A DNA stretch of 64,000 nucleotides from Mesorhizobium sp. SARCC-RB16n (GTDB lineage Bacteria; Pseudomonadota; Alphaproteobacteria; Rhizobiales; Rhizobiaceae). The stretch lies in the NCBI RefSeq assembly GCF_008520305.1, contig NZ_ML703262.1:36657-100656 (forward strand). Reading direction: 5' to 3'. Position numbers and translations under genes: made by a program. Positions 1 through 64,000 of the stretch are shown one piece after another (position 1 is the stretch's first letter; every line of letters starts with the position of its first letter). Below the pieces are notes generated by a model, which saw only the letters and a program-made list of their open reading frames with translations, searched no databases and was not told where the DNA came from.

Positions 1-78
1 TTGCATCTCTACCGCGAGACCCGCAACATGGCGCGCCTGCTGCGCAACCGGATGAAGAGTTTGCTGCGGCGACGGTGA
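1..78 (+). CDS. C-terminal end of an unidentified protein (partial)
   Basis: An open frame runs in from the left edge and ends at TGA 76-78, giving 25 residues. The tail is very basic, with many Arg and Lys residues (it ends in LLRRR), and shows no recognisable motif. It lies upstream of a sugar-nucleotide cassette on the same strand and could belong to that locus, but nothing in the visible residues proves this. The function is not assignable from this fragment. Confidence 0.45.
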   Translation: MHLYRETRNMARLLRNRMKSLLRRR

Positions 79-251
79 GGAGGCCTCCGAGACGAGCCTG
101 CCCGCGGTCAATCAGCCTGTCGCGCAGCCGGCGTATCGCGTTCTGCAATGGCGGTCGCGGTTTCTCGGCAGCGGCATTAATTCAGCTTGCCAAGAGTTGT
201 GTCCAGCGACCACTCTCGAAGTGAAAAACAGATTCAGCCATTGAGTCGCCG

Positions 252-1382
252 ATGACGAAACAAGATTCCGTCCCGATGAACGACCTCAAGCGGCTGTATC
301 AACGATACCAGGTCGAAATTGAACGTGAAGTAACAAGCACATTGCGCTCCGGATGGTGGCTCAACGGCGCGATGGGCAAGAAATTTGCCGCCAACTTTGC
401 AGGCTTCATCGGCGTCTCGGATTGCGTTCTCGTGGCCAACGGAACGGACGCTCTCGAACTGGCCTTGGCTGCGGCTGTCGGGCGCAATGGCGCTCGTGGA
501 CATGAAGTCATCACGGCTGCGAATGCCGGCGGCTACGCAAGTTGCGCCTGCTGGCACAACGACCTTGTCCCCCACTATGTCGACGTCGAGCCAGCCAGCC
601 AGTTGATCAGCGTTCCATCGGTGCTGGCCGCGGCCAGCACCGATACCGCTGCCATCGTCGTCACGCATCTTTATGGCGGCGGCGTCGATGTCGGCGCCCT
701 CAAAAGCGCACTTGCCGAGGCCGGTCTCTCACATATTCCGATCGTGGAGGATTGTGCGCAGGCCCATGGCGCACGTATCGGCGGACGCGTGGCGGGTTCG
801 CTCGCGGACGTGTCTACTTTCAGCTTCTACCCTACCAAGAATCTTGGCGCGGCGGGTGACGGAGGCGCCATTCTGACGTCGGACCCGGGGATCGCCGAAC
901 ATGTGCGGCGGCTGCAGCAATATGGCTGGATCTCAAAATATCATGTCGGCGTGCCCTACGGCCGGAACTCCCGCATGGATGAGATCCAGGCAGCCGTTCT
1001 TGATGTCTTTCTGCGCGATCTGGGCGATAGAAACGAGCGGCGCCGTGCTGTTCTGGGCCGCTACAAGTCGGTCGCCAGGCGGCGGCTGCAATTCGTGGAA
1101 GGAGGCGACGGCGCGGTCGCGCACCTTGCCGTCGCCCTGTGCGACGAGCGCGATGCGTTCAGGGTTTTCATGAAGGAACGTGGCGTCGATACCGAGATCC
1201 ACTACCCCGTCCTTGACTGCGATCAGGTCGGCTGGGCGGGACTGCCCATGAAAGGAACCGAAAATCTGGCGGTCTCACGGGCCAGCGTCAACCGTCTCTG
1301 CACCGTGCCATGCTATCCCGACATGACGGATGACGAGGTCGGCCAAGTCTGTCTGGCGCTCGCCCAATGGGAGGCAATGTGA
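252..1382 (+). CDS. DegT/DnrJ/EryC1/StrS sugar aminotransferase (FdtB/QdtB-like)
   Basis: A 376-residue PLP-dependent aminotransferase of the DegT family, which transfers an amino group onto a keto-sugar nucleotide in the cytoplasm. The N-terminus MNDLKRLYQ (residues 9-17) is typical of the family. The PLP lysine is K196 in FYPTKNLGAAGDGGAI, and VEDCAQAHGA supplies the cofactor-binding aspartate. ATG 252 is used; ATG 276 is an alternative start. The stop overlaps the next gene. The neighbouring WxcM-type gene points to a 3-keto-6-deoxyhexose substrate, i.e. FdtB or QdtB function; the exact sugar is inference. Confidence 0.9.
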   Translation: MTKQDSVPMNDLKRLYQRYQVEIEREVTSTLRSGWWLNGAMGKKFAANFAGFIGVSDCVLVANGTDALELALAAAVGRNGARGHEVITAANAGGYASCACWHNDLVPHYVDVEPASQLISVPSVLAAASTDTAAIVVTHLYGGGVDVGALKSALAEAGLSHIPIVEDCAQAHGARIGGRVAGSLADVSTFSFYPTKNLGAAGDGGAILTSDPGIAEHVRRLQQYGWISKYHVGVPYGRNSRMDEIQAAVLDVFLRDLGDRNERRRAVLGRYKSVARRRLQFVEGGDGAVAHLAVALCDERDAFRVFMKERGVDTEIHYPVLDCDQVGWAGLPMKGTENLAVSRASVNRLCTVPCYPDMTDDEVGQVCLALAQWEAM

Positions 1383-2317
1383 CGACACGCTCGATCGTTT
1401 TTCCGATCTACCGCAACCAGGCGAATATCCCGTCCCTGATGCAGGCGGTCGCCAATTTTCACGCCGGATATGAGGGCGATATCGAGTTCGTCTTTGTCAT
1501 CGATGGGTCGCCGGATGAATCGGGGCCCTTGCTTCTCAATGCGCTGAAGACCTCTGGTTACGACTACAAGATCATCTTTCACAGCCGGAATTTCGGCTCT
1601 TTCACCGCCATTCGAACCGGTCTCGAACATGCTTCCGGCGATCATATCGCCGCCATGGCCGCCGACCTGCAGGAGCCGCCGGAACTGATCGTGGAGTTCT
1701 TCTCGATCCTGGAGAAGGATGGCGCCGACGTCGTATTTGGGCGCAGGACGGGCCGCAATGATCCGCCGATAACGCGGTTTTTGTCGAAAGCATTCTGGGC
1801 GGCCTACCGCAGGCTCGTCCTGCCCAGCATGCCGAGCGGCGGGGTCGATATTTTTGCTTGCAACCGCCAGGTGCTGGAAGCGATCCTGTCCATCGAGGAA
1901 CCCAACTCCTCGCTTGTCGTGCAATTGTTCTGGGTCGGCTTCAGGCGGGAATTCGTGCCCTATCGCCGCCGCGAGCGAGAGCACGGGACGAGTGCCTGGA
2001 GCATGGCCCGTCGGTTCAGATACATGATGGACAGCATCTTTTCGTTCTCCGATTTTCCGATCATTCTCACTCTTTGGGTGGGCTTTGCGGGCTGCCTGCT
2101 CAGCCTGCTGTTTGCAGCCGTTACCGTCGCGGCGCGGTTGCTCGGCGACATTGACGCGGCCGGTTACACAACGCTGGTGCTGCTGATCGTGGGCTTCGGG
2201 TCGGCCAGTCTGATGGTCCAGGGCATTCTGGGCTGCTATCTCTGGCGGGCGGTTGAAAACACGAAGTCACGGCCCCTCCGAGTGATCAGCCGCGTCGTCG
2301 AGGGGACTTCGAAATGA
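1379..2317 (+). CDS. Family 2 glycosyltransferase, GtrB/DPM1-like
   Basis: A GT-A fold glycosyltransferase of about 312 residues. The N-terminal catalytic domain has VFPIYRNQANIP, the metal-binding region VIDGSPDES and AADLQEPPE. Two C-terminal membrane segments follow (ILTLWVGFAGCLLSLLF and a second near LVLLIVGFGSASLMVQG). This is the architecture of GtrB and dolichol-phosphate mannosyltransferases, which load a sugar onto undecaprenyl phosphate at the inner membrane. GTG 1379 overlaps the upstream TGA as GTGA and has GGGAGG at 1369-1374; ATG 1367 is a less likely start. The downstream GtrA-like gene supports a lipid-carrier glycosylation role. Confidence 0.88.
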   Translation: MTTRSIVFPIYRNQANIPSLMQAVANFHAGYEGDIEFVFVIDGSPDESGPLLLNALKTSGYDYKIIFHSRNFGSFTAIRTGLEHASGDHIAAMAADLQEPPELIVEFFSILEKDGADVVFGRRTGRNDPPITRFLSKAFWAAYRRLVLPSMPSGGVDIFACNRQVLEAILSIEEPNSSLVVQLFWVGFRREFVPYRRREREHGTSAWSMARRFRYMMDSIFSFSDFPIILTLWVGFAGCLLSLLFAAVTVAARLLGDIDAAGYTTLVLLIVGFGSASLMVQGILGCYLWRAVENTKSRPLRVISRVVEGTSK

Positions 2318-3264
2318 CCGACATGGCATTTTTCGTTCATGAGCACGGCATCTGTGAGAGTCCGCATATCGGCCGGGGAACACGCGTCTGGGCGTTTGCC
2401 CACGTTCTGCCGGGCGCCGTGATCGGTGCGGACTGCAACATTTGTGATCATGTTTTCATCGAGAACGACGTGGTGATCGGTGATGACGTGACCATAAAAA
2501 GTGGCGTTCAACTGTGGGACGGCCTCCGCCTTGGGAACCGCGTGTTCGTCGGTCCAAACGCGACATTCACCAACGATCGTTTCCCGCGCTCGAAAGAGTA
2601 TCCCGAGGCGTTTCTTCTGACGACGGTGGAGGACGGCGCATCAATAGGCGCCAATGCGACCATCCTGCCGGGCATAGTCATCGGACGTCAGGCGATGATC
2701 GGCGCTGGCGCGGTGGTGACCAAAAATGTCCCCCCCAATGCCGTGGTGGTCGGAAATCCAGCCATCATCATCGGCTACCAGACCGGTCCGCAAATCCAGC
2801 CGACAGTGACGCAGACATTTCCCGATACGCCCGGCGAAAGAATGCCGCTTGGGATCGGCGGCAGCGAACTCTGGAGGCTGCCGCATTTTGGCGACCTGCG
2901 CGGCGAGATCGCACCGCTGGAGTTCGGTTCGAACCTGCCCTTCAAACCGGCACGCTCGTTTCTGGTCTACGGTGTGCCTTCCGATAAGGTCAGGGGCGAG
3001 CACGCGCATCGCGAGTGCCATCAATTCCTTATCGCGGCCCACGGCCGGCTTTCGGTTGTCCTCGACAACGGCCATGACAGAAAAGAGGTTTCACTGGCCG
3101 AACCGTCGATCGGGCTCTACATGCCGCCAGGCATCTGGGGAATCCAGTACAAATTCCAGCCGGACACAGTCCTGCTGGTCATGGCTTCGCATCACTATGA
3201 TGCGAGTGACTACATCAGGGATTATACGGATTTCCTCAGCGTAGTCAGACAGGACGGCCGCTGA
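2314..3264 (+). CDS. WxcM-type bifunctional protein: sugar N-acetyltransferase plus 3,4-ketoisomerase
   Basis: A 316-residue protein with two enzyme domains. Residues about 10-155 form a left-handed beta-helix of hexapeptide repeats (VIGADCNICDHVFIENDVVI, TILPGIVIGRQAMIGAGAVV), as in FdtC/QdtC/WlbB acetyltransferases. Residues about 175-310 match the FdtA/QdtA cupin isomerase, including RGEHAHRECHQFLI with its catalytic histidines. Xanthomonas WxcM has the same fusion. With the DegT aminotransferase this would convert dTDP-4-keto-6-deoxyglucose into dTDP-3-acetamido-3,6-dideoxyhexose (Fuc3NAc or Qui3NAc). It overlaps the preceding gene by 4 nt. Which epimer is made cannot be read by eye. Confidence 0.88.
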   Translation: MTDMAFFVHEHGICESPHIGRGTRVWAFAHVLPGAVIGADCNICDHVFIENDVVIGDDVTIKSGVQLWDGLRLGNRVFVGPNATFTNDRFPRSKEYPEAFLLTTVEDGASIGANATILPGIVIGRQAMIGAGAVVTKNVPPNAVVVGNPAIIIGYQTGPQIQPTVTQTFPDTPGERMPLGIGGSELWRLPHFGDLRGEIAPLEFGSNLPFKPARSFLVYGVPSDKVRGEHAHRECHQFLIAAHGRLSVVLDNGHDRKEVSLAEPSIGLYMPPGIWGIQYKFQPDTVLLVMASHHYDASDYIRDYTDFLSVVRQDGR

Positions 3265-3268
3265 CCGA

Positions 3269-3634
3269 ATGCGCGAAGACGCTGTCCGCTTCCTCGTCGC
3301 CGGTGGTCTCAACACAGCTTTGACCAGCCTCATCTATTTTGCCGGCCTCGCTGTCCTGCCTTCAGGTCTTTCCTATACCATTGCCTGGCTGGCCGGCCTC
3401 CTATTCGTCATGGTATTCTATCCCGGCCGCGTTTTCCCAGGCGGCCGCACCGCTCTTGCGGACCGACTGGCGATGGGGGGCTCGGTGGTCGTCGTGTTCC
3501 TGATCGGGTTGGCAAGCCTTCATTTTCTGCGAGACATCCTGAAAAACACGCCTGCCGCATTCGTCGCCACCCTCGCCGTCACGACCACTCTCAATTTCCT
3601 GGCCTCTCGATGGATACTTCGCAGGGGACTCTGA
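3269..3634 (+). CDS. GtrA-like small membrane protein
   Basis: A 121-residue protein with four predicted membrane segments. It has the GtrA start pattern RFLVAGGLNTALTSLIYF and the GtrA end pattern NFLASRWILRRG. GtrA proteins are thought to flip undecaprenyl-phosphate-linked sugars across the inner membrane, partnering GtrB-type transferases such as the one at 1379-2317. It starts 4 nt after the WxcM-type gene and is the last gene of the cassette. Low sequence specificity makes this a fold-and-context assignment. Confidence 0.8.
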   Translation: MREDAVRFLVAGGLNTALTSLIYFAGLAVLPSGLSYTIAWLAGLLFVMVFYPGRVFPGGRTALADRLAMGGSVVVVFLIGLASLHFLRDILKNTPAAFVATLAVTTTLNFLASRWILRRGL

Positions 3635-3903
3635 TCGAAGTTGTCGCTACAGCATCTCGAGCGCAAGCCGACCGGCAGGCTGGCGATCGGGCTGACGCCG
3701 GATGCCAACCGCCTCGCCCGCCGCACTTCGTTACGGGATCGCTGCCCGGCGAAACCGGGAGCGCCGTGAGGCACCTTACGACGAGCTTACCGGCAACAAA
3801 ATGGAGCATCGCGATCGGCTACAAGCATTCGCTCTGACCGCACTGGCGAGGGAACAGGCCGGGACGGCAGCGCCAGCCTGTGCACTCCGCGAGACCAGAA
3901 AAA

Positions 3904-3988
3904 TGGTGCCCCTAGCCGGGATCGAACCAGCACTCCTTGCGGAACTCGATTTTGAGTCGAGCGCGTCTACCAATTCCGCCATAGGGGC
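3904..3988 (-). tRNA. tRNA-Leu(CAA)
   Basis: An 85-nt cloverleaf including an encoded 3' CCA (TGG at 3904-3906 on the plus strand). Acceptor arms GCCCCTA/TAGGGGC pair perfectly. The anticodon stem CTCGA/TCGAG encloses the loop CTCAAAA, giving anticodon CAA for UUG codons. The long variable arm (TCCGCAAGGAG) is typical of class II tRNA-Leu, and GGTTCGATCCC is the T arm. The gene's 3' end faces the sugar cassette across a 269-bp stretch with no convincing gene. Confidence 0.95.
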
Positions 3989-4016
3989 TCAGGCCGGGCG
4001 GCCTGGATGGGCGCGG

Positions 4017-4044
4017 ACTATACGGTCGGAGGCCTGTTCGTCAA
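4017..4044 (-). promoter_or_regulatory. Sigma-70-type promoter of tRNA-Leu
   Basis: On the minus strand TTGACG (4039-4044) and TATAGT (4017-4022) are separated by 16 bp. This would place the transcription start about 20 nt upstream of the mature tRNA 5' end. Both boxes are close to consensus and no competing gene lies between. The call rests on sequence pattern only. Confidence 0.65.
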
Positions 4045-4217
4045 CTGGCCAATTCTCGGTATCGCACAGGATGCGACCAATCTTCACCTTTCGATTTCAT
4101 GGCGCTGCTGCCATTGTGCAGCGCGGAAAATCTTTCTAGACAAGCGGCGCATCAAAGCGCGGCGTGTCCGGAGACATGGGTGCGACGCAGTTTGGGCCAC
4201 ATGCACTAGGAGAGCCG

Positions 4218-4811
4218 ATGCTTCGCGGACTGTACGACTGGACCCTGTCGCTGGCGGCCCGCAAATCCGCCGAATGGTGGCTGGCCTTCATCGCCTTCGT
4301 CGAGAGCTCGGTATTCCTTGTGCCGGCCGACGTGCTCTATCTGCCGATGGCATTGTCGCGGCCGGACCGGGCCTATCGCTATGCCTTCATTGCCACCGTC
4401 GCATCGGTGCTGGGCGGCATTGCCGGCTGGTTCATCGGTCACTACGCCTATGACGCGGTGGCGCGGCCCATCCTCGAATTCTACGGCAAGTATGACGAGT
4501 TCGAGCAGTTGCGCTCCTCGGCGGGCATGAGCATCGAGTTCATCGCCCTGATGCTGGTCACCTCGGGTGCGGCGCATCTGCCACCCATCAAGGTGGTGAC
4601 GATCCTGTCCGGCGCCCTGGGCGTCAACCTGGCGCTGTTCATCGTGCTGGCCATCATCGCGCGCGGCGGTCGCTTCCTGCTCCTGGCGTGGCTTTTGCGC
4701 CGTTATGGCGAGCCAATCCGCGAGTTCATCGAAAAGCGCCTGGGCTTACTCGCCGGCGCCGCCGCGGTTGCCCTGATTTTGCTCTATATCCTGATCAAAT
4801 ACGCCCTCTGA
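4218..4811 (+). CDS. YqaA/DedA-type SNARE-associated inner-membrane protein
   Basis: A 197-residue integral membrane protein of the YqaA branch of the DedA/VTT superfamily. The N-terminal FIAFVESSVFLVPADVLYLPM and the later LMLVTSGAAHLPPIKVVTILSGALG are the re-entrant and helical segments typical of this group. DedA-related proteins are linked to lipid-carrier or phospholipid scrambling, but this member's substrate is unknown. ATG 4218 is chosen because of the AGGAG at 4208-4212; an upstream in-frame ATG at 4164 lacks support. The next gene, dsbB, follows on the same strand after 63 nt. Confidence 0.85.
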   Translation: MLRGLYDWTLSLAARKSAEWWLAFIAFVESSVFLVPADVLYLPMALSRPDRAYRYAFIATVASVLGGIAGWFIGHYAYDAVARPILEFYGKYDEFEQLRSSAGMSIEFIALMLVTSGAAHLPPIKVVTILSGALGVNLALFIVLAIIARGGRFLLLAWLLRRYGEPIREFIEKRLGLLAGAAAVALILLYILIKYAL

Positions 4812-4874
4812 GGCTCTCCCAGAACCGGGTGACGGTTTTGAGAGGCCAAGCTGGCTTGGCGGAGGGCGAACACA

Positions 4875-5405
4875 ATGAACGAGAGACCCATGACAGCGAC
4901 CATGAATGCCGACGGACGCCAGCGAACACGCACCGCCTTGTTTCTCGCGGTCGCGATGGCCGCGACCGTTGGCTCGGCGCTCGGCTTCCAGCACATTGGC
5001 GGCTACATCCCCTGCCATCTCTGTCTGGAACAGCGCACGCCGTATTACATCGGCGTGCCGTTGATGGTGCTGGCGGCGATCGCATCGACGCTGAGTGCAC
5101 CCGCATGGCTGACGCGCGGCCTGCTGGTCATTGGCGGCCTCTTGATGCTCTACGGCCTCTATCTCGGCGTCTACCACTCCGGCGTCGAATGGGGCTGGTG
5201 GCAGGGTCCGGCCGATTGCACGGCGGGCGCCGGCCCAGTCGACACCGGCGGCAAGGGCGTGCTCGACGCGCTCGACAAATTCGTGCCGCCCTCCTGCGAC
5301 AAGGCCGCTTTGCGCATCCTCGGCCTGTCACTGGCCGGCTGGAACGCCATCGCCAGCCTGATCCTGGCCGCCGTAGCCTTCCGCGGCGCATTTTCGCGCG
5401 ATTAA
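4875..5405 (+). CDS. dsbB: Disulfide bond formation protein B
   Basis: A 176-residue inner-membrane quinone-linked thiol oxidase with four membrane helices. Two periplasmic cysteine pairs fit the DsbB mechanism: C47/C50 in PCHLC, and C115/C141 in ADCTAG and PPSCDKA. It would reoxidise a DsbA-type protein and pass electrons to ubiquinone. The N-terminus is somewhat long; ATG codons at residues 6 and 10 are alternative starts, while GGAGGG about ten bases upstream supports 4875. It probably shares a transcript with the YqaA gene. Confidence 0.85.
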   Translation: MNERPMTATMNADGRQRTRTALFLAVAMAATVGSALGFQHIGGYIPCHLCLEQRTPYYIGVPLMVLAAIASTLSAPAWLTRGLLVIGGLLMLYGLYLGVYHSGVEWGWWQGPADCTAGAGPVDTGGKGVLDALDKFVPPSCDKAALRILGLSLAGWNAIASLILAAVAFRGAFSRD

Positions 5406-5556
5406 CCAGCGCGACGCAGAGTTCGTCCAGAAATTCGGCAGGCTGAGTCGGATGGCGCGGGTTTCGAGAACCGGAGCGGAGCGTACTTAAGTACGTGAGC
5501 ACCGGAAGCGCAGAAAGCTGCGTCAGGCGGCCGGCATGGCGGATTTCTGCCGAACT
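5406..5556 (+). repeat. Intergenic imperfect palindrome between dsbB and the HNH gene
   Basis: This short non-coding stretch separates two convergent genes. At its centre is the perfect palindrome GTACTTAAGTAC (5483-5494), flanked by partly complementary arms (ACCGGAGCGGAGC and GAGCACCGGAAGC). Outer segments also match in inverted order: AATTCGGCAG near 5433 and CTGCCGAACT near 5550. No open frame is convincing. It resembles a mobile intergenic palindrome; a bidirectional terminator is possible, although no long T tract is visible. Confidence 0.5.
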
Positions 5557-6138
5557 CTATGGCTCCAGTTCGACATCCCAGTAGAGATAGTCCATCCAGC
5601 TTTCATGCAGATGGTTGGGCGGGAACAGCCGGCCGTTGTTGTGCAAATCATGCACAGTCGGCTGATACGGCTTTTGCAGCGGCCACATCTTGGCTTGCGA
5701 CGGCATCATGCCGCCCTTCCTGAGATTACAAGGCGAACAGGCGGCGACGACGTTCTCCCATGTCGTGGCACCGCCACGATGGCGAGGAATGACATGGTCG
5801 AAGGTCAGGTCGTCGGGCGTGCTGCAATACTGGCACTGGAAACGATCGCGCAGGAAGACGTTGAAGCGGGTAAAGGCGGGATGCCTCGACGGCTTCACAT
5901 AGGCCTTCAGGCTGACCACGCTCGGCAGCTTCATCGAGAAGGTCGGCGAGGACACTGCGTGTTCGTATTCGGCGACAATGTTCACGCGATCGAGGAACAC
6001 CGCCTTGATGGCATCCTGCCAGGACCAGAGCGACAAGGGGTAATAGCTGAGCGGACGGTAATCCGCATTCAGCACCAGCGCTGGAAGCCCATCCGGAGAT
6101 ACGGCAACCGTCACCTTGTTGACCTCCTTGGTTCGCAC
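5557..6138 (-). CDS. HNH endonuclease
   Basis: A 193-residue protein with an HNH nuclease domain at about residues 90-155. Zinc-type pairs CQYC and CSPCN flank the beta-beta-alpha metal core LTFDHVIPRHRGG, where the DH pair and later Asn (TWENVVAAC) are the catalytic positions. The N-terminal third (LVLNADYRPLSYYPLSLWSWQDAI) is characteristic of a widespread chromosomal HNH family in alphaproteobacteria whose cellular role is not settled. It is a stand-alone gene converging on dsbB, not part of a phage or intron context here. Confidence 0.9.
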   Translation of the reverse strand: MRTKEVNKVTVAVSPDGLPALVLNADYRPLSYYPLSLWSWQDAIKAVFLDRVNIVAEYEHAVSSPTFSMKLPSVVSLKAYVKPSRHPAFTRFNVFLRDRFQCQYCSTPDDLTFDHVIPRHRGGATTWENVVAACSPCNLRKGGMMPSQAKMWPLQKPYQPTVHDLHNNGRLFPPNHLHESWMDYLYWDVELEP

Positions 6139-6179
6139 ATGGTCCCGAAAATCGAATTCGACTTTCGGAAAGGATCACG
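6138..6179 (+). repeat. Palindromic intergenic repeat, degenerate copy
   Basis: CCCGAAAATCG and CGACTTTCGG form inverted arms within CATGGTC...GGATCACG. This is the diverged form of the CCGAAAAG palindrome seen several more times in the window (for example near 41961, 49704, 59259 and 63842). It abuts the start codon of the HNH gene, so it lies in that gene's 5' region. The remaining bases to 6302 show no gene. Confidence 0.55.
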
Positions 6180-6302
6180 CGCTGCTTCAAAAGCCCGACC
6201 GTTCGGCGCGGATACTGTAAGCCTGACATGACAGGGATGTGAAGCGGATTGTCGCTTGCGCGACGTGCCAAAAACGCATGTTTTTTATGCTTTTTTGCGG
6301 AT

Positions 6303-6944
6303 TCAGGCCGGCGGCGCGGCGTCCCGGCCCCGGGTTTCGCGATAGTAGGACCAGAAAAGCCGCGATGCGACACCTCGCCACGGGCTCCATGATTCGGCCA
6401 GTGCGATCAGTGTTTTCTCCGGCGGACGTGGGTCGATGCCGAGCGCGTGGCCGACAGCGCTCTGCAAAGCAACGTCGCGCGCCGGGAAAATATCGGGGTG
6501 CCCGGCGGCAAACAACAGATACACTTCCGCCGTCCAGGGACCGATACCGGGCACGGCCGTCATCCTGGTGATTGCCTCTCCGGCGTCGAGCGAACAAAGG
6601 TGATGGAGGTCGAGCCCGTTGGCCACCGCCTGTGCAACCGCGATCAGGCCGCGCTGCTTGGGCCGCGACAGGCCGGCCTCGCGAAACATGTCCTCGCCGG
6701 CGGCAAGGATCGCCTGCGGCGTCAGCGGATCGACCAGTTTTGTCAGCCGGCCGAAGATTGCATCGGCGCTGGCCCGCGACACCTGCTGCGAGACAATGAT
6801 CGAGGCCAGGCTCCTGAAGCCGGGCTCCGAAAGCCTGAGCGGCACCTCGCCGGCCATGCCGCGCACTTTTTCCAGGCGCGGGTCGAGCGCGCAAAGCGCA
6901 TCGAGCCCCCGCTCAACGTCGTCCAGTGTCGCGATGCGCTGCAT
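6303..6944 (-). CDS. DNA-3-methyladenine glycosylase II (AlkA/HhH-GPD)
   Basis: A 213-residue base-excision repair glycosylase that removes alkylated purines. It contains the helix-hairpin-helix MTAVPGIGPWTAEVYLL (about residues 128-144) followed by the catalytic aspartate D157 in FPARDVALQ. SIIVSQQVS is the conserved early helix of this superfamily. ATG 6944 has AAGGA just upstream; a longer frame reaching 7079 would add about 45 non-homologous residues. It is divergent from gluQ. Length fits bacterial enzymes lacking the AlkA N-terminal domain. Confidence 0.9.
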   Translation of the reverse strand: MQRIATLDDVERGLDALCALDPRLEKVRGMAGEVPLRLSEPGFRSLASIIVSQQVSRASADAIFGRLTKLVDPLTPQAILAAGEDMFREAGLSRPKQRGLIAVAQAVANGLDLHHLCSLDAGEAITRMTAVPGIGPWTAEVYLLFAAGHPDIFPARDVALQSAVGHALGIDPRPPEKTLIALAESWSPWRGVASRLFWSYYRETRGRDAAPPA

Positions 6945-7019
6945 GGTATCCTTGTCCACGAATGTGCAGCAAAGTAGCAACGGCCAAAACCGCAGCACAA
7001 CCCGATTGCCGCCTGAGAC

Positions 7020-7895
7020 ATGACGCTCCTGACATTCCGCTTCGCGCCCAGCCCCAACGGCGAACTGCATCTGGGCCATGCCTATTCGGCGCTGCTCAAC
7101 CAGAGGCTCGCAAATACCAGTGGTGGCCGCCTGCTGCTGCGTGTCGAAGACATCGACACCACGCGCTGCACGCCGGAGTTCGAGGAGGGCATGCTTGCCG
7201 ACCTGAAATGGCTAGGCGTGGGCTGGGAAGAGCCGGTGCGCCGCCAGTCCGAGCATTTTGCCGAATACGAGGCGGCGCTGGAACGGCTGATCCGCGAGGA
7301 ACTGGTCTATCCCGCCTTCATGAGCCGTGGCGAGATTAGGGCCTTCATCACCGACACCGAAAGGCGCGGGCGCGCCTGGCCGCGCGATCCCGACGGGATA
7401 CCGCTCTATCCCCCGTCCGACAAGGCATTGCCGATCAAGGAACGCAAACGGCGCATCGCCGAGAATGCGCCCTTCGCCTGGCGGCTGGACGTCGGCGCCG
7501 CCATGGCGCGTGCCGGCAAGAACCTCTCATGGGCCGAATTCACCGATGAGACGCTGTCCGCGACGCGGTCGGTCGAGGCCCGTCCGCAGGACTGGGGCGA
7601 CGTGGTCGTGGCGCGCCGCGACATCCCGACAAGCTACCACCTCGCCGTCGTCGTGGACGATGCGCTGCAAGGCGTCAGCCATGTCGTACGCGGACAGGAC
7701 CTGTTTTCCGCGACCGGGGTGCAGCGCCTGCTCCAGGAAATTCTGGGGTTGCCGCGGCCCGCTTATTTCCATCACCGACTGGTCCTCGGGCCGGACGGGC
7801 GAAAACTGTCGAAGAGCCTCAGGGATACCGGCCTTGCCGCCTTGCGCGACGCAGGCGCTTCGCCGGACGATGTCAGAAGGGTGGTCGGGCTTTGA
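7020..7895 (+). CDS. gluQRS: Glutamyl-Q tRNA(Asp) synthetase
   Basis: A 291-residue paralogue of the glutamyl-tRNA synthetase catalytic domain that lacks the anticodon-binding domain. It attaches glutamate to the queuosine base at position 34 of tRNA-Asp. FAPSPNGELHLGHAYSAL carries the HIGH-type motif (HLGH, residues 17-20), and KLSKS (262-266) is the KMSKS loop. WRLDVG and the DVVVARRDIPTSYHLAVVVDD stretch fit the family. It is divergently arranged with the alkA-like gene with only 75 bp between start codons. Confidence 0.93.
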   Translation: MTLLTFRFAPSPNGELHLGHAYSALLNQRLANTSGGRLLLRVEDIDTTRCTPEFEEGMLADLKWLGVGWEEPVRRQSEHFAEYEAALERLIREELVYPAFMSRGEIRAFITDTERRGRAWPRDPDGIPLYPPSDKALPIKERKRRIAENAPFAWRLDVGAAMARAGKNLSWAEFTDETLSATRSVEARPQDWGDVVVARRDIPTSYHLAVVVDDALQGVSHVVRGQDLFSATGVQRLLQEILGLPRPAYFHHRLVLGPDGRKLSKSLRDTGLAALRDAGASPDDVRRVVGL

Positions 7896-8044
7896 CCAGT
7901 ACTATGTCAGGAGAACGCTCTCTGGACGCGTCACCCGTTGAATTCCCATGACGCATGGATCAATCGTTTCGTTTTGCGTGCGGGGTTGAACAGGATTAGA
8001 GCATCGCGACGATCAATCCCTACCAACGTGGCGGTCCCCGGAAC

Positions 8045-8947
8045 ATGCACAGCATCAAGCGGTTCATTCCCGCCACCTTCGTCGTCCTTTGGGCGACCGG
8101 CTTCATCGGCGCGCGCTACGCCATGCCGTGGGCGGAGCCATTCACCTTCCTCGCCGCGCGTTTCGTGCTGGCCGCGGTGCTGCTGGCCGTCCTGATGCTT
8201 GTGCTGGGCTCGAAACCAGCCACCCGCACCGAGGCGCTGCATGCCACCGGCGCCGGCGTGCTGATGCATGGCGTCTATCTCGGCGCCGTCTTCTGGGCCA
8301 TCCATAGGGGCATGCCGGCCGGTTTTTCGGCCCTGATCGTCGGGCTGCAGCCGCTGATCACCGCGGTGCTTGCCGGGAAGTTTCTGGGCGAGGCCATCCT
8401 GCCGCGCCACTGGCTTGGCCTCGGCATCGGCCTGATCGGCATCGTCATCGTGCTGTGGCCAAAACTCGGGGCGCTCGGCGGCGGCGTCACGGCGGCGACG
8501 CTGACCGCGTCGTTTGTCTCGGTGCTCGGCATGAGTGCCGGCACCATCTGGCAGAAGCGTTTTGCGTCCGGCGGCGACCTCGTGGCGGCAACCATGTGGC
8601 AATATGTCGGCGGCGCTTCGTTGATGATCCTGGCTTCGCTTGCCTTCGAAACGCAAGCCGTCGTCATCAATGGCGAATTGATCTTCGCCATGGCCTGGCT
8701 GCTGCTGGTGCTGTCGCTCGGCGCCATCTTCCTTCTGATGGTGATGATCCGCGACGGCGAGATGTCGAAAGTGGCGTCGTTGTTCTACCTGGTGCCGGCG
8801 GTGACGGCCATCATCGCCTGGGCTCTGTTCAACGAACAGCTCAACGCACTTCAGATCGTCGGCATGGCGATCACCACGTTCGGTGTCGGGCTGGCGACCG
8901 CCCGATCGGGCAAACTTCAACCGACGCGGGCACGCGCCTCCAGATAA
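8045..8947 (+). CDS. DMT-family (EamA) transporter
   Basis: A 300-residue inner-membrane protein with about ten hydrophobic helices in two EamA repeats. It begins FVVLWATGFIGARYAMPWAEP; the second repeat contains LVPAVTAIIAWALFNEQLN, the usual drug/metabolite transporter signature. The substrate is unknown. Its 3' end overlaps the converging brkB-like gene by 31 bp, so the two stop regions share sequence. No associated regulator is adjacent. Confidence 0.88.
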   Translation: MHSIKRFIPATFVVLWATGFIGARYAMPWAEPFTFLAARFVLAAVLLAVLMLVLGSKPATRTEALHATGAGVLMHGVYLGAVFWAIHRGMPAGFSALIVGLQPLITAVLAGKFLGEAILPRHWLGLGIGLIGIVIVLWPKLGALGGGVTAATLTASFVSVLGMSAGTIWQKRFASGGDLVAATMWQYVGGASLMILASLAFETQAVVINGELIFAMAWLLLVLSLGAIFLLMVMIRDGEMSKVASLFYLVPAVTAIIAWALFNEQLNALQIVGMAITTFGVGLATARSGKLQPTRARASR

Positions 8948-9768
8948 CGACTGATCGCGGCGTTGAGCTCGCCGCCGAGGATGAAGATCGCCGAGACGAT
9001 GTAAAGGAAAACCACCGCGATCATGATCGAGGCGAGACCCGCATAGGTCGTCACATAAGACGAGAAATGGTCGAGATAGGTGGCGAACATCGTCGAACCG
9101 ATGAGCCATGCGACCAGTGTGAAGATGATGCCCGGCACCAGCGAGACGAAACGGCGCTTGCCGGCCGGCAGCCAGTAGTGGACGGCAAAAAGTCCGCCGA
9201 TGATGACCGTTGAGGCAATGACGTAACGCCACAACGTGATCGTGCCCGTATAGGGTTTGATCCACTCGAAATGGGCTTCCGCCAGCCGCGCTAGCAACGG
9301 CGCGAACACAAGCAGCACGCTGATCGCCAGGAACCCGGCGGTCGCGATCAGCACGAAGAAGATGCTCTGCACGCGGCGATAGATGATGCCGCGCGTTTCC
9401 GTGACCCGGTAGGCGCGGTTGAGCGACGTGCGCAACGCCTCGATGCCGTTCGACGCAAAATAGGCGGCAAGCAGCACGCCATAAGTCAACAGGTCGCTGC
9501 GCCTGACGGTCAGCACGTTCAGCACCTCACGCGCGATCGGCTTGGCGATCTGGTCGGGCCAAGTGTCGAAGACCAGATGCACGGCTGTGTCGGCAAAGGC
9601 CTGGGCGCCGAGGAAGCTGCCCAGCGTCGTGGCGAAGATCAGGAACGGAAACAGCGCCATCAATGAGGTGATCGCCAGATGGCTGGCCATCGCCCAGCCG
9701 TCATCGGTGTTGAAATGACCGAGAGCGTCGTAAAGCACGCGGCGCAGGGCGACAATATTCCGCAGCAA
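8917..9768 (-). CDS. YihY/BrkB-family membrane protein
   Basis: A 283-residue protein with six membrane segments in the YihY/BrkB (former RNase BN) family. Family features are the N-terminal DGWAMASHLAITSLMALFPFLIF, the middle YFASNGIEALRTSLNRAYRV, and the C-terminal LIGSTMFATYLDHFSSYVTTYAGLAS followed by FILGGELNAAI. The function is unsettled in the family. The start codon is TTG at 9766-9768 with GGGAG about 12 nt upstream. It converges on, and overlaps, the DMT transporter gene. Confidence 0.88.
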   Translation of the reverse strand: MLRNIVALRRVLYDALGHFNTDDGWAMASHLAITSLMALFPFLIFATTLGSFLGAQAFADTAVHLVFDTWPDQIAKPIAREVLNVLTVRRSDLLTYGVLLAAYFASNGIEALRTSLNRAYRVTETRGIIYRRVQSIFFVLIATAGFLAISVLLVFAPLLARLAEAHFEWIKPYTGTITLWRYVIASTVIIGGLFAVHYWLPAGKRRFVSLVPGIIFTLVAWLIGSTMFATYLDHFSSYVTTYAGLASIMIAVVFLYIVSAIFILGGELNAAISRYLEARARVG

Positions 9769-9817
9769 GAACGCGCGCTCCCTTCGATTGTCTCGACGCC
9801 GCGAATATGGGAAGTGA

Positions 9818-10693
9818 ATGCGGCAAATGGCAACCCTTCGTCAAACCCCGAATTCTCCAGCGGCAGAGTTGCGCACCATCATCGTCACCGGTGCGTCTTC
9901 CGGCATAGGCGCCTATTGCGCCCGTGCCTTGAAGGCCGAGGGCTGGCGAGTGTTCGCGACGGCGCGCAAACCGGATGACATCGCCGCACTCGAAGCGGAC
10001 GGAATCGAGGCTTTCTATCTCGATTACACCGAACCGGCATCGATTGCCGCCCTAGTGACGGCGGTGCTCGACCGCACCGGCGGCAGGCTCGACGCTCTGT
10101 TCAACAACGGCGCCTACGCGCAGGCCGGCGCCGTCGAGGATCTGCCCGTTGCGGCGCTCAAAGAGCAGTTCGAGGCCAATTTCTTCGGCTGGCACGACCT
10201 GACCCGCCGTCTGGTTTCGGTGATGCGCCGCCAGGGCCACGGCCGCCTCATCCATTGCTCATCGATCCTGGGTCTCGTACCTGTGCGCTTCCGCGGCGCC
10301 TATTCGGCCTCCAAGCATGCCTTGGAGGCCTTGATGCTCTGCCAGCGCCAGGAACTGGCCGGCAGCGATATCCATGTCTCGCTGATCGAGCCGGGGCCGG
10401 TAAAATCGAAGATCGCCAGCAATGGCCTGCCCTGGTTCCTCAAGAATATCAACCATGAGAATTCCGTGCATCGCGCCGACTATGCCGCGCAGCTGGAGCG
10501 CATGCGCGCCGGCGGCAGCCAATCGGCGCTGAAGCCCGGGCCGGAAGTGGTCCACAAGGCGCTTCGCCATGCACTTCTGTCGCGGCGCCCGCGCCCGCAC
10601 TATGTGGTAACAATCTCGGCTAAGATCGGTGCCACGCTCAAACGCATCCTGCCGGCATCGATGCTCCACCGCCTGCTCGCCAAGCGCGCCTGA
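9818..10693 (+). CDS. Short-chain dehydrogenase/reductase
   Basis: A 291-residue NAD(P)-dependent oxidoreductase of the classical SDR family. The cofactor loop is IIVTGASSGIGAYCARAL, FNNGAYAQAGAVEDL is the NAG-type motif, and YSASKHALEAL supplies the catalytic Tyr and Lys, preceded by HCSSILGLVP with the Ser. The C-terminal LIEPGPVKSKI is typical of SDRs. The substrate cannot be inferred. ATG 9827 is an alternative start. A 63-residue HIG1 gene follows after 26 nt. Confidence 0.9.
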   Translation: MRQMATLRQTPNSPAAELRTIIVTGASSGIGAYCARALKAEGWRVFATARKPDDIAALEADGIEAFYLDYTEPASIAALVTAVLDRTGGRLDALFNNGAYAQAGAVEDLPVAALKEQFEANFFGWHDLTRRLVSVMRRQGHGRLIHCSSILGLVPVRFRGAYSASKHALEALMLCQRQELAGSDIHVSLIEPGPVKSKIASNGLPWFLKNINHENSVHRADYAAQLERMRAGGSQSALKPGPEVVHKALRHALLSRRPRPHYVVTISAKIGATLKRILPASMLHRLLAKRA

Positions 10694-10719
10694 ACAAGCA
10701 AAGAACTGGAAACGAAAAA

Positions 10720-10911
10720 ATGGCCACTGCCTTCAATATCCTTGCCATTCTGGTCATGGCCGCAGTAGTGGTCGTGCTGATCAGGGGCCTCATCAACATG
10801 ATGCGCGGCGGCTCCGGTGTGACCTCCAACAAGCTGATGCAAGCCCGCGTTCTGCTGCAGGCCGTGGCGCTGGCGCTGATCCTGCTGGCCGTGTATTTCA
10901 CCCGCAAGTGA
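10720..10911 (+). CDS. HIG1-domain twin transmembrane protein
   Basis: A 63-residue protein with two membrane helices (ILAILVMAAVVVVLIRGL and VLLQAVALALILLAVYF) joined by a short polar loop GGSGVTSNKLMQARV. That loop and the following helix form the HIG_1_N (hypoxia-induced) domain. Bacterial members are small inner-membrane proteins tentatively linked to respiratory complexes. GGAAACG lies upstream of the ATG. It sits 19 nt before the cobalamin adenosyltransferase gene, a pairing common in rhizobia, and the two are probably cotranscribed. Confidence 0.85.
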   Translation: MATAFNILAILVMAAVVVVLIRGLINMMRGGSGVTSNKLMQARVLLQAVALALILLAVYFTRK

Positions 10912-10930
10912 GGGCCTTTCGGGAGGCGAT

Positions 10931-11512
10931 GTGGTCAAGCTCAACAAGATTTACACCCGCACCGGCGATGACGGCACCACCGGGCTCGGCACTGGTGAGC
11001 GGCGACTGAAATCCGATCTCAGGGTGGACGCCTATGGCACGGTCGACGAAGCCAATGCCTGTATCGGCGTGGCTCGCGTGCACACCGCACAGAGCCATCC
11101 GGCGATCGACGCCATGCTCGCCCGCATCCAGAACGATCTTTTCGACCTCGGCGCCGATCTCGCCGTGCCTGATGATGGCAAGCCGCTTGGCTACGAGCCG
11201 CTGCGCATCGTTGCCGCCCAGACAGACCGTGTCGAGCACGACATCGACCTCCTCAACAAGGACCTCCAGCCGCTCAAATCCTTCGTGCTGAACGGCGGCA
11301 CGCCGGCGGCGGCCGCCCTCCATGTCGCCCGCACAGTGGCTAGGCGAGCCGAGCGGCTAATGGTCGCCCTGGCGCAGGATCCAGCCGAACACGTTAGCCG
11401 CGACGGGCTGAAATACATCAACCGCGTCTCGGATTTGCTGTTTGTCGCCGCCCGAGCGGTCAATGACAATGGAAATGCCGACGTGCTATGGGTTCCCGGC
11501 AAGAACCGCTGA
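10931..11512 (+). CDS. PduO-type cob(I)yrinic acid a,c-diamide adenosyltransferase
   Basis: A 193-residue ATP:corrinoid adenosyltransferase making the coenzyme B12 upper ligand. The N-terminal IYTRTGDDGTTGLGTGER is the ATP-binding signature, VDAYGTVDEANACIG follows, and the C-terminal half has VARTVARRAERLMVAL and the INRVSDLLFVAAR helix, all PduO/MMAB hallmarks. GTG 10931 is chosen because GGGAGG lies at 10921-10926. No cobalamin riboswitch is visible upstream. The rhomboid gene starts 31 nt after the stop. Confidence 0.92.
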   Translation: MVKLNKIYTRTGDDGTTGLGTGERRLKSDLRVDAYGTVDEANACIGVARVHTAQSHPAIDAMLARIQNDLFDLGADLAVPDDGKPLGYEPLRIVAAQTDRVEHDIDLLNKDLQPLKSFVLNGGTPAAAALHVARTVARRAERLMVALAQDPAEHVSRDGLKYINRVSDLLFVAARAVNDNGNADVLWVPGKNR

Positions 11513-11543
11513 ACGGACCGAAAGGCGGGAGGGCCGACGACCG

Positions 11544-12344
11544 ATGTTCATCCCGCTTTACGACACCAACAGGCTGCGCCATATCAGGCTGCAATATGTG
11601 ACGATCGGGCTGATCGTTGCCAACGCCGTGGTCTATTGCGCCACCGCACTCGGCGGCGAAAACTTCACCAATGCCGCCGTGCTTGGCCTCGGCTTCATCC
11701 CCTCCGTCGTTCACGACACGGCCGAGCTCGACCCTCGCTTTGTCATCATCCCCGAGAGCCTGAGCTACCTCACCTACTCCTTCCTGCATGCCGACATTTT
11801 TCATCTCGGCGGCAACATGCTGTTCCTTTGGGTGTTCGGCGACAATGTCGAGGACGCGCTCGGCCACATCCGCTACCTGATCTTCTATCTCCTGTGCGCC
11901 GTCGCCGGAGCCGCCTTCCAGGGGCTCGTCGCCTGGGACTCGCAGGTGCCGCTGATCGGCGCCTCGGGGGCCATTGCCGGCGTGGTCGTCGCCTACCTGA
12001 TCCTCTATCCCAGGGTGAAGGTCTGGGTACTTGCCTTTGCCCGCATCCCTTTGCGTATTCCAGCCTTCATCCCGCTCATTCTGTGGGTGGCGTTTCAGGT
12101 GGTGATGTTCGCGGCCGGCGGTGAAGATCAGATCTCCTGGGCCTGCCATATCGGCGGCATCATTGCCGGCGCCGTGCTGGTGCTTGTTTTGCGCAGTCGC
12201 GGCGTGCCGCTGTTTGCCGCCGCTGACGAGGATACCGTGGTTCCCACTCCCGACCAGCCGCCTGCCGCCGCTGAACCAGCGGCGCCCGAAGCGCCGGCCA
12301 CCACGGCACGCTGGGGCCGCGGAAATACTTCTGGCCCAAACTGA
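11544..12344 (+). CDS. Rhomboid-family intramembrane serine protease
   Basis: A 266-residue polytopic membrane protein. The rhomboid catalytic dyad is present: S141 in LIGASGAIAG and H202 in WACHIGGIIAG. The conserved HLGGNMLFLWVFGDNVED (H87, N91) lies in helix 2. Six membrane segments precede a Pro/Ala-rich soluble tail (residues about 228-266). ATG 11544 is favoured by the purine-rich GGGAGGG upstream; a frame open to 11442 would overlap the adenosyltransferase gene. The substrate is unknown. Confidence 0.9.
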   Translation: MFIPLYDTNRLRHIRLQYVTIGLIVANAVVYCATALGGENFTNAAVLGLGFIPSVVHDTAELDPRFVIIPESLSYLTYSFLHADIFHLGGNMLFLWVFGDNVEDALGHIRYLIFYLLCAVAGAAFQGLVAWDSQVPLIGASGAIAGVVVAYLILYPRVKVWVLAFARIPLRIPAFIPLILWVAFQVVMFAAGGEDQISWACHIGGIIAGAVLVLVLRSRGVPLFAAADEDTVVPTPDQPPAAAEPAAPEAPATTARWGRGNTSGPN

Positions 12345-12464
12345 ACCGATTTGAGCCGCTTTCAGCGTATTGACGTCAAGGGTTGCCACAATTACGGAAA
12401 CGTCTCCGTCGCAGCCCAAGGCGGTTAAGGAACAGCCCAAGGCGGGCAAAGACCAGAATTTCCA

Positions 12465-12490
12465 TCCGGCCAGAATTCCGTCTGGCCGGA
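12465..12490 (+). repeat. Perfect hairpin in the etfB upstream region
   Basis: TCCGGCCAGA and TCTGGCCGGA pair over ten bases around the loop ATTCCG. No T tract follows, so it is not a standard intrinsic terminator. It lies in the 234-bp gap between the rhomboid gene and etfB and could be an operator or the 3' hairpin of the rhomboid transcript. The rest of that gap shows no gene. Confidence 0.5.
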
Positions 12491-12578
12491 ATTCAGTCAG
12501 GAATGTCGGCTTTCGACAACTCATAAAGGGCGCAGGCTGCTATAGCGCGCCCAACTAGCGTGAAGAGGTGACAGGCAA

Positions 12579-13328
12579 ATGAAGATCCTTGTGCCCGTGA
12601 AGCGGGTTGTGGACGCGAATGTGAAGGTTCGCGTGAAGACCGATGGTTCGGCGGTGGAACTCGCCAACGTCAAGATGGCGATGAACCCGTTCGACGAGAT
12701 CGCGGTCGAGGAAGCGATCCGGATCAAGGAAGCCGGCAAGGCCGAAGAAATCATCGTCGTGTCGATCGGCCCGCAGCAGGCGCAGGAAACACTGCGCACC
12801 GCGCTCGCCATGGGCGCCGACCGCGCCATCCTGGTCAAGACCGACGAACAGACCGAGCCGCTCGGTGTCGCCAAGGTGTTGAAGGGCGTGGTCGAGGCGG
12901 AGAAGCCGGGCCTTGTCATCCTCGGCAAGCAGGCGATCGACGACGATTCCAACCAGACCGGCCAGATGCTGGCGGCCCTGCTTGGCTGGGCGCAGGGCAC
13001 CTTCGCGTCCAAGGTCGTGCTCGAGGGCGACCATGCCAAGGTAACGCGCGAAGTCGACGGCGGCTTGCAGACGGTGGATCTGAAGATGCCGGTGATCGTC
13101 ACCGCCGACCTTCGCCTCAACCAGCCGCGCTATGCTTCGTTGCCCAACATCATGAAGGCCAAGAAGAAGCCGCTGGACGAGAAGAGCCCGGCCGACTACG
13201 GCGCCGACGTCAAGCCGCGTCTGAAAGTCATCAAGACCGAGGAGCCGAGCGGCCGCAAGGCGGGCGTCAAGGTCAAGAGCGTCACCGAACTGGTCGACAA
13301 GCTCAAGAACGAAGCCGGCGTTTTGTAA
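12579..13328 (+). CDS. etfB: Electron transfer flavoprotein subunit beta
   Basis: A 249-residue beta subunit of the heterodimeric ETF, which collects electrons from acyl-CoA and related dehydrogenases and passes them to ETF:quinone oxidoreductase. It opens with [41 protein letters not shown] is the ETF-beta signature, and [13 protein letters not shown] with [22 protein letters not shown] follows. The subunit binds AMP. GAGGTGA lies upstream. etfA follows after 24 nt, forming the etfBA operon. Confidence 0.96.
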
Positions 13329-13352
13329 GCGATCGGGAAAGGAACAGATAAA

Positions 13353-14282
13353 ATGGCAATTCTCCTCATCGCCGAACACGACAACGCCACCCTTTCCGAC
13401 CAGACCGCCAAGGCGCTTTCGGCCGCCCTGCAGATCGGTTCGGACGTTCATGTGCTGGTGGCCGGCAAGGGCGCCAAGGCTGCTGCCGATGCGGCCGCGA
13501 AACTGAAGGGCGTCGGCAAGGTGCTGCTCGCCGAAGCCGACGAACTCGCCGAGCGCCTGGCCGAGCCGACGGCGGCACTGGTCGTCTCGCTGGCTGGCGG
13601 TTACGACACGATCATCGCGCCGGCGACGTCCGCGGGCAAGAACATCGCGCCGCGCGTCGCGGCCCTGCTCGATGTGGCGCAGGTCTCCGAGATCATCGAA
13701 GTGGTCTCGCCGGATACCTTCAAGCGGCCGATCTATGCCGGCAACGCCATCCAGACGGTCCAGTCGACCGACGCCAAGAAGGTGATCACCGTGCGCACCG
13801 CTTCCTTCCAGGCGGCACCGGAGGGTGGTTCGGCTTCGGTCGAGACGGTTCACGCGGCGGCCAATCCCGGCCTCTCCACCTTCGTCGAGAACAAGCTGTC
13901 GGAGACCGATCGTCCGGAGCTGACCTCGGCCAAGATCATCATCTCGGGCGGCCGCGCGCTCGGTTCCTCGGAAAAATTCCAGGAAGTCATTCTGCCGGTC
14001 GCCGACAAGCTCGGCGCCGCCGTCGGCGCATCCCGCGCCGCCGTCGATGCCGGCTACGCTCCGAACGACTGGCAGGTTGGCCAGACCGGCAAGGTCGTCG
14101 CCCCCGACCTCTACATCGCGGTCGGCATCTCCGGCGCCATCCAGCACCTTGCCGGCATGAAGGATAGCAAGGTCATCGTTGCCATCAACAAGGACGAGGA
14201 GGCACCGATCTTCCAGGTTGCCGACTATGGCCTCGTCGGCGACCTCTTCGTCATCCTGCCGGAGTTGCAGAAGGTGCTTTGA
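13353..14282 (+). CDS. etfA: Electron transfer flavoprotein subunit alpha
   Basis: A 309-residue FAD-binding subunit of ETF. The N-terminal domain carries [25 protein letters not shown]. The C-terminal FAD domain has [40 protein letters not shown] and [17 protein letters not shown], the conserved ETF-alpha fingerprint. It forms a dimer with EtfB (12579-13328). A likely intrinsic terminator follows at 14314-14349, which would close the operon before the hydroxybutyryl-CoA dehydrogenase gene. Confidence 0.96.
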
Positions 14283-14313
14283 CGCTTCCGCGCAAACCGT
14301 ATTAAATTGCTAG

Positions 14314-14349
14314 GGGTGGGGTAGACGAAGTCGCCCCGCCCTTTTAGTT
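14314..14349 (+). terminator. Intrinsic terminator of etfBA
   Basis: GGGTGGGG (14314-14321) pairs with CCCCGCCC (14334-14341), one G-U included, and TTTTAGTTT follows. It sits about 30 nt after the etfA stop codon. Confidence 0.75.
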
Positions 14350-14381
14350 TGCACCGCACAACAAGCGGCCACAAAGGCTTA

Positions 14382-14430
14382 GAGCAATTCCAGCGGCAGT
14401 GCGCAGGGGTTTTTGCGCCGGGAATTGCTG
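14382..14430 (+). repeat. Palindromic intergenic repeat (AGCAATTCC type)
   Basis: AGCAATTCC (14383-14391) pairs with GGAATTGCT (14421-14429), and an inner GCGCA/TGCGC pair extends the fold. It lies in the leader of the 3-hydroxybutyryl-CoA dehydrogenase gene. It belongs to a different sequence class from the CCGAAAAG palindromes but has the same small cruciform layout. Confidence 0.6.
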
Positions 14431-14492
14431 GAAAACAAAGAGTTGGGGCGGTTCGCGATTCTGGCGAAAAACGCTCCGGACGGGATTGGGTA

Positions 14493-15371
14493 ATGAGCAA
14501 GATCGAGACGATCGGCATCATTGGTGCGGGCCAGATGGGCGGCGGCATCGCCCACGTCTCCGCGCTTTCGGGCTACAAGGTGCTGATCTATGATATATCG
14601 CCCGATCGTATCGAGAAGGGCATCGCCACCATCAGCGGCAACATGGCCCGTCAGGTGGGGTCCGGCAAGCTCGACGAGAAACTCCGTAACCAGGCCATGG
14701 GGCGCATCGCGTCGGCACCGGCGATGGCCGATCTTGCCGGCGCCGATCTGGTGATCGAGGCGGCGACGGAGGACGAAACCGTCAAGCGCAAGATTTATGC
14801 GCAGCTCTGCCCGCAGCTCAACCCAGAAGCGATCCTGGCGACCAACACCTCGTCGATTTCGATCACACGGCTAGCCGCGCAGACCGACCGGCCGGAACGG
14901 TTCATCGGCATACACTTCATGAACCCGGTTCCGCTGATGAAGCTAGTCGAGCTGGTGCGTGGCATTGCCACCGAGGATCAGACCTTCGAGGCGGCGAAGA
15001 CCTATGTGAAGCAACTCGACAAGACGATCACGGTGTCGGAGGATTTCCCGGCCTTCATCGTCAACCGCATCCTTTTGCCGATGATCAACGAGGCGATCTA
15101 CACCCTCTATGAGGGCGTCGGCTCGGTCGACGCCATCGACACCGCCATGCGGCTCGGCGCCAACCATCCGATGGGACCGCTGCAGCTTGCCGATTTCATC
15201 GGCCTCGACACCTGCCTGTCGATCATGCAGGTCCTGCATGACGGCCTGTCGGACTCGAAATACCGCCCCTGCCCGCTGCTGGTCAAATATGTCGAGGCCG
15301 GCTGGCTCGGCCGCAAGACTGGACGCGGCTTCTACGACTATCGCGGCGAGCATCCCGTTCCGACGCGCTGA
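14493..15371 (+). CDS. hbdA: 3-hydroxybutyryl-CoA dehydrogenase
   Basis: A 292-residue NAD(P)-dependent dehydrogenase that interconverts acetoacetyl-CoA and 3-hydroxybutyryl-CoA. The Rossmann start [45 protein letters not shown] and [19 protein letters not shown] (with catalytic His and the Asn after it) match the family, as does the C-terminal [19 protein letters not shown] 14493 begins at the conserved N-terminus; a frame open to 14349 would run through the palindrome. It is next to etfBA, another beta-oxidation-linked unit. Confidence 0.93.
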
Positions 15372-15380
15372 CGCGTCCGC

Positions 15381-17354
15381 TCACGATGCCGCGGCGAGCG
15401 GCTCGGCTGGTTCTGACCTGTCGTCGCTGATCTTGCCGTCCGGCGCCACCGAAACGCATCCGCGGCCGGCCGCCTTGGCCGCATAGCAGGCGGCGTCTGC
15501 CCTTGCGATAATCTCGTCGACTTCGCCGCAATTGGCACAGATCGCCGTCAGCCCGATGCTGGCGCCGATCGCGTGCGACCGCCCATCCCAGCTGAAGTTC
15601 AGTCCCGCTATCGCATCGATGATGGAGCGCGCCGCGATCCTCGCGCCTGATGTGGAACCCGACTTCAGGATAACAGCGAATTCGTCGCCACCCAGGCGCG
15701 CGACGATGTCTTTAGGACCAAGAACGCCGCGCACGGCCTCAGCAACCCGCTTCAGTAGGGCGTCTCCGGCAGCGTGACCGCCCGTGTCGTTGACCAGCTT
15801 GAAATGGTCAAGGTCGATGTACATGAACTGATGGCGGCCTCCAACGGCCGCGTCGTCCTTGCGCGCCTGATCGACCAATCCCTCCATGGCGCGGATGAAG
15901 CTCGAGCGGTTGGCAAGGCCGGTTAGCGCATCATGCGCCGCCGCATGGGCAAGCTGGCGCTGCAGCGCGCGCGCATCGGTGAAATCCTGGAAGACGATCA
16001 CCAGTCCGCCGAATTCGTTGCGCTCGTTGATGATCGGCGACACGATCTGGCGGATGCTGCAGCGTGTGTCGTCGTGCCGGATGAGGACCGCGCGGCTGTT
16101 CTGGTCGGAGCGCGCCTCCTCGCCTGTCACGAGGCGCGTCATGCCGATCCTGTGGCCCGTCTCCTCGTCGACCGCCCAGTAGACGTGGCTCAGCGTCTTG
16201 CCCAGCGCCTCGTCGCTGGAAACGCTGGTCAGCTTTTCGGCCACCGGGTTCATGAAGGTGACGCGGTTCGCGGCATCGGTGCAGATGACCGCATCGCCGA
16301 TCGATTGCAGCGTCACCCTCAGCCGCTCCTTCTCGTCGGCCAGCATCGCCGCCGAGACGATGAGCCGTTCTTCAGCCTGCTTGCGCCGGGTGATATCGGT
16401 CAAGCTGCCGATCGCCCTGATCAACTGTCCGTCCGCATCGCGCTCGATGGCCTTGCCGCGGTCCAGGATCCAGATCCAGCGGCCATCCTTGTGGCGCATC
16501 CTGAACTCGGCCTCGAAGAATTCCGTCTTGCCGTCGAGATGGGCGCGATCGGCCTCCGCGACCGCGGCGCGGTCGTCCGGATGGATCATCGTCAGCCAGC
16601 GATCGGGGTCGCCATCGAGCTCGCCATCCCCGTAGCCCAGCATCTTCACCCAGGTGGAGGAATAGGTGGTGCCGCCCTTGCGCATGTCGAAATCCCAGAC
16701 ACCTTGCCCGGCGCCTGCGAGCGCGAAATTCCAGCGCGTTTCCGCCTCGGCGATGCGCGCTTCGGCCTGCTTGCGCGCGTCGATGTCCTCGATTTGCGAG
16801 ACGAGATAGAGCGGCCGGTCGCTTTTCTCGTCCCGGATGACCGATCCGGCGAGGTGGGCCCAAATCGGTGTGCCATCCTTCTTCAGGTAACGCTTCTCGA
16901 ATTGGAAGGCGTTGACGGTGCCGGCTCTCATGCTTTCCATGGTTTCCCGGCCGATCTGCAGATCGTCGGGATGCGTCAGCTGGAAGAAGGTCAGCGCCTC
17001 GATTTCCTCGCGGCTGTAGCCAAGCATGGCGGCGAAGGCTGGGTTGGCCTGGAGAATACGCCCGTCGAGGCTGACGATGGCGATGCCGATGGCCGAGTCC
17101 TCCATGGCTCGGCGGAACCGCTGCTCGCTTTCCGCGATCTGCCGCCGGTCGTCAGAGATGCGCGTAATGAACAGGGCGGCGAGCAGGAGCGCGCCGGCGG
17201 CCAATGCGAACGACACCCGAAGGCAGAGCCCGAGCGCCTCGGCGCCAAGGTCCAGCCTCGGCAGCACGATAGAGGCCGCCGCCGCAGCAAGGCCGGCCAC
17301 AGTCAAGGCCAGCGCCGCGTGTCCGTGAGGCCTGATGAGTCCTCGTAATCTCAC
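15381..17354 (-). CDS. Membrane-anchored PAS-PAS-PAS-GGDEF diguanylate cyclase
   Basis: A 657-residue signalling protein. Two membrane helices lie at about 14-32 and 43-64, followed by three PAS/PAC units (about 74-200, 205-330, 345-470; each of the first two ends near RKQAE). A GGDEF domain carries an intact GGDEF at 555-559, preceded by YIDLDHFKLVNDTGGHAAGD. It should make cyclic di-GMP. The inhibitory I-site RxxD is absent: the corresponding residues are GPKD, so product inhibition may be lost. No EAL domain is present. The gene converges on hbdA. Confidence 0.92.
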   Translation of the reverse strand: MRLRGLIRPHGHAALALTVAGLAAAAASIVLPRLDLGAEALGLCLRVSFALAAGALLLAALFITRISDDRRQIAESEQRFRRAMEDSAIGIAIVSLDGRILQANPAFAAMLGYSREEIEALTFFQLTHPDDLQIGRETMESMRAGTVNAFQFEKRYLKKDGTPIWAHLAGSVIRDEKSDRPLYLVSQIEDIDARKQAEARIAEAETRWNFALAGAGQGVWDFDMRKGGTTYSSTWVKMLGYGDGELDGDPDRWLTMIHPDDRAAVAEADRAHLDGKTEFFEAEFRMRHKDGRWIWILDRGKAIERDADGQLIRAIGSLTDITRRKQAEERLIVSAAMLADEKERLRVTLQSIGDAVICTDAANRVTFMNPVAEKLTSVSSDEALGKTLSHVYWAVDEETGHRIGMTRLVTGEEARSDQNSRAVLIRHDDTRCSIRQIVSPIINERNEFGGLVIVFQDFTDARALQRQLAHAAAHDALTGLANRSSFIRAMEGLVDQARKDDAAVGGRHQFMYIDLDHFKLVNDTGGHAAGDALLKRVAEAVRGVLGPKDIVARLGGDEFAVILKSGSTSGARIAARSIIDAIAGLNFSWDGRSHAIGASIGLTAICANCGEVDEIIARADAACYAAKAAGRGCVSVAPDGKISDDRSEPAEPLAAAS

Positions 17355-17454
17355 GATTTATGCCACCCCCGTGGGCAATCGCTTTTCCCCGTTAAAACCT
17401 TGAAGGATCGATTTTAAGGAAAGGTTGCGCCCGGAGCATCGGCGACATGGGAAA

Positions 17455-17472
17455 CCGGCAAACAATTGCCGG
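17455..17472 (-). terminator. Hairpin downstream of the sigma/anti-sigma pair
   Basis: Read leftward, CCGGCAA-TTGT-TTGCCGG forms a perfect 7-bp hairpin followed by TTTCCC. It lies about 45 nt after the NrsF-like stop codon. The T run is short, so this is a weak intrinsic terminator candidate. Confidence 0.45.
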
Positions 17473-17517
17473 CATGATTAAGGATCGGTATTCACGGGGT
17501 GTGGCGCAGGTATCCTG

Positions 17518-18156
17518 CTACCAACGCACGAAAAACCGCCCGCCGAGCGCACCGAGCAAGGCAAGAGCGGCGATGGCGATCGTGTACCAGGTTGCAACGA
17601 AAAGCGGCGAGTCGTCGAAGCAGTGCGCGGCATAAAAGGTCGCCGCCAGCCCGCCAGCAAGCAGCCCGGCGACCGCGCCGGCAAGAACCGGCCGTGTCGG
17701 CGCGCCATAGCGTAGCATCCACAGGAAGATGGCCAGCGGGCCGATGCCGATCAGCGGGATGAAGCTCATGCAGATCATCATGTTCGAGCCGATCATGCGC
17801 GTGCTCCACAGCGCCTGCGGCACCATGAAGAGTTCCAGCACCACGGCAACCGCGACCAGCAGCGGCGCGATGATCATCGCCACCATTGCCCGGCCTGTCG
17901 TCGCACCCGGCGTCGACAGGGCTCTGATCAGGGCAAAGGCGCTGATGGCGAGCACGATGGTGAAAACGAACTTGGACAGGAAGCGTATCGTGTGTGCGGC
18001 CGCCATGAAGTCGGGGCGTGGCCCGATAGTCATCATGAAAACAACCGCCGCGACGACGACGGCTACACCGGCCGCCAGCCACCAGGCGGAGCGCAATGGC
18101 ATCGCCTTGCTGCGGGCATCGGCGTCGAGCGCCTTGATGAGATCGTCGGTCTTCAT
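17518..18156 (-). CDS. NrsF-family (DUF1109) anti-sigma factor
   Basis: A 212-residue protein with a short cytoplasmic N-terminus (MKTDDLIKALDADARS) and six membrane helices. This matches NrsF/DUF1109 anti-sigma factors that hold an ECF sigma factor at the membrane, as for Caulobacter SigF. LSKFVFTIVLAISAFALIRAL and ELFMVPQALWSTRMIGSNMMICM are typical. It follows the sigma gene with one base between stop and start, so the two are translated as a pair. The family's link to metal or oxidative stress sensing is known from homologues; the signal here is inferred. Confidence 0.88.
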   Translation of the reverse strand: MKTDDLIKALDADARSKAMPLRSAWWLAAGVAVVVAAVVFMMTIGPRPDFMAAAHTIRFLSKFVFTIVLAISAFALIRALSTPGATTGRAMVAMIIAPLLVAVAVVLELFMVPQALWSTRMIGSNMMICMSFIPLIGIGPLAIFLWMLRYGAPTRPVLAGAVAGLLAGGLAATFYAAHCFDDSPLFVATWYTIAIAALALLGALGGRFFVRW

Positions 18157-18157
18157 G

Positions 18158-18709
18158 TCATTCCCGTCCGAACCGCCCTTGTCCGAATCGCTTGGCTATA
18201 GCGGTAAGCCCCCGGTGCAGCGACACACGCACCGCCGTCTCGCTGATGCCGAACTTCGCCGCCGTCTCGCCGATCGAGCGTCCTTCCACGGACACGGCCG
18301 AAACCACGGAACGCTGCGCCGGCGGCAGTCCGTCGAGCGCCCGGTTGATGTCGCGTTCGCTGACCGTGTCGGTCTCCGGCTCGGCAAAAGTCTCGGCGAT
18401 GTCGTCGACATCGATCTCGATGCGCCGCCCACGCCGCCGGAACGCGTCGATCAACTTGAAACGGGCAATCGCGTAGACCCAGGGCAACACCGGCGCGTCC
18501 TGACGCCAAGTGTGTCGTTTCACATGAATGGCCAGCAAGGTTTCCTGCACGACATCCTCGGGATCGACCCCGCCGTGCACGATCTTGCGCCTGACAAAGC
18601 CGCGGATCAGCGCGGCAATCCGGTGAAGAAAGTCGGCATAGGCCTTTTCATCTCCCGCGATCGCGGCCCGCATCAGCCGGGAAAGCTCGGCCTCGTCCTT
18701 GCCGCTCAC
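18158..18709 (-). CDS. ECF RNA polymerase sigma factor (SigF-like)
   Basis: A 183-residue group 4 sigma factor. Region 2 includes GGVDPEDVVQETLLAIHVKR and WVYAIARFKLIDAFRRRGRR for -10 recognition. Region 4 has LPPAQRSVVSAVSVEGRSIGETAAKFGISETAVRVSLHRGLTAI for -35 binding. The GTG start at 18709 follows GGGGAG about nine bases upstream. It pairs with the NrsF-type anti-sigma factor next door. Its first 16 codons are part of a 149-bp block duplicated at 21934-22082, beyond an inserted gene cassette. Confidence 0.92.
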   Translation of the reverse strand: MSGKDEAELSRLMRAAIAGDEKAYADFLHRIAALIRGFVRRKIVHGGVDPEDVVQETLLAIHVKRHTWRQDAPVLPWVYAIARFKLIDAFRRRGRRIEIDVDDIAETFAEPETDTVSERDINRALDGLPPAQRSVVSAVSVEGRSIGETAAKFGISETAVRVSLHRGLTAIAKRFGQGRFGRE

Positions 18710-18810
18710 AAGAGTTCACTCCCCGATCTTCGCGCCTCGGCACTGATTTGTTACGTGGCCGGCGAAATAATGTCCAAGGCAAAGTACCGGCAAATCACGA
18801 AAGTTTGCGG
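18662..18810 (+). repeat. 149-bp direct repeat, left copy (sigma gene 5' end and promoter)
   Basis: This block matches 21934-22082 base for base with no indels and only six mismatches by eye. It contains the first 16 codons of the ECF sigma gene, its ribosome-binding region, its promoter, and about 55 bp further upstream. It forms the left edge of the ATP-grasp/GNAT/P450 cassette. The right copy is followed by what is presumably the original upstream flank of the sigma gene. Confidence 0.92.
18729..18754 (-). promoter_or_regulatory. Likely autoregulated ECF promoter of the sigma/NrsF operon
   Basis: On the minus strand GTAACA (18749-18754) and CGAA (18729-18732) are separated by exactly 16 bp, and the CGAA lies about 20 bp before the GTG start. 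GTAAC-N16-CGAA resembles the promoter recognised by Caulobacter-type SigF sigma factors. In the right-hand copy of the repeat the -35 reads TTAACA, a change at a key position. Confidence 0.55.
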
Positions 18811-18831
18811 CGGTTGCCTGCCGCCAGCGCT

Positions 18832-19878
18832 TTAGCTCCTGCGTTTTCCCACATCGGTCGATGCCTTTGCGGCCAGCACGACATCCTTGAAAAAGCTCAA
18901 GCCCTTGCGAACCGTCAGCTTCACGCGTCTTCGGCGATATTTGATTCGCAGGCGGCCCAGAATATCCAGATGTGCCCTGTCGATGTCCGGATCAGAAACG
19001 GGATCATGCGCATATGGTAGCCGCGCCAAGGCATCTGCATGCATGTTGGCGTAGGGCACCGAATCGTAAGTGTCGAAAACTGTGGGCGGATAATTCAACA
19101 CGGTAGGGTTGGTGTTGATCTCGAACACCTGGATGCGACCGTCGACAACGGTGTAATCAATTCGGCCGTATGAAATCCTGGCCTTCTCGAAAATCGGCAC
19201 CAGCTCGGCCGCGTGCGGGTTGTCGCGAACGTAGGCTGCGTGCTCGGACAGATGCTCTCCCGTCATCGCCCTGCCTGGATCCTTTATGAACCAATCGTGA
19301 CTGGCAAAACAGTGCTGTGCATAGCCGTGGTCACCTATGCGATATGCCGCGTATTTGCGGTAACAACCGTCGCGATACGGCTTTGATCCAAATTCCACCA
19401 CCATGGGACGGACAAAGCTCAAGGCGCTTAAATTGGAAAGTTCGTTGCGGAGTTCGGCAGGCGAGCGCAACAGCCGCGGAGTCTTGTAGGTAGCGCCAGC
19501 CTCATCGCGCAGGAAGACAGGAAAACGTATCTCCCCCGGTAGGCCCTCGGGTCGGTACACGTTGAAATCATTGGTGCCGTCGGCGTACAGCGTACGCAGC
19601 AGATCGAACCGCTGCAGTGTCTCTCCCGGGTGATTGAGTTGGAGCAGACCGGGTTGCCGCAATTTCATTTGCTCGCTGAGACCGGCGCTCGATTCTATCT
19701 CGAATTTACTCAGGCGATCCAAATCGGTCCAGATGGCTGTGCCGTTCGGTATTGCGAGCAGATGGACCCTATTTTCATAGGGGACAAAGCGGACAAAGTC
19801 CTGCAGGTCAGCCCGGAAATAGAGGAGCAGGCTTGCCAGGGTATTGGCATGTGAACGATGGCAAATGTAAAAAATCAC
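18832..19878 (-). CDS. ATP-grasp-fold protein of unknown specificity
   Basis: A 348-residue soluble protein. Its C-terminal half has ISYGRIDYTVVDGRIQVFEINTNPT, the ATP-grasp pattern in which an acidic residue and the ExN pair bind Mg-ATP. Upstream, YRKYAAYRIGDHGYAQHCFASHDWF looks like the nucleotide-binding strand pair. ATP-grasp enzymes join a carboxylate to an amine, thiol or similar group. The far C-terminus (residues about 310-348) is basic. GTG 19878 has AGGGGG upstream. It is divergent from the GNAT-P450 operon and shares a 78-bp intergenic region. No closer family can be named by eye. Confidence 0.75.
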   Translation of the reverse strand: MIFYICHRSHANTLASLLLYFRADLQDFVRFVPYENRVHLLAIPNGTAIWTDLDRLSKFEIESSAGLSEQMKLRQPGLLQLNHPGETLQRFDLLRTLYADGTNDFNVYRPEGLPGEIRFPVFLRDEAGATYKTPRLLRSPAELRNELSNLSALSFVRPMVVEFGSKPYRDGCYRKYAAYRIGDHGYAQHCFASHDWFIKDPGRAMTGEHLSEHAAYVRDNPHAAELVPIFEKARISYGRIDYTVVDGRIQVFEINTNPTVLNYPPTVFDTYDSVPYANMHADALARLPYAHDPVSDPDIDRAHLDILGRLRIKYRRRRVKLTVRKGLSFFKDVVLAAKASTDVGKRRS

Positions 19879-19956
19879 GAGACACGCCCCCTATGTGCTC
19901 ACTAACAGATAATGTAAAAATTCAGTTCATGGCAGACTGGTGAGCAGCACTCCACG

Positions 19957-20610
19957 ATGACAACGGTCGCATTTCGTCAACCCGTCGAACACAACATTCC
20001 AGACATGGTTGCGATGGAGACCGCAACTTGGGGGAGCCTTGGCGCCAGCGAAGAAACGATCCGGCGTCGGCTTTCAGTTGGACATACAATGATCCTGGCC
20101 ATGGTTGGGAACCTTGTTGCCGGTGCTATCTGCTTCGTGGAGACCAGCCAGGATCCTCACGATACGGAGAAGTTCCCGAAGACCTTCTCGGCCTATTCTT
20201 CGCTTGCCCGCACCGGACCGGCGCGGTCGCTCTACGTTTACAACCTCGGTTTGCGGCCCGATTTTCGCGGCACCGACATGGCACGCCGTCTCTTGTCGCA
20301 ACTGATAGGCTACGGCCATCGGGTTGGCGCCCGCTGGCTGGTCGGCGATGGACGCTGCCCGTCCTACGCCGGATCCCAAGACGATTTTCCCAACAAGGTT
20401 CGGCCGGATCTGGCGTTTCGCCAGACCATCGACGACTGGCATCGGACCGGCGTGATGCCTTCGGTCACGTCGATAACAAGGGATCCGCTATTGCGATTCT
20501 ACAGGCGTGTTCTGCAATGCGAATTCCTGCATCTGGCGCCCAGTTTTCTACCGCAGGACATAAGTTCCGGCGGGTTTCGCGTCATCTTTGCCGTTGATCT
20601 CGCCCGATGA
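19957..20610 (+). CDS. GNAT-family N-acyltransferase
   Basis: A 217-residue protein with the GNAT core. A beta-strand, LYVYNLGLRPDFRGTDMARRLLSQLI, gives the acyl-CoA pyrophosphate-binding signature (RPDFRGTDMA), preceded by TMILAMVGNLVAGAICFVE. The region DGRCPSYAGSQDDFPNKV and the C-terminus are not typical of the well-known ribosomal or drug acetyltransferases, so the acceptor is unknown. Its stop overlaps the P450 start (ATGA), which implies translational coupling. Transferring an acyl group to a product of the divergent ATP-grasp enzyme is a reasonable inference. Confidence 0.8.
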   Translation: MTTVAFRQPVEHNIPDMVAMETATWGSLGASEETIRRRLSVGHTMILAMVGNLVAGAICFVETSQDPHDTEKFPKTFSAYSSLARTGPARSLYVYNLGLRPDFRGTDMARRLLSQLIGYGHRVGARWLVGDGRCPSYAGSQDDFPNKVRPDLAFRQTIDDWHRTGVMPSVTSITRDPLLRFYRRVLQCEFLHLAPSFLPQDISSGGFRVIFAVDLAR

Positions 20611-21833
20611 CGGTCCAGACCGATCTTTTCGACCCTTTCGCCCTTGGCAGCGATCCCTTTCCGGAATTCGCTCACCGTCGGAAAGAGGGAGGGGGCAGTT
20701 GGGGCAAGCCTCCTTATCCGGAGGTCGGCGTCGCCTTCTACGTGTTCAGCCACGCACTCGTATCGGAAGCCTTGAAGCACCCGTTGTTGTTGCAGGCACC
20801 GCCCGGCACCTACCAAGAAGTCAGGCAGAAGATCAGCGCCAGTCCGGCATTGGATCTGTTGACCCATTCCATGCTTCTGTCCGACCCGCCGCAACACATG
20901 CGCCTGCGCCGCCCACTTGCTGGTTCCCTGACGTTTTCAGCGGGCAGAGGACTGTTCGACGGACTTATGGCAAAAGCAACGGAACTGACGTTGGCGGCTT
21001 CACGAAAGCCAAGGTTCGACGCTATTCGTGACATAGGTCTGCCGCTGTCGTTTTCAGGCCTTGAGCAACTCCTTGGCATGGATATCGATGATCCCTGGCG
21101 GATCGGAAGCGACGCCCAGCGTATGGCGAAGGCCTTGGAGATACGGGCTGGTGGTATCGACAACGATGCCAATGAGGCCTGCCGCCGGCTGGAGGCATGG
21201 GTATCGCAAGCGATAGAACAGGGTTGCGTCCGCCCAAACGGCATTTCGGCTCAGATGCTCGCCGAGGTCGAGGCCGGTCGCTGGCAGAGAGACGACGCCA
21301 TAGCAAACATCGTTTTTCTGCTCTTTGCCGGGCAGGCGACGGTGGTCGACACGTTTGGCAACGCGCTGGTAGCGCTTGCAAGCTCGCCGGAGCAGCTGTC
21401 GTTGCTCGAAGACGGGAATGTCGACTGGTCATCTGCAACAGAAGAACTGCTCCGTTTTTGTGCGCCGGTGCACTATGCCGGAGCCCGTATTGCCTCGGGA
21501 GATCTGCGGATCGGCGGCGCGACCATACGAGCCGGACAGGCAGTCGTGCCTGTTTTGGCGAGCGCCAACCGCGATGTTTCGGTCTTTCCGGGTGGCGACC
21601 GCCTGGATCTGCGCTCCGGTGTTTCGTCGGCTCTTGCTTTCGGCACCGGGCTTCATGCCTGTCTTGGTCAGCATGTTGCACGGGTAGAACTGGCAGTGCT
21701 GCTGGAAGCCCTTTTTACGCAGGCAAAAGGCTGGCGCCTGGATATCCCCAAGGTCGCCAGGCGGCACTCGGTGCTCTTTTACGGTTTGGAAACAGCACCA
21801 ATGATCCTGTCCGTGGACCGGCCATCAGCTTGA
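20607..21833 (+). CDS. Cytochrome P450 with an altered I-helix
   Basis: A 408-residue bacterial class I type P450. The heme ligand is C352 in FGTGLHACLGQ, the K-helix ExxR is E280-R283, and HMRLRR (97-102) is the heme-propionate region. The I-helix reads LLFAGQATVVDT: the conserved acidic residue of AGxE/DT is Ala244, although Thr245 is kept. That may change oxygen activation or indicate peroxide-type or other unusual chemistry. There is no fused reductase or adjacent ferredoxin, so electrons must come from elsewhere. It is translationally coupled to the GNAT gene. Confidence 0.92.
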   Translation: MTVQTDLFDPFALGSDPFPEFAHRRKEGGGSWGKPPYPEVGVAFYVFSHALVSEALKHPLLLQAPPGTYQEVRQKISASPALDLLTHSMLLSDPPQHMRLRRPLAGSLTFSAGRGLFDGLMAKATELTLAASRKPRFDAIRDIGLPLSFSGLEQLLGMDIDDPWRIGSDAQRMAKALEIRAGGIDNDANEACRRLEAWVSQAIEQGCVRPNGISAQMLAEVEAGRWQRDDAIANIVFLLFAGQATVVDTFGNALVALASSPEQLSLLEDGNVDWSSATEELLRFCAPVHYAGARIASGDLRIGGATIRAGQAVVPVLASANRDVSVFPGGDRLDLRSGVSSALAFGTGLHACLGQHVARVELAVLLEALFTQAKGWRLDIPKVARRHSVLFYGLETAPMILSVDRPSA

Positions 21834-21933
21834 GCGGCGCCCGTTCGTGCGCTTGTATCACGAGGAATTGTTGGCCCGCCGCAAGAGTTCATGCCTTAGC
21901 GACTGATTGAAGCAGGTTATAAATGTCGACTGA

Positions 21934-22082
21934 CGCGGCCCGCATCAGCCGGGAAAGTTCGGCCTCGTCCTTGCCGCTCACAAGAGTTCACTCCCCGATC
22001 TTCGCGCCTCGGCACTGATTTGTTAAGTGGCCGGCGAAATAATGTCCAAGCCAATCTACGGGCAAATCACGAAAGTTTGCGG
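21934..22082 (+). repeat. 149-bp direct repeat, right copy (orphan sigma promoter)
   Basis: The second copy of the block at 18662-18810. It carries only the first 16 codons of the ECF sigma gene, so it is a non-coding remnant. Its -35 hexamer is changed from GTAACA to TTAACA, and four other mismatches cluster near 22051-22060. The interval 21834-22210 around it has no convincing gene: 21834-21933 is the cassette's right end and 22083-22210 is probably the original sigma upstream flank. Confidence 0.92.
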
Positions 22083-22210
22083 AATGGCCCGCGAAATTCC
22101 CTGACGGGTTTTCTGGTTCCGAGCCCGGACATGAGGAACAGCGCGGACCAAGCATTCATTGACGTAAGGTAAGCCCTTCTGTAGCGTCAAATGATCGGAG
22201 GGACGCCGAA

Positions 22211-22348
22211 ATGGATTTCGTTGAACGCATTTTTGGATTTTCTCCCGACAATGGCTCGGGAACTTTCGAGGGCAGCCTTGTCAGTGCAGCCATAGTCCTT
22301 GTCGCTTTCGTCTACTTCTACAGAAGACAGAGATCACTGAAGAAATAG
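22211..22348 (+). CDS. 45-residue membrane microprotein
   Basis: A short open frame with GGAGGG (22197-22202) eight bases before its ATG. The product begins MDFVERIFGFSPDNGSG, has one hydrophobic helix (LVSAAIVLVAFVYFYR), and ends in a basic tail RRQRSLKK, so an N-out/C-in single-pass topology is likely. Small proteins with this type of start appear to be common in rhizobial genomes (recollection, not checked). No function is known. It is followed on the same strand by two unknown envelope-type genes. Confidence 0.72.
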   Translation: MDFVERIFGFSPDNGSGTFEGSLVSAAIVLVAFVYFYRRQRSLKK

Positions 22349-22423
22349 CCTCTGGAAAATCGGCGGGGACACGTCCGCCAGGAAAACATTACCGTTGCGT
22401 CCTCTCAGCGTGGGAAACACGAC

Positions 22424-23473
22424 ATGGCAGGATCTCTGGTCAACCACGTCAGAACCGCGGCCCTGCTGTTGTTCGCCTCCGAATTCTGGAAGCGTCTTGC
22501 CGCCGGGCTGAAGGTACTATTTGCAACGATTTGCATGCTGCTGTGCCGGCTGGCCAAGCGCCGGCGGCTGCCAAGCCCGGCGCAGAACGATTGCTGTATT
22601 CAACTGCCGCCCGACATCTACAAGCGCGCCGATCCTCTTCTCTACGCCCAGTACTATCTGATGGCGCAGGGACTCGCGGTCACCTGGGACAATCCCGACA
22701 TCGACATTTTCGACGGCGCCGCACCAGTCACCGGTGCGCTCCAGCCAGCACATACCTATCGCGTGCGTGTGCGCGTCTGGAACGGGTCCTATGATGCCCC
22801 GGCCGTCGGCGTCGGGGTGGCGCTGTCCTACCTGTCCTTCGGCGCACAGACCGTTTCCCGTCCGATCGCCAACACCGCCGTCAATCTCGGGGCCAAGGGT
22901 ACGATCGATTGCCCTGCCTATGCCGAGTTCAGTTGGACCACGCCCGCCACCGGCGGCCACTACTGCCTCCAGGCACAGCTTTCCTGGGGCGATGACGCCA
23001 ACCCCAGCAACAACCTTGGCCAGAAGAACGTCAACATTGCCGAGATGCGCTCACCGGCAAGGTTCGTCTTCAGCGTCCGCAACGAGGCCTCGGTCGTCCG
23101 GCGTTTCCAGATCGAGGCGGACTGCTACGGCCTGCCGAAGCTGCGGCCATGTGCCCCGCTACGCGGCCAAGGTCGAGACGAGCGCACGGACAACCCGCAG
23201 CCGCGGCTGGCCGAGAGCAAGGCGCGCTGGGCCAGGGCCCTCGAGGAACAGGCCTATGGCCGGTTTCCCGTCCCGGACGATTGGTCGGTCAGGATCGTTC
23301 CAAGAACGCTTTCACTCCAGCCACGCCAGATCACCGAGATCACCGTCGAGATCGAACCGAGGGACGCCGCCTTCCGCGGCTCGAAGACCTTCAACGTCCA
23401 TGTCTTCACGATCGGCGAAAGCGGATCACGCACCATGACCGGCGGTGTGACGCTCACCGCCACGAAAGGCTGA
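22424..23473 (+). CDS. Unknown membrane-anchored protein with CARDB-like beta domain
   Basis: A 349-residue protein. A hydrophobic stretch at about residues 28-42 (LKVLFATICMLLCRL), followed by KRRR, suggests a membrane anchor. Residues about 75-205 read like a CARDB/Ig-like beta-sandwich (HTYRVRVRVWNGSYDAPAVG, then SWGDDANPSNNLGQKNVNI). The C-terminal part (DDWSVRIVPRTLSLQPRQITEITVEI) looks like a second beta domain. No catalytic motif is visible. It is 10 nt upstream of the glycine-zipper gene, so the two probably form one unit. No specific function can be assigned. Confidence 0.68.
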   Translation: MAGSLVNHVRTAALLLFASEFWKRLAAGLKVLFATICMLLCRLAKRRRLPSPAQNDCCIQLPPDIYKRADPLLYAQYYLMAQGLAVTWDNPDIDIFDGAAPVTGALQPAHTYRVRVRVWNGSYDAPAVGVGVALSYLSFGAQTVSRPIANTAVNLGAKGTIDCPAYAEFSWTTPATGGHYCLQAQLSWGDDANPSNNLGQKNVNIAEMRSPARFVFSVRNEASVVRRFQIEADCYGLPKLRPCAPLRGQGRDERTDNPQPRLAESKARWARALEEQAYGRFPVPDDWSVRIVPRTLSLQPRQITEITVEIEPRDAAFRGSKTFNVHVFTIGESGSRTMTGGVTLTATKG

Positions 23474-23483
23474 GGGCGCTCCG

Positions 23484-24836
23484 ATGGCCTACAAGCACTA
23501 TACGAGCTGCTTTCTCTATCCGGCCGGTGGCAAGCCCTACAATGAGGACGACCGGCTGGCTTTCCTCGCCGGCCAGGCGCTGCAGATCATCGTCATCACC
23601 GGGCTGGCAGCCGTTTTCGGCTTGCTGCTGGGCCCGGTCGGTGCAGCACTTGCCGCGGCAATCGCATTTCTGGCGTCCGCCACCGCGACGATCGACAAGG
23701 CCGCCGGGGAATGGCTCAACCATCGCCTGGTCTGCCTCGACAAGGACAATCCGAAATGCGCCGTCGGCATCGTCTCCTACAATCCGTTCCGCAGCGATCT
23801 CGGTGCCTTCGACAACGACCAGTATTTCGACGTCATACTGATGCCGCATCCGACGACTGAAATCCTCAACGCCGAGACCAACGAGGCGGCTTTGGCGGCC
23901 GCCAATCGCTACAATGCCGACGGCACCGTCGTCGCCGAATACGCCGCCAACATCGCGGCCCATCCGGCGAACGACATTCTCAACGACGGCTTTCAGGGCC
24001 ATGAGTTGCTGTTGCCGCGCGATGACCTGAAGACGGACCTGGGCTACGCAACCGCCGACGATCATGCCCGCTGGGGCCTGCACTGCGAGGCCGAGGGCGA
24101 CTTCTGGATCAAGATGCGGCAATGGGCGCCGGCCATCGTCATCTTGCTGACGGCGGCCCTGGTCGTCACGGCGGCCGCGGCGGCCGCCGGCGCCAGTATC
24201 GGGGCGGCTGTCGGCTGCGCCATAGGTTCGTTCTTCCTGGGCGCGCTGGGCTGCGCCATCGGCTCGTTCCTGGGAGGATTGCTCGGAGCGGCTATTGGCG
24301 GCGCCATCGGCGGAGCGGCGTCCTACTTCGGCGGAGTCAAGCCGGTACTACAAGGGTTGTTCAACTGGAACCCCGGCAATGTCGAGGACGCCAATGTCGG
24401 CGACAAGGCGCTCGGCCCCATCAGGATGGGCGATCATGTGGCAGTCCTCGGCGAACATGTCTATGACGGCTATCACAAGGGCTGGCACGAGTTTCATCCG
24501 CTGATGGCGGTGGTCAAATTCGATGCAGCCGCCGGTGTCGACGCAAAACACTATCTTCTGTGGAGTCCGGACTTTTCCGACACGGGCACGATCCCGCCCA
24601 AACCGCCGGGCGAGGCCACCGACCTCACCGCGCAGGATATGCGTGACGGGCTCGGCAGCGCCGCGTTCAGGACACGCTGCGAAAATCTGCGCAGAACCTG
24701 GTGCGCCATGCTGAACGAAGCATTCGATCCGGAGACCAAACGAACACAACAGGGGCTGGATCAGCGCTGGACCATTCATCCGATGATCGATGGTTGCATC
24801 CCGCAGGAGCAGCCACCAGCACCGCATATCGGGTGA
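23484..24836 (+). CDS. Unknown protein with long glycine-zipper membrane region
   Basis: A 450-residue protein. Hydrophobic helices occur at about residues 32-66. A long Gly/Ala zipper spans about 210-280 (repeating AIGSFFLGALGCAIGSF and LLGAAIGGAIGGAAS). Soluble regions surround these, including a Cys-containing C-terminus (TRCENLRRTWCAMLNEAFDPE). Glycine zippers pack tightly in membranes and occur in pore-forming and envelope-spanning proteins. No domain is recognised with confidence. The short spacing to the preceding CARDB-like gene suggests a two-component envelope system. Confidence 0.68.
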   Translation: MAYKHYTSCFLYPAGGKPYNEDDRLAFLAGQALQIIVITGLAAVFGLLLGPVGAALAAAIAFLASATATIDKAAGEWLNHRLVCLDKDNPKCAVGIVSYNPFRSDLGAFDNDQYFDVILMPHPTTEILNAETNEAALAAANRYNADGTVVAEYAANIAAHPANDILNDGFQGHELLLPRDDLKTDLGYATADDHARWGLHCEAEGDFWIKMRQWAPAIVILLTAALVVTAAAAAAGASIGAAVGCAIGSFFLGALGCAIGSFLGGLLGAAIGGAIGGAASYFGGVKPVLQGLFNWNPGNVEDANVGDKALGPIRMGDHVAVLGEHVYDGYHKGWHEFHPLMAVVKFDAAAGVDAKHYLLWSPDFSDTGTIPPKPPGEATDLTAQDMRDGLGSAAFRTRCENLRRTWCAMLNEAFDPETKRTQQGLDQRWTIHPMIDGCIPQEQPPAPHIG

Positions 24837-24890
24837 TGCCATCGGCAACGGACATGCGAAACCGTGATCATGCCGATTGCCTTTCAATCT

Positions 24891-24905
24891 TGACTAACCC
24901 ATTCA
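24891..24905 (+). promoter_or_regulatory. IRO-type iron-responsive operator (TGA-N9-TCA)
   Basis: TGACTAACCCATTCA matches the rhizobial IRO box TGA-N9-TCA bound by RirA. It overlaps a TTGACT -35 (24890-24895), with a weak CTACTC -10 17 bp downstream. It lies 51 bp before the start of the iron-binding protein gene, so iron repression of the importer is expected. This is pattern-based. Confidence 0.6.
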
Positions 24906-24956
24906 TGAATTGCTACTCGGACGCACCCGCAGTGCGGGCAACCCGAGGAGTACCTG

Positions 24957-25964
24957 ATGAAATCCCCCTTTCTTGCCCTGGCCAGCGTAGCGGCGCTCGC
25001 AATCAGTCTGGCCGCCGGTCCGGCGACGGCCGAGGATGCCGGCATCATCGTCTATAACGCCCAGCATGAAAGCCTGGCCAAGGAATGGGCCGAAGGGTTC
25101 ACCAGGGACACCGGCATCAAGGTCACCTTGCGCAATGGTGGCGACAGCGACTTCTCCAACCAGATCGTCGCCGAAGGCGCCTCCTCACCCGCCGACGTGT
25201 TTCTGACGGAAAATTCGCCGGCCATGGTGCTGGTCGAGAATGCCGGCCTGTTCGCGCCGGTCGACGCAGACACGCTGGCGCAGGTCCCGCGGGATTATCA
25301 GGCAGCCAGCGCCAAATGGGTGGGCGTGGCCGCGCGCAGCACCGTTTTTGCCTACAACACGACCAAGCTCAAGGCCGACCAGTTGCCCAAGTCGATGCTT
25401 GATCTCGCCGACCCCAGCTGGAAGGGCCGCTGGGCGGCTTCGCCTTCCGGCGCCGATTTCCAGGCCATCGTCAGCGCGCTGCTGCAGCTCAAGGGCGAGG
25501 CCGCCACGGCCGATTGGCTGAAGGCAATGAAGGAGAACTTCACCGCCTACAAGGGCAACAGCACGGTGATGAAGGCGGTCAATGCCGGCGAGATCGAAGG
25601 CGGCTTGATCTACCACTATTACTACTTTGGCGATCAGGCCAAGACCGGCGAAAACTCCAAGAACGTTGCTCTGCACTATTTCAAGAACCAAGACCCGGGC
25701 GCTTTCGTATCGGTCTCCGGTGGCGGCGTGCTGGCCTCGAGCAAGCATCCCAAGGAAGCTCAGGCCTTCCTGAAGTGGGTGACCGGCAAGGGCGGCCAGG
25801 AAATCTTGAAGAACGGAACCTCCTTCGAATACGCGGTCGGCAAGGGCGCGGACTCCAATCCGAAGCTGGTGCCGCTGGCCGACCTGCAGGCGCCGAAGGT
25901 TGACGCCACGACGCTGAACTCCAAGAAGGTCACCGACCTGATGACGGCAGCCGGCTTGCTTTAG
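24957..25964 (+). CDS. fbpA: Iron(III) ABC transporter periplasmic binding protein
   Basis: A 335-residue periplasmic protein with a signal peptide (residues 1-25, cleaved near ATA-ED). The mature start IIVYNAQHESLAKEWAEGF and the cluster YHYYYFGDQ, with adjacent iron-ligand tyrosines, match FbpA/FutA ferric-binding proteins. It would deliver Fe3+ to the permease encoded downstream. GAGGAG lies before the ATG, and an IRO-type operator lies at 24891-24905. A strong hairpin after the stop probably reduces expression of the permease relative to this protein. Confidence 0.92.
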   Translation: MKSPFLALASVAALAISLAAGPATAEDAGIIVYNAQHESLAKEWAEGFTRDTGIKVTLRNGGDSDFSNQIVAEGASSPADVFLTENSPAMVLVENAGLFAPVDADTLAQVPRDYQAASAKWVGVAARSTVFAYNTTKLKADQLPKSMLDLADPSWKGRWAASPSGADFQAIVSALLQLKGEAATADWLKAMKENFTAYKGNSTVMKAVNAGEIEGGLIYHYYYFGDQAKTGENSKNVALHYFKNQDPGAFVSVSGGGVLASSKHPKEAQAFLKWVTGKGGQEILKNGTSFEYAVGKGADSNPKLVPLADLQAPKVDATTLNSKKVTDLMTAAGLL

Positions 25965-25997
25965 TTGCCGTTCGTCCTAATAAGAGCGTCAGACCGT

Positions 25998-26036
25998 GCT
26001 CCCGCGGACTCCTTTCCGCGGGAGCGTTTTGTTTTT
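25998..26036 (+). terminator. Intrinsic terminator/attenuator after the iron-binding protein gene
   Basis: GCTCCCGCGGA (25998-26008) pairs perfectly over 11 bp with TCCGCGGGAGC (26015-26025) and is followed by GTTTTGTTTTT. Its position between the binding protein and permease genes of one transporter suggests partial termination. Confidence 0.85.
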
Positions 26037-26135
26037 CGAGATTGCATTCGTCTATGACGACACGCTGTTTATCCGACCGCGACCGTGGTCCTTCAATTGC
26101 CGCCACCGGGCGGCAATTGCGCGGCGTGTGAGCTG

Positions 26136-27716
26136 ATGCAGTCCGCGGTCGATCTCGCACGCTCGGGCCTGCCGCCCAGGATGCGCCGGCGGGCGCAGCG
26201 GCGAGCGGCGCCCTGGCTTGTCGCCGCCGCCATATTTGTCTCCCTGCTGGCGCTGCTGCCGCTCGCTTTCATAATATGGATCGCGGTGCAGACCGGCTGG
26301 GAGACCGTCTCGGCACTGGTCTTCCGGCCACGGGTCGGCGAACTGGTGGTCAACACCGGCCTGCTGGTGCTGCTTGCCGTGCCGATCGCCATCACCTTGT
26401 CGGTGACGTTGGCCTGGCTGACCGAACGCAGCAACCTGCCCGGTGCCCGGCTCTGGTCCTGGCTCTGCGTGGCGCCGCTCGCCATCCCCGCTTTCGTGCA
26501 CTCCTATGCCTGGATCACCATGGTGCCCGGGCTGCACGGCCTATGGGCCGGCGTGCTGGTCTCCGTGATCGCCTATTTCCCCTTCCTCTATCTGCCGGTG
26601 TCGGCGGCGCTGCGCCGCCTCGATCCTGCCCTGGAAGACGCGGCGGCGGCACTTGGCCTCGGACCCTGGCGCGTGTTCTGGCGTGTCGTGTTGCCGCAGC
26701 TCAGGCTCGCCATCTGCGGGGGGTCGCTGCTCGTCGGCCTGCATTTGCTGGCTGAATATGGCCTCTACGTCTTCATCCGCTTCGACACCTTCACCACAGC
26801 GATCGTCGACCAGTTCCAGTCGACCTTCAACGGTCCGGCCGCCAACATGCTGGCCGGCGTGCTGGTGACCTGCTGCTTCGTGCTGCTCGGCCTCGAAGTG
26901 CTGGTGCGCGGCGAGGAGCGTTATGCCCGTGTCGGCTCGGGCGCCGCGCGGTATCAGCAGCGGATGAACCTCAGCCGCGCCACCCTGCCCAGCTTGCTGC
27001 TGCTCGTCGTCACCACATTGCTGGCGCTTGGCGTTCCGTTCGTGACCATCGGCCGCTGGCTCATCGCGGGCGGCGCCGATGTCTGGCGTCTCGACGAAAT
27101 CGGCCTGGCCCTCGGCCAGACACTGTTCCTGTCGCTCGCCGGGGCGCTGCTTGCCACTGTCGCGGCGATGCCGATGGCTTGGATCTCGATCCGCGCGCCG
27201 GGACCGTTGCAGCGCCTTCTGGAGGGATGCAATTACATTGTCGGCTCGCTGCCGGGCGTGGTCATTGCGCTGGCGCTGGTCACCATTACGGTGCGCATCG
27301 CAATGCCGCTCTACCAAACCCTGTTCACCATCCTGGTCGCCTACTCATTGATGTTCCTGCCCCGCGCCTTGGTCAGCCTGCGCGCGTCGATCGCCCAGGC
27401 ACCGGTCGAGCTCGAGCGCGCCGCAGCCAGCCTCGGCCGGCGTCCGCTCAACGCGCTGTGGTCGACGACAATCCGCCTGTCGGCGCCGGGTGCTGCGGCC
27501 GGCATGGCGCTGGTGGCGCTGGGCATCATGAACGAGTTGACCGCCACCCAGATGCTGGCGCCGAACGGCACCCGCACACTGGCGATGGCGTTCTGGTCCT
27601 ACAGCGGCGAGATCGACTACGCCTCGGCGGCTCCTTACGCCTTCATCATGGTGGCGATGTCGCTGCCCCTGACCTGGCTGCTCTATGTCCAGTCGAAGCG
27701 GATGGCCGGACGATGA
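26136..27716 (+). CDS. fbpB: Iron(III) ABC transporter permease (FbpB type)
   Basis: A permease of about 526 residues with roughly twelve membrane helices in two homologous halves. Each half ends in an EAA-type loop that contacts the ATPase: [30 protein letters not shown] and [26 protein letters not shown]. This duplicated layout is typical of ferric iron permeases. The start is uncertain: ATG 26136 is chosen, but GTG 26085 is also in frame and neither has a good ribosome-binding site. The stop overlaps the ATPase gene start (ATGA). Confidence 0.9.
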
Positions 27717-28795
27717 GCTTTCTCGAACTCGGCAATCTGCACAAGCATTACGGCCCGGTCGCCGCACTGGCCGGCGTCGACCTGAACGTCGCCAGCGGCA
27801 GCCGCACGGCGATCGTGGGACCTTCCGGCTGCGGCAAGACGACCTTGCTGCGGCTGATCGCCGGCTTCGAGGCGCCTGATCAGGGCCGTATCGTGCTCGA
27901 CGGGCAGGTGCTGGCCAATGGTGGCGCCGCCGTTCCGGCGCATCGCCGCGGCATTGGCGTGGTGGCGCAGGACGGCGCCCTGTTCCCGCATCTGACCATC
28001 TCGGACAATATCGGCTTCGGCATGGGACGGGACGACGACAGGCGCGCCGAGCGCATCGTCGAGCTTGCCTATATCGTGGGACTGGACAAGGCGATCCTCA
28101 AACGTCGCCCGCACGAACTCTCCGGCGGCCAGCAACAGCGCGTGGCGCTGGCCCGCGCCATGGCGATGAAACCACGGCTGATGCTGCTCGACGAGCCATT
28201 CTCGGCACTCGACACCGGCCTGCGCGCCTCGATGCGCAAGGCTGTGGCCGAACTTCTGGAGGCGGCCGGCATCACCACCATCCTGGTGACGCACGACCAG
28301 GCCGAGGCGCTGTCCTTCGCCAGCCAGGTGGCGGTGATGCGCGATGGAAAGTTTTCGCAGGTAGGCACGCCGCGCGAACTTTACCTCAAGCCGAAGGACA
28401 GGATGATCGCCGAGTTCCTGGGCGATGCCATCATCCTGCCGGCGAGCATTTCCGGCGGCTTCGCCAACTCGCCGCTCGGCCGCATCGCCGTCGACACGTC
28501 GGACAGCCGCGATATCGCCCGCATCATGCTGCGGCCGGAGCAGATCGGGCTGAAACGCACCTCGCGCGAGGGCATGTCGGGCACGCCCGATATGCTGTTC
28601 GGCGAGGTGACGGAATCCGAATTCGCCGGCTCGACATGCACGATCGCGGTGCGGCTCCTCAACAATGCCGACCCGCCGGATGCGGCCGCGATCGGCAACA
28701 CGCCGCTGATCCTGCGCAAATCCGGCATGGACGCGCCGGCTGTCGGCGAGATCGTGCGGCTGACCGTGTCGGGCAAGGCGCACGTCTTCGCTTGA
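27713..28795 (+). CDS. fbpC: Iron(III) ABC transporter ATP-binding protein (FbpC type)
   Basis: A 360-residue ABC ATPase. Walker A is GPSGCGKTT, the signature is LSGGQQQR, Walker B is [12 protein letters not shown] and the H-loop is [11 protein letters not shown]-terminal regulatory extension (residues about 240-360, including [10 protein letters not shown]) is an OB-type fold as in FbpC. The ATG overlaps the permease stop. A longer frame upstream merely shadows the permease. It powers Fe3+ import with the two preceding products. Confidence 0.93.
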
Positions 28796-28838
28796 GGCCG
28801 ACGGCTGAAGGCGCAGAACCCACGCGCGTTTTCGGGAA

Positions 28839-29939
28839 TCAGAGTGCCGGCTCGGGCACGGAAGCCTTGAAGACATCGAGACGGGTCCCTGTCTCCGACG
28901 AGAAGAAGTGCATGTCGTCTGGCGAAATCTTCAGGCCGACGGTGCTGCCGGGCTCGTGATGAACGGCCTCTGAGGTCATCACCGAAAACGGCGCCCCGTC
29001 GAGATCGACATAGATCACCCGCCCCGCACCCAGTTCCTCGACCAGGTCGACAGTGGCATTGAGCGCGCCAGCCGTTCCCGGTGCCACCAGCCGGACCGCT
29101 TCCGGCCGGATGCCCATCGCCACCTTCGTGCCGACCGGCAGACCGGCGCGAGCCACGGCCAGGCGCCGGCTGCCGCCGAGCAGCGACAGCCCGTCGAGTT
29201 CGACGGTGCCTTCAAGGATGTTCATGGCCGGCGCGCCGACGAAGGTGGCGACGAAGCGGCTGGCCGGGCGGGTGTAGATTTCGCCAGGCGTGCCGACCTG
29301 TTCGACCCGTCCGCCATTCATCACCACCAGCCGGTCGGCCAGCGTCATCGCCTCGACCTGGTCGTGGGTGACGAAGACCGAGGTGGCGTTCAGCCGGCGA
29401 TGCAGCTTGCGGATTTCCGAACGCATCTGCACGCGCAGCTTGGCGTCGAGATTGGACAGCGGCTCGTCGAACAGGAAGACCTTTGGTTCGCGGATCATGG
29501 CGCGGCCCATGGCGACGCGTTGCCTCTGGCCACCGGAAAGCGCCATCGGCTTGCGGTCGAGCAGATGCTCGAGCTCCAGCGTGCGGGCCACGGCCTGAAT
29601 CCGCTGGTTGCGTTCGGCCGAGGGAACACCGGCAACCTTCAGCGAATAGCCGATGTTCTGGGCCACGCTCATATGCGGATAGAGTGCGTAATTCTGGAAC
29701 ACCATGGCGCAGCCGCGCTCGCGCGGCTCGAGCTTGTTGACCACCGTGCCGTCGATGGCGATCGTGCCGTCGGAAATCTCTTCCAGTCCGGCGATCATCC
29801 TGAGCAGCGTGGACTTGCCACAGCCGGACGGGCCGAGAATGACGACGAATTCGCCCGAGGCGAAGTCGAGATCTACGCCATGCACGACCTGCGTCTTGGC
29901 ATAGTTTTTCTTGACGCCGCGTATTGCGATGGAGGCCAT
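28839..29939 (-). CDS. ugpC: sn-glycerol-3-phosphate ABC transporter ATPase
   Basis: A 366-residue CUT1-type ATPase. It has [16 protein letters not shown] (Walker A), [16 protein letters not shown] (signature), [16 protein letters not shown] (Walker B) and [16 protein letters not shown]. The C-terminal domain has [10 protein letters not shown] and related TOBE segments found in UgpC/MalK. It is the last gene of the leftward ugpB-A-E-C set. The start is ATG 29939, 13 nt after the ugpE stop. It would energise glycerol-3-phosphate uptake; similar ATPases can be shared among sugar importers. Confidence 0.93.
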
Positions 29940-29952
29940 CTTTGTCTCCTTG

Positions 29953-30867
29953 TTACTTCTCGGTGGCGATCAGGCCGCGCACGAACCAGCGTTGCATGAG
30001 CACCACGACGATCAGCGGCGGCAGCATGACGATAAGCGTTCCGGCCATGGCGATGTTCCATTCCGGAATGCCGCCGACATTGGGGATGAGTTGCTTGAGC
30101 TCGGTGACGGCAGTCGCATGCGACTGGTCGGTGGTGATGAGCAGCGGCCACAGATACTGGTTCCAGGCCCACAGGAACATGATGGTGCCGAGCGCGGCCA
30201 TGTTGTTGCGCGACAATGGCAGCAGGATGTCGATGAAGAAGCGCAGCGCGCCGGCGCCGTCCATGCGCGCCGCCTCGGTCAGCTCGTCCGGCACGGTCAG
30301 GAAGAACTGCCGGTAGAGGAAGGTCCCGGTGGCGGTCGCGATCAACGGCAGGATCAGCCCGGTATAGGAATTGAGCAACCCGAGGCTGAGCGAAACCTCG
30401 ACGCCCGAGATCTTCCCGATCAGCCAGCTCAGCCCGGTGATGTCGAGGATGGTCTGGTAGGGCGACAGCACATTGGCGACGACCGCGTAGGTCGGCACGA
30501 TGCGCACTTCCAGCGGCAGCATCAGCGTGACGAAGATCAGCCAGAAGATGAAGGTGCGACCGGGATAGCGGAAATAGACGATCGAGAAGGCGGTCAGCGC
30601 CGAGATAATTACTTTGCCCGCCGCAACGCCGGCAGCCATGACGAAACTGTTGAGCAGCTTGGGGCCAAGGTCGGCCGTCGTCCACGCCGTCTTGATGTTT
30701 GTCCAAAAATCGCTGCCCGGCAGCAGCGACATCGGCACGTCGTTGACATCCCTGAGGTTGTGCGACGCGGCCACGGCCACAACCACGAACGGCGCGATGC
30801 AAAGTACAAAGCCGACAAACAGGATCAGATGGGTGAAGAAGTTGAGGAACGGGGTGCGCTCGACCAT
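29953..30867 (-). CDS. ugpE: sn-glycerol-3-phosphate ABC transporter permease UgpE
   Basis: A 304-residue inner-membrane permease with six helices of the MalG/UgpE group. The coupling loop [32 protein letters not shown] is the EAA motif, and [30 protein letters not shown] is characteristic of UgpE. It pairs with UgpA, whose gene ends only 7 nt upstream. Location between ugpA and ugpC and the internal motifs together make this assignment firm. Confidence 0.93.
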
Positions 30868-30874
30868 ATCAGTC

Positions 30875-31759
30875 TCACCTGTAGTGCACGCGCCGCTCGA
30901 TGAAGCGGAACTGGAAAATGGTCAGCACGACGATGAGCAGCATCAGGATGATGCTCTGCGCGGCGGCGCCCGAATAATCGAGGCCTTTGAAGCCATCGGA
31001 ATAGATCTTGTAGACCATCAGATTGGTGGCATTCGCCGGGCCGCCCGACGTCATGATGTCGACGATACCGAACGAATCCTGGAAGCTTTCCGTGATGTTG
31101 ATGACCAGCAGGAAGAAGATCGTCGGCGTGATCAGCGGGAACTGGATGTCCCAGAAGCGCCTCATGACTCCGGAGCCGTCCATCGCGGCGGCTTCGATGA
31201 GAGAGCGCGGGATGGCTTGGAACGCCGCGAGGAAGAAGATGAAGTTGTAGCCGACATATTTCCAGGAGAAGGCGATGATGATCGAAGCCATGGCGTCAGC
31301 GCCGTCGAGACCGGGATCCCAGAAGCCGGGCCAGACCTGATTGACGACGGCCATGAAGCCGGCTTCCGGCGCCAGGATGAAGCGGAACGCCATCGCCAGG
31401 GCCGGTGCGGCGATACCGTAAGGCCAGATCAGCACCACGCGATAGAAACGCGAGCCGGCAAGCTGGCGGTCGGTGAGCGCGGCGAGCACAAGCGCAACAA
31501 ACATCGCAAGCCCGGTGCTGATCCCGGCAAAGACAAGGCTGGCGGTGATCGAGTTCCAGTAGACGGCGTTGGCCAGGATCGAGCGGAAATTGTCGAGCCC
31601 GACCCAGATGTTGCCGCCGCCCCAGGGCTGCTGCAGCGTCAGCGACCAGTATACCGCCTGACCGGCAGGCCAGTAGAAGAACGTGAAGATCAGGAGGAGT
31701 TGCGGCACCGCGAAGAGGATGCCGATTGTCCAACTGGCGAAAGTGACGCGTTTTTCCAT
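30875..31759 (-). CDS. ugpA: sn-glycerol-3-phosphate ABC transporter permease UgpA
   Basis: A 294-residue permease with six membrane helices (MalF/UgpA type). It begins with LLLIFTFFYWPAGQAVYWSLTLQQPWG. The EAA loop is SLIEAAAMDGSGVMRRFWDIQFPLITPTIFF, and the C-terminal GGPANATNLMVYKIYSDGF is a UgpA fingerprint. Together with UgpE it forms the channel. It is separated from ugpB by 104 bp containing a GC-rich hairpin, probably to set expression below that of the binding protein. Confidence 0.93.
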   Translation of the reverse strand: MEKRVTFASWTIGILFAVPQLLLIFTFFYWPAGQAVYWSLTLQQPWGGGNIWVGLDNFRSILANAVYWNSITASLVFAGISTGLAMFVALVLAALTDRQLAGSRFYRVVLIWPYGIAAPALAMAFRFILAPEAGFMAVVNQVWPGFWDPGLDGADAMASIIIAFSWKYVGYNFIFFLAAFQAIPRSLIEAAAMDGSGVMRRFWDIQFPLITPTIFFLLVINITESFQDSFGIVDIMTSGGPANATNLMVYKIYSDGFKGLDYSGAAAQSIILMLLIVVLTIFQFRFIERRVHYR

Positions 31760-31818
31760 CGGTCCGCCGAGGCCGCGGAACGGCCAGCGCTAGAGCAAGA
31801 TAAGATTATATACGAAAC

Positions 31819-31847
31819 GGCCGCCCGTCGAATCTCGTCGGGCGGCC
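31819..31847 (-). terminator. Intercistronic hairpin between ugpB and ugpA
   Basis: GGCCGCCCG and CGGGCGGCC pair over nine bases around an 11-nt loop. Read leftward it is followed by only a short T run (GTTTCG), so it more likely protects the ugpB 3' end or partly terminates than stops transcription fully. Confidence 0.55.
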
Positions 31848-31863
31848 CGGGACCTTTCGCAGA

Positions 31864-33216
31864 TCAGGGCAGGGTCTCGCCCGGATAGGTCTGCTGGAAG
31901 CGGTCGAGGATAGCGTCGCCATTCTTGACCAGCGTGTCGAGACCTTCCTGGACGCCAACCTTGTTGGCGAAGATCGCCTGCATCTGCGTGCCGAATTCGG
32001 CGCGGATCTGGGTGAAGTTGCCCAGGCGCACACCACGGGTGATTTCGGTCGGCTCGGACGCGGTCAGGCTGGCGATGGCGACCTCGCGGCCCTTGTAGGG
32101 CGCCTTGTCGTAGAAGCCGGTGGACTTCATGTAGTCGAAGCCCGACTTGGTCACCGGAATATAGCCGGTGTTGGTCGACCAGAACAAAGCGGTCTTGGGA
32201 TCGTGGATGAAGTTGAGGAACGCGGCCGCGCCCTTGTACTCAGCGTCCGACTTGCCGGAGAGCACCCACAGCGAAGCGCCGCCGACCAGCGAATTCTTGC
32301 GCTCGGTGCCGGCATAGGCCGGCAGTTCGGCGACATCCCACTTCATGCCTTCCTTCTGCGTCTTGCCGACCGTGCCGTGATCGCCGACCGAGGTCATGAT
32401 CACCTGGCAGGTGCCCGAAGCGAAGGCCTGGACCATGTCCTGGCCGAGATCCTTGGACTTGATCTTGATCAGGCCGGCGTCATACCACTTCTTGAGGTCG
32501 GTGACGTACTGGACGAATTTGGTCTTGTTGACCTCGAGACGGGCGTCGAGACCGTCATAGCCGTTGTTCTTGGTAGCGATCGGCTGGTTGTGGATAGCCG
32601 AGAACTGCTCCATCAGCTGCCAGCTTTCATTGGCCGAGATGTTGATCGCCATCGGGCATTCATAGCCGGCGTCCTTCATCGCCTGCAGGTCGGCGCCCAC
32701 GTCTTCCCAGGTCTTGGGCGCCTCGGTCTTGCCGATCTTGGCGAAGGCGTCCTTGTTCCAGTACATCAGCGCGGTCGAGGAATTGAACGGGAAGGAAAGC
32801 ATCTCGCCCTTCGAGGTCGCGTAGTAGCGGGCGATGCCGGGGAAATAGTCGGCGTAGTCGATCTTGTAGCCGTTTTCTTCCATCAGCTTGTCGGCGGGCT
32901 TGTAGGCACCCGACAGCATCATCGTGGCGGTGCCGACGTCGTAGACCTGGACTACGGCCGGCTGCTTGCTGGCGCGGAAGGCGGCGATGGTGTTCTGCAG
33001 CGTGGCGTCATAGTTGCCCTGGCTGGTGCAGACCACCTCGTAGTCCTTCTGAGACTCGTTGAAGTTCTTGCACATCGTGTCGACGACACGGGCGAGGTCG
33101 CCCGATAGGCCGAACCAGAAATCGAATTTTACCGGCTCCGCAAAGGCAGGAACCGCCAGCGCGGTGCTGAGCGCGCCTGCGGCAAGGGCAGCGAGGCCCC
33201 GCTTGATAATGGTCAT
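31864..33216 (-). CDS. ugpB: sn-glycerol-3-phosphate ABC transporter binding protein
   Basis: A 450-residue periplasmic binding protein with a signal peptide (residues 1-26, AVPAFA-EP). The mature start VKFDFWFGLSGDLARVVDTMCKNFN and the block GASLWVLSGKSDAEYKGAAAFLNF match UgpB. Residues such as YWNKDAFAKIG are shared with the CUT1 binding proteins. AGAGGAAAG precedes the ATG. In rhizobia ugp operons respond to phosphate starvation. Upstream, one CTGTCAC heptamer occurs on the minus strand (33290-33296) but its partner heptamer is poor, so a Pho box is not called. Confidence 0.94.
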   Translation of the reverse strand: MTIIKRGLAALAAGALSTALAVPAFAEPVKFDFWFGLSGDLARVVDTMCKNFNESQKDYEVVCTSQGNYDATLQNTIAAFRASKQPAVVQVYDVGTATMMLSGAYKPADKLMEENGYKIDYADYFPGIARYYATSKGEMLSFPFNSSTALMYWNKDAFAKIGKTEAPKTWEDVGADLQAMKDAGYECPMAINISANESWQLMEQFSAIHNQPIATKNNGYDGLDARLEVNKTKFVQYVTDLKKWYDAGLIKIKSKDLGQDMVQAFASGTCQVIMTSVGDHGTVGKTQKEGMKWDVAELPAYAGTERKNSLVGGASLWVLSGKSDAEYKGAAAFLNFIHDPKTALFWSTNTGYIPVTKSGFDYMKSTGFYDKAPYKGREVAIASLTASEPTEITRGVRLGNFTQIRAEFGTQMQAIFANKVGVQEGLDTLVKNGDAILDRFQQTYPGETLP

Positions 33217-33452
33217 GATTTCTTTCCTCTTGAATGACTGTTGACAAGGGTCTTGCGCAAGTCCTTGCCCGCTCTCTTAGAGAAGGTATGTGACAGTTCT
33301 GTTGTCGCCTCTCAGGCCCTGTGGACAGCTGGTCTTTCCTCCCCCTCGGCGGCTGCACCGGCATTAAAACGTCACACCCACGCCTTAGGTAGCTAGGGCG
33401 GCTGCCACGGACGTAAAGGTCGTCATGGTTATCCGGCTAAAGGACTGATGAA

Positions 33453-34487
33453 ATGCTGGTGCAGCAGCTGACGCACGTGCCCATCGCCGACAGGCAGGCG
33501 ATGCGCGAAGGCCCGCGCGACAGCGCCACCCATCTGCGGCTTGCCGCCGCCATTCCAGCCCTTGGCCAGATCGAAATCGGCGGAAAGGCGTCGCACGCGA
33601 ACGCAGGCGAGACCTTGAAAGTGGTGGCCTGGAACGTCGAGCGGCTCCGTCATGTCGATGCCATCGCACAAACGCTTGTCGGGCGCGCTCCCGACGTCGT
33701 GCTGTTATCCGAAGTGGACAAGGGCATGGCGCGCTCCGGCAACGGCCATCCGCTCAGCGTGCTTGCCGACCGGCTGGGCCATGCCTTCGCCTATGGCGTC
33801 GAGTTCGTGGAACTCGCCGGCGGCAACGAGGCCGAACGCATGGAAACCGGTGAAGCAGCCAATACGGAGGGCTTTCATGGCAATGCCGTGACCAGCGCCA
33901 TGCCGCTACTGCGCCCCTTCCTGGTGCGCCTGGACGCTGCCGGCGGCTGGTTCCGGCCGGAGCGCGGCCAGCCGCGCATAGGCGGGCGCATGGCGATCGG
34001 CGGCCAGGTGCGTATCGGCAGCCGCAGGGTGACGGTCGTCTCGGTGCACCTTGAAAACCGCACCGATCCGTCCGGCAGGGCCGCCCAGACGCGCCATCTC
34101 CTCGACGCCATCGACAGATACGATCCGGAAGCGCCGGTACTGCTCGGCGGCGACTTCAACACGCTGACGGCAAGCCATGAGGAGCGCCATGACAACCCGC
34201 GGGCGTGGATGGCGCGGGTCACGGCCGAACCGGATCGGCTGATCCATGCCGAGCGCCACGAGCCGCTGTTCGCGGCCCTTGCCGAGCGCGGCTATGACTG
34301 GCAGGCCGCCAACAACATGGACCTGCCCACCCAGCGCCGGCCAGCGGGCACGCCGGTCGGCCGCATCGACTGGTTCTTCACGCGTGGCCTCGCGGCCAGC
34401 GCGCCGGCGGTCCTTCCGGCGGTGTTGCCGGATGGCAACCCGAGCTCGGATCATGAAGCCCTGACCGTGACGGTTGGCCTGAAATAG
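33453..34487 (+). CDS. Endonuclease/exonuclease/phosphatase-family protein
   Basis: A 344-residue EEP-superfamily metal-dependent phosphoesterase. Key segments are LKVVAWNVERL (Asn), VVLLSEVDKGM (Glu), VVSVHLENRTD (catalytic His), VLLGGDFNTL (Asp/Asn) and PSSDHEALTVTV (Asp-His). The substrate could be a nucleic acid, a phospholipid or a sugar phosphate. The N-terminal 60 residues show no motif. It is oppositely oriented to ugpB with 236 bp between them, where no gene is seen. Its nearness to ugp might hint at a phosphodiester substrate, but this is weak. Confidence 0.88.
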   Translation: MLVQQLTHVPIADRQAMREGPRDSATHLRLAAAIPALGQIEIGGKASHANAGETLKVVAWNVERLRHVDAIAQTLVGRAPDVVLLSEVDKGMARSGNGHPLSVLADRLGHAFAYGVEFVELAGGNEAERMETGEAANTEGFHGNAVTSAMPLLRPFLVRLDAAGGWFRPERGQPRIGGRMAIGGQVRIGSRRVTVVSVHLENRTDPSGRAAQTRHLLDAIDRYDPEAPVLLGGDFNTLTASHEERHDNPRAWMARVTAEPDRLIHAERHEPLFAALAERGYDWQAANNMDLPTQRRPAGTPVGRIDWFFTRGLAASAPAVLPAVLPDGNPSSDHEALTVTVGLK

Positions 34488-34650
34488 GCGTCGTGTTCAA
34501 ATCGGCGCGGCTGAATCGGCCGGCGCTCTGGTGACCATCCTGCGCCGACAAGGCACGCTATGGTTGCAGACGGCTTTATCGATCCTTCAACAGCCAAGCA
34601 TTAATCAGTCATATTTCCTTTTTTATTTCCTATGGGCTAGGGGAAATAAG

Positions 34651-37101
34651 ATGTTGACGGTCTATAACTGCATCGTGCAGCAGCACGATCTGCGACTGGT
34701 CGCACTGGCAGCGCTGATCTGCGGGATTTCCTGCTTCTCTGCTGTAAACCTGCTTCACCACATCAGCCGCTCGACAGACCGCAACCGGCTTGCCTGGCTG
34801 ATGATCGCGGCCACCTCGACCGGCTTCGGCATCTGGGCAACGCATTTCATCGCGATGCTCGCCTTCACCCCGGGCATCCCCAGCGCCTACGATCCGGGGC
34901 TCTCCGTGCTCTCGCTCGCCGCCTCGGTCGCACTGACGGCGGCCGGCATGTGGATCGCCACCTTGCGCGACGAGATCGATTACCATCTCGTCGGCGGCGC
35001 CATACTGGGCGCCGGCATCGCAGCCATGCACTACATCGGCATGGCGGCGTTCGAGATCCAGGGCCGGATCGAATGGAACCTGCTGCTCGTCGCCGTTTCC
35101 CTGCTGGCCGGCATGACGCTTGCGGCACTGGCGCTGCGTGTCGTTCTGCGCCGCACTTCCTTGGCAGCGACATCCGCTGGCGCGGTGCTGCTGACGCTGG
35201 CTATCTGCACCTTGCATTTCATCGGCATGGGCGCCGTCTCGATCTTTCCCGATTCCTCGATCGTCATATCCGAATATACGATCGCGCCGACCTCGCAGGC
35301 TTTCGCGGCGGCGGCCGCGACGCTGGTGATCCTGGTTCTGTCGGCATCGGCGCTGTGGATCGATCTGCGCTTCCGGCGCCAGAAACTCGAGGTCGACCGC
35401 ATGCACGGCTTGGCCAATGCAGCCGTGGAAGGCCTGATCGTCTGCGACGGCAGACGCATCGTCAGCGCCAACGACAGCATCGGCAAACTGACCGGCATGC
35501 CGCCAGCGACGATGAACGGTATGGAACTGGGCGAACTCTTCGACGAACGTGCCGCATCCGATGCGACAAGCCTGGAGGGCCAGCCACGAGAAGCGGAGCT
35601 GAGAAACCGCGACGGGACGAGAATTCCCGTCGAACTGATCGCCAGGAGCATCGATTATTGCGGCAAGCCCCACAATGTCGTCGCCGTCCGTGACATCCGC
35701 GAACGTAGGAAGGCGGAGCAGGAGATTCTTCGCCTTGCCCATTTCGATCCGCTGACGGGACTTGCCAATCGCCGCTCCTTCTCCAGCCGTCTCGACATGG
35801 AAATCGCATCCATGAACCGCGTCGCAAATGTCGACACAAGCGTCATAGGCCGGCATCTTGCGCTTCTGCTGCTCGACCTTGACCGCTTCAAGGAGGTGAA
35901 CGACCTTTACGGGCACGGTGCGGGCGATGCCATGTTGCAGAAAGTGGCAAGCTGCGCTTCCGGCGTTCTGCGCCACGGCCAGATGCTCGCGCGCCTGGGT
36001 GGCGACGAATTCGCCATCATAGCCCCCAACTTGCCCGACCCGCAGGCGGCGGGCCGGATCGCCAACGCGATACTCGCCGCCATGCGCGAGGAAAACCGGG
36101 CAGCGGTCGGCGGCGGCCTGGTCTCGGCCAGCATCGGCATCGCGGTCTATCCGCTCGATGCCGAGGACCAGACCAGTCTGATCAGCCACGCCGATACTGC
36201 ACTCTATCGCGCCAAGATCGAAGGCAGGGACACCTTTCGCTATTTCGAGGCGTCGATGGGCGCCGAAGCTCGCGACAAACGCGTGATGGAGCACGAATTG
36301 CGCCACGCCGTCGTGCGCGGTGAATTCTACCTCGTCTACCAACCTCAGAAGGAGATCAGCAGCGGCAAGATGGTTGGCTTCGAGGCCCTGATCCGCTGGC
36401 GCCATCCCGAACGCGGCGAGGTTTCGCCGGCCATTTTCATCCCGGTGGCCGAGGACAGCGGCGCGATTGGCCAGATCGGGGATTGGGTGCTCGAAGCGGC
36501 CTGCGAGGAAGCCGCGCGATGGGAAAACCCGCTGACGGTCGCCGTGAACGTCTCCGCGGTGCAACTCCACAACCCTCATTTCAGCCGCAAGGTCCACGAG
36601 ACCCTGCTGAAGACAGGCCTTGCTCCGACCAGGCTGGAACTGGAGATCACCGAAACCGCGCTGGTGAAGGACATGCCGCGTGCGCTGGCAACGCTGCGGC
36701 AGGTCAAGTCGCTCGGCGTGCGCGTGGCCATGGACGATTTCGGAACCGGCTATTCATCGCTCTCAAACCTGCGCGCCTTTCCCTTCGACAAGATCAAGAT
36801 CGACGCCTCCTTCATCAAGGCGGTCGATACGAACGGCCAGGTCGCGGCGATCGTGCGCGCGGTGCTCGGGCTGGGGCGCGGCCTTGGCCTGCCGGTTCTG
36901 GCCGAAGGCGTCGAGACGCTCGGCGAGTTGAAGTTCCTCGACGCCGAGGCCTGTGAGATCGGCCAGGGCTATTACCTGGGCAAACCGGCGCCCATCGAGG
37001 TGTTCGATGACCTGACCGGCAACGGCAAGCGCACTGCGATGCGCGCCGACCGCCAGGATGGCAGTCTCGTCCTGCTCAAGCCGAGCGTGCGCTCGGCCTA
37101 G
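34651..37101 (+). CDS. MHYT-PAS-GGDEF-EAL cyclic di-GMP signalling protein
   Basis: An 816-residue membrane sensor. Seven N-terminal helices hold three MHYT repeats (WATHFIAMLAF, AAMHYIGMAAF, CTLHFIGMGAV), thought to bind copper and sense a gas or redox signal. A PAS domain follows (about 265-375), then GGDEF (intact RLGGDEF, but the I-site is RHGQ instead of RxxD) and EAL. The EAL residues look complete (FEALIRW, NVSAVQL, EITETAL, DDFGTGYSSL, AEGVET), so phosphodiesterase activity is likely. ATG 34651 follows AGGGGAAA; an upstream in-frame ATG at 34531 has none. Confidence 0.93.
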   Translation: MLTVYNCIVQQHDLRLVALAALICGISCFSAVNLLHHISRSTDRNRLAWLMIAATSTGFGIWATHFIAMLAFTPGIPSAYDPGLSVLSLAASVALTAAGMWIATLRDEIDYHLVGGAILGAGIAAMHYIGMAAFEIQGRIEWNLLLVAVSLLAGMTLAALALRVVLRRTSLAATSAGAVLLTLAICTLHFIGMGAVSIFPDSSIVISEYTIAPTSQAFAAAAATLVILVLSASALWIDLRFRRQKLEVDRMHGLANAAVEGLIVCDGRRIVSANDSIGKLTGMPPATMNGMELGELFDERAASDATSLEGQPREAELRNRDGTRIPVELIARSIDYCGKPHNVVAVRDIRERRKAEQEILRLAHFDPLTGLANRRSFSSRLDMEIASMNRVANVDTSVIGRHLALLLLDLDRFKEVNDLYGHGAGDAMLQKVASCASGVLRHGQMLARLGGDEFAIIAPNLPDPQAAGRIANAILAAMREENRAAVGGGLVSASIGIAVYPLDAEDQTSLISHADTALYRAKIEGRDTFRYFEASMGAEARDKRVMEHELRHAVVRGEFYLVYQPQKEISSGKMVGFEALIRWRHPERGEVSPAIFIPVAEDSGAIGQIGDWVLEAACEEAARWENPLTVAVNVSAVQLHNPHFSRKVHETLLKTGLAPTRLELEITETALVKDMPRALATLRQVKSLGVRVAMDDFGTGYSSLSNLRAFPFDKIKIDASFIKAVDTNGQVAAIVRAVLGLGRGLGLPVLAEGVETLGELKFLDAEACEIGQGYYLGKPAPIEVFDDLTGNGKRTAMRADRQDGSLVLLKPSVRSA

Positions 37102-37102
37102 C

Positions 37103-37783
37103 TCACGACCCGAGCGCCGTCTCGATCAGCCGCTTGGCGTCCCGGCCCGACCATTCGGCCGGGCCGTTCATATGGGCGATCAGGCAGCCTTCGCCATCGA
37201 TCAGCATGGTGACGGGCAGGCCGAGCGCCAGACCGCGCGTCTTGAGGTCATTGAACAGCGTCATCGTCGAATCCCGGTAGTATCCAAGCGTGTGCACACC
37301 GGTATCGGCGAGAAACTTCTTCGGCTTCACATCGTCGCCGGCATCGACGTTGACGGCGACGACCTGAAAGGCGCCGCTGCCTTTCTCTTTTTGCAGCGCA
37401 TCGAGCGCCGGCATTTCGGCACGGCATGGCGCACACCAGGTCGCCCAGAGATTGAGCAGCACCGTCTTGCCGGCATGGTCGGCGATGGTCATCGGCTTGC
37501 CGTCCGGCCCGTTGAAGGCGAGGCTTCTCATCGACTGCGGCGGATCGGCCGGCAAAAGTGCCGCGACCTCGCCGGTGGCCGCGGCCGCGATCTTCTTGGC
37601 GCGATCGCTCTTGGCGGCGCAGGCGACGTCGTCCTTGCTGTCGCCGGCGGCCACCTGCGCCGGTGCGTTGTTGCCAGACCGGCTCTCGCTGACATATACC
37701 GCGACCGCGCCGGCCAGCGCTCCCGCCACCAGGGCGGCGAGGATCAGGCGCGGGGCCGGGAAAAATCTGTTTCCGTCTGCCAT
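37103..37783 (-). CDS. tlpA: TlpA-family thiol:disulfide oxidoreductase
   Basis: A 226-residue membrane-anchored thioredoxin-fold protein. One N-terminal helix (about 13-31) exports the domain to the periplasm. The active site is C117-A-P-C120 in [15 protein letters not shown], and [11 protein letters not shown] carries the cis-proline. Bradyrhizobium TlpA acts in cytochrome oxidase (CuA) maturation; a similar role is inferred. The ATG at 37783 is chosen over a frame extending to 37924, which would run into argH. It is divergent from argH with 37 bp between starts. Confidence 0.9.
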
Positions 37784-37820
37784 TTTCTCAAAATTGCTCC
37801 GAAGCACGGGTTTTATAGCG

Positions 37821-39221
37821 ATGGGCGACAAGAAGACCAGCAACCAGATGTGGGGCGGACGATTTGCCTCGGGTCCGGCCGCGATCATGGAAGCGATCAA
37901 CGCGTCGATCTCGTTCGACCGCAAACTCTACGCGCAGGATATCCGCGGTTCGATCGCCCATAGTGAGATGCTGGCGCAGACGGGCATTATTTCGGCGGCC
38001 GATCAAGAAAAAATCGCTCACGGCCTGAACACGATCCTGAAAGAGATCGAAGCCGGCACATTCGAGTTCTCGACCAGGCTGGAAGACATCCACATGAATG
38101 TCGAGGCCCGCCTCGCCGACCTGATCGGTCCGGCGGCCGGCCGGCTGCACACCGCCCGCTCGCGCAACGACCAGGTGGCTGTCGATCTGAGGCTCTGGGT
38201 CAAGGACGAGTGTTTTCGCGTCGCCGAGGCGTTGAAGGGGCTGATCGGGGCGCTGCTGGCGCGGGCCGAGGAACATGCGGCGACCGTCATGCCGGGCTTT
38301 ACCCATATGCAGGCAGCACAACCGGTGACCTTCGGCCATCATTGCATGGCCTATGTCGAGATGTTTTCGCGCGACCTGTCGCGCGTGCGCGGCGCCATCG
38401 AACGGATGGACGAGAGCCCGCTTGGTGCCGCGGCCCTTGCCGGCACCAGCTTCCCGATCGACCGGCACCAGACCGCCAGGGCGCTCGGTTTCCGCGAGCC
38501 GATGCGCAATTCGCTGGACAGCGTCTCCGACCGCGATTTTGCGCTGGAGTTCCTCGCCATGGCCGCGATCTGCGCCACGCACCTGTCGCGGTTGGCGGAG
38601 GAGATCATCATCTGGTCGACGCCGCAATTCGGTTTCATCAGGCTGTCGGATAGTTTTTCCACCGGCTCCTCGATCATGCCGCAGAAAAAGAACCCTGACG
38701 CCGCCGAACTGGTGCGCGGCAAGACCGGCCGCGTCAACGGCCATCTGGTCGGCCTGCTGACGGTGATGAAAGGCATGCCTTTGACCTATGGCAAGGACAT
38801 GCAGGAAGACAAGGAATCCGTCTTCGACGCCGCCGAGACGCTCGACCTGATGCTGGCCGCGATGACCGGCATGGTCTCGGACATGACGGTGAACGCGGCC
38901 GCAATGAAGAAGGCCGCCGGCTCCGGTCACGCCACCGCCACCGACCTCGCCGACTGGCTGGTGCGCACTCTGGGCCTGCCGTTCCGCGAGGCGCATCATG
39001 TCACCGGCCGCGCGGTGGCGCTGGCCGAAGACAAGAAGGTGAGCCTGGAGAAGCTTTCGCTGGAAGACCTGCAATCGATCAACCCAGGCATCACGACGGA
39101 CATATTTTCGGTGCTGGCGGTGCAGAACTCGGTCAAGAGCCGGACCAGCTTCGGCGGCACCGCGCCATCGGAAGTGAGGAAGCAGATCCGCGCCTGGAAA
39201 AAGCGCATCGCCAAGGCGTGA
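37821..39221 (+). CDS. argH: Argininosuccinate lyase
   Basis: A 466-residue enzyme that splits argininosuccinate into arginine and fumarate, the last step of arginine synthesis. It starts [41 protein letters not shown] is the substrate loop, [20 protein letters not shown] holds the catalytic His, and [20 protein letters not shown] is the lyase signature with the mobile Ser. Length is typical. The upstream frame to 37452 is a shadow of tlpA. Downstream lie lptM and lysA on the same strand. Confidence 0.97.
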
Positions 39222-39225
39222 TGCC

Positions 39226-39272
39226 GGATATTGCGACCAGCAATATCCCGATTTTGCAACCAGCAATATCCG
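39226..39272 (+). repeat. Hairpin with a second tandem arm just after argH
   Basis: GGATATTGC-GACCA-GCAATATCC (39226-39248) is a perfect 9-bp hairpin starting five bases after the argH stop. Its right arm with loop (TTGC-R-ACCAGCAATATCC) is repeated at 39254-39272. Two alternative hairpins could therefore form. No T tract follows, so RNA stabilisation or attenuation before lptM-lysA is possible. Confidence 0.55.
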
Positions 39273-39337
39273 GGGTGCAATACGCCGAGAACTCGGCTAA
39301 AAGCGGCGGCTGGCAAACGTTTCGGACGGATGGATCG

Positions 39338-39544
39338 ATGACCGGAAGCAGGATTTTGGTGACGCTGACGCTTCTGGCGGCTCTTGCCTCCGTGACGGCC
39401 TGCGGCCGCAAGGCCGGTCTCGACACGCCTTACGAGGCGGCCGTTCAGGCGCGCAAGGATGCCGAAAGGGCCAAACAGCCCCTGCCGCCGGAGCCGGAAA
39501 AACCGGTCAAGGACAAGCCGTTCATCCTCGACCCGCTGATCTAG
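39338..39544 (+). CDS. lptM: LptM-like small lipoprotein
   Basis: A 68-residue lipoprotein. The signal sequence ILVTLTLLAALASVTAC ends in a lipobox with the acylated Cys, immediately followed by GRKAGLDTP. This CGxKxxL-P pattern is that of LptM (YifL), an outer-membrane lipoprotein that assists maturation of the LPS translocon LptDE. The rest is Lys/Pro/Glu-rich (LPPEPEKPVKDKPFILDPL). Location between argH and lysA is usual for alphaproteobacteria. ATG 39338 is used; an open frame upstream to 39218 lacks a signal sequence at its start. Confidence 0.82.
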   Translation: MTGSRILVTLTLLAALASVTACGRKAGLDTPYEAAVQARKDAERAKQPLPPEPEKPVKDKPFILDPLI

Positions 39545-39592
39545 AGCCGATGAGACTGGGTTTGATTTTCCAAACCCGATGTCATCGTGCTC
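39544..39592 (+). repeat. Palindromic intergenic repeat before lysA
   Basis: GAGC-CGATGA and CTGGGTTTG at the left pair with CAAACCC and TCATCG-TGCTC at the right, around an ATTTTC loop. It begins on the last base of the lptM stop codon and ends 21 bp before the preferred lysA start. The GTG inside its right arm (39587) is a false early start for lysA. Confidence 0.7.
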
Positions 39593-39613
39593 CAACTTTC
39601 CGGAACCACTCTC

Positions 39614-40882
39614 GTGAACCATTTCGACTACCGCGACGGCGTGCTGCATGCCGAGGACGTCGCAATCCCTGATATCGCCGCAGAGGTCGGCACGCCGTTC
39701 TACTGTTATTCGACGGCGACCCTGACCAGGCACTACCGTGTCTTCGTCAAGGCCTTTGCCGGGCTCGACACGCTGGTCTGCTACGCCATGAAGGCCAATT
39801 CCAACCAGGCCGTGCTGCGGACCCTGGCCAAGCTCGGCGCTGGAGCCGACGTGGTCTCGGAAGGCGAATTGCGCCGGGCGCTGGCCGCCGGCATCCCGGC
39901 CAGCAAGATCCTGTTCTCCGGTGTCGGCAAGACCGCGCGTGAAATGGACTTCGCGCTCGAAGCCGGCATCCTTTGCTTCAACGTCGAATCCGAGCCGGAG
40001 CTCGAACTCCTGTCGGCCCGCGCCACGGCACTCGGCAAGGTGGCGCCGGTGTCGCTGCGCATCAATCCCGACGTCGACGCCAGGACCCACAAGAAGATCT
40101 CCACCGGCAAGGCCGAGAACAAGTTCGGCATTCCGTGGCAGCGAGCGCGCCAGGTCTATGCCCGCGCGGCAACGCTTCCCGGCATCAGGATCACCGGCAT
40201 CGATACCCATATCGGCAGCCAAATCACCGAACTGCAGCCTTTCGACGACGCCTTCGCCCTGCTGGTCGACCTGGTCGGTGCGCTGCGCGCCGACGGCCAC
40301 GCCATCGAGCATGTCGATCTCGGCGGCGGCCTCGGCATTCCCTACCGCGTCGACAACAACCCGCCCCCTTTGCCCGACGCCTATGCGCAGATCGTCCGCA
40401 AGCATGTCACCAAGTTGGGCCTGAAGGTGATGTTCGAGCCGGGCCGGCTGATCGTCGGCAATGCCGGCATCCTGGTCTCGGAAGTGATTTTCGTGAAGGA
40501 AGGCGACGCCAAGAATTTTCTGGTCGTCGACGCCGCCATGAACGACCTGATCCGGCCGACGCTCTACGACGCCTTCCACGAGATCAGGCCGGTCGTGCAG
40601 TCACCGGCCGACACGCCGCGCATGATGATCGACGTAGTCGGCCAGGTCTGCGAGACCGGTGACTATCTCGGCCTCGACCGCGACCTGCCCAGGCTGAAGG
40701 CGGGCGATCTCATCGCCGTTTCCACCGCGGGCGCCTATGGCGCGGTCCAGGCCGGCACCTACAACACCCGCCTGCTGGTGCCGGAGGTGCTGGTCGACGG
40801 CGACCGTTTCCATGTCGTGCGTCCGCGCCTGACCTATGACGAGCTGATCGGGCTGGATTCGGTGCCAGACTGGCTTGCATAG
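39614..40882 (+). CDS. lysA: Diaminopimelate decarboxylase
   Basis: A 422-residue PLP enzyme converting meso-diaminopimelate to lysine. It starts VNHFDYRDGVLHAEDVAIPDIA, with the PLP lysine K60 in CYAMKANSNQAVL. DTHIGSQI binds substrate, LGGGLGIPY and FEPGRLIVGNAG bind the PLP phosphate, and VCETGDYL carries the active-site cysteine. GTG 39614 matches the conserved N-terminus; the GTG at 39587 lies inside a palindromic repeat. It is probably cotranscribed with lptM. Confidence 0.95.
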   Translation: MNHFDYRDGVLHAEDVAIPDIAAEVGTPFYCYSTATLTRHYRVFVKAFAGLDTLVCYAMKANSNQAVLRTLAKLGAGADVVSEGELRRALAAGIPASKILFSGVGKTAREMDFALEAGILCFNVESEPELELLSARATALGKVAPVSLRINPDVDARTHKKISTGKAENKFGIPWQRARQVYARAATLPGIRITGIDTHIGSQITELQPFDDAFALLVDLVGALRADGHAIEHVDLGGGLGIPYRVDNNPPPLPDAYAQIVRKHVTKLGLKVMFEPGRLIVGNAGILVSEVIFVKEGDAKNFLVVDAAMNDLIRPTLYDAFHEIRPVVQSPADTPRMMIDVVGQVCETGDYLGLDRDLPRLKAGDLIAVSTAGAYGAVQAGTYNTRLLVPEVLVDGDRFHVVRPRLTYDELIGLDSVPDWLA

Positions 40883-40910
40883 ACCGCAAACTCTGTACGG
40901 GGAGGAAGTC

Positions 40911-41852
40911 ATGCCACAGGGCTACGCCATCACGCGCGAACGCATTGCCGCGATGGAACCGCGCATCCGCCCCTATATCAGGCGCACGCCGGTTCTGCGC
41001 GTCGACATGGCAGACTTCGACCGGCCGCCATTGGCGGTCGACCTTAAGCTCGAATGCCTGCAGCATTCCGGATCATTCAAAGCACGCGGCGCCTTCACCA
41101 ATCTTCTGGAACGGCCAGTCCCCGGGGCCGGCGTCGTCGCCGCATCGGGCGGCAACCATGGCGCGGCGGTCGCCTACGCCGCCATGCGGCTTGGCCACAA
41201 GGCGACCATCTTCGTTCCCGAGGTGAGCCCGCAGGCCAAGCTGGACCGCATTCGCGGCTATGGCGCCGACCTCGTCGTCGGCGGCGCCCGTTATGCCGAA
41301 GCGCTGGCCGCCAGCGAACGTTTCGCCGAGCAAACAGGCGCCTTGCAGATCCACGCCTTCAACCAGGAGGAAACGTTGATCGGCCAGGGCACGCTTGGGC
41401 TCGAAATCGAAAGCGATCTGCCCGAGATCGACACGCTGCTGGTCGCCGTCGGCGGTGGCGGCCTGATCGGCGGCATCGCCGCCTGGTATGCCGGCCGCAT
41501 CCGCATCGTGGCCGTCGAGCCCGAGGGCGCGCCGACGCTTCATCGCGCCTTCGAGGCCGGTCATCCGGTCGACGCGCCGGCCGAGGGCATCGCCGCCGAT
41601 TCGCTGGCACCGAAACGCGTCGGCGAAATGATGTTCCCGATCGCCGAAGCCTTCGTCGAACGCTCCATCCTGGTCAGCGACGACGACATCATTGCCGCCC
41701 AGAAAGCGCTCTGGAACCGCGTGCGCATCATCTCGGAACCAGGCGGTGCCGCTGCCTTCGCCGCGATCCTGTCCGGCCGCTACACGCCGACGCCGGGCGA
41801 ACGGATCGCCGTTCTGGTCTGTGGGGCCAACGCAAACCCCGCCAATTTCTGA
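40911..41852 (+). CDS. Threonine/serine dehydratase-type PLP enzyme
   Basis: A 313-residue fold-type II PLP enzyme. K57 in QHSGSFKARGAF is the cofactor lysine, ASGGNHGAAVAYAA binds substrate carboxylate and VGGGGLIGGIAAWY is the phosphate loop; the C-terminal ISEPGGAAAFAAIL is conserved. This matches catabolic threonine/serine dehydratases without an ACT domain. Serine racemase or a hydroxy-amino-acid dehydratase with another substrate cannot be excluded. GGGGAGGAA precedes ATG 40911. It follows lysA by 28 nt. Confidence 0.88.
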   Translation: MPQGYAITRERIAAMEPRIRPYIRRTPVLRVDMADFDRPPLAVDLKLECLQHSGSFKARGAFTNLLERPVPGAGVVAASGGNHGAAVAYAAMRLGHKATIFVPEVSPQAKLDRIRGYGADLVVGGARYAEALAASERFAEQTGALQIHAFNQEETLIGQGTLGLEIESDLPEIDTLLVAVGGGGLIGGIAAWYAGRIRIVAVEPEGAPTLHRAFEAGHPVDAPAEGIAADSLAPKRVGEMMFPIAEAFVERSILVSDDDIIAAQKALWNRVRIISEPGGAAAFAAILSGRYTPTPGERIAVLVCGANANPANF

Positions 41853-41960
41853 TTGCAACCATTTCGGCCGGCTTCACGTTTTCTCAAACTGCCTCGCCTT
41901 TGCCGTGTTTGCTGGTATTCTTCGAGTCGTGAGGCCTGGGCTATCCTGCCCCGCCTCGCA

Positions 41961-42007
41961 GCATGGTCCCGAAAAGTGGAATCCAGTTTTCGGGACAGAT
42001 CATGCTC
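41961..42007 (+). repeat. Palindromic intergenic repeat (CCGAAAAG type)
   Basis: GCATGGTCCCGAAAAGTGGA and its inverted partner (TTTTCGGGACAGATCATGC) form a long stem. It is a clear copy of the CCGAAAAG palindrome found repeatedly here. It sits in the 213-bp gap between the dehydratase and the TIGR02302 gene, where no gene is seen. Confidence 0.75.
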
Positions 42008-42065
42008 AAAGAGATAGAGCCTCATTCCAATCCTTTCAGGAAGGAACAGGTTCTAGGAAGGGCCG

Positions 42066-44660
42066 ATGACGCAACGACCCACCTTCAGCAACGATCGCGG
42101 CCTGGCCGGACGCCTGGCCTTGAGCCGGCTGGCGACGCGGATCGCGATGACGGTGGAGCGTGGCTGGCCGCTGCTGCTCCCGCTCCTTGTTGTCGCCGGC
42201 CTGTTCCTCAGCGTCTCCTGGTTCGGCATTTTCCCCCGGCTACCGGATCTCGCGCGCATCGGCCTTGTCGTGGTGTTCGGCCTGGCAGGGCTGGCCGCGC
42301 TTTATCCGCTGCGATTTTTCCGCATGCCTGGCGCCGCCGAGGTCGACCGCCGCATCGAGGCCGCCAATAGACTGCTGCACAGCCCCGTACAGGTGCAGAG
42401 CGACCGGCCCAGCGGCCAGGAAAGCAGTTTTTCGCAAGCGCTCTGGCGCGAGCACCAGAAGCGCATGGCTGGAAAGCTCGACAGTCTCGGCGCCGACCTG
42501 CCGCGCACGCGCGTGCCGGAGCGCGACCCCTGGGGGCTTCGCGCCGTGGCGGTGCTGCTGCTCGTCACCGCCTTTGCCTTCTCCTTCGGGCCGACCGGCG
42601 GTAGGATAGCGGACGGTTTCAGGGCACATGGCACGCTCGACGTCGTGCCGCCGCGCATCGACGCCTGGGTGACGCCGCCGGCCTATACCGGCAAGCCGCC
42701 GATCTTCCTGACCGCCGACGCCAACCAGTCGACGCCGACTTTCCATGTCCCCGAGGGTAGCGACGTCTCGTTGCGCGTCACCGGAGGCTCGGGCGAGGAA
42801 ACGCTCGCCTATGCCGACAAGGACGGCAACGCGCGCGCCATTGATCCGGCCAGCCCGCAAGCCGCCGCCACGGTCAAACCGGCCGCAAGCCCGACACCGT
42901 CGAAGGTGCGCCAATTCATCGGCAAGCTGACTGGCGACGGCACGCTGACGCTGAAATCGGGCGACGATCAGCTTGGCCGCTGGGCCTTCGCCGTGATCCC
43001 TGACAAGCCGCCGCAGATCCGCTTCGTCGGCGAGCCCAAGCGCGCCGCCAACGGCGCGTTCGAGCTCAACTACCAGATCGACGACGACTATGGCGCCGCC
43101 ACCGCCAAGGCGGTCTTCACGCTGGCCGACCCACAGGCGCCAGGCGCGCATCCGCTCTATGGTCCGCCCGACATGCCGCTGACACTGCCGCGCCGCGGCG
43201 GCAAGTCGAATGCCGCTCGGACCACGAAGGATCTGACCGAGCACGTCTGGGCCGGCAGCAGCATCAAGCTGACACTCGTCGCCACGGACGACGCCGGACA
43301 CACCGCGTCCAGCGTGACGAAGACGCTCGTGATGCCGGAGCGACCGTTCGCCAATCCGCTGGCCCGCGCCGTGATCGAACAGCGCCGCCTGCTCGCGCTC
43401 GACGCCAATGCCAAGCCGCGCGTGCTCGACCTGATGGAGGCCATCACGTTGCGGCCCGAAGACACGTTCGACACCATGTCCCACTACCTCGCCATCATGA
43501 GCGCGATGAGCCGGCTGAAACTGGCCGGGAACGACGATCAGCTGCGCAACGAGGTCGCCTACCTCTGGGAGATCGCGCTCGGCATCGAGGAGGGCAACCT
43601 CTCGGCCGCCGAGAAGCGGCTGCGCCAGGCACAGCAGGCGCTGCAGGACGCCATCAAGAACGGCGCCAGCGACGCCGAGATCGAGAAGGCGATGAAGGAA
43701 CTGCGCGAGGCGATGAACCAGTTCCTGCAGGAATTCGCCGAACGCGCCAAGCAGAACCCGAATGCGCCGCAAATGCAGCAGAACGGCCAGGAACTGCGAC
43801 AGAGCGACATCGACCGCATGATGGACCAGATCGAGAACCTGGCGAAGTCGGGCGACCGCGACAAGGCGCAGCAATTGCTGTCGCAGCTGCAGGACATGAT
43901 GAACAACCTCCAGGCGGGCCGCCAGCAACAGGGCGGTGAGCAGGACAGCCAGATGCGCCAGCAGATGGACAAGCTCGGCGAGATCCTGCGGCGCCAGCAG
44001 GAGATGATGAACGACACCTTCCGCATGGACCAGATGCAGCGCGGCGAGCGCCAGCGTGGCGAGAACCGCGACGAGCAGCTTGGCCAGGGCGGTGGCGAGG
44101 ACCAGGACAAGCCAGGCGTTGGGCAGGACCGCGATCCGCTCGCCAGGCCGAAGCCGATGACGCCGCAGGAATTCGCCGATGCGCTTAAGCAGTTGCAGGA
44201 AGGCCAGGGCCAGTTGAAGAGCGATCTCGAACAGCTGAAGAAAGGCCTCGAAGGCATGGGCATGGAGCCCAATGAAGGATTTGGCGAGGCCGGCAAGTCC
44301 ATGGGCAGCGCCGAGCAGGCGCTTGGCGAGGGCCAGGGCGACGAGGCCGTCGGCCATCAGGGCCGGGCGCTCGAAGCGCTGCGCAAGGGCGCCAAGGACA
44401 TGATGAAGCAGATGCAGGCCATGCAGGGCGACCAGGGCGGCAGCCAGCAAGGCGGCCGCCAGCAGGACGCCGACCGCGACCCGCTCGGCCGGCCGCGCGC
44501 CAGCCAGGGTCCTGATTTCGGCGATTCGGTGAAAGTGCCCGACGAGATCGATGTGCAGCGCGCCCGCCAGATCCTGGAAGCGATCCGCAAGCGGCTCGGC
44601 AACGCGCTCAGCCCCGATATCGAGCGCAGCTATCTGGAACGGCTGCTTGAGCTGAAATAG
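42066..44660 (+). CDS. TIGR02302 family (DUF4175) membrane protein
   Basis: An 864-residue protein conserved in Rhizobiales, often near lysA. Two or three N-terminal helices (about 32-50, 62-80, 150-168) anchor it. A beta-rich periplasmic part follows (DAWVTPPAYTGKPPIFL), then a long Gln/Met-rich coiled-coil tail (about 500-830) with strings such as QQLLSQLQDMMNNLQAGRQQ. Its role is unknown; a cell envelope function is plausible from topology. The start is ATG 42066 after GGAAGGGCC. The large reading frame on the opposite strand is a codon-bias shadow. Confidence 0.88.
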   Translation: MTQRPTFSNDRGLAGRLALSRLATRIAMTVERGWPLLLPLLVVAGLFLSVSWFGIFPRLPDLARIGLVVVFGLAGLAALYPLRFFRMPGAAEVDRRIEAANRLLHSPVQVQSDRPSGQESSFSQALWREHQKRMAGKLDSLGADLPRTRVPERDPWGLRAVAVLLLVTAFAFSFGPTGGRIADGFRAHGTLDVVPPRIDAWVTPPAYTGKPPIFLTADANQSTPTFHVPEGSDVSLRVTGGSGEETLAYADKDGNARAIDPASPQAAATVKPAASPTPSKVRQFIGKLTGDGTLTLKSGDDQLGRWAFAVIPDKPPQIRFVGEPKRAANGAFELNYQIDDDYGAATAKAVFTLADPQAPGAHPLYGPPDMPLTLPRRGGKSNAARTTKDLTEHVWAGSSIKLTLVATDDAGHTASSVTKTLVMPERPFANPLARAVIEQRRLLALDANAKPRVLDLMEAITLRPEDTFDTMSHYLAIMSAMSRLKLAGNDDQLRNEVAYLWEIALGIEEGNLSAAEKRLRQAQQALQDAIKNGASDAEIEKAMKELREAMNQFLQEFAERAKQNPNAPQMQQNGQELRQSDIDRMMDQIENLAKSGDRDKAQQLLSQLQDMMNNLQAGRQQQGGEQDSQMRQQMDKLGEILRRQQEMMNDTFRMDQMQRGERQRGENRDEQLGQGGGEDQDKPGVGQDRDPLARPKPMTPQEFADALKQLQEGQGQLKSDLEQLKKGLEGMGMEPNEGFGEAGKSMGSAEQALGEGQGDEAVGHQGRALEALRKGAKDMMKQMQAMQGDQGGSQQGGRQQDADRDPLGRPRASQGPDFGDSVKVPDEIDVQRARQILEAIRKRLGNALSPDIERSYLERLLELK

Positions 44661-44725
44661 AGATTATCGCCCTCGGAATGGCTGCAATCCCATAGAACGC
44701 GTGCGCTTGGCGCTAAGGAAGTCCG

Positions 44726-45679
44726 ATGCGCAAGGACCACTATGTGGCGCGAACCTACCTCCAGCGTTTCGTTCCACAGGGAGGTATGCTGCACGCCTAC
44801 CGCAAGTCGGACATGAAAGATTTTCCCTGTCATCCTGGCGACATATGCCGGGAGATGGGTGGTGACATCGTTCCCGATTTCCTTTCCAAGCCCGAGGCCC
44901 TTGGCGAGTACCGGAAGACTTTCGAACGGTACTGGAAACCTTCGGTGGAGGCGCTGGCGAACGGCCATGCGTCGGCAGAAATCAAGTTCGCCGTTTCGGG
45001 CTATATGGCAAATCTTATGGTCACCACTCCTGCCACTACGCGGCTATACGTGGAGGGTAGCAACCGGAATGTCATTGAGACAGTCCGAGCATACCAAGTA
45101 TTGAATGCGCGCCGAGGGAAAGCCGACCCAAAATTACAGAGAGCTATCGAGGAGGTAGACGCAGGACGCATCGCGGTCGAAACCTATCCAAACTTCATCC
45201 GCGCCATGATGACACGCCAACTCACGGAGCATGCTTGGCGCATCTATAACGCCGATTGGATTGTAGTGACAAATTCCACCCATCTGGAATTCGTCACCTG
45301 CGACAACCCGGCTGCGTTCCACGATCCTGGTCCTTTCCGGGGCGGAAAGCCTATCCTGCCCCGCTATCTACCGCTATCGCCTTCGCTTTGCCTTCATGTC
45401 GTCATGGACGTCTCAATGCGGCTTGGCGAGGCTGATTTTTCCGGAGAACCTCAGGGGTCTGTTCGGTTCGCGACGATCGAGCCCAGAGGAGTTGAACGGA
45501 TCAACGAGGCGGTCGTGCAATGCGCGGAAGAGCTGATTATCTCGTCCGGAAAACGGAATGACATCGAGGCCCTGGTAGCAAAGTACGCTAGCCATCGCGT
45601 GACACAGGAACTTATCTCGACCCCTCACCACGATGGCTTCCTTCAAGCAATGCGGATGCGAGTCATTGCGCCGGAGTAG
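44726..45679 (+). CDS. DUF4238 domain-containing protein
   Basis: A 317-residue soluble protein with the DUF4238 opening, KDHYVARTYLQRFV, and the internal ADWIVVTNSTHLEFVTCDNPAAF and YLPLSPSLCLHVVM that recur in the family. No catalytic activity is established. Its bases are visibly more A/T-rich and its codon choice more relaxed than its neighbours, which suggests recent acquisition between the TIGR02302 gene and the LysR gene. DUF4238 genes are generally scattered accessory genes, so defence or mobile-element roles are possible but unproven. Confidence 0.8.
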   Translation: MRKDHYVARTYLQRFVPQGGMLHAYRKSDMKDFPCHPGDICREMGGDIVPDFLSKPEALGEYRKTFERYWKPSVEALANGHASAEIKFAVSGYMANLMVTTPATTRLYVEGSNRNVIETVRAYQVLNARRGKADPKLQRAIEEVDAGRIAVETYPNFIRAMMTRQLTEHAWRIYNADWIVVTNSTHLEFVTCDNPAAFHDPGPFRGGKPILPRYLPLSPSLCLHVVMDVSMRLGEADFSGEPQGSVRFATIEPRGVERINEAVVQCAEELIISSGKRNDIEALVAKYASHRVTQELISTPHHDGFLQAMRMRVIAPE

Positions 45680-45830
45680 CACAGCGTTGGAGCCAATCGG
45701 CCACCGGTTCTCTGCGATGAGGATCGAGCGCCCGCACGACATTCGATTGTCGAGGCCTCACTTCATGAACCGCTCCTGAGCCCTGTGTCGCGAGCAAGGA
45801 AAGAGATGCTAATTTTCCGTGAGGATATGC

Positions 45831-46709
45831 CTAATCCAGGTGCCTGTTGACGAACGCCTCGCGGATCGCCTCCTGCATGCCGTCGATCGCCTCGCCCGAC
45901 GCGTTCGGATTGCGGTGCATCACCACATTGGAGGAATCGATGTCGCCGAACCCGTCGGCGACCGTGAGTTCGCGGCAGTCCGCCGGAATGTTGCTGCGCG
46001 AAATCGGCGCGATCGCCAAGCCTGAGGTGACGGCAAGCTTCAGGCCGCCGGTGGTGTCGCTGGTATAGGCGACGCGATAGGCAAGGCCGCGCTGCTCCAG
46101 CGATTTGATGGCGAAATCCTTGCACCAGCTGGCCCGGTTGTAGAGCGCGATCGGCACCGGACGTTCCTCATGCATGTGATGCAGGTTGGACGTCACCCAG
46201 ACCGTCGGATCGTGCATCAGCACTTCGCCGCCGGATGGGTCCTGCCATTCGAACACCACGCACAGATCGAGCTCGCCGGCGCCGAGCGCCGCGATCTGCG
46301 CCTCCGAATGGGCGTAACGCACGGTGACCTCGACCTTGGTATGGCGCTTCGAGAATGCGCCGAGCGCGCGCGACAAGATGGCGTGGCCATATTCCTCCGG
46401 AATGCCGATGCGCACCGGCCCGCCCAGTGGTGCTGCCGCCATCGACGCCGCCGTCTCGTCGAGCAGCGAGACGATGCGGCGGGCATTGACGATGAGTTCG
46501 CCGCCACGCCGCGTCAGTGCGACACCGCGGGAACCACGCTCGAACAGGCTGTCGCCGACCAGCTCTTCGAGCTTCTTCATCTGCATCGAGACGGCCGACT
46601 GCGTGCGGCCGGCCTGCTCGGCCGCCCTCGTGAAATTGCCGGCCTCTGCGATGGCCACGAAGGTGCGCAGGAGATCGCTGTCGAGGGTTGGCCGCATGGC
46701 ATCCATCAT
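45831..46709 (-). CDS. LysR-family transcriptional regulator
   Basis: A 292-residue regulator. The N-terminal winged helix is LLRTFVAIAEAGNFTRAAEQAGRTQSAVSMQMKKLEELVGDSLFERG. A ligand-binding domain of two Rossmann-like lobes follows (PVRIGIPEEYGHAIL and GELDLCVVFEW). It is divergent from the DMT transporter gene at 46919, with 209 bp between, and probably controls it. ATG 46697 (MRPTLDSDLL) is an alternative start that matches the family better. The effector is unknown. Confidence 0.9.
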   Translation of the reverse strand: MMDAMRPTLDSDLLRTFVAIAEAGNFTRAAEQAGRTQSAVSMQMKKLEELVGDSLFERGSRGVALTRRGGELIVNARRIVSLLDETAASMAAAPLGGPVRIGIPEEYGHAILSRALGAFSKRHTKVEVTVRYAHSEAQIAALGAGELDLCVVFEWQDPSGGEVLMHDPTVWVTSNLHHMHEERPVPIALYNRASWCKDFAIKSLEQRGLAYRVAYTSDTTGGLKLAVTSGLAIAPISRSNIPADCRELTVADGFGDIDSSNVVMHRNPNASGEAIDGMQEAIREAFVNRHLD

Positions 46710-46839
46710 AAGCAGATTTGATTGCTGGCATCATTCCAATTCGTTTGCAACATGTCAAACGCCGGCCGATAGTCGCCTCACCCATTGGATATGCAGCCGT
46801 GAAATCGGCCGCGGACCAATCAGAGAGTCCTCACTCGTG

Positions 46840-46872
46840 CCCGCTGCCCGAAAACGGTGGCGGGTTCTTTTT
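46840..46872 (+). terminator. Terminator-like hairpin in the DMT transporter leader
   Basis: CCCGCTGCC (46840-46848) pairs with GGTGGCGGG (46856-46864) with G-U pairs, followed by TTCTTTTT. It lies about 50 nt upstream of the transporter start on the same strand, so it could act as an attenuator rather than an end-of-gene signal. Confidence 0.5.
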
Positions 46873-46918
46873 GATCTGGAGAGGGTCCCGGATCGGATGC
46901 GCGGGAGCCTGAACGCCG

Positions 46919-47866
46919 ATGCAGAATAGGATGGTGCGCGGCATCCTGAGCCTGTGCCTGGGCGTGCTGGTCTTCTCGCTGCAGGACCCGCTCGTCAAAG
47001 CAGTGTCGAGCGGCTACCCGGTGACCGAGGTGATGGCGATCCGCTCGATCATCGCCCTGCCGATCCTGATTGCTCTCGTCCATGCCGATGTCGGACTCCG
47101 CGCCATCCTGTCGCGACGCTTCGGCATGCTGACGATGCGCGCCTTCATTCAGTTCACGTCCTACACCGTCTATTACCTGGCCATCGCCGCCCTCCCGCTG
47201 GCCGACGCCGTGGCGCTCTATTTCATGGCGCCGCTCTGCATCATGGCGATGGCCGGCCCCTATCTTGGCGAGCGCGTTTCCTGGCAGACGCTGGCAACCG
47301 TGCTGATCGGCATGCTTGGCGTCCTGGTGATGGTGCGCCCGGGCGCCGGACTGTTCGACTGGGCGGCCTTGTTGTCGCTAGGCTCGGCCGTGCTCTACGG
47401 CTTTTCGCAATTGATGGCTCGCAAGATCGGCGACACCGAATCCTCCACTGTAATGGCCTTCTACCAGAATGGCGCCTATCTGACCGGCGCGGCCGTGGTT
47501 GCCGGCACGTTCCACCTCGCCGGCATAACCCACGCCGTCCACCCGAGCCTCGAATTCCTGGTGCGGCCGTGGATCTGGCCGACACTGCCGGATTTCCTAA
47601 AGATGGCCGCGTGCGGTTTCGTCGCCTCGGCCGGCATGATCCTGCTTTCGCAGGGCTACCGGCTGGCGCCGGCCAACCGCGTCGCCACCTTCGAATATAG
47701 CGGCATCCTGTGGTCGCCGCTGTGGGGTTTCCTGTTCTTCGCCGAGGTACCACGCTCGACAACCGTGATCGGCGCGACGCTCATTATCGGCGCCGGCCTG
47801 CTGGCGCTCAACACCGAGCGGCGGACCAGCCTGGCGCCGGCGCTTGTCGCCAGGGATCCGGCCTGA
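46919..47866 (+). CDS. DMT-family (EamA) transporter
   Basis: A 315-residue membrane protein with ten helices and two EamA repeats. Repeat 1 is LSLCLGVLVFSLQDPLVKAVS to the VYYLAIAALPLADAVALYFMAPL segment. Repeat 2 ends in VATFEYSGILWSPLWGFLFFAEVP. This profile matches the RarD/YddG-like exporters of amino acids or metabolites, though the substrate is unknown. It is divergent from a LysR gene. Its stop codon directly abuts the stop codon of the converging response regulator gene. Confidence 0.9.
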   Translation: MQNRMVRGILSLCLGVLVFSLQDPLVKAVSSGYPVTEVMAIRSIIALPILIALVHADVGLRAILSRRFGMLTMRAFIQFTSYTVYYLAIAALPLADAVALYFMAPLCIMAMAGPYLGERVSWQTLATVLIGMLGVLVMVRPGAGLFDWAALLSLGSAVLYGFSQLMARKIGDTESSTVMAFYQNGAYLTGAAVVAGTFHLAGITHAVHPSLEFLVRPWIWPTLPDFLKMAACGFVASAGMILLSQGYRLAPANRVATFEYSGILWSPLWGFLFFAEVPRSTTVIGATLIIGAGLLALNTERRTSLAPALVARDPA

Positions 47867-48238
47867 TCAGGCGAAGCAGATCAGCGCCCGTTCGACGCGC
47901 GAACGGATCTCGGCCAGCGTGAAGGGTTTTTGCACGACATCGAGGATGATGCCGTTCAATTCCTCGGCGCGCTCGCGCTGGTCGGCATAGCCGGTCATCA
48001 GCATGATCTTCATCGCCGGGAAAAGCGCTGCGGCCGCAACCGCCATCTCGATGCCGTCCATCTCCGGCATGCGAATGTCGGAGACGACGAGATCGTAGCC
48101 GCCTTTTGCGGCGCGGATCAGCGAAAGCCCCTGCGCGCCGTCGGCGGCGATATCGATTGCGTGGCCGGCGCGTTCGAGCGCGCGGGCTGCGAGGGTGCGG
48201 ACGGACTCATCGTCCTCGACGATCAGAAGCTTTGCCAT
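47867..48238 (-). CDS. Single-domain response regulator
   Basis: A 123-residue receiver domain without an output domain. The acidic pocket is VEDDE, the phosphorylation site is D54 in DLVVSDIRMPEMDG, the switch Thr lies in LMTGYADQ, and K104 is in VVQKPFTLAEI. Such stand-alone receivers in alphaproteobacteria act in phosphorelays, for example DivK- or CpdR-like proteins. The partner is not identifiable here. Start ATG 48238 is preferred; ATG 48247 is also in frame. It is followed, in the transcription direction, by the abutting DMT gene stop. Confidence 0.9.
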   Translation of the reverse strand: MAKLLIVEDDESVRTLAARALERAGHAIDIAADGAQGLSLIRAAKGGYDLVVSDIRMPEMDGIEMAVAAAALFPAMKIMLMTGYADQRERAEELNGIILDVVQKPFTLAEIRSRVERALICFA

Positions 48239-48313
48239 GGCCGGCATATTTGGCGGCGAAAAGTTGACTTTTCCTGAAAGCGGAGCGGGTCAGCAAGTCT
48301 TTTTGGAAGTCGC

Positions 48314-48856
48314 TCAAACATCGCCCTTGACGACACCCACGAACGGCAGTTCGCGGAAGGCATGCGAGACATCCATGCCGTAGCCGACGACGAAATAATC
48401 GGGGCAGTCGAAGCCGACATAATCGGCGTTGAGTGCGGTCTGGCGGCGCATGCGCTTGTCGAGGAGGACGGCAATGGAACAGCTTTTCGCGCCGCGCGAC
48501 AGCATCAGGTCGCGGGTGAAGCTCAGCGTCTTGCCCGATTCCAGAATGTCGTCGATCAGCAGCACGTCGCGGCCGGCGACCTCGTTGTCGATGTCGCGCA
48601 GCACCCTGACCTCGCCGCTGGTGGTGCCGGCACCGTAGCTGGAGATGAAGATGAACTCGACTTCCGGCGACAGGCCGACATCGTGCATGGCGCGGATCAG
48701 GTCGGCTGCGAAGATGAACGAGCCTTTCAGCACCGAAATCACCAGCAGATCGTGATAGTCGTGCCCGGCGATCTCCTTGGCGAGTTCGAGGTTGCGCCGC
48801 GCGATCGCCGATGCCGAAAACAGGACTTCGATGTCCTTGCCGCGTACGATGGGCAT
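48314..48856 (-). CDS. hpt: Hypoxanthine phosphoribosyltransferase
   Basis: A 180-residue purine-salvage enzyme that makes IMP or GMP from the free base and PRPP. The PRPP loop is VLLIDDILESGKTLSFTRDLM, with the acidic pair in the 13-residue motif. LLVISVLKGSFIFAADLIRAM and the C-terminal YVGFDCPDYFVVGYGMDVSHAFRELPFVGVV base-binding region are typical of type I Hpt. It is on the minus strand between the response regulator and a membrane protein gene. Confidence 0.94.
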   Translation of the reverse strand: MPIVRGKDIEVLFSASAIARRNLELAKEIAGHDYHDLLVISVLKGSFIFAADLIRAMHDVGLSPEVEFIFISSYGAGTTSGEVRVLRDIDNEVAGRDVLLIDDILESGKTLSFTRDLMLSRGAKSCSIAVLLDKRMRRQTALNADYVGFDCPDYFVVGYGMDVSHAFRELPFVGVVKGDV

Positions 48857-48879
48857 TGCTGGTCTTCCCCGGTGATCGC

Positions 48880-49524
48880 CTATTCGGCGAAAGTAACCAA
48901 AACGGTTCTCACGCCGTTCTTAGGCACGTCGAGCCGGCTGGCAAAGCCGAATCTTTCACCCGATGCCAGCGAGCGGCCGGATGTCCCCAACGTATAGCGG
49001 ATCGTGCGCCCGTCATTGCCCGTCACCCGGATTTCGAGCGGCGGCATTGTCGCCGGCCTCGCCCCGTCATTGGCGGCCTCGCCATCGACGAACAGCACCG
49101 GATTGGCTCCCGAGGCGTCGACGCGTGAGGTGATGCCTGAAATCGTCAGCGCCGACGCTTGCGCGCCGGACAGGAACGGCGCCTGGCGCACCAGCGCATG
49201 TCCGCCGGAGACCCAGAAGGCGGCAAGGGCGGCACCAATGCCGGCGATCCAGAAGATCGGCCCGCCGCGCGAGGCCGATGGCCGTTCCGCCGGCGCCTCC
49301 GGCTTGCGCAACATATCCATGCCCTCGATGGGCGGGGTGACGATCACACGCGGCGGCGGTGAATCGCTTTCCACGGCAGGAGCAAAGCGCGGCATCACTT
49401 CATAGTCGGCATCGATGATATCGGCCGCCGGACTGCGCGCGATCCGGTCCGCCGCGGCAATTGCCGGTGGATCGGTCATGATTTCGCCGGAAACCGGGCG
49501 CGCGGTTCGCTGGTCAGCCATCAT
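48880..49524 (-). CDS. Unknown membrane-anchored protein upstream of hpt
   Basis: A 214-residue protein. Its N-terminal half is Pro/Asp-rich and probably cytoplasmic (IIDADYEVMPRFAPAVES). One helix follows (GGPIFWIAGIGAALAAFWVSGG, about 88-108). The C-terminal part (about 120-214) is a predicted beta-sandwich (ALTISGITSRVDASG, then IRYTLGTSGRSLASGERFGFASRL) resembling the C-terminal part of DUF3426 proteins. No zinc-finger start is present. It is divergent from ftsE, with a CtrA-type box in the intergenic region. Homology to a named family is tentative. Confidence 0.7.
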   Translation of the reverse strand: MMADQRTARPVSGEIMTDPPAIAAADRIARSPAADIIDADYEVMPRFAPAVESDSPPPRVIVTPPIEGMDMLRKPEAPAERPSASRGGPIFWIAGIGAALAAFWVSGGHALVRQAPFLSGAQASALTISGITSRVDASGANPVLFVDGEAANDGARPATMPPLEIRVTGNDGRTIRYTLGTSGRSLASGERFGFASRLDVPKNGVRTVLVTFAE

Positions 49525-49627
49525 GGCCTAGTATTGCACCTGTTCGCTTTTCGTTTCTTTTGCGTAAACACAAATGGTTAACGCTTCCCCACCGGAGCTC
49601 TCGTGACGCGCCGAAACAGCCGAGGAA

Positions 49628-49643
49628 TTAACCGCCGGTTAAC
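49628..49643. promoter_or_regulatory. CtrA-type binding box (TTAA-N7-TTAAC)
   Basis: TTAA-CCGCCGG-TTAAC at 49628-49643 is an exact match to the CtrA consensus TTAA-N7-TTAA(C). It lies in the 251-bp divergent region between the membrane protein gene and ftsE, about 130 bp before the ftsE start. Cell-cycle control of ftsE-ftsX or of the divergent gene is inferred. The match is also part of a palindrome, so another repressor could use it. Confidence 0.6.
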
Positions 49644-49703
49644 CATGCCGGCCGATGGTCTTTTCCCAGAACAGGCCGGCTCGCTGCCGGCTCTAAAAGA
49701 GAC

Positions 49704-49754
49704 AGAGCATGATGTCGCCCGAAAACCGCGTCACACTTTTCGGCATCGTGCTCT
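49704..49754 (+). repeat. Palindromic intergenic repeat before ftsE
   Basis: AGAGCATGATG at the left and GCATCGTGCTCT at the right are inverted arms. The inner CCCGAAAA and CTTTTCGG continue the stem. It is another copy of the CCGAAAAG palindrome family, ending 22 bp before the TTG start of ftsE, so it is probably in the 5' untranslated region. Confidence 0.72.
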
Positions 49755-49775
49755 AGAAATTTCAGGTCGCCGAAA

Positions 49776-50435
49776 TTGATTCGCTTCGAAAATGTCGGCC
49801 TCCGCTATGGCATGGGTCCGGAAATCCTCCGCGACATCTCCCTGCACATACCGGAGCGCTCCTTCCAGTTCCTGAGCGGGCCTTCGGGCGCCGGCAAGAC
49901 GACCTTGCTGCGCCTTTTGTTCATGTCGCTGAAACCGACGCGCGGGCTGATCACCATCTTCGGGAAGGATCGCTCGCGCATCTCCCGCACCGAACTGCCG
50001 CATCTGCGGCGCCGTATCGGCGTGGTCTTCCAGGATTTTCGCCTGCTCGACCATATGACCACCTATGAAAATGTCGCTTTGCCATTGCGCGTGCGCGGGC
50101 GCGAGGAAGCGAGCTACCGCACCGATGTCACCGAGTTGTTGAAATGGGTGGGGCTTGGCGAGCGCATGCATGTGCTGCCGCCGGTGCTGTCAGGCGGCGA
50201 GAAGCAACGCGCCGCGATCGCGCGCGCCCTGATCGAGCAGCCGGAGATCCTGCTCGCCGACGAGCCGACCGGCAACGTCGATCCGCCATTGGCGCGGCGC
50301 CTGCTCAGGCTGTTCATCGAGCTCAATCGCCTCGGCACCGCCGTGGTGATCGCGACCCACGACCTTGGCCTGATGGAGCAGGTTGACGCGCGCCGCATGA
50401 TCCTGGCCGGCGGAAGGCTTGATATCTATGACTGA
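49776..50435 (+). CDS. ftsE: Cell division ATP-binding protein FtsE
   Basis: A 219-residue ABC ATPase that, with FtsX, couples the divisome to periplasmic peptidoglycan hydrolases. It has [23 protein letters not shown] (Walker A region), VFQDFRLLDHMTTYENVALPL, LSGGEKQRAAIARALI and LLADEPTGNVDPPLARR. The start is TTG at 49776, with only a weak CAGG upstream. The stop overlaps the FtsX start by 8 nt. A CtrA-type box lies upstream at 49628-49643. Confidence 0.93.
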   Translation: MIRFENVGLRYGMGPEILRDISLHIPERSFQFLSGPSGAGKTTLLRLLFMSLKPTRGLITIFGKDRSRISRTELPHLRRRIGVVFQDFRLLDHMTTYENVALPLRVRGREEASYRTDVTELLKWVGLGERMHVLPPVLSGGEKQRAAIARALIEQPEILLADEPTGNVDPPLARRLLRLFIELNRLGTAVVIATHDLGLMEQVDARRMILAGGRLDIYD

Positions 50436-51414
50436 GCTATCGGCCGACCATTTCGAGGACCAAGACGCCGAGGCGGTCGAGGCGAGACCGCGCGCCCAGC
50501 GCAAGATGGCGCCGATCGTGCCGGCGCAGAACATTGCCGGCCGCGCTCTGGTGCTGGTCATCGCCATCATGACCTTCCTGTCCTGCCTGACCTTCGGCGC
50601 GGTGACGCTGGTGCGCGACACGGCTTCGGTCTGGGAAAACCAGATTTCGCGCGAGGCAACGATCCAGATCAAGCCGGCTGACGGCCTCGACATGGAGGCA
50701 GCGCTTACCCAGGCCTCGCAGATTGCCGGCGAATTCCCCGGCGTGAAGTCGACCCGCATCATCGACCGCGAAGCGACCGCCAGGCTGCTGGAGCCCTGGC
50801 TGGGTTCGGGCCTCAATATCGACGACCTGCCGGTGCCGCGCCTGATCATCGTCACCATCGACGAGAACAGCCCGCCCGACTTCGCCGCCATGCGCGCCGC
50901 GATCACGCCGAAACTGCCGAGTGCATCGCTCGACGACCACCGCACCTGGGTCGACCGGCTGGTGGCCATGGCCCGCACCACGGTGACCATCGGCGTCGCC
51001 GTGCTGGCGTTGATGCTGTCCGCGACAGTGCTGACGGTGGTGTTCGCGACCCGTGGCGCCATGGACGGCAACGGCCACATCATCGAGGTGCTGCATTTCG
51101 TCGGCGCCGAGGCGCGCTTCATCGCACGCGAATTCCGCCGGCATTTCCTGGTCACCGGCATGAAGGGCGCGGCCGCCGGCGGTGCTGCCGCGGTGCTCGT
51201 CTTCATCGTGTTCTCCTGGTGGTCGTCGCGCAATATGGCAACGCCGCAGGCCGATCAGGCGACCGCCTTGTTTGGTAATTTCGCCATCGGCTCGGCGGGT
51301 TATCTCGGCGTCGTCCTGATGGTGCTGGTCATCGGCGCTCTGACGGCGGCGACCTCGCACGTCACCGTCGTCGCCTATCTCAGCGACATCGACGTTCGCC
51401 AGCCCGATGCCTGA
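50428..51414 (+). CDS. ftsX: Cell division protein FtsX
   Basis: A 328-residue membrane protein with a cytoplasmic N-terminus, one helix at about 43-63 (LVLVIAIMTFLSCLTFGAVTL), a periplasmic loop, and three further helices at about 193-320. The pattern DDHRTWVDRLVAMARTTVTIGVAVLALMLSATVLTVVFAT is the FtsX core. It forms a heterotetramer with FtsE. ATG 50428 is inside the ftsE end. ydcF follows after 110 bp. Confidence 0.92.
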   Translation: MTELSADHFEDQDAEAVEARPRAQRKMAPIVPAQNIAGRALVLVIAIMTFLSCLTFGAVTLVRDTASVWENQISREATIQIKPADGLDMEAALTQASQIAGEFPGVKSTRIIDREATARLLEPWLGSGLNIDDLPVPRLIIVTIDENSPPDFAAMRAAITPKLPSASLDDHRTWVDRLVAMARTTVTIGVAVLALMLSATVLTVVFATRGAMDGNGHIIEVLHFVGAEARFIAREFRRHFLVTGMKGAAAGGAAAVLVFIVFSWWSSRNMATPQADQATALFGNFAIGSAGYLGVVLMVLVIGALTAATSHVTVVAYLSDIDVRQPDA

Positions 51415-51524
51415 GACGCCTGTTGTCGGTTGGACGGTGTGGATGAAGTGATCACGGATGGAGAATTTGCGTAACGCAAAGTGCGTCTTTTATCTATCAA
51501 AGGCCGCATTTCAGGATTAACCAT

Positions 51525-52250
51525 ATGGCTATGGACGTGCGGGATTCGACCGGGACGGCTGGACAGATGCCAGTAGTGGTTATTCGCTCGCGCGACCACG
51601 GCAAGGTCAGCCGTTTGCGGACGGCCTGGCGCCTCTCGGCTCTCTCGCTGCTCATCCTTGCAACACTGTTTGCCGGCGGCTTCGGCTGGTTCGCCAACAA
51701 GGTTAGCCACCTGACCACGCCCGCCAATCCGGCGAAGGCCGATGCGATCATCGTGTTGACCGGCGGTCAGTCGCGCCTCGACGCAGCGATGGAACTTCTG
51801 GCATCCGGCAAGGGCGAGCGGCTTTTGATCAGTGGCGTGCATCCCTCCGCCAGCCGTCGCCAACTCCAGGCGGCGACCGGTGGCGACAAGCAGCTGTTTT
51901 CCTGCTGTGTCGACATCGATCGAGCCGCGCTCGACACGATCGGCAACGCCGAGGAAAGCGCAAAATGGGTGGAAAACCATGCCTATGGCACGGTGATCCT
52001 GGTCACCAACAATTATCACATGCCGCGCAGCCTGCTGGAGATGGGCCGGCTGCTGCATGGCGCCAAGCTCGAACCCTACCCGGTGGTCAATTCCAACCTC
52101 GACAATGGCGGCTGGCTGGTCAAGCCGCAGGCACTGCGGGTGCTGTTCACCGAATATACCAAATACCTGCTGGCGCTGGCTCGCGGCGTTATCCCGGTGA
52201 AGCCGACGCCCGAAGGCATCGCGCTGGCCGAGACCGCCGCCGGCGGCTGA
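51525..52250 (+). CDS. YdcF/ElyC-family (DUF218) membrane protein
   Basis: A 241-residue protein with one N-terminal helix (about 37-57) and a DUF218 domain: KADAIIVLTGGQSRLDAAMELL, LLISGVHP, GNAEESAKWVEN and LVTNNYHMPRSLLEM. ElyC and SanA members act in envelope polysaccharide assembly. It follows ftsE-ftsX. In relatives plsC usually comes next (recollection, not checked here); in this window a 2.7-kb decaying cassette separates ydcF and plsC. Confidence 0.9.
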   Translation: MAMDVRDSTGTAGQMPVVVIRSRDHGKVSRLRTAWRLSALSLLILATLFAGGFGWFANKVSHLTTPANPAKADAIIVLTGGQSRLDAAMELLASGKGERLLISGVHPSASRRQLQAATGGDKQLFSCCVDIDRAALDTIGNAEESAKWVENHAYGTVILVTNNYHMPRSLLEMGRLLHGAKLEPYPVVNSNLDNGGWLVKPQALRVLFTEYTKYLLALARGVIPVKPTPEGIALAETAAGG

Positions 52251-52257
52251 GCCCGCG

Positions 52258-52814
52258 TCATTGCCTGGCGCCAACCCCTGAAACGCCCTTGAGGCGCGCG
52301 ATCTCCTGTTCAAGGTTCTGGATGCGGCGGTCGCGCTCGCCAAGCGCCGCCGCCACATCTGCCGCCTCGAAACGCTGCGGTATATGTTGCGGGCAATTGG
52401 CATCCCAGGCCGAGACGGTGAACAGAATGATCTGCTCCGGACGCGCCTTGTAGTCCGGCGGCATCAGCCTTGCCGTCAACTCGGCATCGTCTTCGACAAC
52501 GCGCGCCGTGCCCCAGATCTTGATGCGCTGGCGCCAGAAAAATCCGCGAAGCCGATCGTCTTCTCGTCGAGCACCTTGAGAAAGCCGGCAGGGCCGCCGC
52601 GATGCTGGATGTAGGGCTGGCCATCGCCATTAGCCGTCGACAGGAAGACACTGGTCTGCATTTCGATGAAAGTGGCAAGGTCTGCCGTGATGACGGCTTG
52701 CCAACCGCCGCGCTCCTCGACGCGGGCGTAGGACTGGCGCGACCCCTTGCGCGCCTGGATCGCCTTGACCGTCGGCGTGAAGGCGACATCGCTCGTAAAA
52801 GCGTGTGCATTCAT
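52258..52814 (-). pseudogene. Pyridoxamine 5'-phosphate oxidase-like gene, internally deleted and frameshifted
   Basis: Reading leftward, the first part runs to IGFADFSG and matches the FMN-binding fold of this family (FLSTANGDGQPYIQHRGGPAGFLKV). The frame then shifts. The next frame gives RIKIWGTARVVEDDAELTAR and PDYKARPEQIILFTVSAWDANCPQHI, the expected C-terminal part. About 25-30 residues that normally lie between the ADF and RRIKIWG segments are missing at about 52525-52545. The two pieces would be 112 and 73 residues. The deletion is too large for a sequencing slip, so the gene is most likely dead. Confidence 0.85.
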
Positions 52815-52839
52815 CGAAACCTCCTTGCATGAAACGTTT

Positions 52840-53310
52840 CTAAAGTCCGAGCTCCGACAATGTCGGGTGGTCGTCCGGCCGCCGGCCGAGCGGCCAGTGA
52901 TATTTGCGCTCGGCCTCGGCGATCGGCAGGTCGTTGATGCTGGCGATGCGCAGGCGCATCAGCCCGTTTTCGTCGAATTCCCAGTTCTCGTTGCCATAAC
53001 TGCGGAACCATGAGCCGCTGGCGTCGTGCCATTCATAGGCGAAGCGCACAGCGATGCGGTTGCCATGGAAGGCCCAGACCTCCTTGATCAGCCGGTAGTC
53101 GAGTTCGCGGCTCCATTTGCGCGTCAGGAAAGCCTGGATGGCATCGCGCCCCTGCAGGAACCCGGATCGGTTGCGCCAACGACTGTCCGCCGTATAGGCG
53201 AGCGCAACGCGCGCCGGATCGCGCGAGTTCCAGGCATCCTCGGCCATGCGCGCCTTCTGGACTGATGTCTCTGCGGTAAAGGGCGGAAGCGGCGGGCGGC
53301 TCTTAGACAT
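52840..53310 (-). CDS. DUF1348 (SnoaL/NTF2-like) protein
   Basis: A 156-residue protein of the NTF2-like DUF1348 family. Typical segments are [76 protein letters not shown] and [11 protein letters not shown]. It is probably a small single-domain enzyme or binding protein of unknown substrate. AGAGGAA precedes ATG 53310. It lies between two broken genes of the same leftward transcription unit and looks intact. Confidence 0.88.
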
Positions 53311-53369
53311 TGGATTCCTCTTGGGCATGAAGGATGGGGACCGGCGAGCACCGCGGCTCCTTTCCGGAT

Positions 53370-53921
53370 TCAGGCAGCATCGCGGGCGGAAACAACCGGA
53401 AAATCGATCTCGGTCTGGGCAACCTCATTGATATAGTTGGTCCAGACGTTCAGGGCGACATGCTGGACGATCTCGATGATCTCCCCGTCGTCATAGCCCG
53501 CGAGCCTGACAGCGGCGAGATCCTCCTGGGCGACATGCCCGCGGCTTTGCGCAACCCTGGCGCCAAAACGCACCGCTGCGGCTGCCTTGGGATCCGTGGA
53601 ACCGCCATGGCGATTGGCGAGCATCTCGGTGTCGTCGAGCCTTGCTAGGTTTTTGCCGAGATAGGTATGCGCGGACAGGCAGTAGCTGCAGCTGTTGATC
53701 TCGGCGATCGCCAGCGCGATGCGCTCGCGTGCCGGCGCCGGCAGCCGGCCCTTGGCCAAAGCTCCCATCATGCCGAGATAGCCTTCCAGTGCGGCCGGGC
53801 TGTTGGCGACCATCCGAAACAGGTTCGGCGCGACACCAAGCTGTTTTTCCACGGCCTACAACATGGGCTGCGCGGCGGCGGGAGCGGCTGCGATGGATGA
53901 AGGCGTGGCAATGCGGGGCAT
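53370..53921 (-). pseudogene. Carboxymuconolactone decarboxylase/AhpD-like gene with in-frame stop
   Basis: From ATG 53921 (AAGGAA upstream) the frame reads MPRIATPSSIAAAPAAAQPML and then meets TAG at 53856-53858. In the same frame it continues AVEKQLGVAPNLFRMVANSPAALEGYLG, with the AhpD motif EINSCSYCLSAH, to the end. The TAG replaces what would normally be a sense codon in this region. Translation could restart at GTG 53852, giving 160 residues that retain the CxxC. It is divergent from the LysR gene at 54025. Best reading: a recent nonsense mutation. Confidence 0.8.
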
Positions 53922-54024
53922 AAGGGATTTCCTTGTTGAGGTACCCCACCCATATGCAGCCTTCCATGTTGCGGATGTAGACGCCATATTTGCAATCAAT
54001 CCTTCCATTTTCTGGAAGAAAGCT

Positions 54025-54930
54025 ATGGATCGTCTCGAAGCCATGTCCCTTTTCGTCGCGGCGGCGGAAGGCGGCAGCCTTTCCGCCGCCGCGCGCCGTT
54101 CGGACGTTCCGCTGGCAACGGTCAGCCGCAAGGTCTCCGAACTCGAGCGGCACCTGAAGACACGCCTGTTGAACCGCTCGACGCGGCGGCTGACACTGAC
54201 CGACGCGGGCCATGCCTATCTCGCTGCCTGCCGCCGCATTCTCGACGAGGTCGGCGACGCTGAACGCACCGCCGGCGGCGAATACAGCGCCCCCACGGGG
54301 GAACTCATCATCACCGCGCCGATCGTCTTCGGCCGCCTTCACGTGCTGCCGGTCATCACCGACTTCCTCGCCGCCTATCCCCTGGTGGATATCCGCCTCA
54401 CGCTCGGCGACAGGATAAGCCAGTTGGCCGAGGATCATATCGACCTCGCCGTCCGCATCGGCAGGCTGCCGGATTCGCGCATGGTCGCCATCAGGGTCGG
54501 CTCGATCGGTCATGTCGTCTGCGCAAGTCCGGCCCATCTGGCCACACATGGCATTCCAGAAACTCCGGGAGATCTAGAGACGCACAGCTGCATCACCTTC
54601 GAGGGCCTTGGCTCGCTCGCCACCTGGACCTTCACCGTGGAAAAGGCTGATTTTATCGTGCCGGTCCGCTCACGGCTCCGGGTCAACACCGCCGAGGCGG
54701 CGATCGATGCGGCGATCGCCGGTGTCGGGTTGACCCGGGTGCTTTCCTACCAGATCGTCGCCGCCGTACGATCAGGAACACTGCGCCCCGTGCTCGGGGA
54801 TTTCGAACCGGAGCCTTGGCCGGTAAACCTGGTGCATGCGGGCCAGGGCCGGCTGCCGGTGAAACTGCGCGCCTTCCTCGACTTCGCCGCCCCGCGCCTG
54901 AGGGAGCGCCTGGCGCAGGCGACCTGGTAG
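54025..54930 (+). CDS. LysR-family transcriptional regulator
   Basis: A 301-residue LysR protein of the CrgA/AaeR type. The DNA-binding part is MSLFVAAAEGGSLSAAARRSDVPLATVSRKVSELERHLKTRLLNRSTRRL. The effector domain includes FGRLHVLPVITDFLAAYPLVDIRLTLGDR. GGAAGAA precedes ATG 54025; the in-frame ATG at 53803 overlaps the divergent gene and is rejected. It is divergent from the AhpD-like pseudogene with 103 bp between starts and probably activated it. Confidence 0.9.
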   Translation: MDRLEAMSLFVAAAEGGSLSAAARRSDVPLATVSRKVSELERHLKTRLLNRSTRRLTLTDAGHAYLAACRRILDEVGDAERTAGGEYSAPTGELIITAPIVFGRLHVLPVITDFLAAYPLVDIRLTLGDRISQLAEDHIDLAVRIGRLPDSRMVAIRVGSIGHVVCASPAHLATHGIPETPGDLETHSCITFEGLGSLATWTFTVEKADFIVPVRSRLRVNTAEAAIDAAIAGVGLTRVLSYQIVAAVRSGTLRPVLGDFEPEPWPVNLVHAGQGRLPVKLRAFLDFAAPRLRERLAQATW

Positions 54931-55006
54931 AACGGGCAGCATCGCACCGTTTCCTTTTTCCCCGCGCTTGGTGTAACCAACGCACACTTCCTCACCGGAC
55001 CTCCCC

Positions 55007-55795
55007 ATGCTCTATGTCAGATCGCTGGCGTTCAATTTCGTCTTCTACGTCAATCTGATCGTCCAGATGATCCTCTGGACCCCCTACTATTTCCTGTCGC
55101 CTCGTCACCGCGCCTGGTTCGTGCCGAAATTCTGGTCGCGCACCTCGATGTGGCTCTACGACAAGATCGCCGGTACGAAGAACGACATCACCGGGCAGGA
55201 GAACCTGCCGGAGGGCTCCTTCATCCTGGCGCCCAAGCACCAGTCGTTCTGGGACGCGATCGCCTTCTTTCCTTACCTCCAGGACCCGCTTTACATCCTG
55301 AAGCGCGAGCTGACCTGGATCCCGTTCTTCGGCTGGTACATCTTGAAGATGCGCATGATCCCGGTTGATCGCGGCAGCCGCTCCAAGGCGTTGAAGGCCG
55401 TGGTCGCCGCGACCAAGGAAGAAATGGCGCGCAACCCGCGCCAGCTGATCATCTATCCCGAGGGCACGCGCCGGGCGCCGGGCGATGAGCCGGCCTACAA
55501 ATACGGCATTGTCGAAATCTATTCGCAGCTTGGCGTTCCGGTCGTGCCAGTCGCCCATGTCGCCGGCCTCTATTGGCCGCGCCGCAAGTTCCTGCGCTAT
55601 CCGGGGACCGTCAAGGCACGCTTCCTGCCGCCAATACCGCCTGGCCTGGGCAAGGACGAGTTCATGGCGCGGCTGATCGGCGAAACCGAGGCTGCCTGTG
55701 ACCAGCTTCTCGTCGAGGCATCGCGCGCGCCCAACCCGCCCGCCCTGCCGCCGACGGCGATCAAACGGCTTCTGGAGCTGAGCACGAAGGCCTGA
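55007..55795 (+). CDS. plsC: 1-acyl-sn-glycerol-3-phosphate acyltransferase
   Basis: A 262-residue inner-membrane enzyme that makes phosphatidic acid. The acyltransferase block HQSFWD (78-83, HX4D), substrate-binding IPVDRGSR and YPEGTRRAPG are intact. An N-terminal helix (about 8-30) anchors it. A role in phospholipid synthesis is expected from homology. In relatives it probably follows ydcF directly; here the LysR cassette intervenes. It converges on the LysE gene. Confidence 0.93.
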   Translation: MLYVRSLAFNFVFYVNLIVQMILWTPYYFLSPRHRAWFVPKFWSRTSMWLYDKIAGTKNDITGQENLPEGSFILAPKHQSFWDAIAFFPYLQDPLYILKRELTWIPFFGWYILKMRMIPVDRGSRSKALKAVVAATKEEMARNPRQLIIYPEGTRRAPGDEPAYKYGIVEIYSQLGVPVVPVAHVAGLYWPRRKFLRYPGTVKARFLPPIPPGLGKDEFMARLIGETEAACDQLLVEASRAPNPPALPPTAIKRLLELSTKA

Positions 55796-55813
55796 AGGCC
55801 TCTGGCCTGATCG

Positions 55814-56440
55814 TCAACCGTACACCGCCAGCACCGTGGTCAGCACCAGCATCGCGGCAAAGACCAGATTGATGATCCGCGAGGCGACAGGCCTGCGCAG
55901 CAAGCCTGCGAACGCCGCACCCGCAAGAAGCCACACGGCGTGGATGACAACGATCATGACCGCGAGAACAGCCAGTTTCGTCCACAGGCCGAGTTCGGCA
56001 CCGCCCTCTCTCGCAGAGGCGCTGGCGAACACGGCGGCGATCGCCACGTAGGCCTTGGGGTTGGCCATCGCGAGGAAAAAACCGGCCAGCCATGTCGGGC
56101 GAGATGCGTCGGCGGCGCGGTCAGCCAATGGCGGGGCGGTGGCGATCTTGAAGGCGAGGTAGAGGATGTAGGCGGCGGACGCGACAAGCAGCAACGGCGC
56201 CAGCTTCGGCATCGACCCAAGCACCGCCATAACCCCGGTCGCCACCATCAGCAGCACGGCGATGGTGCCCAGGACGATCCCGCCGGTGTAGCGCAGCGAA
56301 TCGCGCAGGCCGAAGGCGGCGCCGACAGCGGTGACGCTTATCGTCGCCGGCCCCGGGCTACCCATGACGACGGTGGCGGCCAGCAACAGCGCAAGCAATT
56401 GGCGCCAAAGCTCCGGCTGCGAAACAAGCGGTCCGGCCAT
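55814..56440 (-). CDS. LysE-family translocator
   Basis: A 208-residue protein with about six hydrophobic helices. The start LLALLLAATVVMGSPGPATISVTAVGAAFGLRDSLRYTGGIV is the LysE/RhtB signature, with the GPGPA-like SPGPA motif. Members export amino acids such as lysine or homoserine lactones. The substrate is unknown. The end faces plsC; the start is ATG 56440. Confidence 0.88.
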   Translation of the reverse strand: MAGPLVSQPELWRQLLALLLAATVVMGSPGPATISVTAVGAAFGLRDSLRYTGGIVLGTIAVLLMVATGVMAVLGSMPKLAPLLLVASAAYILYLAFKIATAPPLADRAADASRPTWLAGFFLAMANPKAYVAIAAVFASASAREGGAELGLWTKLAVLAVMIVVIHAVWLLAGAAFAGLLRRPVASRIINLVFAAMLVLTTVLAVYG

Positions 56441-56533
56441 CTGATCCTCTACCCCCGAGCCCCCGTGCGAGGGACGGTATGACAGGACATGAGGATCGTC
56501 TTGGACGTTCGTGCGTCCGCCTTGCCGGCTGCC

Positions 56534-57481
56534 TCAGGCGCTGGCTTTGTCGAGTTCGGCCACGTCGTCCGCGCTCAACTTCAACGACACCGCCTTGATC
56601 AGGCTGTCCATCTGGCTCGGCTTGGTGGCGCTGGCGATCGGCGCGGTGACGCCTGGCCGCGCGATAACCCAGGCAAGCGCCACTTCCGCCTGCTTGGCCG
56701 AATGCCTGGCGGATACGGCGTCGAGCGCCGCCAGAATGCGCATGCCGCGTGGATTGAGATAGCTGCCGACATTCTCCCCGCGCTCGCTTTGGCCGAGATC
56801 GGCCTCGCTGCGGTACTTGCCGCTGAGAAAACCCTTGGCCAGGCTGAAATAGGTGATGACGCCAATATCCTCGGCCATGCAAAGATCGCGCAGCGGGCCG
56901 TCGAAGGAGGAACGGTCATAGAGATTGTATTCCGGCTGCAGCACCTCGTAGCGCGGCAGACCGCGCAGGCTTGCCACGTCAAGTGCCGCACGCAACTGGC
57001 CGGCATCGAGGTTGGAGCAGCCGGCATAGCGGATCTTGCCCTTGGCAAGCAGCTTCTCATAGGCGCCGAGGGTTTCCTCATAGGGCGTGGTCGGATCCGG
57101 CCAGTGCGACAGATAAAGGTCGATGAATTCGGTCTGCAGCCGCTTCAGCGATGCGTCGACGGCCTTTTCGATATAGGCGGCGGACAGGTCCTTGTGGCCC
57201 TGCCCCATGTCCGAGCCGACCTTGGTGACCACCACCACCTTGTCGCGATTGCCCCGGTCCTTCATCCATTTGCCGATGATGGTTTCCGATTCGCCGCCCT
57301 TGTTGCCGGGAACCCAACGCGAATACGCGTCGGCGGTATCGATGGCATTGAGGCCCGCGCCGACAAAGCGGTCGAGCAGGTCGAAGGAGGTTTTCTCGTC
57401 AGCGGTCCAGCCGAAGACATTGCCGCCCAGAACCAGCGGTGCGATGGAAAGGTCGGTGCGACCGAGACGGCGTTTCTGCAA
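56534..57481 (-). CDS. Aldo/keto reductase
   Basis: A 315-residue NADPH-dependent reductase with the TIM barrel of the AKR superfamily. The start MQKRRLGRTDLSIAPLVLGGNVFG, GLNAIDTADAYSRW with the catalytic Asp/Tyr, VVVVTKVGSD with the Lys, YLSHWPDPTTPYEETLGAYEKLLAKGKIRY with the His, and YSLAKGFLSG are conserved. The substrate is unknown. It is on the minus strand between the LysE and ChaC genes. Confidence 0.92.
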   Translation of the reverse strand: MQKRRLGRTDLSIAPLVLGGNVFGWTADEKTSFDLLDRFVGAGLNAIDTADAYSRWVPGNKGGESETIIGKWMKDRGNRDKVVVVTKVGSDMGQGHKDLSAAYIEKAVDASLKRLQTEFIDLYLSHWPDPTTPYEETLGAYEKLLAKGKIRYAGCSNLDAGQLRAALDVASLRGLPRYEVLQPEYNLYDRSSFDGPLRDLCMAEDIGVITYFSLAKGFLSGKYRSEADLGQSERGENVGSYLNPRGMRILAALDAVSARHSAKQAEVALAWVIARPGVTAPIASATKPSQMDSLIKAVSLKLSADDVAELDKASA

Positions 57482-57603
57482 GACGGATCTCCGTGATGAT
57501 TGGGACCGGGCGATGCCGCCCGCTGGCTGGGTTCGGAGCCTAACCTAGGTCTTGCCGCATCGAGGTCAAAGGCCTGGCCGCCTTTTTCCGCACAGCCAGC
57601 GCT

Positions 57604-58125
57604 TCACAAAGGCGCTATCCGGCGCGCCACATCCTCCAGCCAGTGGTCGCGGATATCGAGCGCTTCCAGATGCTTCAGCGTACTCAGCACATAGTCCTCG
57701 TTGTTACCGGATCGGCCGACCGCGCCGCGCACCACGGCCGCCGCATCCGCCGCATCCAGCGCGCCGGCATATTGCTCGTGCCTGCGGTCGACGATGTAGG
57801 CCACGGCCTCGACCGCGCCGCCGCGGTCGATACGAACCTTGAGCGTCCGCTCGAGATAGACGCTGGTGACAAGCTCGCGCTCGCGCAGGTAGGCGATGAC
57901 CTCGTCGCGCAATTCGCCGGGGACCCGGAAGGCGAGGCCGATGCAGGAACCGCCATGGTCGAGGCCAAGCACCAGTCCCGGCCGCTGACGCGTGCCGCGA
58001 TGCACGAAGGAATAGACGCAGAGCGAGCGGCGGTAGCCATGCAGGCGGGCACGCCGTGTTTCGACATGCGCGAAACCCGGCCGCCAGATCAGCGAACCGT
58101 AGCCGAACACCCAAAAATCGCCCAT
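57604..58125 (-). CDS. Gamma-glutamylcyclotransferase (ChaC-like)
   Basis: A 173-residue enzyme of the ChaC family, which degrades glutathione to 5-oxoproline and Cys-Gly. The substrate loop is FWVFGYGSLIWRPGF. The middle has SFVHRGTRQRPGLVLGLDHGGSC and RERELVTSVYLERTL with the catalytic Glu; the C-terminal NEDYVLSTLKHLEAL helix is typical. It is divergent from the DUF2125 gene with a palindromic hairpin between. Confidence 0.92.
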   Translation of the reverse strand: MGDFWVFGYGSLIWRPGFAHVETRRARLHGYRRSLCVYSFVHRGTRQRPGLVLGLDHGGSCIGLAFRVPGELRDEVIAYLRERELVTSVYLERTLKVRIDRGGAVEAVAYIVDRRHEQYAGALDAADAAAVVRGAVGRSGNNEDYVLSTLKHLEALDIRDHWLEDVARRIAPL

Positions 58126-58155
58126 ATCGCCGCGCCTGATTGCAAAAAGAATGGC

Positions 58156-58183
58156 AACACCGCACCGGAAATCGGTGTTTTTT
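58156..58183 (+). terminator. Terminator-like hairpin in the chaC/DUF2125 divergent region
   Basis: AACACCG and CGGTGTT pair over 7 bp around a 10-nt loop, followed by TTTT. Because it lies between two divergent starts, no gene ends here on the plus strand. It may be an attenuator of the DUF2125 transcript or the relic of a lost gene. Confidence 0.4.
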
Positions 58184-58259
58184 CCATCCGTCTCTGTCTA
58201 CCTAGTGTTCGGAATCGAGAATCCGTCCACGCCATCCATGCGTTAATGAGAGCCAAAGC

Positions 58260-59258
58260 ATGACGTCAAGTGACGAACGCCAACCGGGTAACCGCCGCCG
58301 CCTGTGGTGGCTTGCAGCGTTCATCCTCGTGCTGTTCGCCCTTTACAGCGCCGGCTGGTTCTACCTGGCCAGCAGGGTCAGGTCCGAGGCAGACAAGACG
58401 GTTGCCACGCTCAACAAGAGCGGCATCCAGGCCGGCTGCGCCAACCTCCAGGTCAGTGGCTATCCCCTGAGCTTTGCCGTCTCCTGCGACAACCTCGCCT
58501 ATGAGGATGACGCCAAGAACATTGCCGCCTCGGCCGGTAGTTTCAATGCCACCGCCCAGATCGTCCAGCCCTTGTCACCCTTTGCCAATCTGCGCGGTCC
58601 GCTCCGAACCTCCGTCCCGGGCATGATGCCGCTCTGGATCGATTGGGACAATCTGCAGGCCAACGTCAAACTGTGGTACCCGCTGCCGCGGCGTATATCG
58701 CTGCAGGCCGAGGGGCTGTCGGGCCAGACCGATCCGGCCGACGACACCGATCCGGTCGAACTGTTCAGTGCCGGCAAGGCGTCAGGCCAGTTGCAGCCGA
58801 ATAGCGGCGATCTCGACTATGTCGGCAGCTTTGGCGATCTCGAGATCGACCCCGACGCGATCGGTGGGCGCGTGCTGCCGGCGCTCGATGCCAGCGGCGA
58901 CGCGACACTGAAAAACGGCGTTGCACTGGTCGGCACGCAGGTGAAAAGCCTGCGTGGCCAGAGGATCGAAATCCGCAACCTCGATCTGTCGTCGGGGACG
59001 GCGCGTATCACCGTTTCCGGGCCGCTGTCGGTCGATGCCGAAGGCCTGGTCGACGCTGATCTGATGATCCGGATCAAGGATCCCAAGGCTGTGGCATCTA
59101 TCCTTGCCGGCGCCATACCCGAGCAGAAGAATGCGATCGAGCAAGGTTTTGGCGCGCTGGCGCTGCTCGGCAGCGAGCCGTCGATGCCGCTGAAGGTGGC
59201 CAAGGGCAAGGCCTCGCTCGGCTTCATCCCGCTGGGCAAGATCAAGCCGGTGCAATAG
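58260..59258 (+). CDS. DUF2125 domain protein (membrane-anchored)
   Basis: A 332-residue protein with one N-terminal helix (LWWLAAFILVLFALYSAGWFY) and a long periplasmic beta-rich region. Family segments include SGYPLSFAVSCDNLAYED, FNATAQIVQPLSPFANLRGPL and LQANVKLWYPLPRRISLQAEGL. The closing IPLGKIKP is typical. DUF2125 is conserved in alphaproteobacteria with unknown function, probably envelope-associated. A palindromic repeat begins at the stop codon. Confidence 0.9.
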   Translation: MTSSDERQPGNRRRLWWLAAFILVLFALYSAGWFYLASRVRSEADKTVATLNKSGIQAGCANLQVSGYPLSFAVSCDNLAYEDDAKNIAASAGSFNATAQIVQPLSPFANLRGPLRTSVPGMMPLWIDWDNLQANVKLWYPLPRRISLQAEGLSGQTDPADDTDPVELFSAGKASGQLQPNSGDLDYVGSFGDLEIDPDAIGGRVLPALDASGDATLKNGVALVGTQVKSLRGQRIEIRNLDLSSGTARITVSGPLSVDAEGLVDADLMIRIKDPKAVASILAGAIPEQKNAIEQGFGALALLGSEPSMPLKVAKGKASLGFIPLGKIKPVQ

Positions 59259-59326
59259 AGCATGATCCCGAAAAGTGGGAACCGGTTTTCGCGGACAAAC
59301 GGTTTCCGTTGTCCAGAGATCATGTC
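59258..59326 (+). repeat. Palindromic intergenic repeat after the DUF2125 gene
   Basis: The full-length member of the CCGAAAAG family: GAGCATGATCCCGAAAAGTG with the inner arms AACCGGTTTTCG and AACGGTTTCCGTTG, ending CAGAGATCATG. It starts just after the stop codon of the DUF2125 gene and runs to about 24 bp before the kinase start. Confidence 0.75.
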
Positions 59327-59349
59327 CAACAAAGAGATCTAGTCCAGCC

Positions 59350-60279
59350 ATGGCCAGACCCGTGAAGCTCCTGAGTGTCGGGGCGCTCACGCTGGATACG
59401 ATCCTGCGTGTCGACACATTGCCCCACCATCAGGGAAAATTCATCGCTTCCGACGGCATCCAGATCGCCTCGGGCATGGCCACCAGCGCGGCCTGCGCCG
59501 CGCATCGTCTCGGCGCCGAAATATCGCTGTGGGCGAGTATCGGCGATGACGCCGTCGGCGATCAGTTGATAGCATCGATCAAGGCCGAGGGTGTCGATTG
59601 CAGCCATGTGCGCCGCGTCGGCGGCGCACGCTCGGCACTGGCCTCGATCCTGGTCGATGCGCATGGCGAGCGTATCATCGTGCCCTTCTACGACACGCGC
59701 GCGCAGGCTGATCCCGATGCTTTGCCGTTCGCCGACGCCACGGCATTCGACGCCGTACTGGCCGACGTGCGCTGGCCGGGTGCCGCGGCACTTGCCCTGA
59801 AAGCGGCGCGCGCCGCCGGCCGGCCGGCTATCCTCGATGCCGATACCGCGCCGCTGGGGGTGCTGGAGCAACTGTTGCCGCTGGCCTCGCACATCGTCGC
59901 TTCCGAGCCGGCGGTCCGCATCATATGCGGCCACGCGCTGGCTCTGGAGAGCGCCTGCACGGACCTGGCCTCCCGCACCGACGCGTTCGTCGCGGTCACG
60001 GGCGGCGCGGCAGGTACCTGGTGGTTCGATCGGAGCGCCGGATCATCCCGCCATGTCGAGGCACCGAGGATCAAGGCGGTCGACACGCTGGCGGCCGGTG
60101 ATGTCTTTCATGGCGCCTTTGCCGTCGGACTGGCGGAAGCCATGCCGATCGAGCACGCGCTGCGCTTTGCCAGTGCGGCCGCCGCGCTCAAATGCCTGCG
60201 CTTTGGCGGCAGGCTGGGCGCGCCGAACCGGGCGGAAACGCTCGCCATGATGGCAGTAACCTGGCCTGAAACGGCTTAG
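59350..60279 (+). CDS. PfkB-family carbohydrate kinase
   Basis: A 309-residue ribokinase-type enzyme. The start LLSVGALTLDTILRVDTLP, the Gly-rich FIASDGIQIASGMATSAACAAHRLGAEI, and the C-terminal VDTLAAGDVFHGAFAVGLAE are diagnostic. The normally invariant GAGD is AAGD here, with the catalytic Asp kept. The VFHG context resembles ketohexokinase and sulfofructose kinase, but the substrate is not settled. Stop overlaps the convergent tyrC stop by 4 bp. Confidence 0.9.
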   Translation: MARPVKLLSVGALTLDTILRVDTLPHHQGKFIASDGIQIASGMATSAACAAHRLGAEISLWASIGDDAVGDQLIASIKAEGVDCSHVRRVGGARSALASILVDAHGERIIVPFYDTRAQADPDALPFADATAFDAVLADVRWPGAAALALKAARAAGRPAILDADTAPLGVLEQLLPLASHIVASEPAVRIICGHALALESACTDLASRTDAFVAVTGGAAGTWWFDRSAGSSRHVEAPRIKAVDTLAAGDVFHGAFAVGLAEAMPIEHALRFASAAAALKCLRFGGRLGAPNRAETLAMMAVTWPETA

Positions 60280-61211
60280 CTCTTTGCCGGATGCTCGACC
60301 GCCTGGCGGCCAAAGTCCGGCGCGTCGATATCCTGGCCGGCCTCGATGATCGAGCGGCGCACGGCGCGGGTGCGGGTGAACAGGTCGAAGAGCTTGTCGC
60401 CGTCGCCCCAACGGATGGCGCGCTGCAGGAACGCCAGATCTTCCGAGAACCGCGCCAGCATTTCCAGAATGGCGTCCTTGTTGTGCAGGCACACGTCCCG
60501 CCACATGGTCGGGTCGGAGGCGGCCAGACGCGTGAAATCGCGAAAGCCGGACGCGGAATATTTGATCACTTCCGTCTTGGTCACCGATTCCAGATCGTCG
60601 GCGGTGCCGACGATGTTATAGGCGATGATGTGCGGCAGATGGGAGACGATGGCCAGCGTCATATCGTGATGCTGCGGGTCCATCGTGTCGATGTTGGCGC
60701 CGCAGCGACGCCAGAATTCCGATAGCCGTTCCAGCGCTTCCGGATCGGTTCCCGGCACCGGCGTGAAGATGCACCAGCGATTGTCGAACAGGTCGGCAAA
60801 CCCGGCGTCCGGGCCGGACTTTTCGGTACCCGCCAGCGGATGGCCGGGAATGAAATGGACGCCATCGGGCACATGCGGCTGCATCTGCGCGATGACGGAG
60901 GCCTTGGTCGAACCGACGTCGGTGAGGATCGCCCCCTTTTTCAGCGCCGGTGCGATTTCCTCCGCCACCGCGCCGGACGACCCGACCGGCACCGAGACGA
61001 TGATCAGATCGGCATCACGCACCGCTTCCCTGGCATCCGTCGTGTAGGAATCGCCGAGGCCCAGTTCCTCGGCTCGTTTGAGCGTGGCCGCGCTGCGCGT
61101 CGAGATGGCGACATGGCGAGCCAGGCCCTCGCGGCGGATGACGCGGGCGAGCGACGATCCGATCAGGCCAATGCCGACCAGCGCGATCTTTTCAAACATC
61201 GGTGATGTCAT
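60276..61211 (-). CDS. tyrC: Prephenate/arogenate dehydrogenase
   Basis: A 311-residue NAD(P)-dependent enzyme of tyrosine synthesis. The Rossmann start is VGIGLIGSSLARVI. DVGSTKASVI and FIPGHPLAGTEKSGPDAGFADLF carry the catalytic His; SHLPHIIAYNIVGTADD and YSASGFRDFTRLAASDPTMWRDVCLHN are conserved. Cyclohexadienyl dehydrogenase activity is expected. It lies 13 bp after hisC; the pair is a common rhizobial operon. Confidence 0.93.
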   Translation of the reverse strand: MTSPMFEKIALVGIGLIGSSLARVIRREGLARHVAISTRSAATLKRAEELGLGDSYTTDAREAVRDADLIIVSVPVGSSGAVAEEIAPALKKGAILTDVGSTKASVIAQMQPHVPDGVHFIPGHPLAGTEKSGPDAGFADLFDNRWCIFTPVPGTDPEALERLSEFWRRCGANIDTMDPQHHDMTLAIVSHLPHIIAYNIVGTADDLESVTKTEVIKYSASGFRDFTRLAASDPTMWRDVCLHNKDAILEMLARFSEDLAFLQRAIRWGDGDKLFDLFTRTRAVRRSIIEAGQDIDAPDFGRQAVEHPAKS

Positions 61212-61224
61212 GGCTTCTAGCTTT

Positions 61225-62343
61225 TCAGGCGTTCTGGCTTTTCAGGAATGTCGTGAGCGCGGCAACAACGCCGCGATTGGCCTCTTCGGTGCCGACGGTC
61301 ATGCGCAGCGCGTTGGGAAAGCCGTAGCCTGAAACGCGCCGCAGGATATAGCCGCGCGCGGTCAGGTAGTCGTCGGCCGCCGCCGCCGAATGCTTCTGGT
61401 CGTCAGGAAAATGGATGAGCAGGAAATTGCCGACGCTCGGCGTCACGCGCAGTCCGAGCCCCGTCATCTCCTTGCTCAGCCAGGTAAGCCAGGTCCCGTT
61501 ATGCGCCACGCTGCGCTCGACATGGGCGCGGTCGCGGATCGCCGCGATACCGGCCTCGATCGCCGTCGCATTGACGTTGAAGGGCCCGCGCACGCGGTTG
61601 ATCGCGTCGACGATGTGCATCGGCCCGTACATCCAGCCGATCCGTGCCCCCCCGAGGCCAATCTTGGAGAACGTGCGGGTCATCACCACGTTCTCGGCGC
61701 TGCCAACAAGTTCTATACCGGCCTCATAATCGTTGCGGCGGACATATTCAGCATAGGCAGCGTCGAGCACCAGCAGCACGTTTTTCGGCAGTCCGGCATG
61801 CAGGCGGCGCACCTCCTGGAACGGCACATAGGTGCCGGTCGGGTTGTTGGGATTGGCCAGAAACACGATTTTCGTGCGCGGCGTCACGGCCGCCAGCATC
61901 GCATCGATGTCGGCGCGCTCGTCGGCCTCCTTGACCACGACCGGGGTGGCGCCCGCCGACTGGATGTAGATCTTGTAGACCATGAAGGCGTGTTCGGTGA
62001 ACATGGCCTCGTCGCCAGGCGCGAGATAGGTCTGCGCCAGCAGGCCAAGGATCTCGTCGGACCCGTTGGAACAGATGATGTTCTGTGCGTTAAGGCCATG
62101 CACCTCGGCGATCGCCTCCCGCAACCGCCTGGCGGTGCCGTCGGGGTAGACGTCGAGTTTGGCGGCGACTTCGCGCGCGGCTTCGATCGCCTTTGGTGAC
62201 GGACCGAGTGGGTTCTCGTTCGACGACAGTTTGTAGACCTTGGCGACACCGGCCGGCGCCGTGCTCTTGCCGGGCACATAGGCGTCTATGTCCATGATGC
62301 CCGCGCGCGGGGTCGGACGTGCCTGATCAGGTGTCTGGTTCAT
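61225..62343 (-). CDS. hisC: Histidinol-phosphate aminotransferase
   Basis: A 372-residue fold-type I PLP enzyme. It starts [33 protein letters not shown] is the N-terminal arm, [13 protein letters not shown] binds the ring, and [14 protein letters not shown] holds the PLP lysine. [20 protein letters not shown] is at the C-terminus. In rhizobia HisC-like enzymes act on histidinol phosphate and sometimes aromatic amino acids, which fits tyrC next door. ATG 62343 is chosen; the longer frame lacks homology. Confidence 0.93.
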
Positions 62344-62486
62344 GTCTTGCAAAATCCGTCGAAACGCCTCCATCCGGAAGCCGCTGCGGAAATACAAGCC
62401 ACGGCACACAATGTCGAGAGGTGGCAGTGGTGCCAGCGGCCGCCATTGACGGCGAGGCGGGTGAGTTCTAGAAGGACGATGACAGT

Positions 62487-62539
62487 TCCGTGGTGATTTG
62501 GCCGGTCGGCTTGCAGCCACGTTAAACAATTCGCTAAAG
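62487..62539 (+). promoter_or_regulatory. SAM-II riboswitch upstream of metX
   Basis: CGTGG and CCACG form stem P1 around TGATTTGGCCGG, and TTAAACAATTCGCTAAAG supplies the pseudoknot strand. Both the layout and the conserved bases (TGATTT, GCTAAAG) fit the alphaproteobacterial SAM-II (metA) aptamer. It lies 190 nt before the metX start on the same strand. The 333-bp region 62344-62676 otherwise holds only the hairpin at 62557-62588; no other gene is seen. Confidence 0.88.
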
Positions 62540-62556
62540 GGCCGTTTGCGTGACGT

Positions 62557-62588
62557 AACCGGCTTTGCGAAGGCAATGCCGGTTTTTT
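62557..62588 (+). terminator. Intrinsic terminator downstream of the SAM-II aptamer
   Basis: AACCGGC (62557-62563) pairs with GCCGGTT (62578-62584), overlapping TTTTTT at 62583-62588. It starts 18 nt after the aptamer, so SAM binding may promote termination before metX. Confidence 0.7.
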
Positions 62589-62676
62589 ATTGTTCGCCGC
62601 CGGCCGGACGAACGCATCGGCGGCGCGGAGATCGGCAGCGATTTCCGCAAAAGCACGGTGCAGCAAGAGAGACGTG

Positions 62677-63846
62677 ATGGCTGCTCTGCGTGCAGGAAAG
62701 ACCAACAACGAGGCCGACCAACCGTCGAGCCCGGTGTTGCGTTTTGGGCCCGACAAGCCGCTCAAGCTGGACGCCGGCACGCTGCTGTCGCCCTTCCAGA
62801 TCGCCTACCAGACCTATGGCAAGCTGAACGACGCCCGCTCCAATGCCATCCTCGTCTGCCATGCGCTGACCGGCGACCAGCATGTCGCCAGCACCAATCC
62901 GGTGACCGGCAAGCCGGGCTGGTGGGAAGTGCTGATCGGCCCCGGCAAGATCATCGACACCAATCGTTTCTTCGTCATCTGCTCCAACGTCATCGGCGGC
63001 TGCCTTGGTTCCACCGGGCCGGCTTCGACCAACCCCGCCACGGGAAAGCCCTATGGGCTCGACCTGCCGGTGATCACCATCCGCGACATGGTGCGTGCGC
63101 AGCTCATGCTGGTCGACCATTTCGGCATCGAGAAGTTGTTCTGCGTGCTCGGCGGTTCGATGGGCGGCATGCAGGTGCTGCAATGGGCGTCGAGCTATCC
63201 CGAACGGGTCTTTTCGGCACTGCCGATCGCCACCGGCGCGCGCCATTCGTCACAGAACATCGCCTTCCACGAAGTCGGGCGGCAGGCCGTGATGGCCGAT
63301 CCGGACTGGCATGGCGGCAAATATTTCGAGCACGGCAAGCGCCCGGAAAAAGGACTGGCGGTGGCGCGCATGGCCGCCCACATCACCTATTTGTCGGAAG
63401 CCGCCCTGCACCGCAAATTCGGCCGCAATCTGCAGGACCGCGAAGCGCTGACCTTCGGCTTCGATGCCGATTTCCAGATCGAGAGCTACCTGCGCCACCA
63501 GGGCATGACCTTCGTCGACCGTTTCGACGCCAATTCCTACCTCTACATGACGCGGTCGATGGATTATTTCGACCTTGCCGCCGATCATGGCGGCCGGCTG
63601 GCCGATGCCTTCGCCGGCACGAAGACCCGGTTCTGCCTGGTGTCCTTCACGTCGGATTGGTTGTTTCCGACCGAAGAGAGCCGTTCGATCGTGCACGCGC
63701 TCAACGCCGCCGGCGCGTCGGTGTCCTTCGTCGAGATCGAGACCGATCGCGGCCACGACGCCTTCCTGCTCGACGAACCGGAACTGTTTGCCGCCATCAA
63801 CGGCTTCATCGGCTCGGCCGCGCGCGCTAGGGGGCTCGGCGCATGA
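62677..63846 (+). CDS. metX: Homoserine O-acyltransferase
   Basis: A 389-residue alpha/beta-hydrolase that acylates homoserine in methionine synthesis. The nucleophile is S161 in [24 protein letters not shown] holds the Asp and [10 protein letters not shown] the His. [21 protein letters not shown] and [17 protein letters not shown] are typical MetX sequences. ATG 62677 matches the conserved start. A SAM-II riboswitch precedes it. The stop lies inside the first palindrome of a tandem array. Confidence 0.94.
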
Positions 63847-63966
63847 CCCCGAAAAGTTGCAGACTTTTCGGACCATGGTCATGCGTCAAACAGAAAGGCG
63901 AAGCCATGACCCCGAAAAGGTGCAAACTTTTCGGACCATGGTCATGCGCCACCCAGGAGGCGAAGC
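63842..63966 (+). repeat. Tandem pair of CCGAAAAG palindromes after metX
   Basis: Units of about 62-63 bp (63842-63904 and 63905-63966). Each contains CATGACCCCGAAAAG, the opposite arm CTTTTCGGACCATGGTCATG, and a spacer ending GGCGAAGC. The unit includes a start-codon-like CATGA. The array begins inside the metX stop region and ends just before a new ATG preceded by AGGAGG. Confidence 0.85.
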
Positions 63967-63967
63967 C

Positions 63968-64000
63968 ATGAGACTTCCTGTGTCAACCTGTTGTGAGCAA
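63968..64000 (+). CDS. Start of an unidentified gene (partial)
   Basis: AGGAGG is followed, after seven bases, by ATG 63968 and eleven open codons (MRLPVSTCCEQ) to the window edge. MetW commonly follows metX in alphaproteobacteria, but the visible residues do not confirm it. The ATG lies in a third copy of the GGCGAAGCCATGA motif of the tandem palindrome. Confidence 0.35.
   Translation, partial: MRLPVSTCCEQ

What the first reader, a model, noticed from the sequence alone, without database searches (positions are those of the whole stretch)
18662..22082. Gene cassette held between two 149-bp copies of a sigma-factor promoter region
The block at 18662-18810 (first 16 codons plus promoter of the ECF sigma gene) recurs at 21934-22082 with six mismatches and no gaps. 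Between the copies lie only the ATP-grasp, GNAT and P450 genes. Copy 1 belongs to the intact sigma gene; copy 2 is a remnant beside what is probably the original upstream flank. The simplest reading is insertion of a segment carrying its own copy of the sigma 5' region, or a Campbell-type integration of a circle by recombination within the block. No recombinase gene is present.
Basis: partly seen in the sequence, partly recalled or inferred. Interest (0 to 1): 0.85.

Follow-up and report, generated by a model that had tools for sequence, protein, structure and literature searches.

The report
Second gene module stacked beside first
A three-gene module from another Mesorhizobium lineage seems to have been added next to, instead of in place of, the module already held at a variable spot on the chromosome, leaving a telltale 149-base duplication of the kind that ordinary recombination makes.

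Summary
The repeat is real (18662-18810 and 21934-22082, 143 of 149 identical). The spot between a SigF-type ECF sigma gene and a divergent ABC binding-protein gene is a hotspot in this genus with no recombinase found. Of 130 relatives read across it, 103 carry no module, 9 the ATP-grasp/GNAT/P450 module (C), 9 a different pair of genes (F) and 9 a 6.1-kb module (D). None of 138 loci read has two block copies, and none of the 130 has both C and F. The window alone holds C and F in tandem. In relatives C lies directly beside the sigma block, and the window's C still ends in the first part of the ABC gene's upstream region, cut at 21931 and joined to sigma codon 16. So a 3,272-bp piece of a C-type chromosome was added to an F-type chromosome through the shared block, with no recipient DNA lost. 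Single-crossover (Campbell) integration of a circularised fragment fits best; a donor with a tandem duplication, an end-joining variant and a chimeric assembly are not excluded, and the donor is unsampled. Copy 2 has lost a SigF -35 base kept in 130 of 130 relatives. The mechanism is known; the stacked state is new among the genomes examined.

The parts
18158..18709 (-). ECF sigma factor gene, SigF type (NCBIfam NF009165, above its cut-off)
17518..18156 (-). NrsF-type anti-sigma gene next to the sigma gene (Pfam NrsF)
18662..18810 (.). block copy 1: sigma codons 1-16 plus promoter; positions 1-117 identical to F-type G001 and G006, three differences from them at 118, 123 and 127
18729..18754 (-). 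SigF-type promoter GTAACA-N16-CGAA in copy 1; the only GTAAC-N16..18-CGAA site in the window
   Evidence: published consensus GTAACC-N16-CGAA (PMC3511200, passages)
18832..19878 (-). ATP-grasp-like gene of module C (no Pfam or NCBIfam hit; ATP-grasp enzymes lead the Foldseek list of a low-confidence model)
19957..20610 (+). GNAT-fold gene of module C; best structural matches are the GNAT-like domains of CurA, SxtA and GphF
20607..21833 (+). cytochrome P450 gene of module C, overlapping the GNAT gene by ATGA
21857..21931 (+). truncated copy of the ABC gene's upstream region as found in C-type and module-free relatives
21931..21934 (.). junction of the ABC upstream region with sigma codon 16; the two sides share no extended homology
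21934..22082 (.). block copy 2: orphan sigma 5' end and promoter; right end F-type; -35 GTAAC changed to TTAAC
22083..24940 (+). module F (ORFs 22424-23473 and 23484-24836), the resident content in the window's nearest relatives
24957..25964 (+). ABC transporter solute-binding-protein gene, right border of the hotspot

Best explanation
The intergenic space between divergent sigF and the ABC binding-protein gene is a permissive hotspot where relatives carry no module or one of three. SHOWN: the window's lineage is F-type; the window also has a C module with C-type context on both sides (sigma block on the left, start of the ABC upstream region on the right); no recipient DNA is missing relative to G094 and only the 149-bp block is duplicated. 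INFERRED: a 3,272-bp piece of a C-type chromosome (sigma codon 16 to the middle of the ABC upstream region) entered the cell, had its ends joined into a circle, and integrated by one RecA-type crossover in the 149-bp block, perhaps between about block positions 67 and 118. This left copy 1 beside the intact sigma gene and an orphan copy 2 that is decaying. The module was added, not exchanged.
For: Empty site with a single block: G094 matches window 16607-18810 and 21934-23583 contiguously, overlapping by the block. C-type loci: sigma-block-C-ABC in 9 genomes (same contigs under names). On the 130-row sigma tree the window groups with five F-type genomes (SH-aLRT 97), and the same five are closest over F and over the ABC gene, whereas its C module is sister to G014's with 100/100 support. 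The remnant matches 36 of 137 loci, all 36 at 50-79 bp before the ABC start, 33 of 36 ending at 21931. Copy 1's three differences from G001/G006 all fall at 118-127; at 127 it has the base of the four nearest C types (4 of 4) where 4 of the 5 nearest F types, and copy 2, have another. Linear DNA in E. coli can be ligated and integrated by single crossover, while homology-facilitated illegitimate recombination generally deletes recipient DNA (PMC3240628, introduction read); nothing is deleted here.
Against: The donor is not in hand: the closest C genes are 78.7-83.9% identical. The donor nature of copy 1's right end rests on few sites: over 118-149 copy 1 differs from G014 at 3 sites, no fewer than from G001 or G006, and its only exact match is the module-free G095; G123 with C127 occurs in 25 of 130 genomes, 1 of 9 C types among them. 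G118 occurs in no C or F type listed. Under a reciprocal crossover copy 2 should be donor-like on its left; only T25 suggests that (4 of 9 C types, 0 of 9 F types, 24 of 130 overall), and at 67 it has the F-type base. In a smaller 19-row sigma tree the window and the five F types are not resolved as one clade. A homology of 149 bp is short, the circle is not seen, and the window's own assembly is not held.
Confidence: 0.6

Rival explanations
1. A C-type donor already carried a tandem duplication of the 3,272-bp unit, and an ordinary double crossover (left in block 1, right in block 2) brought block-C-block into the F-type chromosome.
For: Predicts the same final structure and the same pattern in the two copies. 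[quoted passage not shown]
Against: None of the 9 C-type loci read has a second block or a second set of module genes.
Confidence: 0.17
2. One end of a linear donor fragment recombined in the block and its other end was joined illegitimately to the sigma gene of a sister chromosome (a homology-facilitated illegitimate or interchromatid event), so that copy 2 is wholly native.
For: Copy 2 has the F-type base at 67 and 127. Interchromatid integration giving duplications is documented in pneumococcus (PMC3784515, passages), and homology-facilitated illegitimate recombination was proposed for stacked T6SS immunity genes (PMC5361080, passages).
Against: The usual product loses recipient DNA and in most cases shows 3-10 bp of microhomology at the joint (PMC3240628, introduction). 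Here nothing is lost relative to G094, the joint lies to the left of the crossover so that a second chromosome copy is needed, and microhomology cannot be read without the donor.
Confidence: 0.13
3. The composite is old in the F-type clade, and the relatives lost C by recombination between the two blocks.
For: Such a loss would leave the single block seen in F-type genomes.
Against: F with a single block also occurs in four genomes other than the five closest (G109, G117, G135, G106), and several losses would be needed. Copy 2 differs from G001/G006 at 3 of 149 sites while the window differs from G094 at synonymous sites of sigF by 0.19, so the duplication looks younger than the split.
Confidence: 0.05
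4. The junction is a chimera of assembly or amplification between a C-type and an F-type genome.
For: The source assembly and reads are not available, and no second strain shows the structure (0 of 138 loci).
Against: The joint at 21931/21934 has no extended shared sequence to mislead an assembler. Copy 2 and the remnant carry changes at sites kept in 130 of 130 and 122 of 123 relatives, as expected of real decaying remnants.
Confidence: 0.05

Closest known systems
Hotspots of gene turnover without mobile elements, diversified by homologous recombination in flanking core genes (Oliveira et al. 2017, PMC5635113; abstract and passages seen)
   Same: Alternative contents (none, C, F, D) between two conserved genes; no integrase or transposase among the ORFs scanned, no tRNA nearby.
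   Different: In that model a double crossover replaces one content by another; in the window one module stands beside the other.
Single-crossover (Campbell) integration of a ligated linear fragment (PMC3240628, introduction read)
   Same: Insert flanked by direct repeats of the homology, no recipient loss.
   Different: There a laboratory observation in E. coli; here inferred in nature, with 149 bp of homology and an unsampled donor.
Stacked T6SS effector-immunity modules of Vibrio cholerae, proposed to grow by homology-facilitated illegitimate recombination (PMC5361080; abstract and passages seen)
   Same: A new module anchored by a conserved upstream stretch leaves older genes downstream.
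   Different: There the old effector is displaced and the immunity gene often kept; here the resident pair of genes is intact and the anchor block itself is duplicated.
Transformation-made merodiploids of Streptococcus pneumoniae (PMC3784515; abstract and passages seen)
   Same: A donor fragment that is partly repeated in the recipient yields a duplication.
   Different: There mainly tandem duplications of about 100-900 kb of resident DNA; here a foreign module plus 149 bp.
SigF-NrsF sigma/anti-sigma pair of Caulobacter (PMC3511200; passages seen)
   Same: Gene pair and promoter motif, one base off the published consensus.
   Different: In the window a second, damaged promoter copy stands apart from any whole sigma gene.

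Membership tests
Recombinase-free hotspot between core genes | several alternative contents between the same two conserved genes | tested here: met
   103 without module, 9 C, 9 F, 9 D of 130 loci
Recombinase-free hotspot between core genes | no integrase, transposase or tRNA at the site | tested here: met
   No such Pfam hit in 8 window ORFs of the region or in 10 ORFs of one D locus; no tRNA in window 10000-32000. C and F loci of relatives were not scanned ORF by ORF
Recombinase-free hotspot between core genes | raised recombination in the flanking genes | not tested
   Only trees of the sigma gene were made; on the 130-row tree C carriers need 8 changes for 9 rows, and 99 of 500 shuffles were as low, which fits either repeated transfer or repeated loss
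Campbell-type (single-crossover) integration | insert bounded by direct repeats of a homology shared by donor and recipient types | tested here: met
   149-bp block at both ends; one block in each of the C-type and F-type relatives
Campbell-type (single-crossover) integration | no recipient DNA lost | tested here: met
   G094 empty site is contiguous with only the block overlapping
Campbell-type (single-crossover) integration | reciprocal hybrid repeats (native-donor, donor-native) | tested here: inconclusive
   Copy 1 is F-like to 117 and not F-like at 118-127; copy 2 is F-like at 67 and 127; its left end rests on one site, T25; copy 1's right end is no closer to G014 than to G001
Campbell-type (single-crossover) integration | a circular intermediate | not testable with these tools
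   no reads or DNA
Homology-facilitated illegitimate recombination | deletion of recipient DNA at the insertion (general, not invariable) | tested here: not met
   no loss relative to G094
Site-specific mobile element or integron cassette | own recombinase or attachment site | tested here: not met
   no recombinase among the module's ORFs; the ends are sigma and ABC context. blastn of the cassette against 72,556 plasmid records gave no match to it; a viral-contig scan with the P450 alone confirmed no relative

The most novel reading that the evidence does not exclude
The sigF promoter block works as a recombinase-free docking site: RecA crossovers between its copies pop the module out as a 3,272-bp circle and dock it beside whatever module another strain already has, so that the hotspot can stack modules as well as swap them.
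Probability: 0.1. Interest if true: 0.6.

Novelty: new variant of a known kind. Interest (0 to 1): 0.38.

Why it matters
How hotspots without mobile elements gain genes is usually inferred from swapped contents, which leave little trace. This locus keeps the scar: both modules, a duplicated promoter block and a cut promoter region mark where the incoming piece began and ended. If the reading is right, such a spot can add a module without losing the old one, and there is a simple reversible test (recombination between the two blocks). The module itself (ATP-grasp-like, GNAT-fold, P450) recurs at about 50% identity at other places in six genomes of the genus, so it looks like a functional unit; its product is unknown.

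Tried and rejected
Direct test in the window's own assembly: not held, so relatives of the same genus were used. A mobile element: no recombinase found, no tRNA, no plasmid carrier, no viral carrier of the P450. The viral scan found 4 pattern matches but no relative; the plasmid search gave only 4 Rhizobium replicons, each with one 147-bp match to the sigma part of the query.

Exact pattern of the block copies: donor alleles were sought in both. For copy 2's left only T25 qualifies. For copy 1's right end the nearest C type (G014) is no closer than the F types and the only exact match is the module-free G095, so the crossover model is not proven. Right-hand microhomology: unreadable without the donor.

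ATP-grasp assignment: no Pfam or NCBIfam hit and no PDB sequence match of note; AlphaFold model poor (pLDDT 56), although ATP-grasp enzymes lead its Foldseek list with TM-scores of only about 0.2-0.3. Kept as 'ATP-grasp-like'. GNAT model better (pLDDT 81).

Scope: 6 of 146 genus genomes had no match; of the 140 with a match 138 were read, G012 and G062 were not. 'Two blocks' means within the stretch held around each sigma gene (roughly 2.6-9 kb), by blastn. Eight more divergent loci (L207-L214) show a sigma gene with no strong C, F or ABC match in the stretch read; seven hold one partial block and one, L214, none; they enter only the block count. L190 (G055) was dropped from the sigma tree because its match was too short; it is counted as module-free. 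Class D was first set by spacing; that the nine share the insert was then checked by blastn (99-100% coverage, 91-98% identity), and its genes were scanned in one of nine.

Literature on this locus: searches (listings only) gave no paper that appears to describe it; that is a thin check of one open-access library.

Full report
WHAT IS THERE. The 149-nt block is present twice, at 18662-18810 and 21934-22082, with six mismatches and no gap; blastn finds no third copy in the window, only a 19-nt chance match. It holds the first 16 codons of an ECF sigma gene (18158-18709, minus strand) and its promoter. The sigma gene and its neighbour are a SigF-NrsF pair. The block contains GTAACA-N16-CGAA at 18754-18729, one base off the published SigF consensus GTAACC-N16-CGAA (PMC3511200, passages). 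GTAAC and CGAA stand 17 bases apart in 126 of 130 relatives and 16 apart in the other 4. It is the only GTAAC-N16..18-CGAA site in the 64 kb, where about 1.5 would be expected by chance at even base composition, so the motif rests on its position and conservation, not on rarity.

THE SITE IS A HOTSPOT. The interval between the sigma gene and a divergent ABC binding-protein gene was examined in 130 genomes of the genus (six F types and one C type re-read with longer flanks). 103 have no module, the ABC start lying 96-245 bp beyond the block. 9 have module C, 9 have module F, and 9 have a 6.1-kb module D; the nine D inserts are alike (91-98% identity), and the one scanned has arginase-family, NMT1-type ABC transport and HupE/UreJ genes. 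In the alleles inspected, modules sit between the end of the sigma block and a conserved element upstream of the ABC gene, whose TTGACT core is found within 140 bp of the ABC start in 122 of 123 loci then holding that gene. Both promoters thus appear spared. No relative has both C and F, and none of 138 loci (130 plus 8 more divergent ones) has two blocks.

THE WINDOW IS A COMPOSITE. From left to right it reads sigma, block 1, C, a cut ABC upstream region, block 2, F, ABC. In F-type G094 the corresponding sequence is continuous and overlaps by the block alone, so nothing was deleted. On the 130-row sigma tree the window falls with five F-type genomes (SH-aLRT 97); in a smaller careful tree of 19 rows that group is not resolved. 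The same five are closest over F (91.4-94.0%) and over the ABC gene (92.7-94.1%). C, by contrast, is shared at this site only with the C-type genomes; the closest is G014, sister with 100/100 support, at 78.7-83.9% DNA identity per gene. The C genes are intact and constrained (dN/dS 0.11-0.17 against G014).

THE SCAR ON THE RIGHT. After the P450 stop the window runs for 98 nt to 21931. This stretch, in most cases its last part, matches 36 of 137 loci (31 module-free, 5 C-type); in all 36 the match lies 50-79 bp before the ABC start, and in 33 of 36 it ends at 21931 (alignments). There it is joined to codon 16 of the sigma gene. The segment was therefore cut out of a C-type chromosome at two unremarkable places. 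It is not an element with ends of its own.

THE SCAR ON THE LEFT. Copy 1 is identical to F-type G001 and G006 at positions 1-117; its three differences lie at 118, 123 and 127. If spread evenly, three differences would all fall in the last 32 of 149 sites with a chance of about 0.01 (my arithmetic). At 67 both copies have the base of the five nearest F types, not that of the four nearest C types; at 127 copy 1 has the C-type base and copy 2 the base of four of the five F types. A switch from native to donor between 67 and 118 in copy 1 is therefore plausible. Against it: over 118-149 copy 1 is no closer to G014 (3 differences) than to G001 (3), its exact match is the module-free G095, and G123 with C127 is spread over 25 of 130 genomes, only one of them C-type. 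At the left of copy 2 only T25 points to a donor (4 of 9 C types, 0 of 9 F types, 24 of 130 in all).

DECAY. Copy 2 has lost the G of the SigF -35 element, a base kept in 130 of 130 relatives. The ABC remnant reads TCGACT where 122 of 123 loci have TTGACT. Both are expected of orphan promoters and argue against an artefact. Copy 2 differs from G001/G006 at 3 of 149 sites while sigF synonymous divergence from G094 is 0.19, so the event probably came after the window's lineage split from these.

HOW IT HAPPENED. A 3,272-bp C-type piece that carried its own block was added through the block. Single-crossover integration after circularisation explains a duplicated homology with no loss; ligation followed by single crossover is a described fate of linear DNA in E. 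coli, where the illegitimate alternative generally brings deletions (PMC3240628, introduction). A donor with a tandem duplication would give the same product. The ordinary route at such hotspots, replacement by double crossover in flanking genes (PMC5635113, passages), would have removed F. How the DNA entered is unknown.

THE MODULE. The triad, with the ATP-grasp-like gene divergent from a GNAT-P450 pair, recurs at about 45-54% protein identity elsewhere in six genomes of the genus (L052-L057) and in a MAG (L200); a second MAG (L201) has the three genes in another arrangement. The GNAT-fold protein is closest in predicted structure to the GNAT-like domains of CurA, SxtA and GphF, which hints at specialised metabolism; this is resemblance, not a test.

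LIMITS. The donor, the reads and the source assembly are missing. Only one genome per species was examined. The claim that the stacked state is new holds for the 138 loci examined and the few literature searches made.

Noticed in passing
L148 about 690-6700 (and 8 other genomes at the same site): Alternative module D with arginase-family, NMT1-like ABC transport and HupE/UreJ genes; it looks like uptake and hydrolysis of a nitrogen compound, possibly nickel-dependent (inference from recall).
   Followed up: partly
20607-21833: The P450 I-helix reads AGQAT in all 9 aligned homologues, without the acidic residue usual before the threonine (motif recalled).
   Followed up: no
22424-24836: The two genes of module F have no convincing Pfam or NCBIfam match; long matches to F were found in 9 of 146 genus genomes.
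   Followed up: partly
18810-18832: The ATP-grasp-like gene ends 22 bp from the sigma block and points the same way as sigF, so read-through into sigF is possible.
   Followed up: no
L190: G055 has a sigma gene with only a short match to the window's, perhaps a frameshift or assembly error.
   Followed up: no
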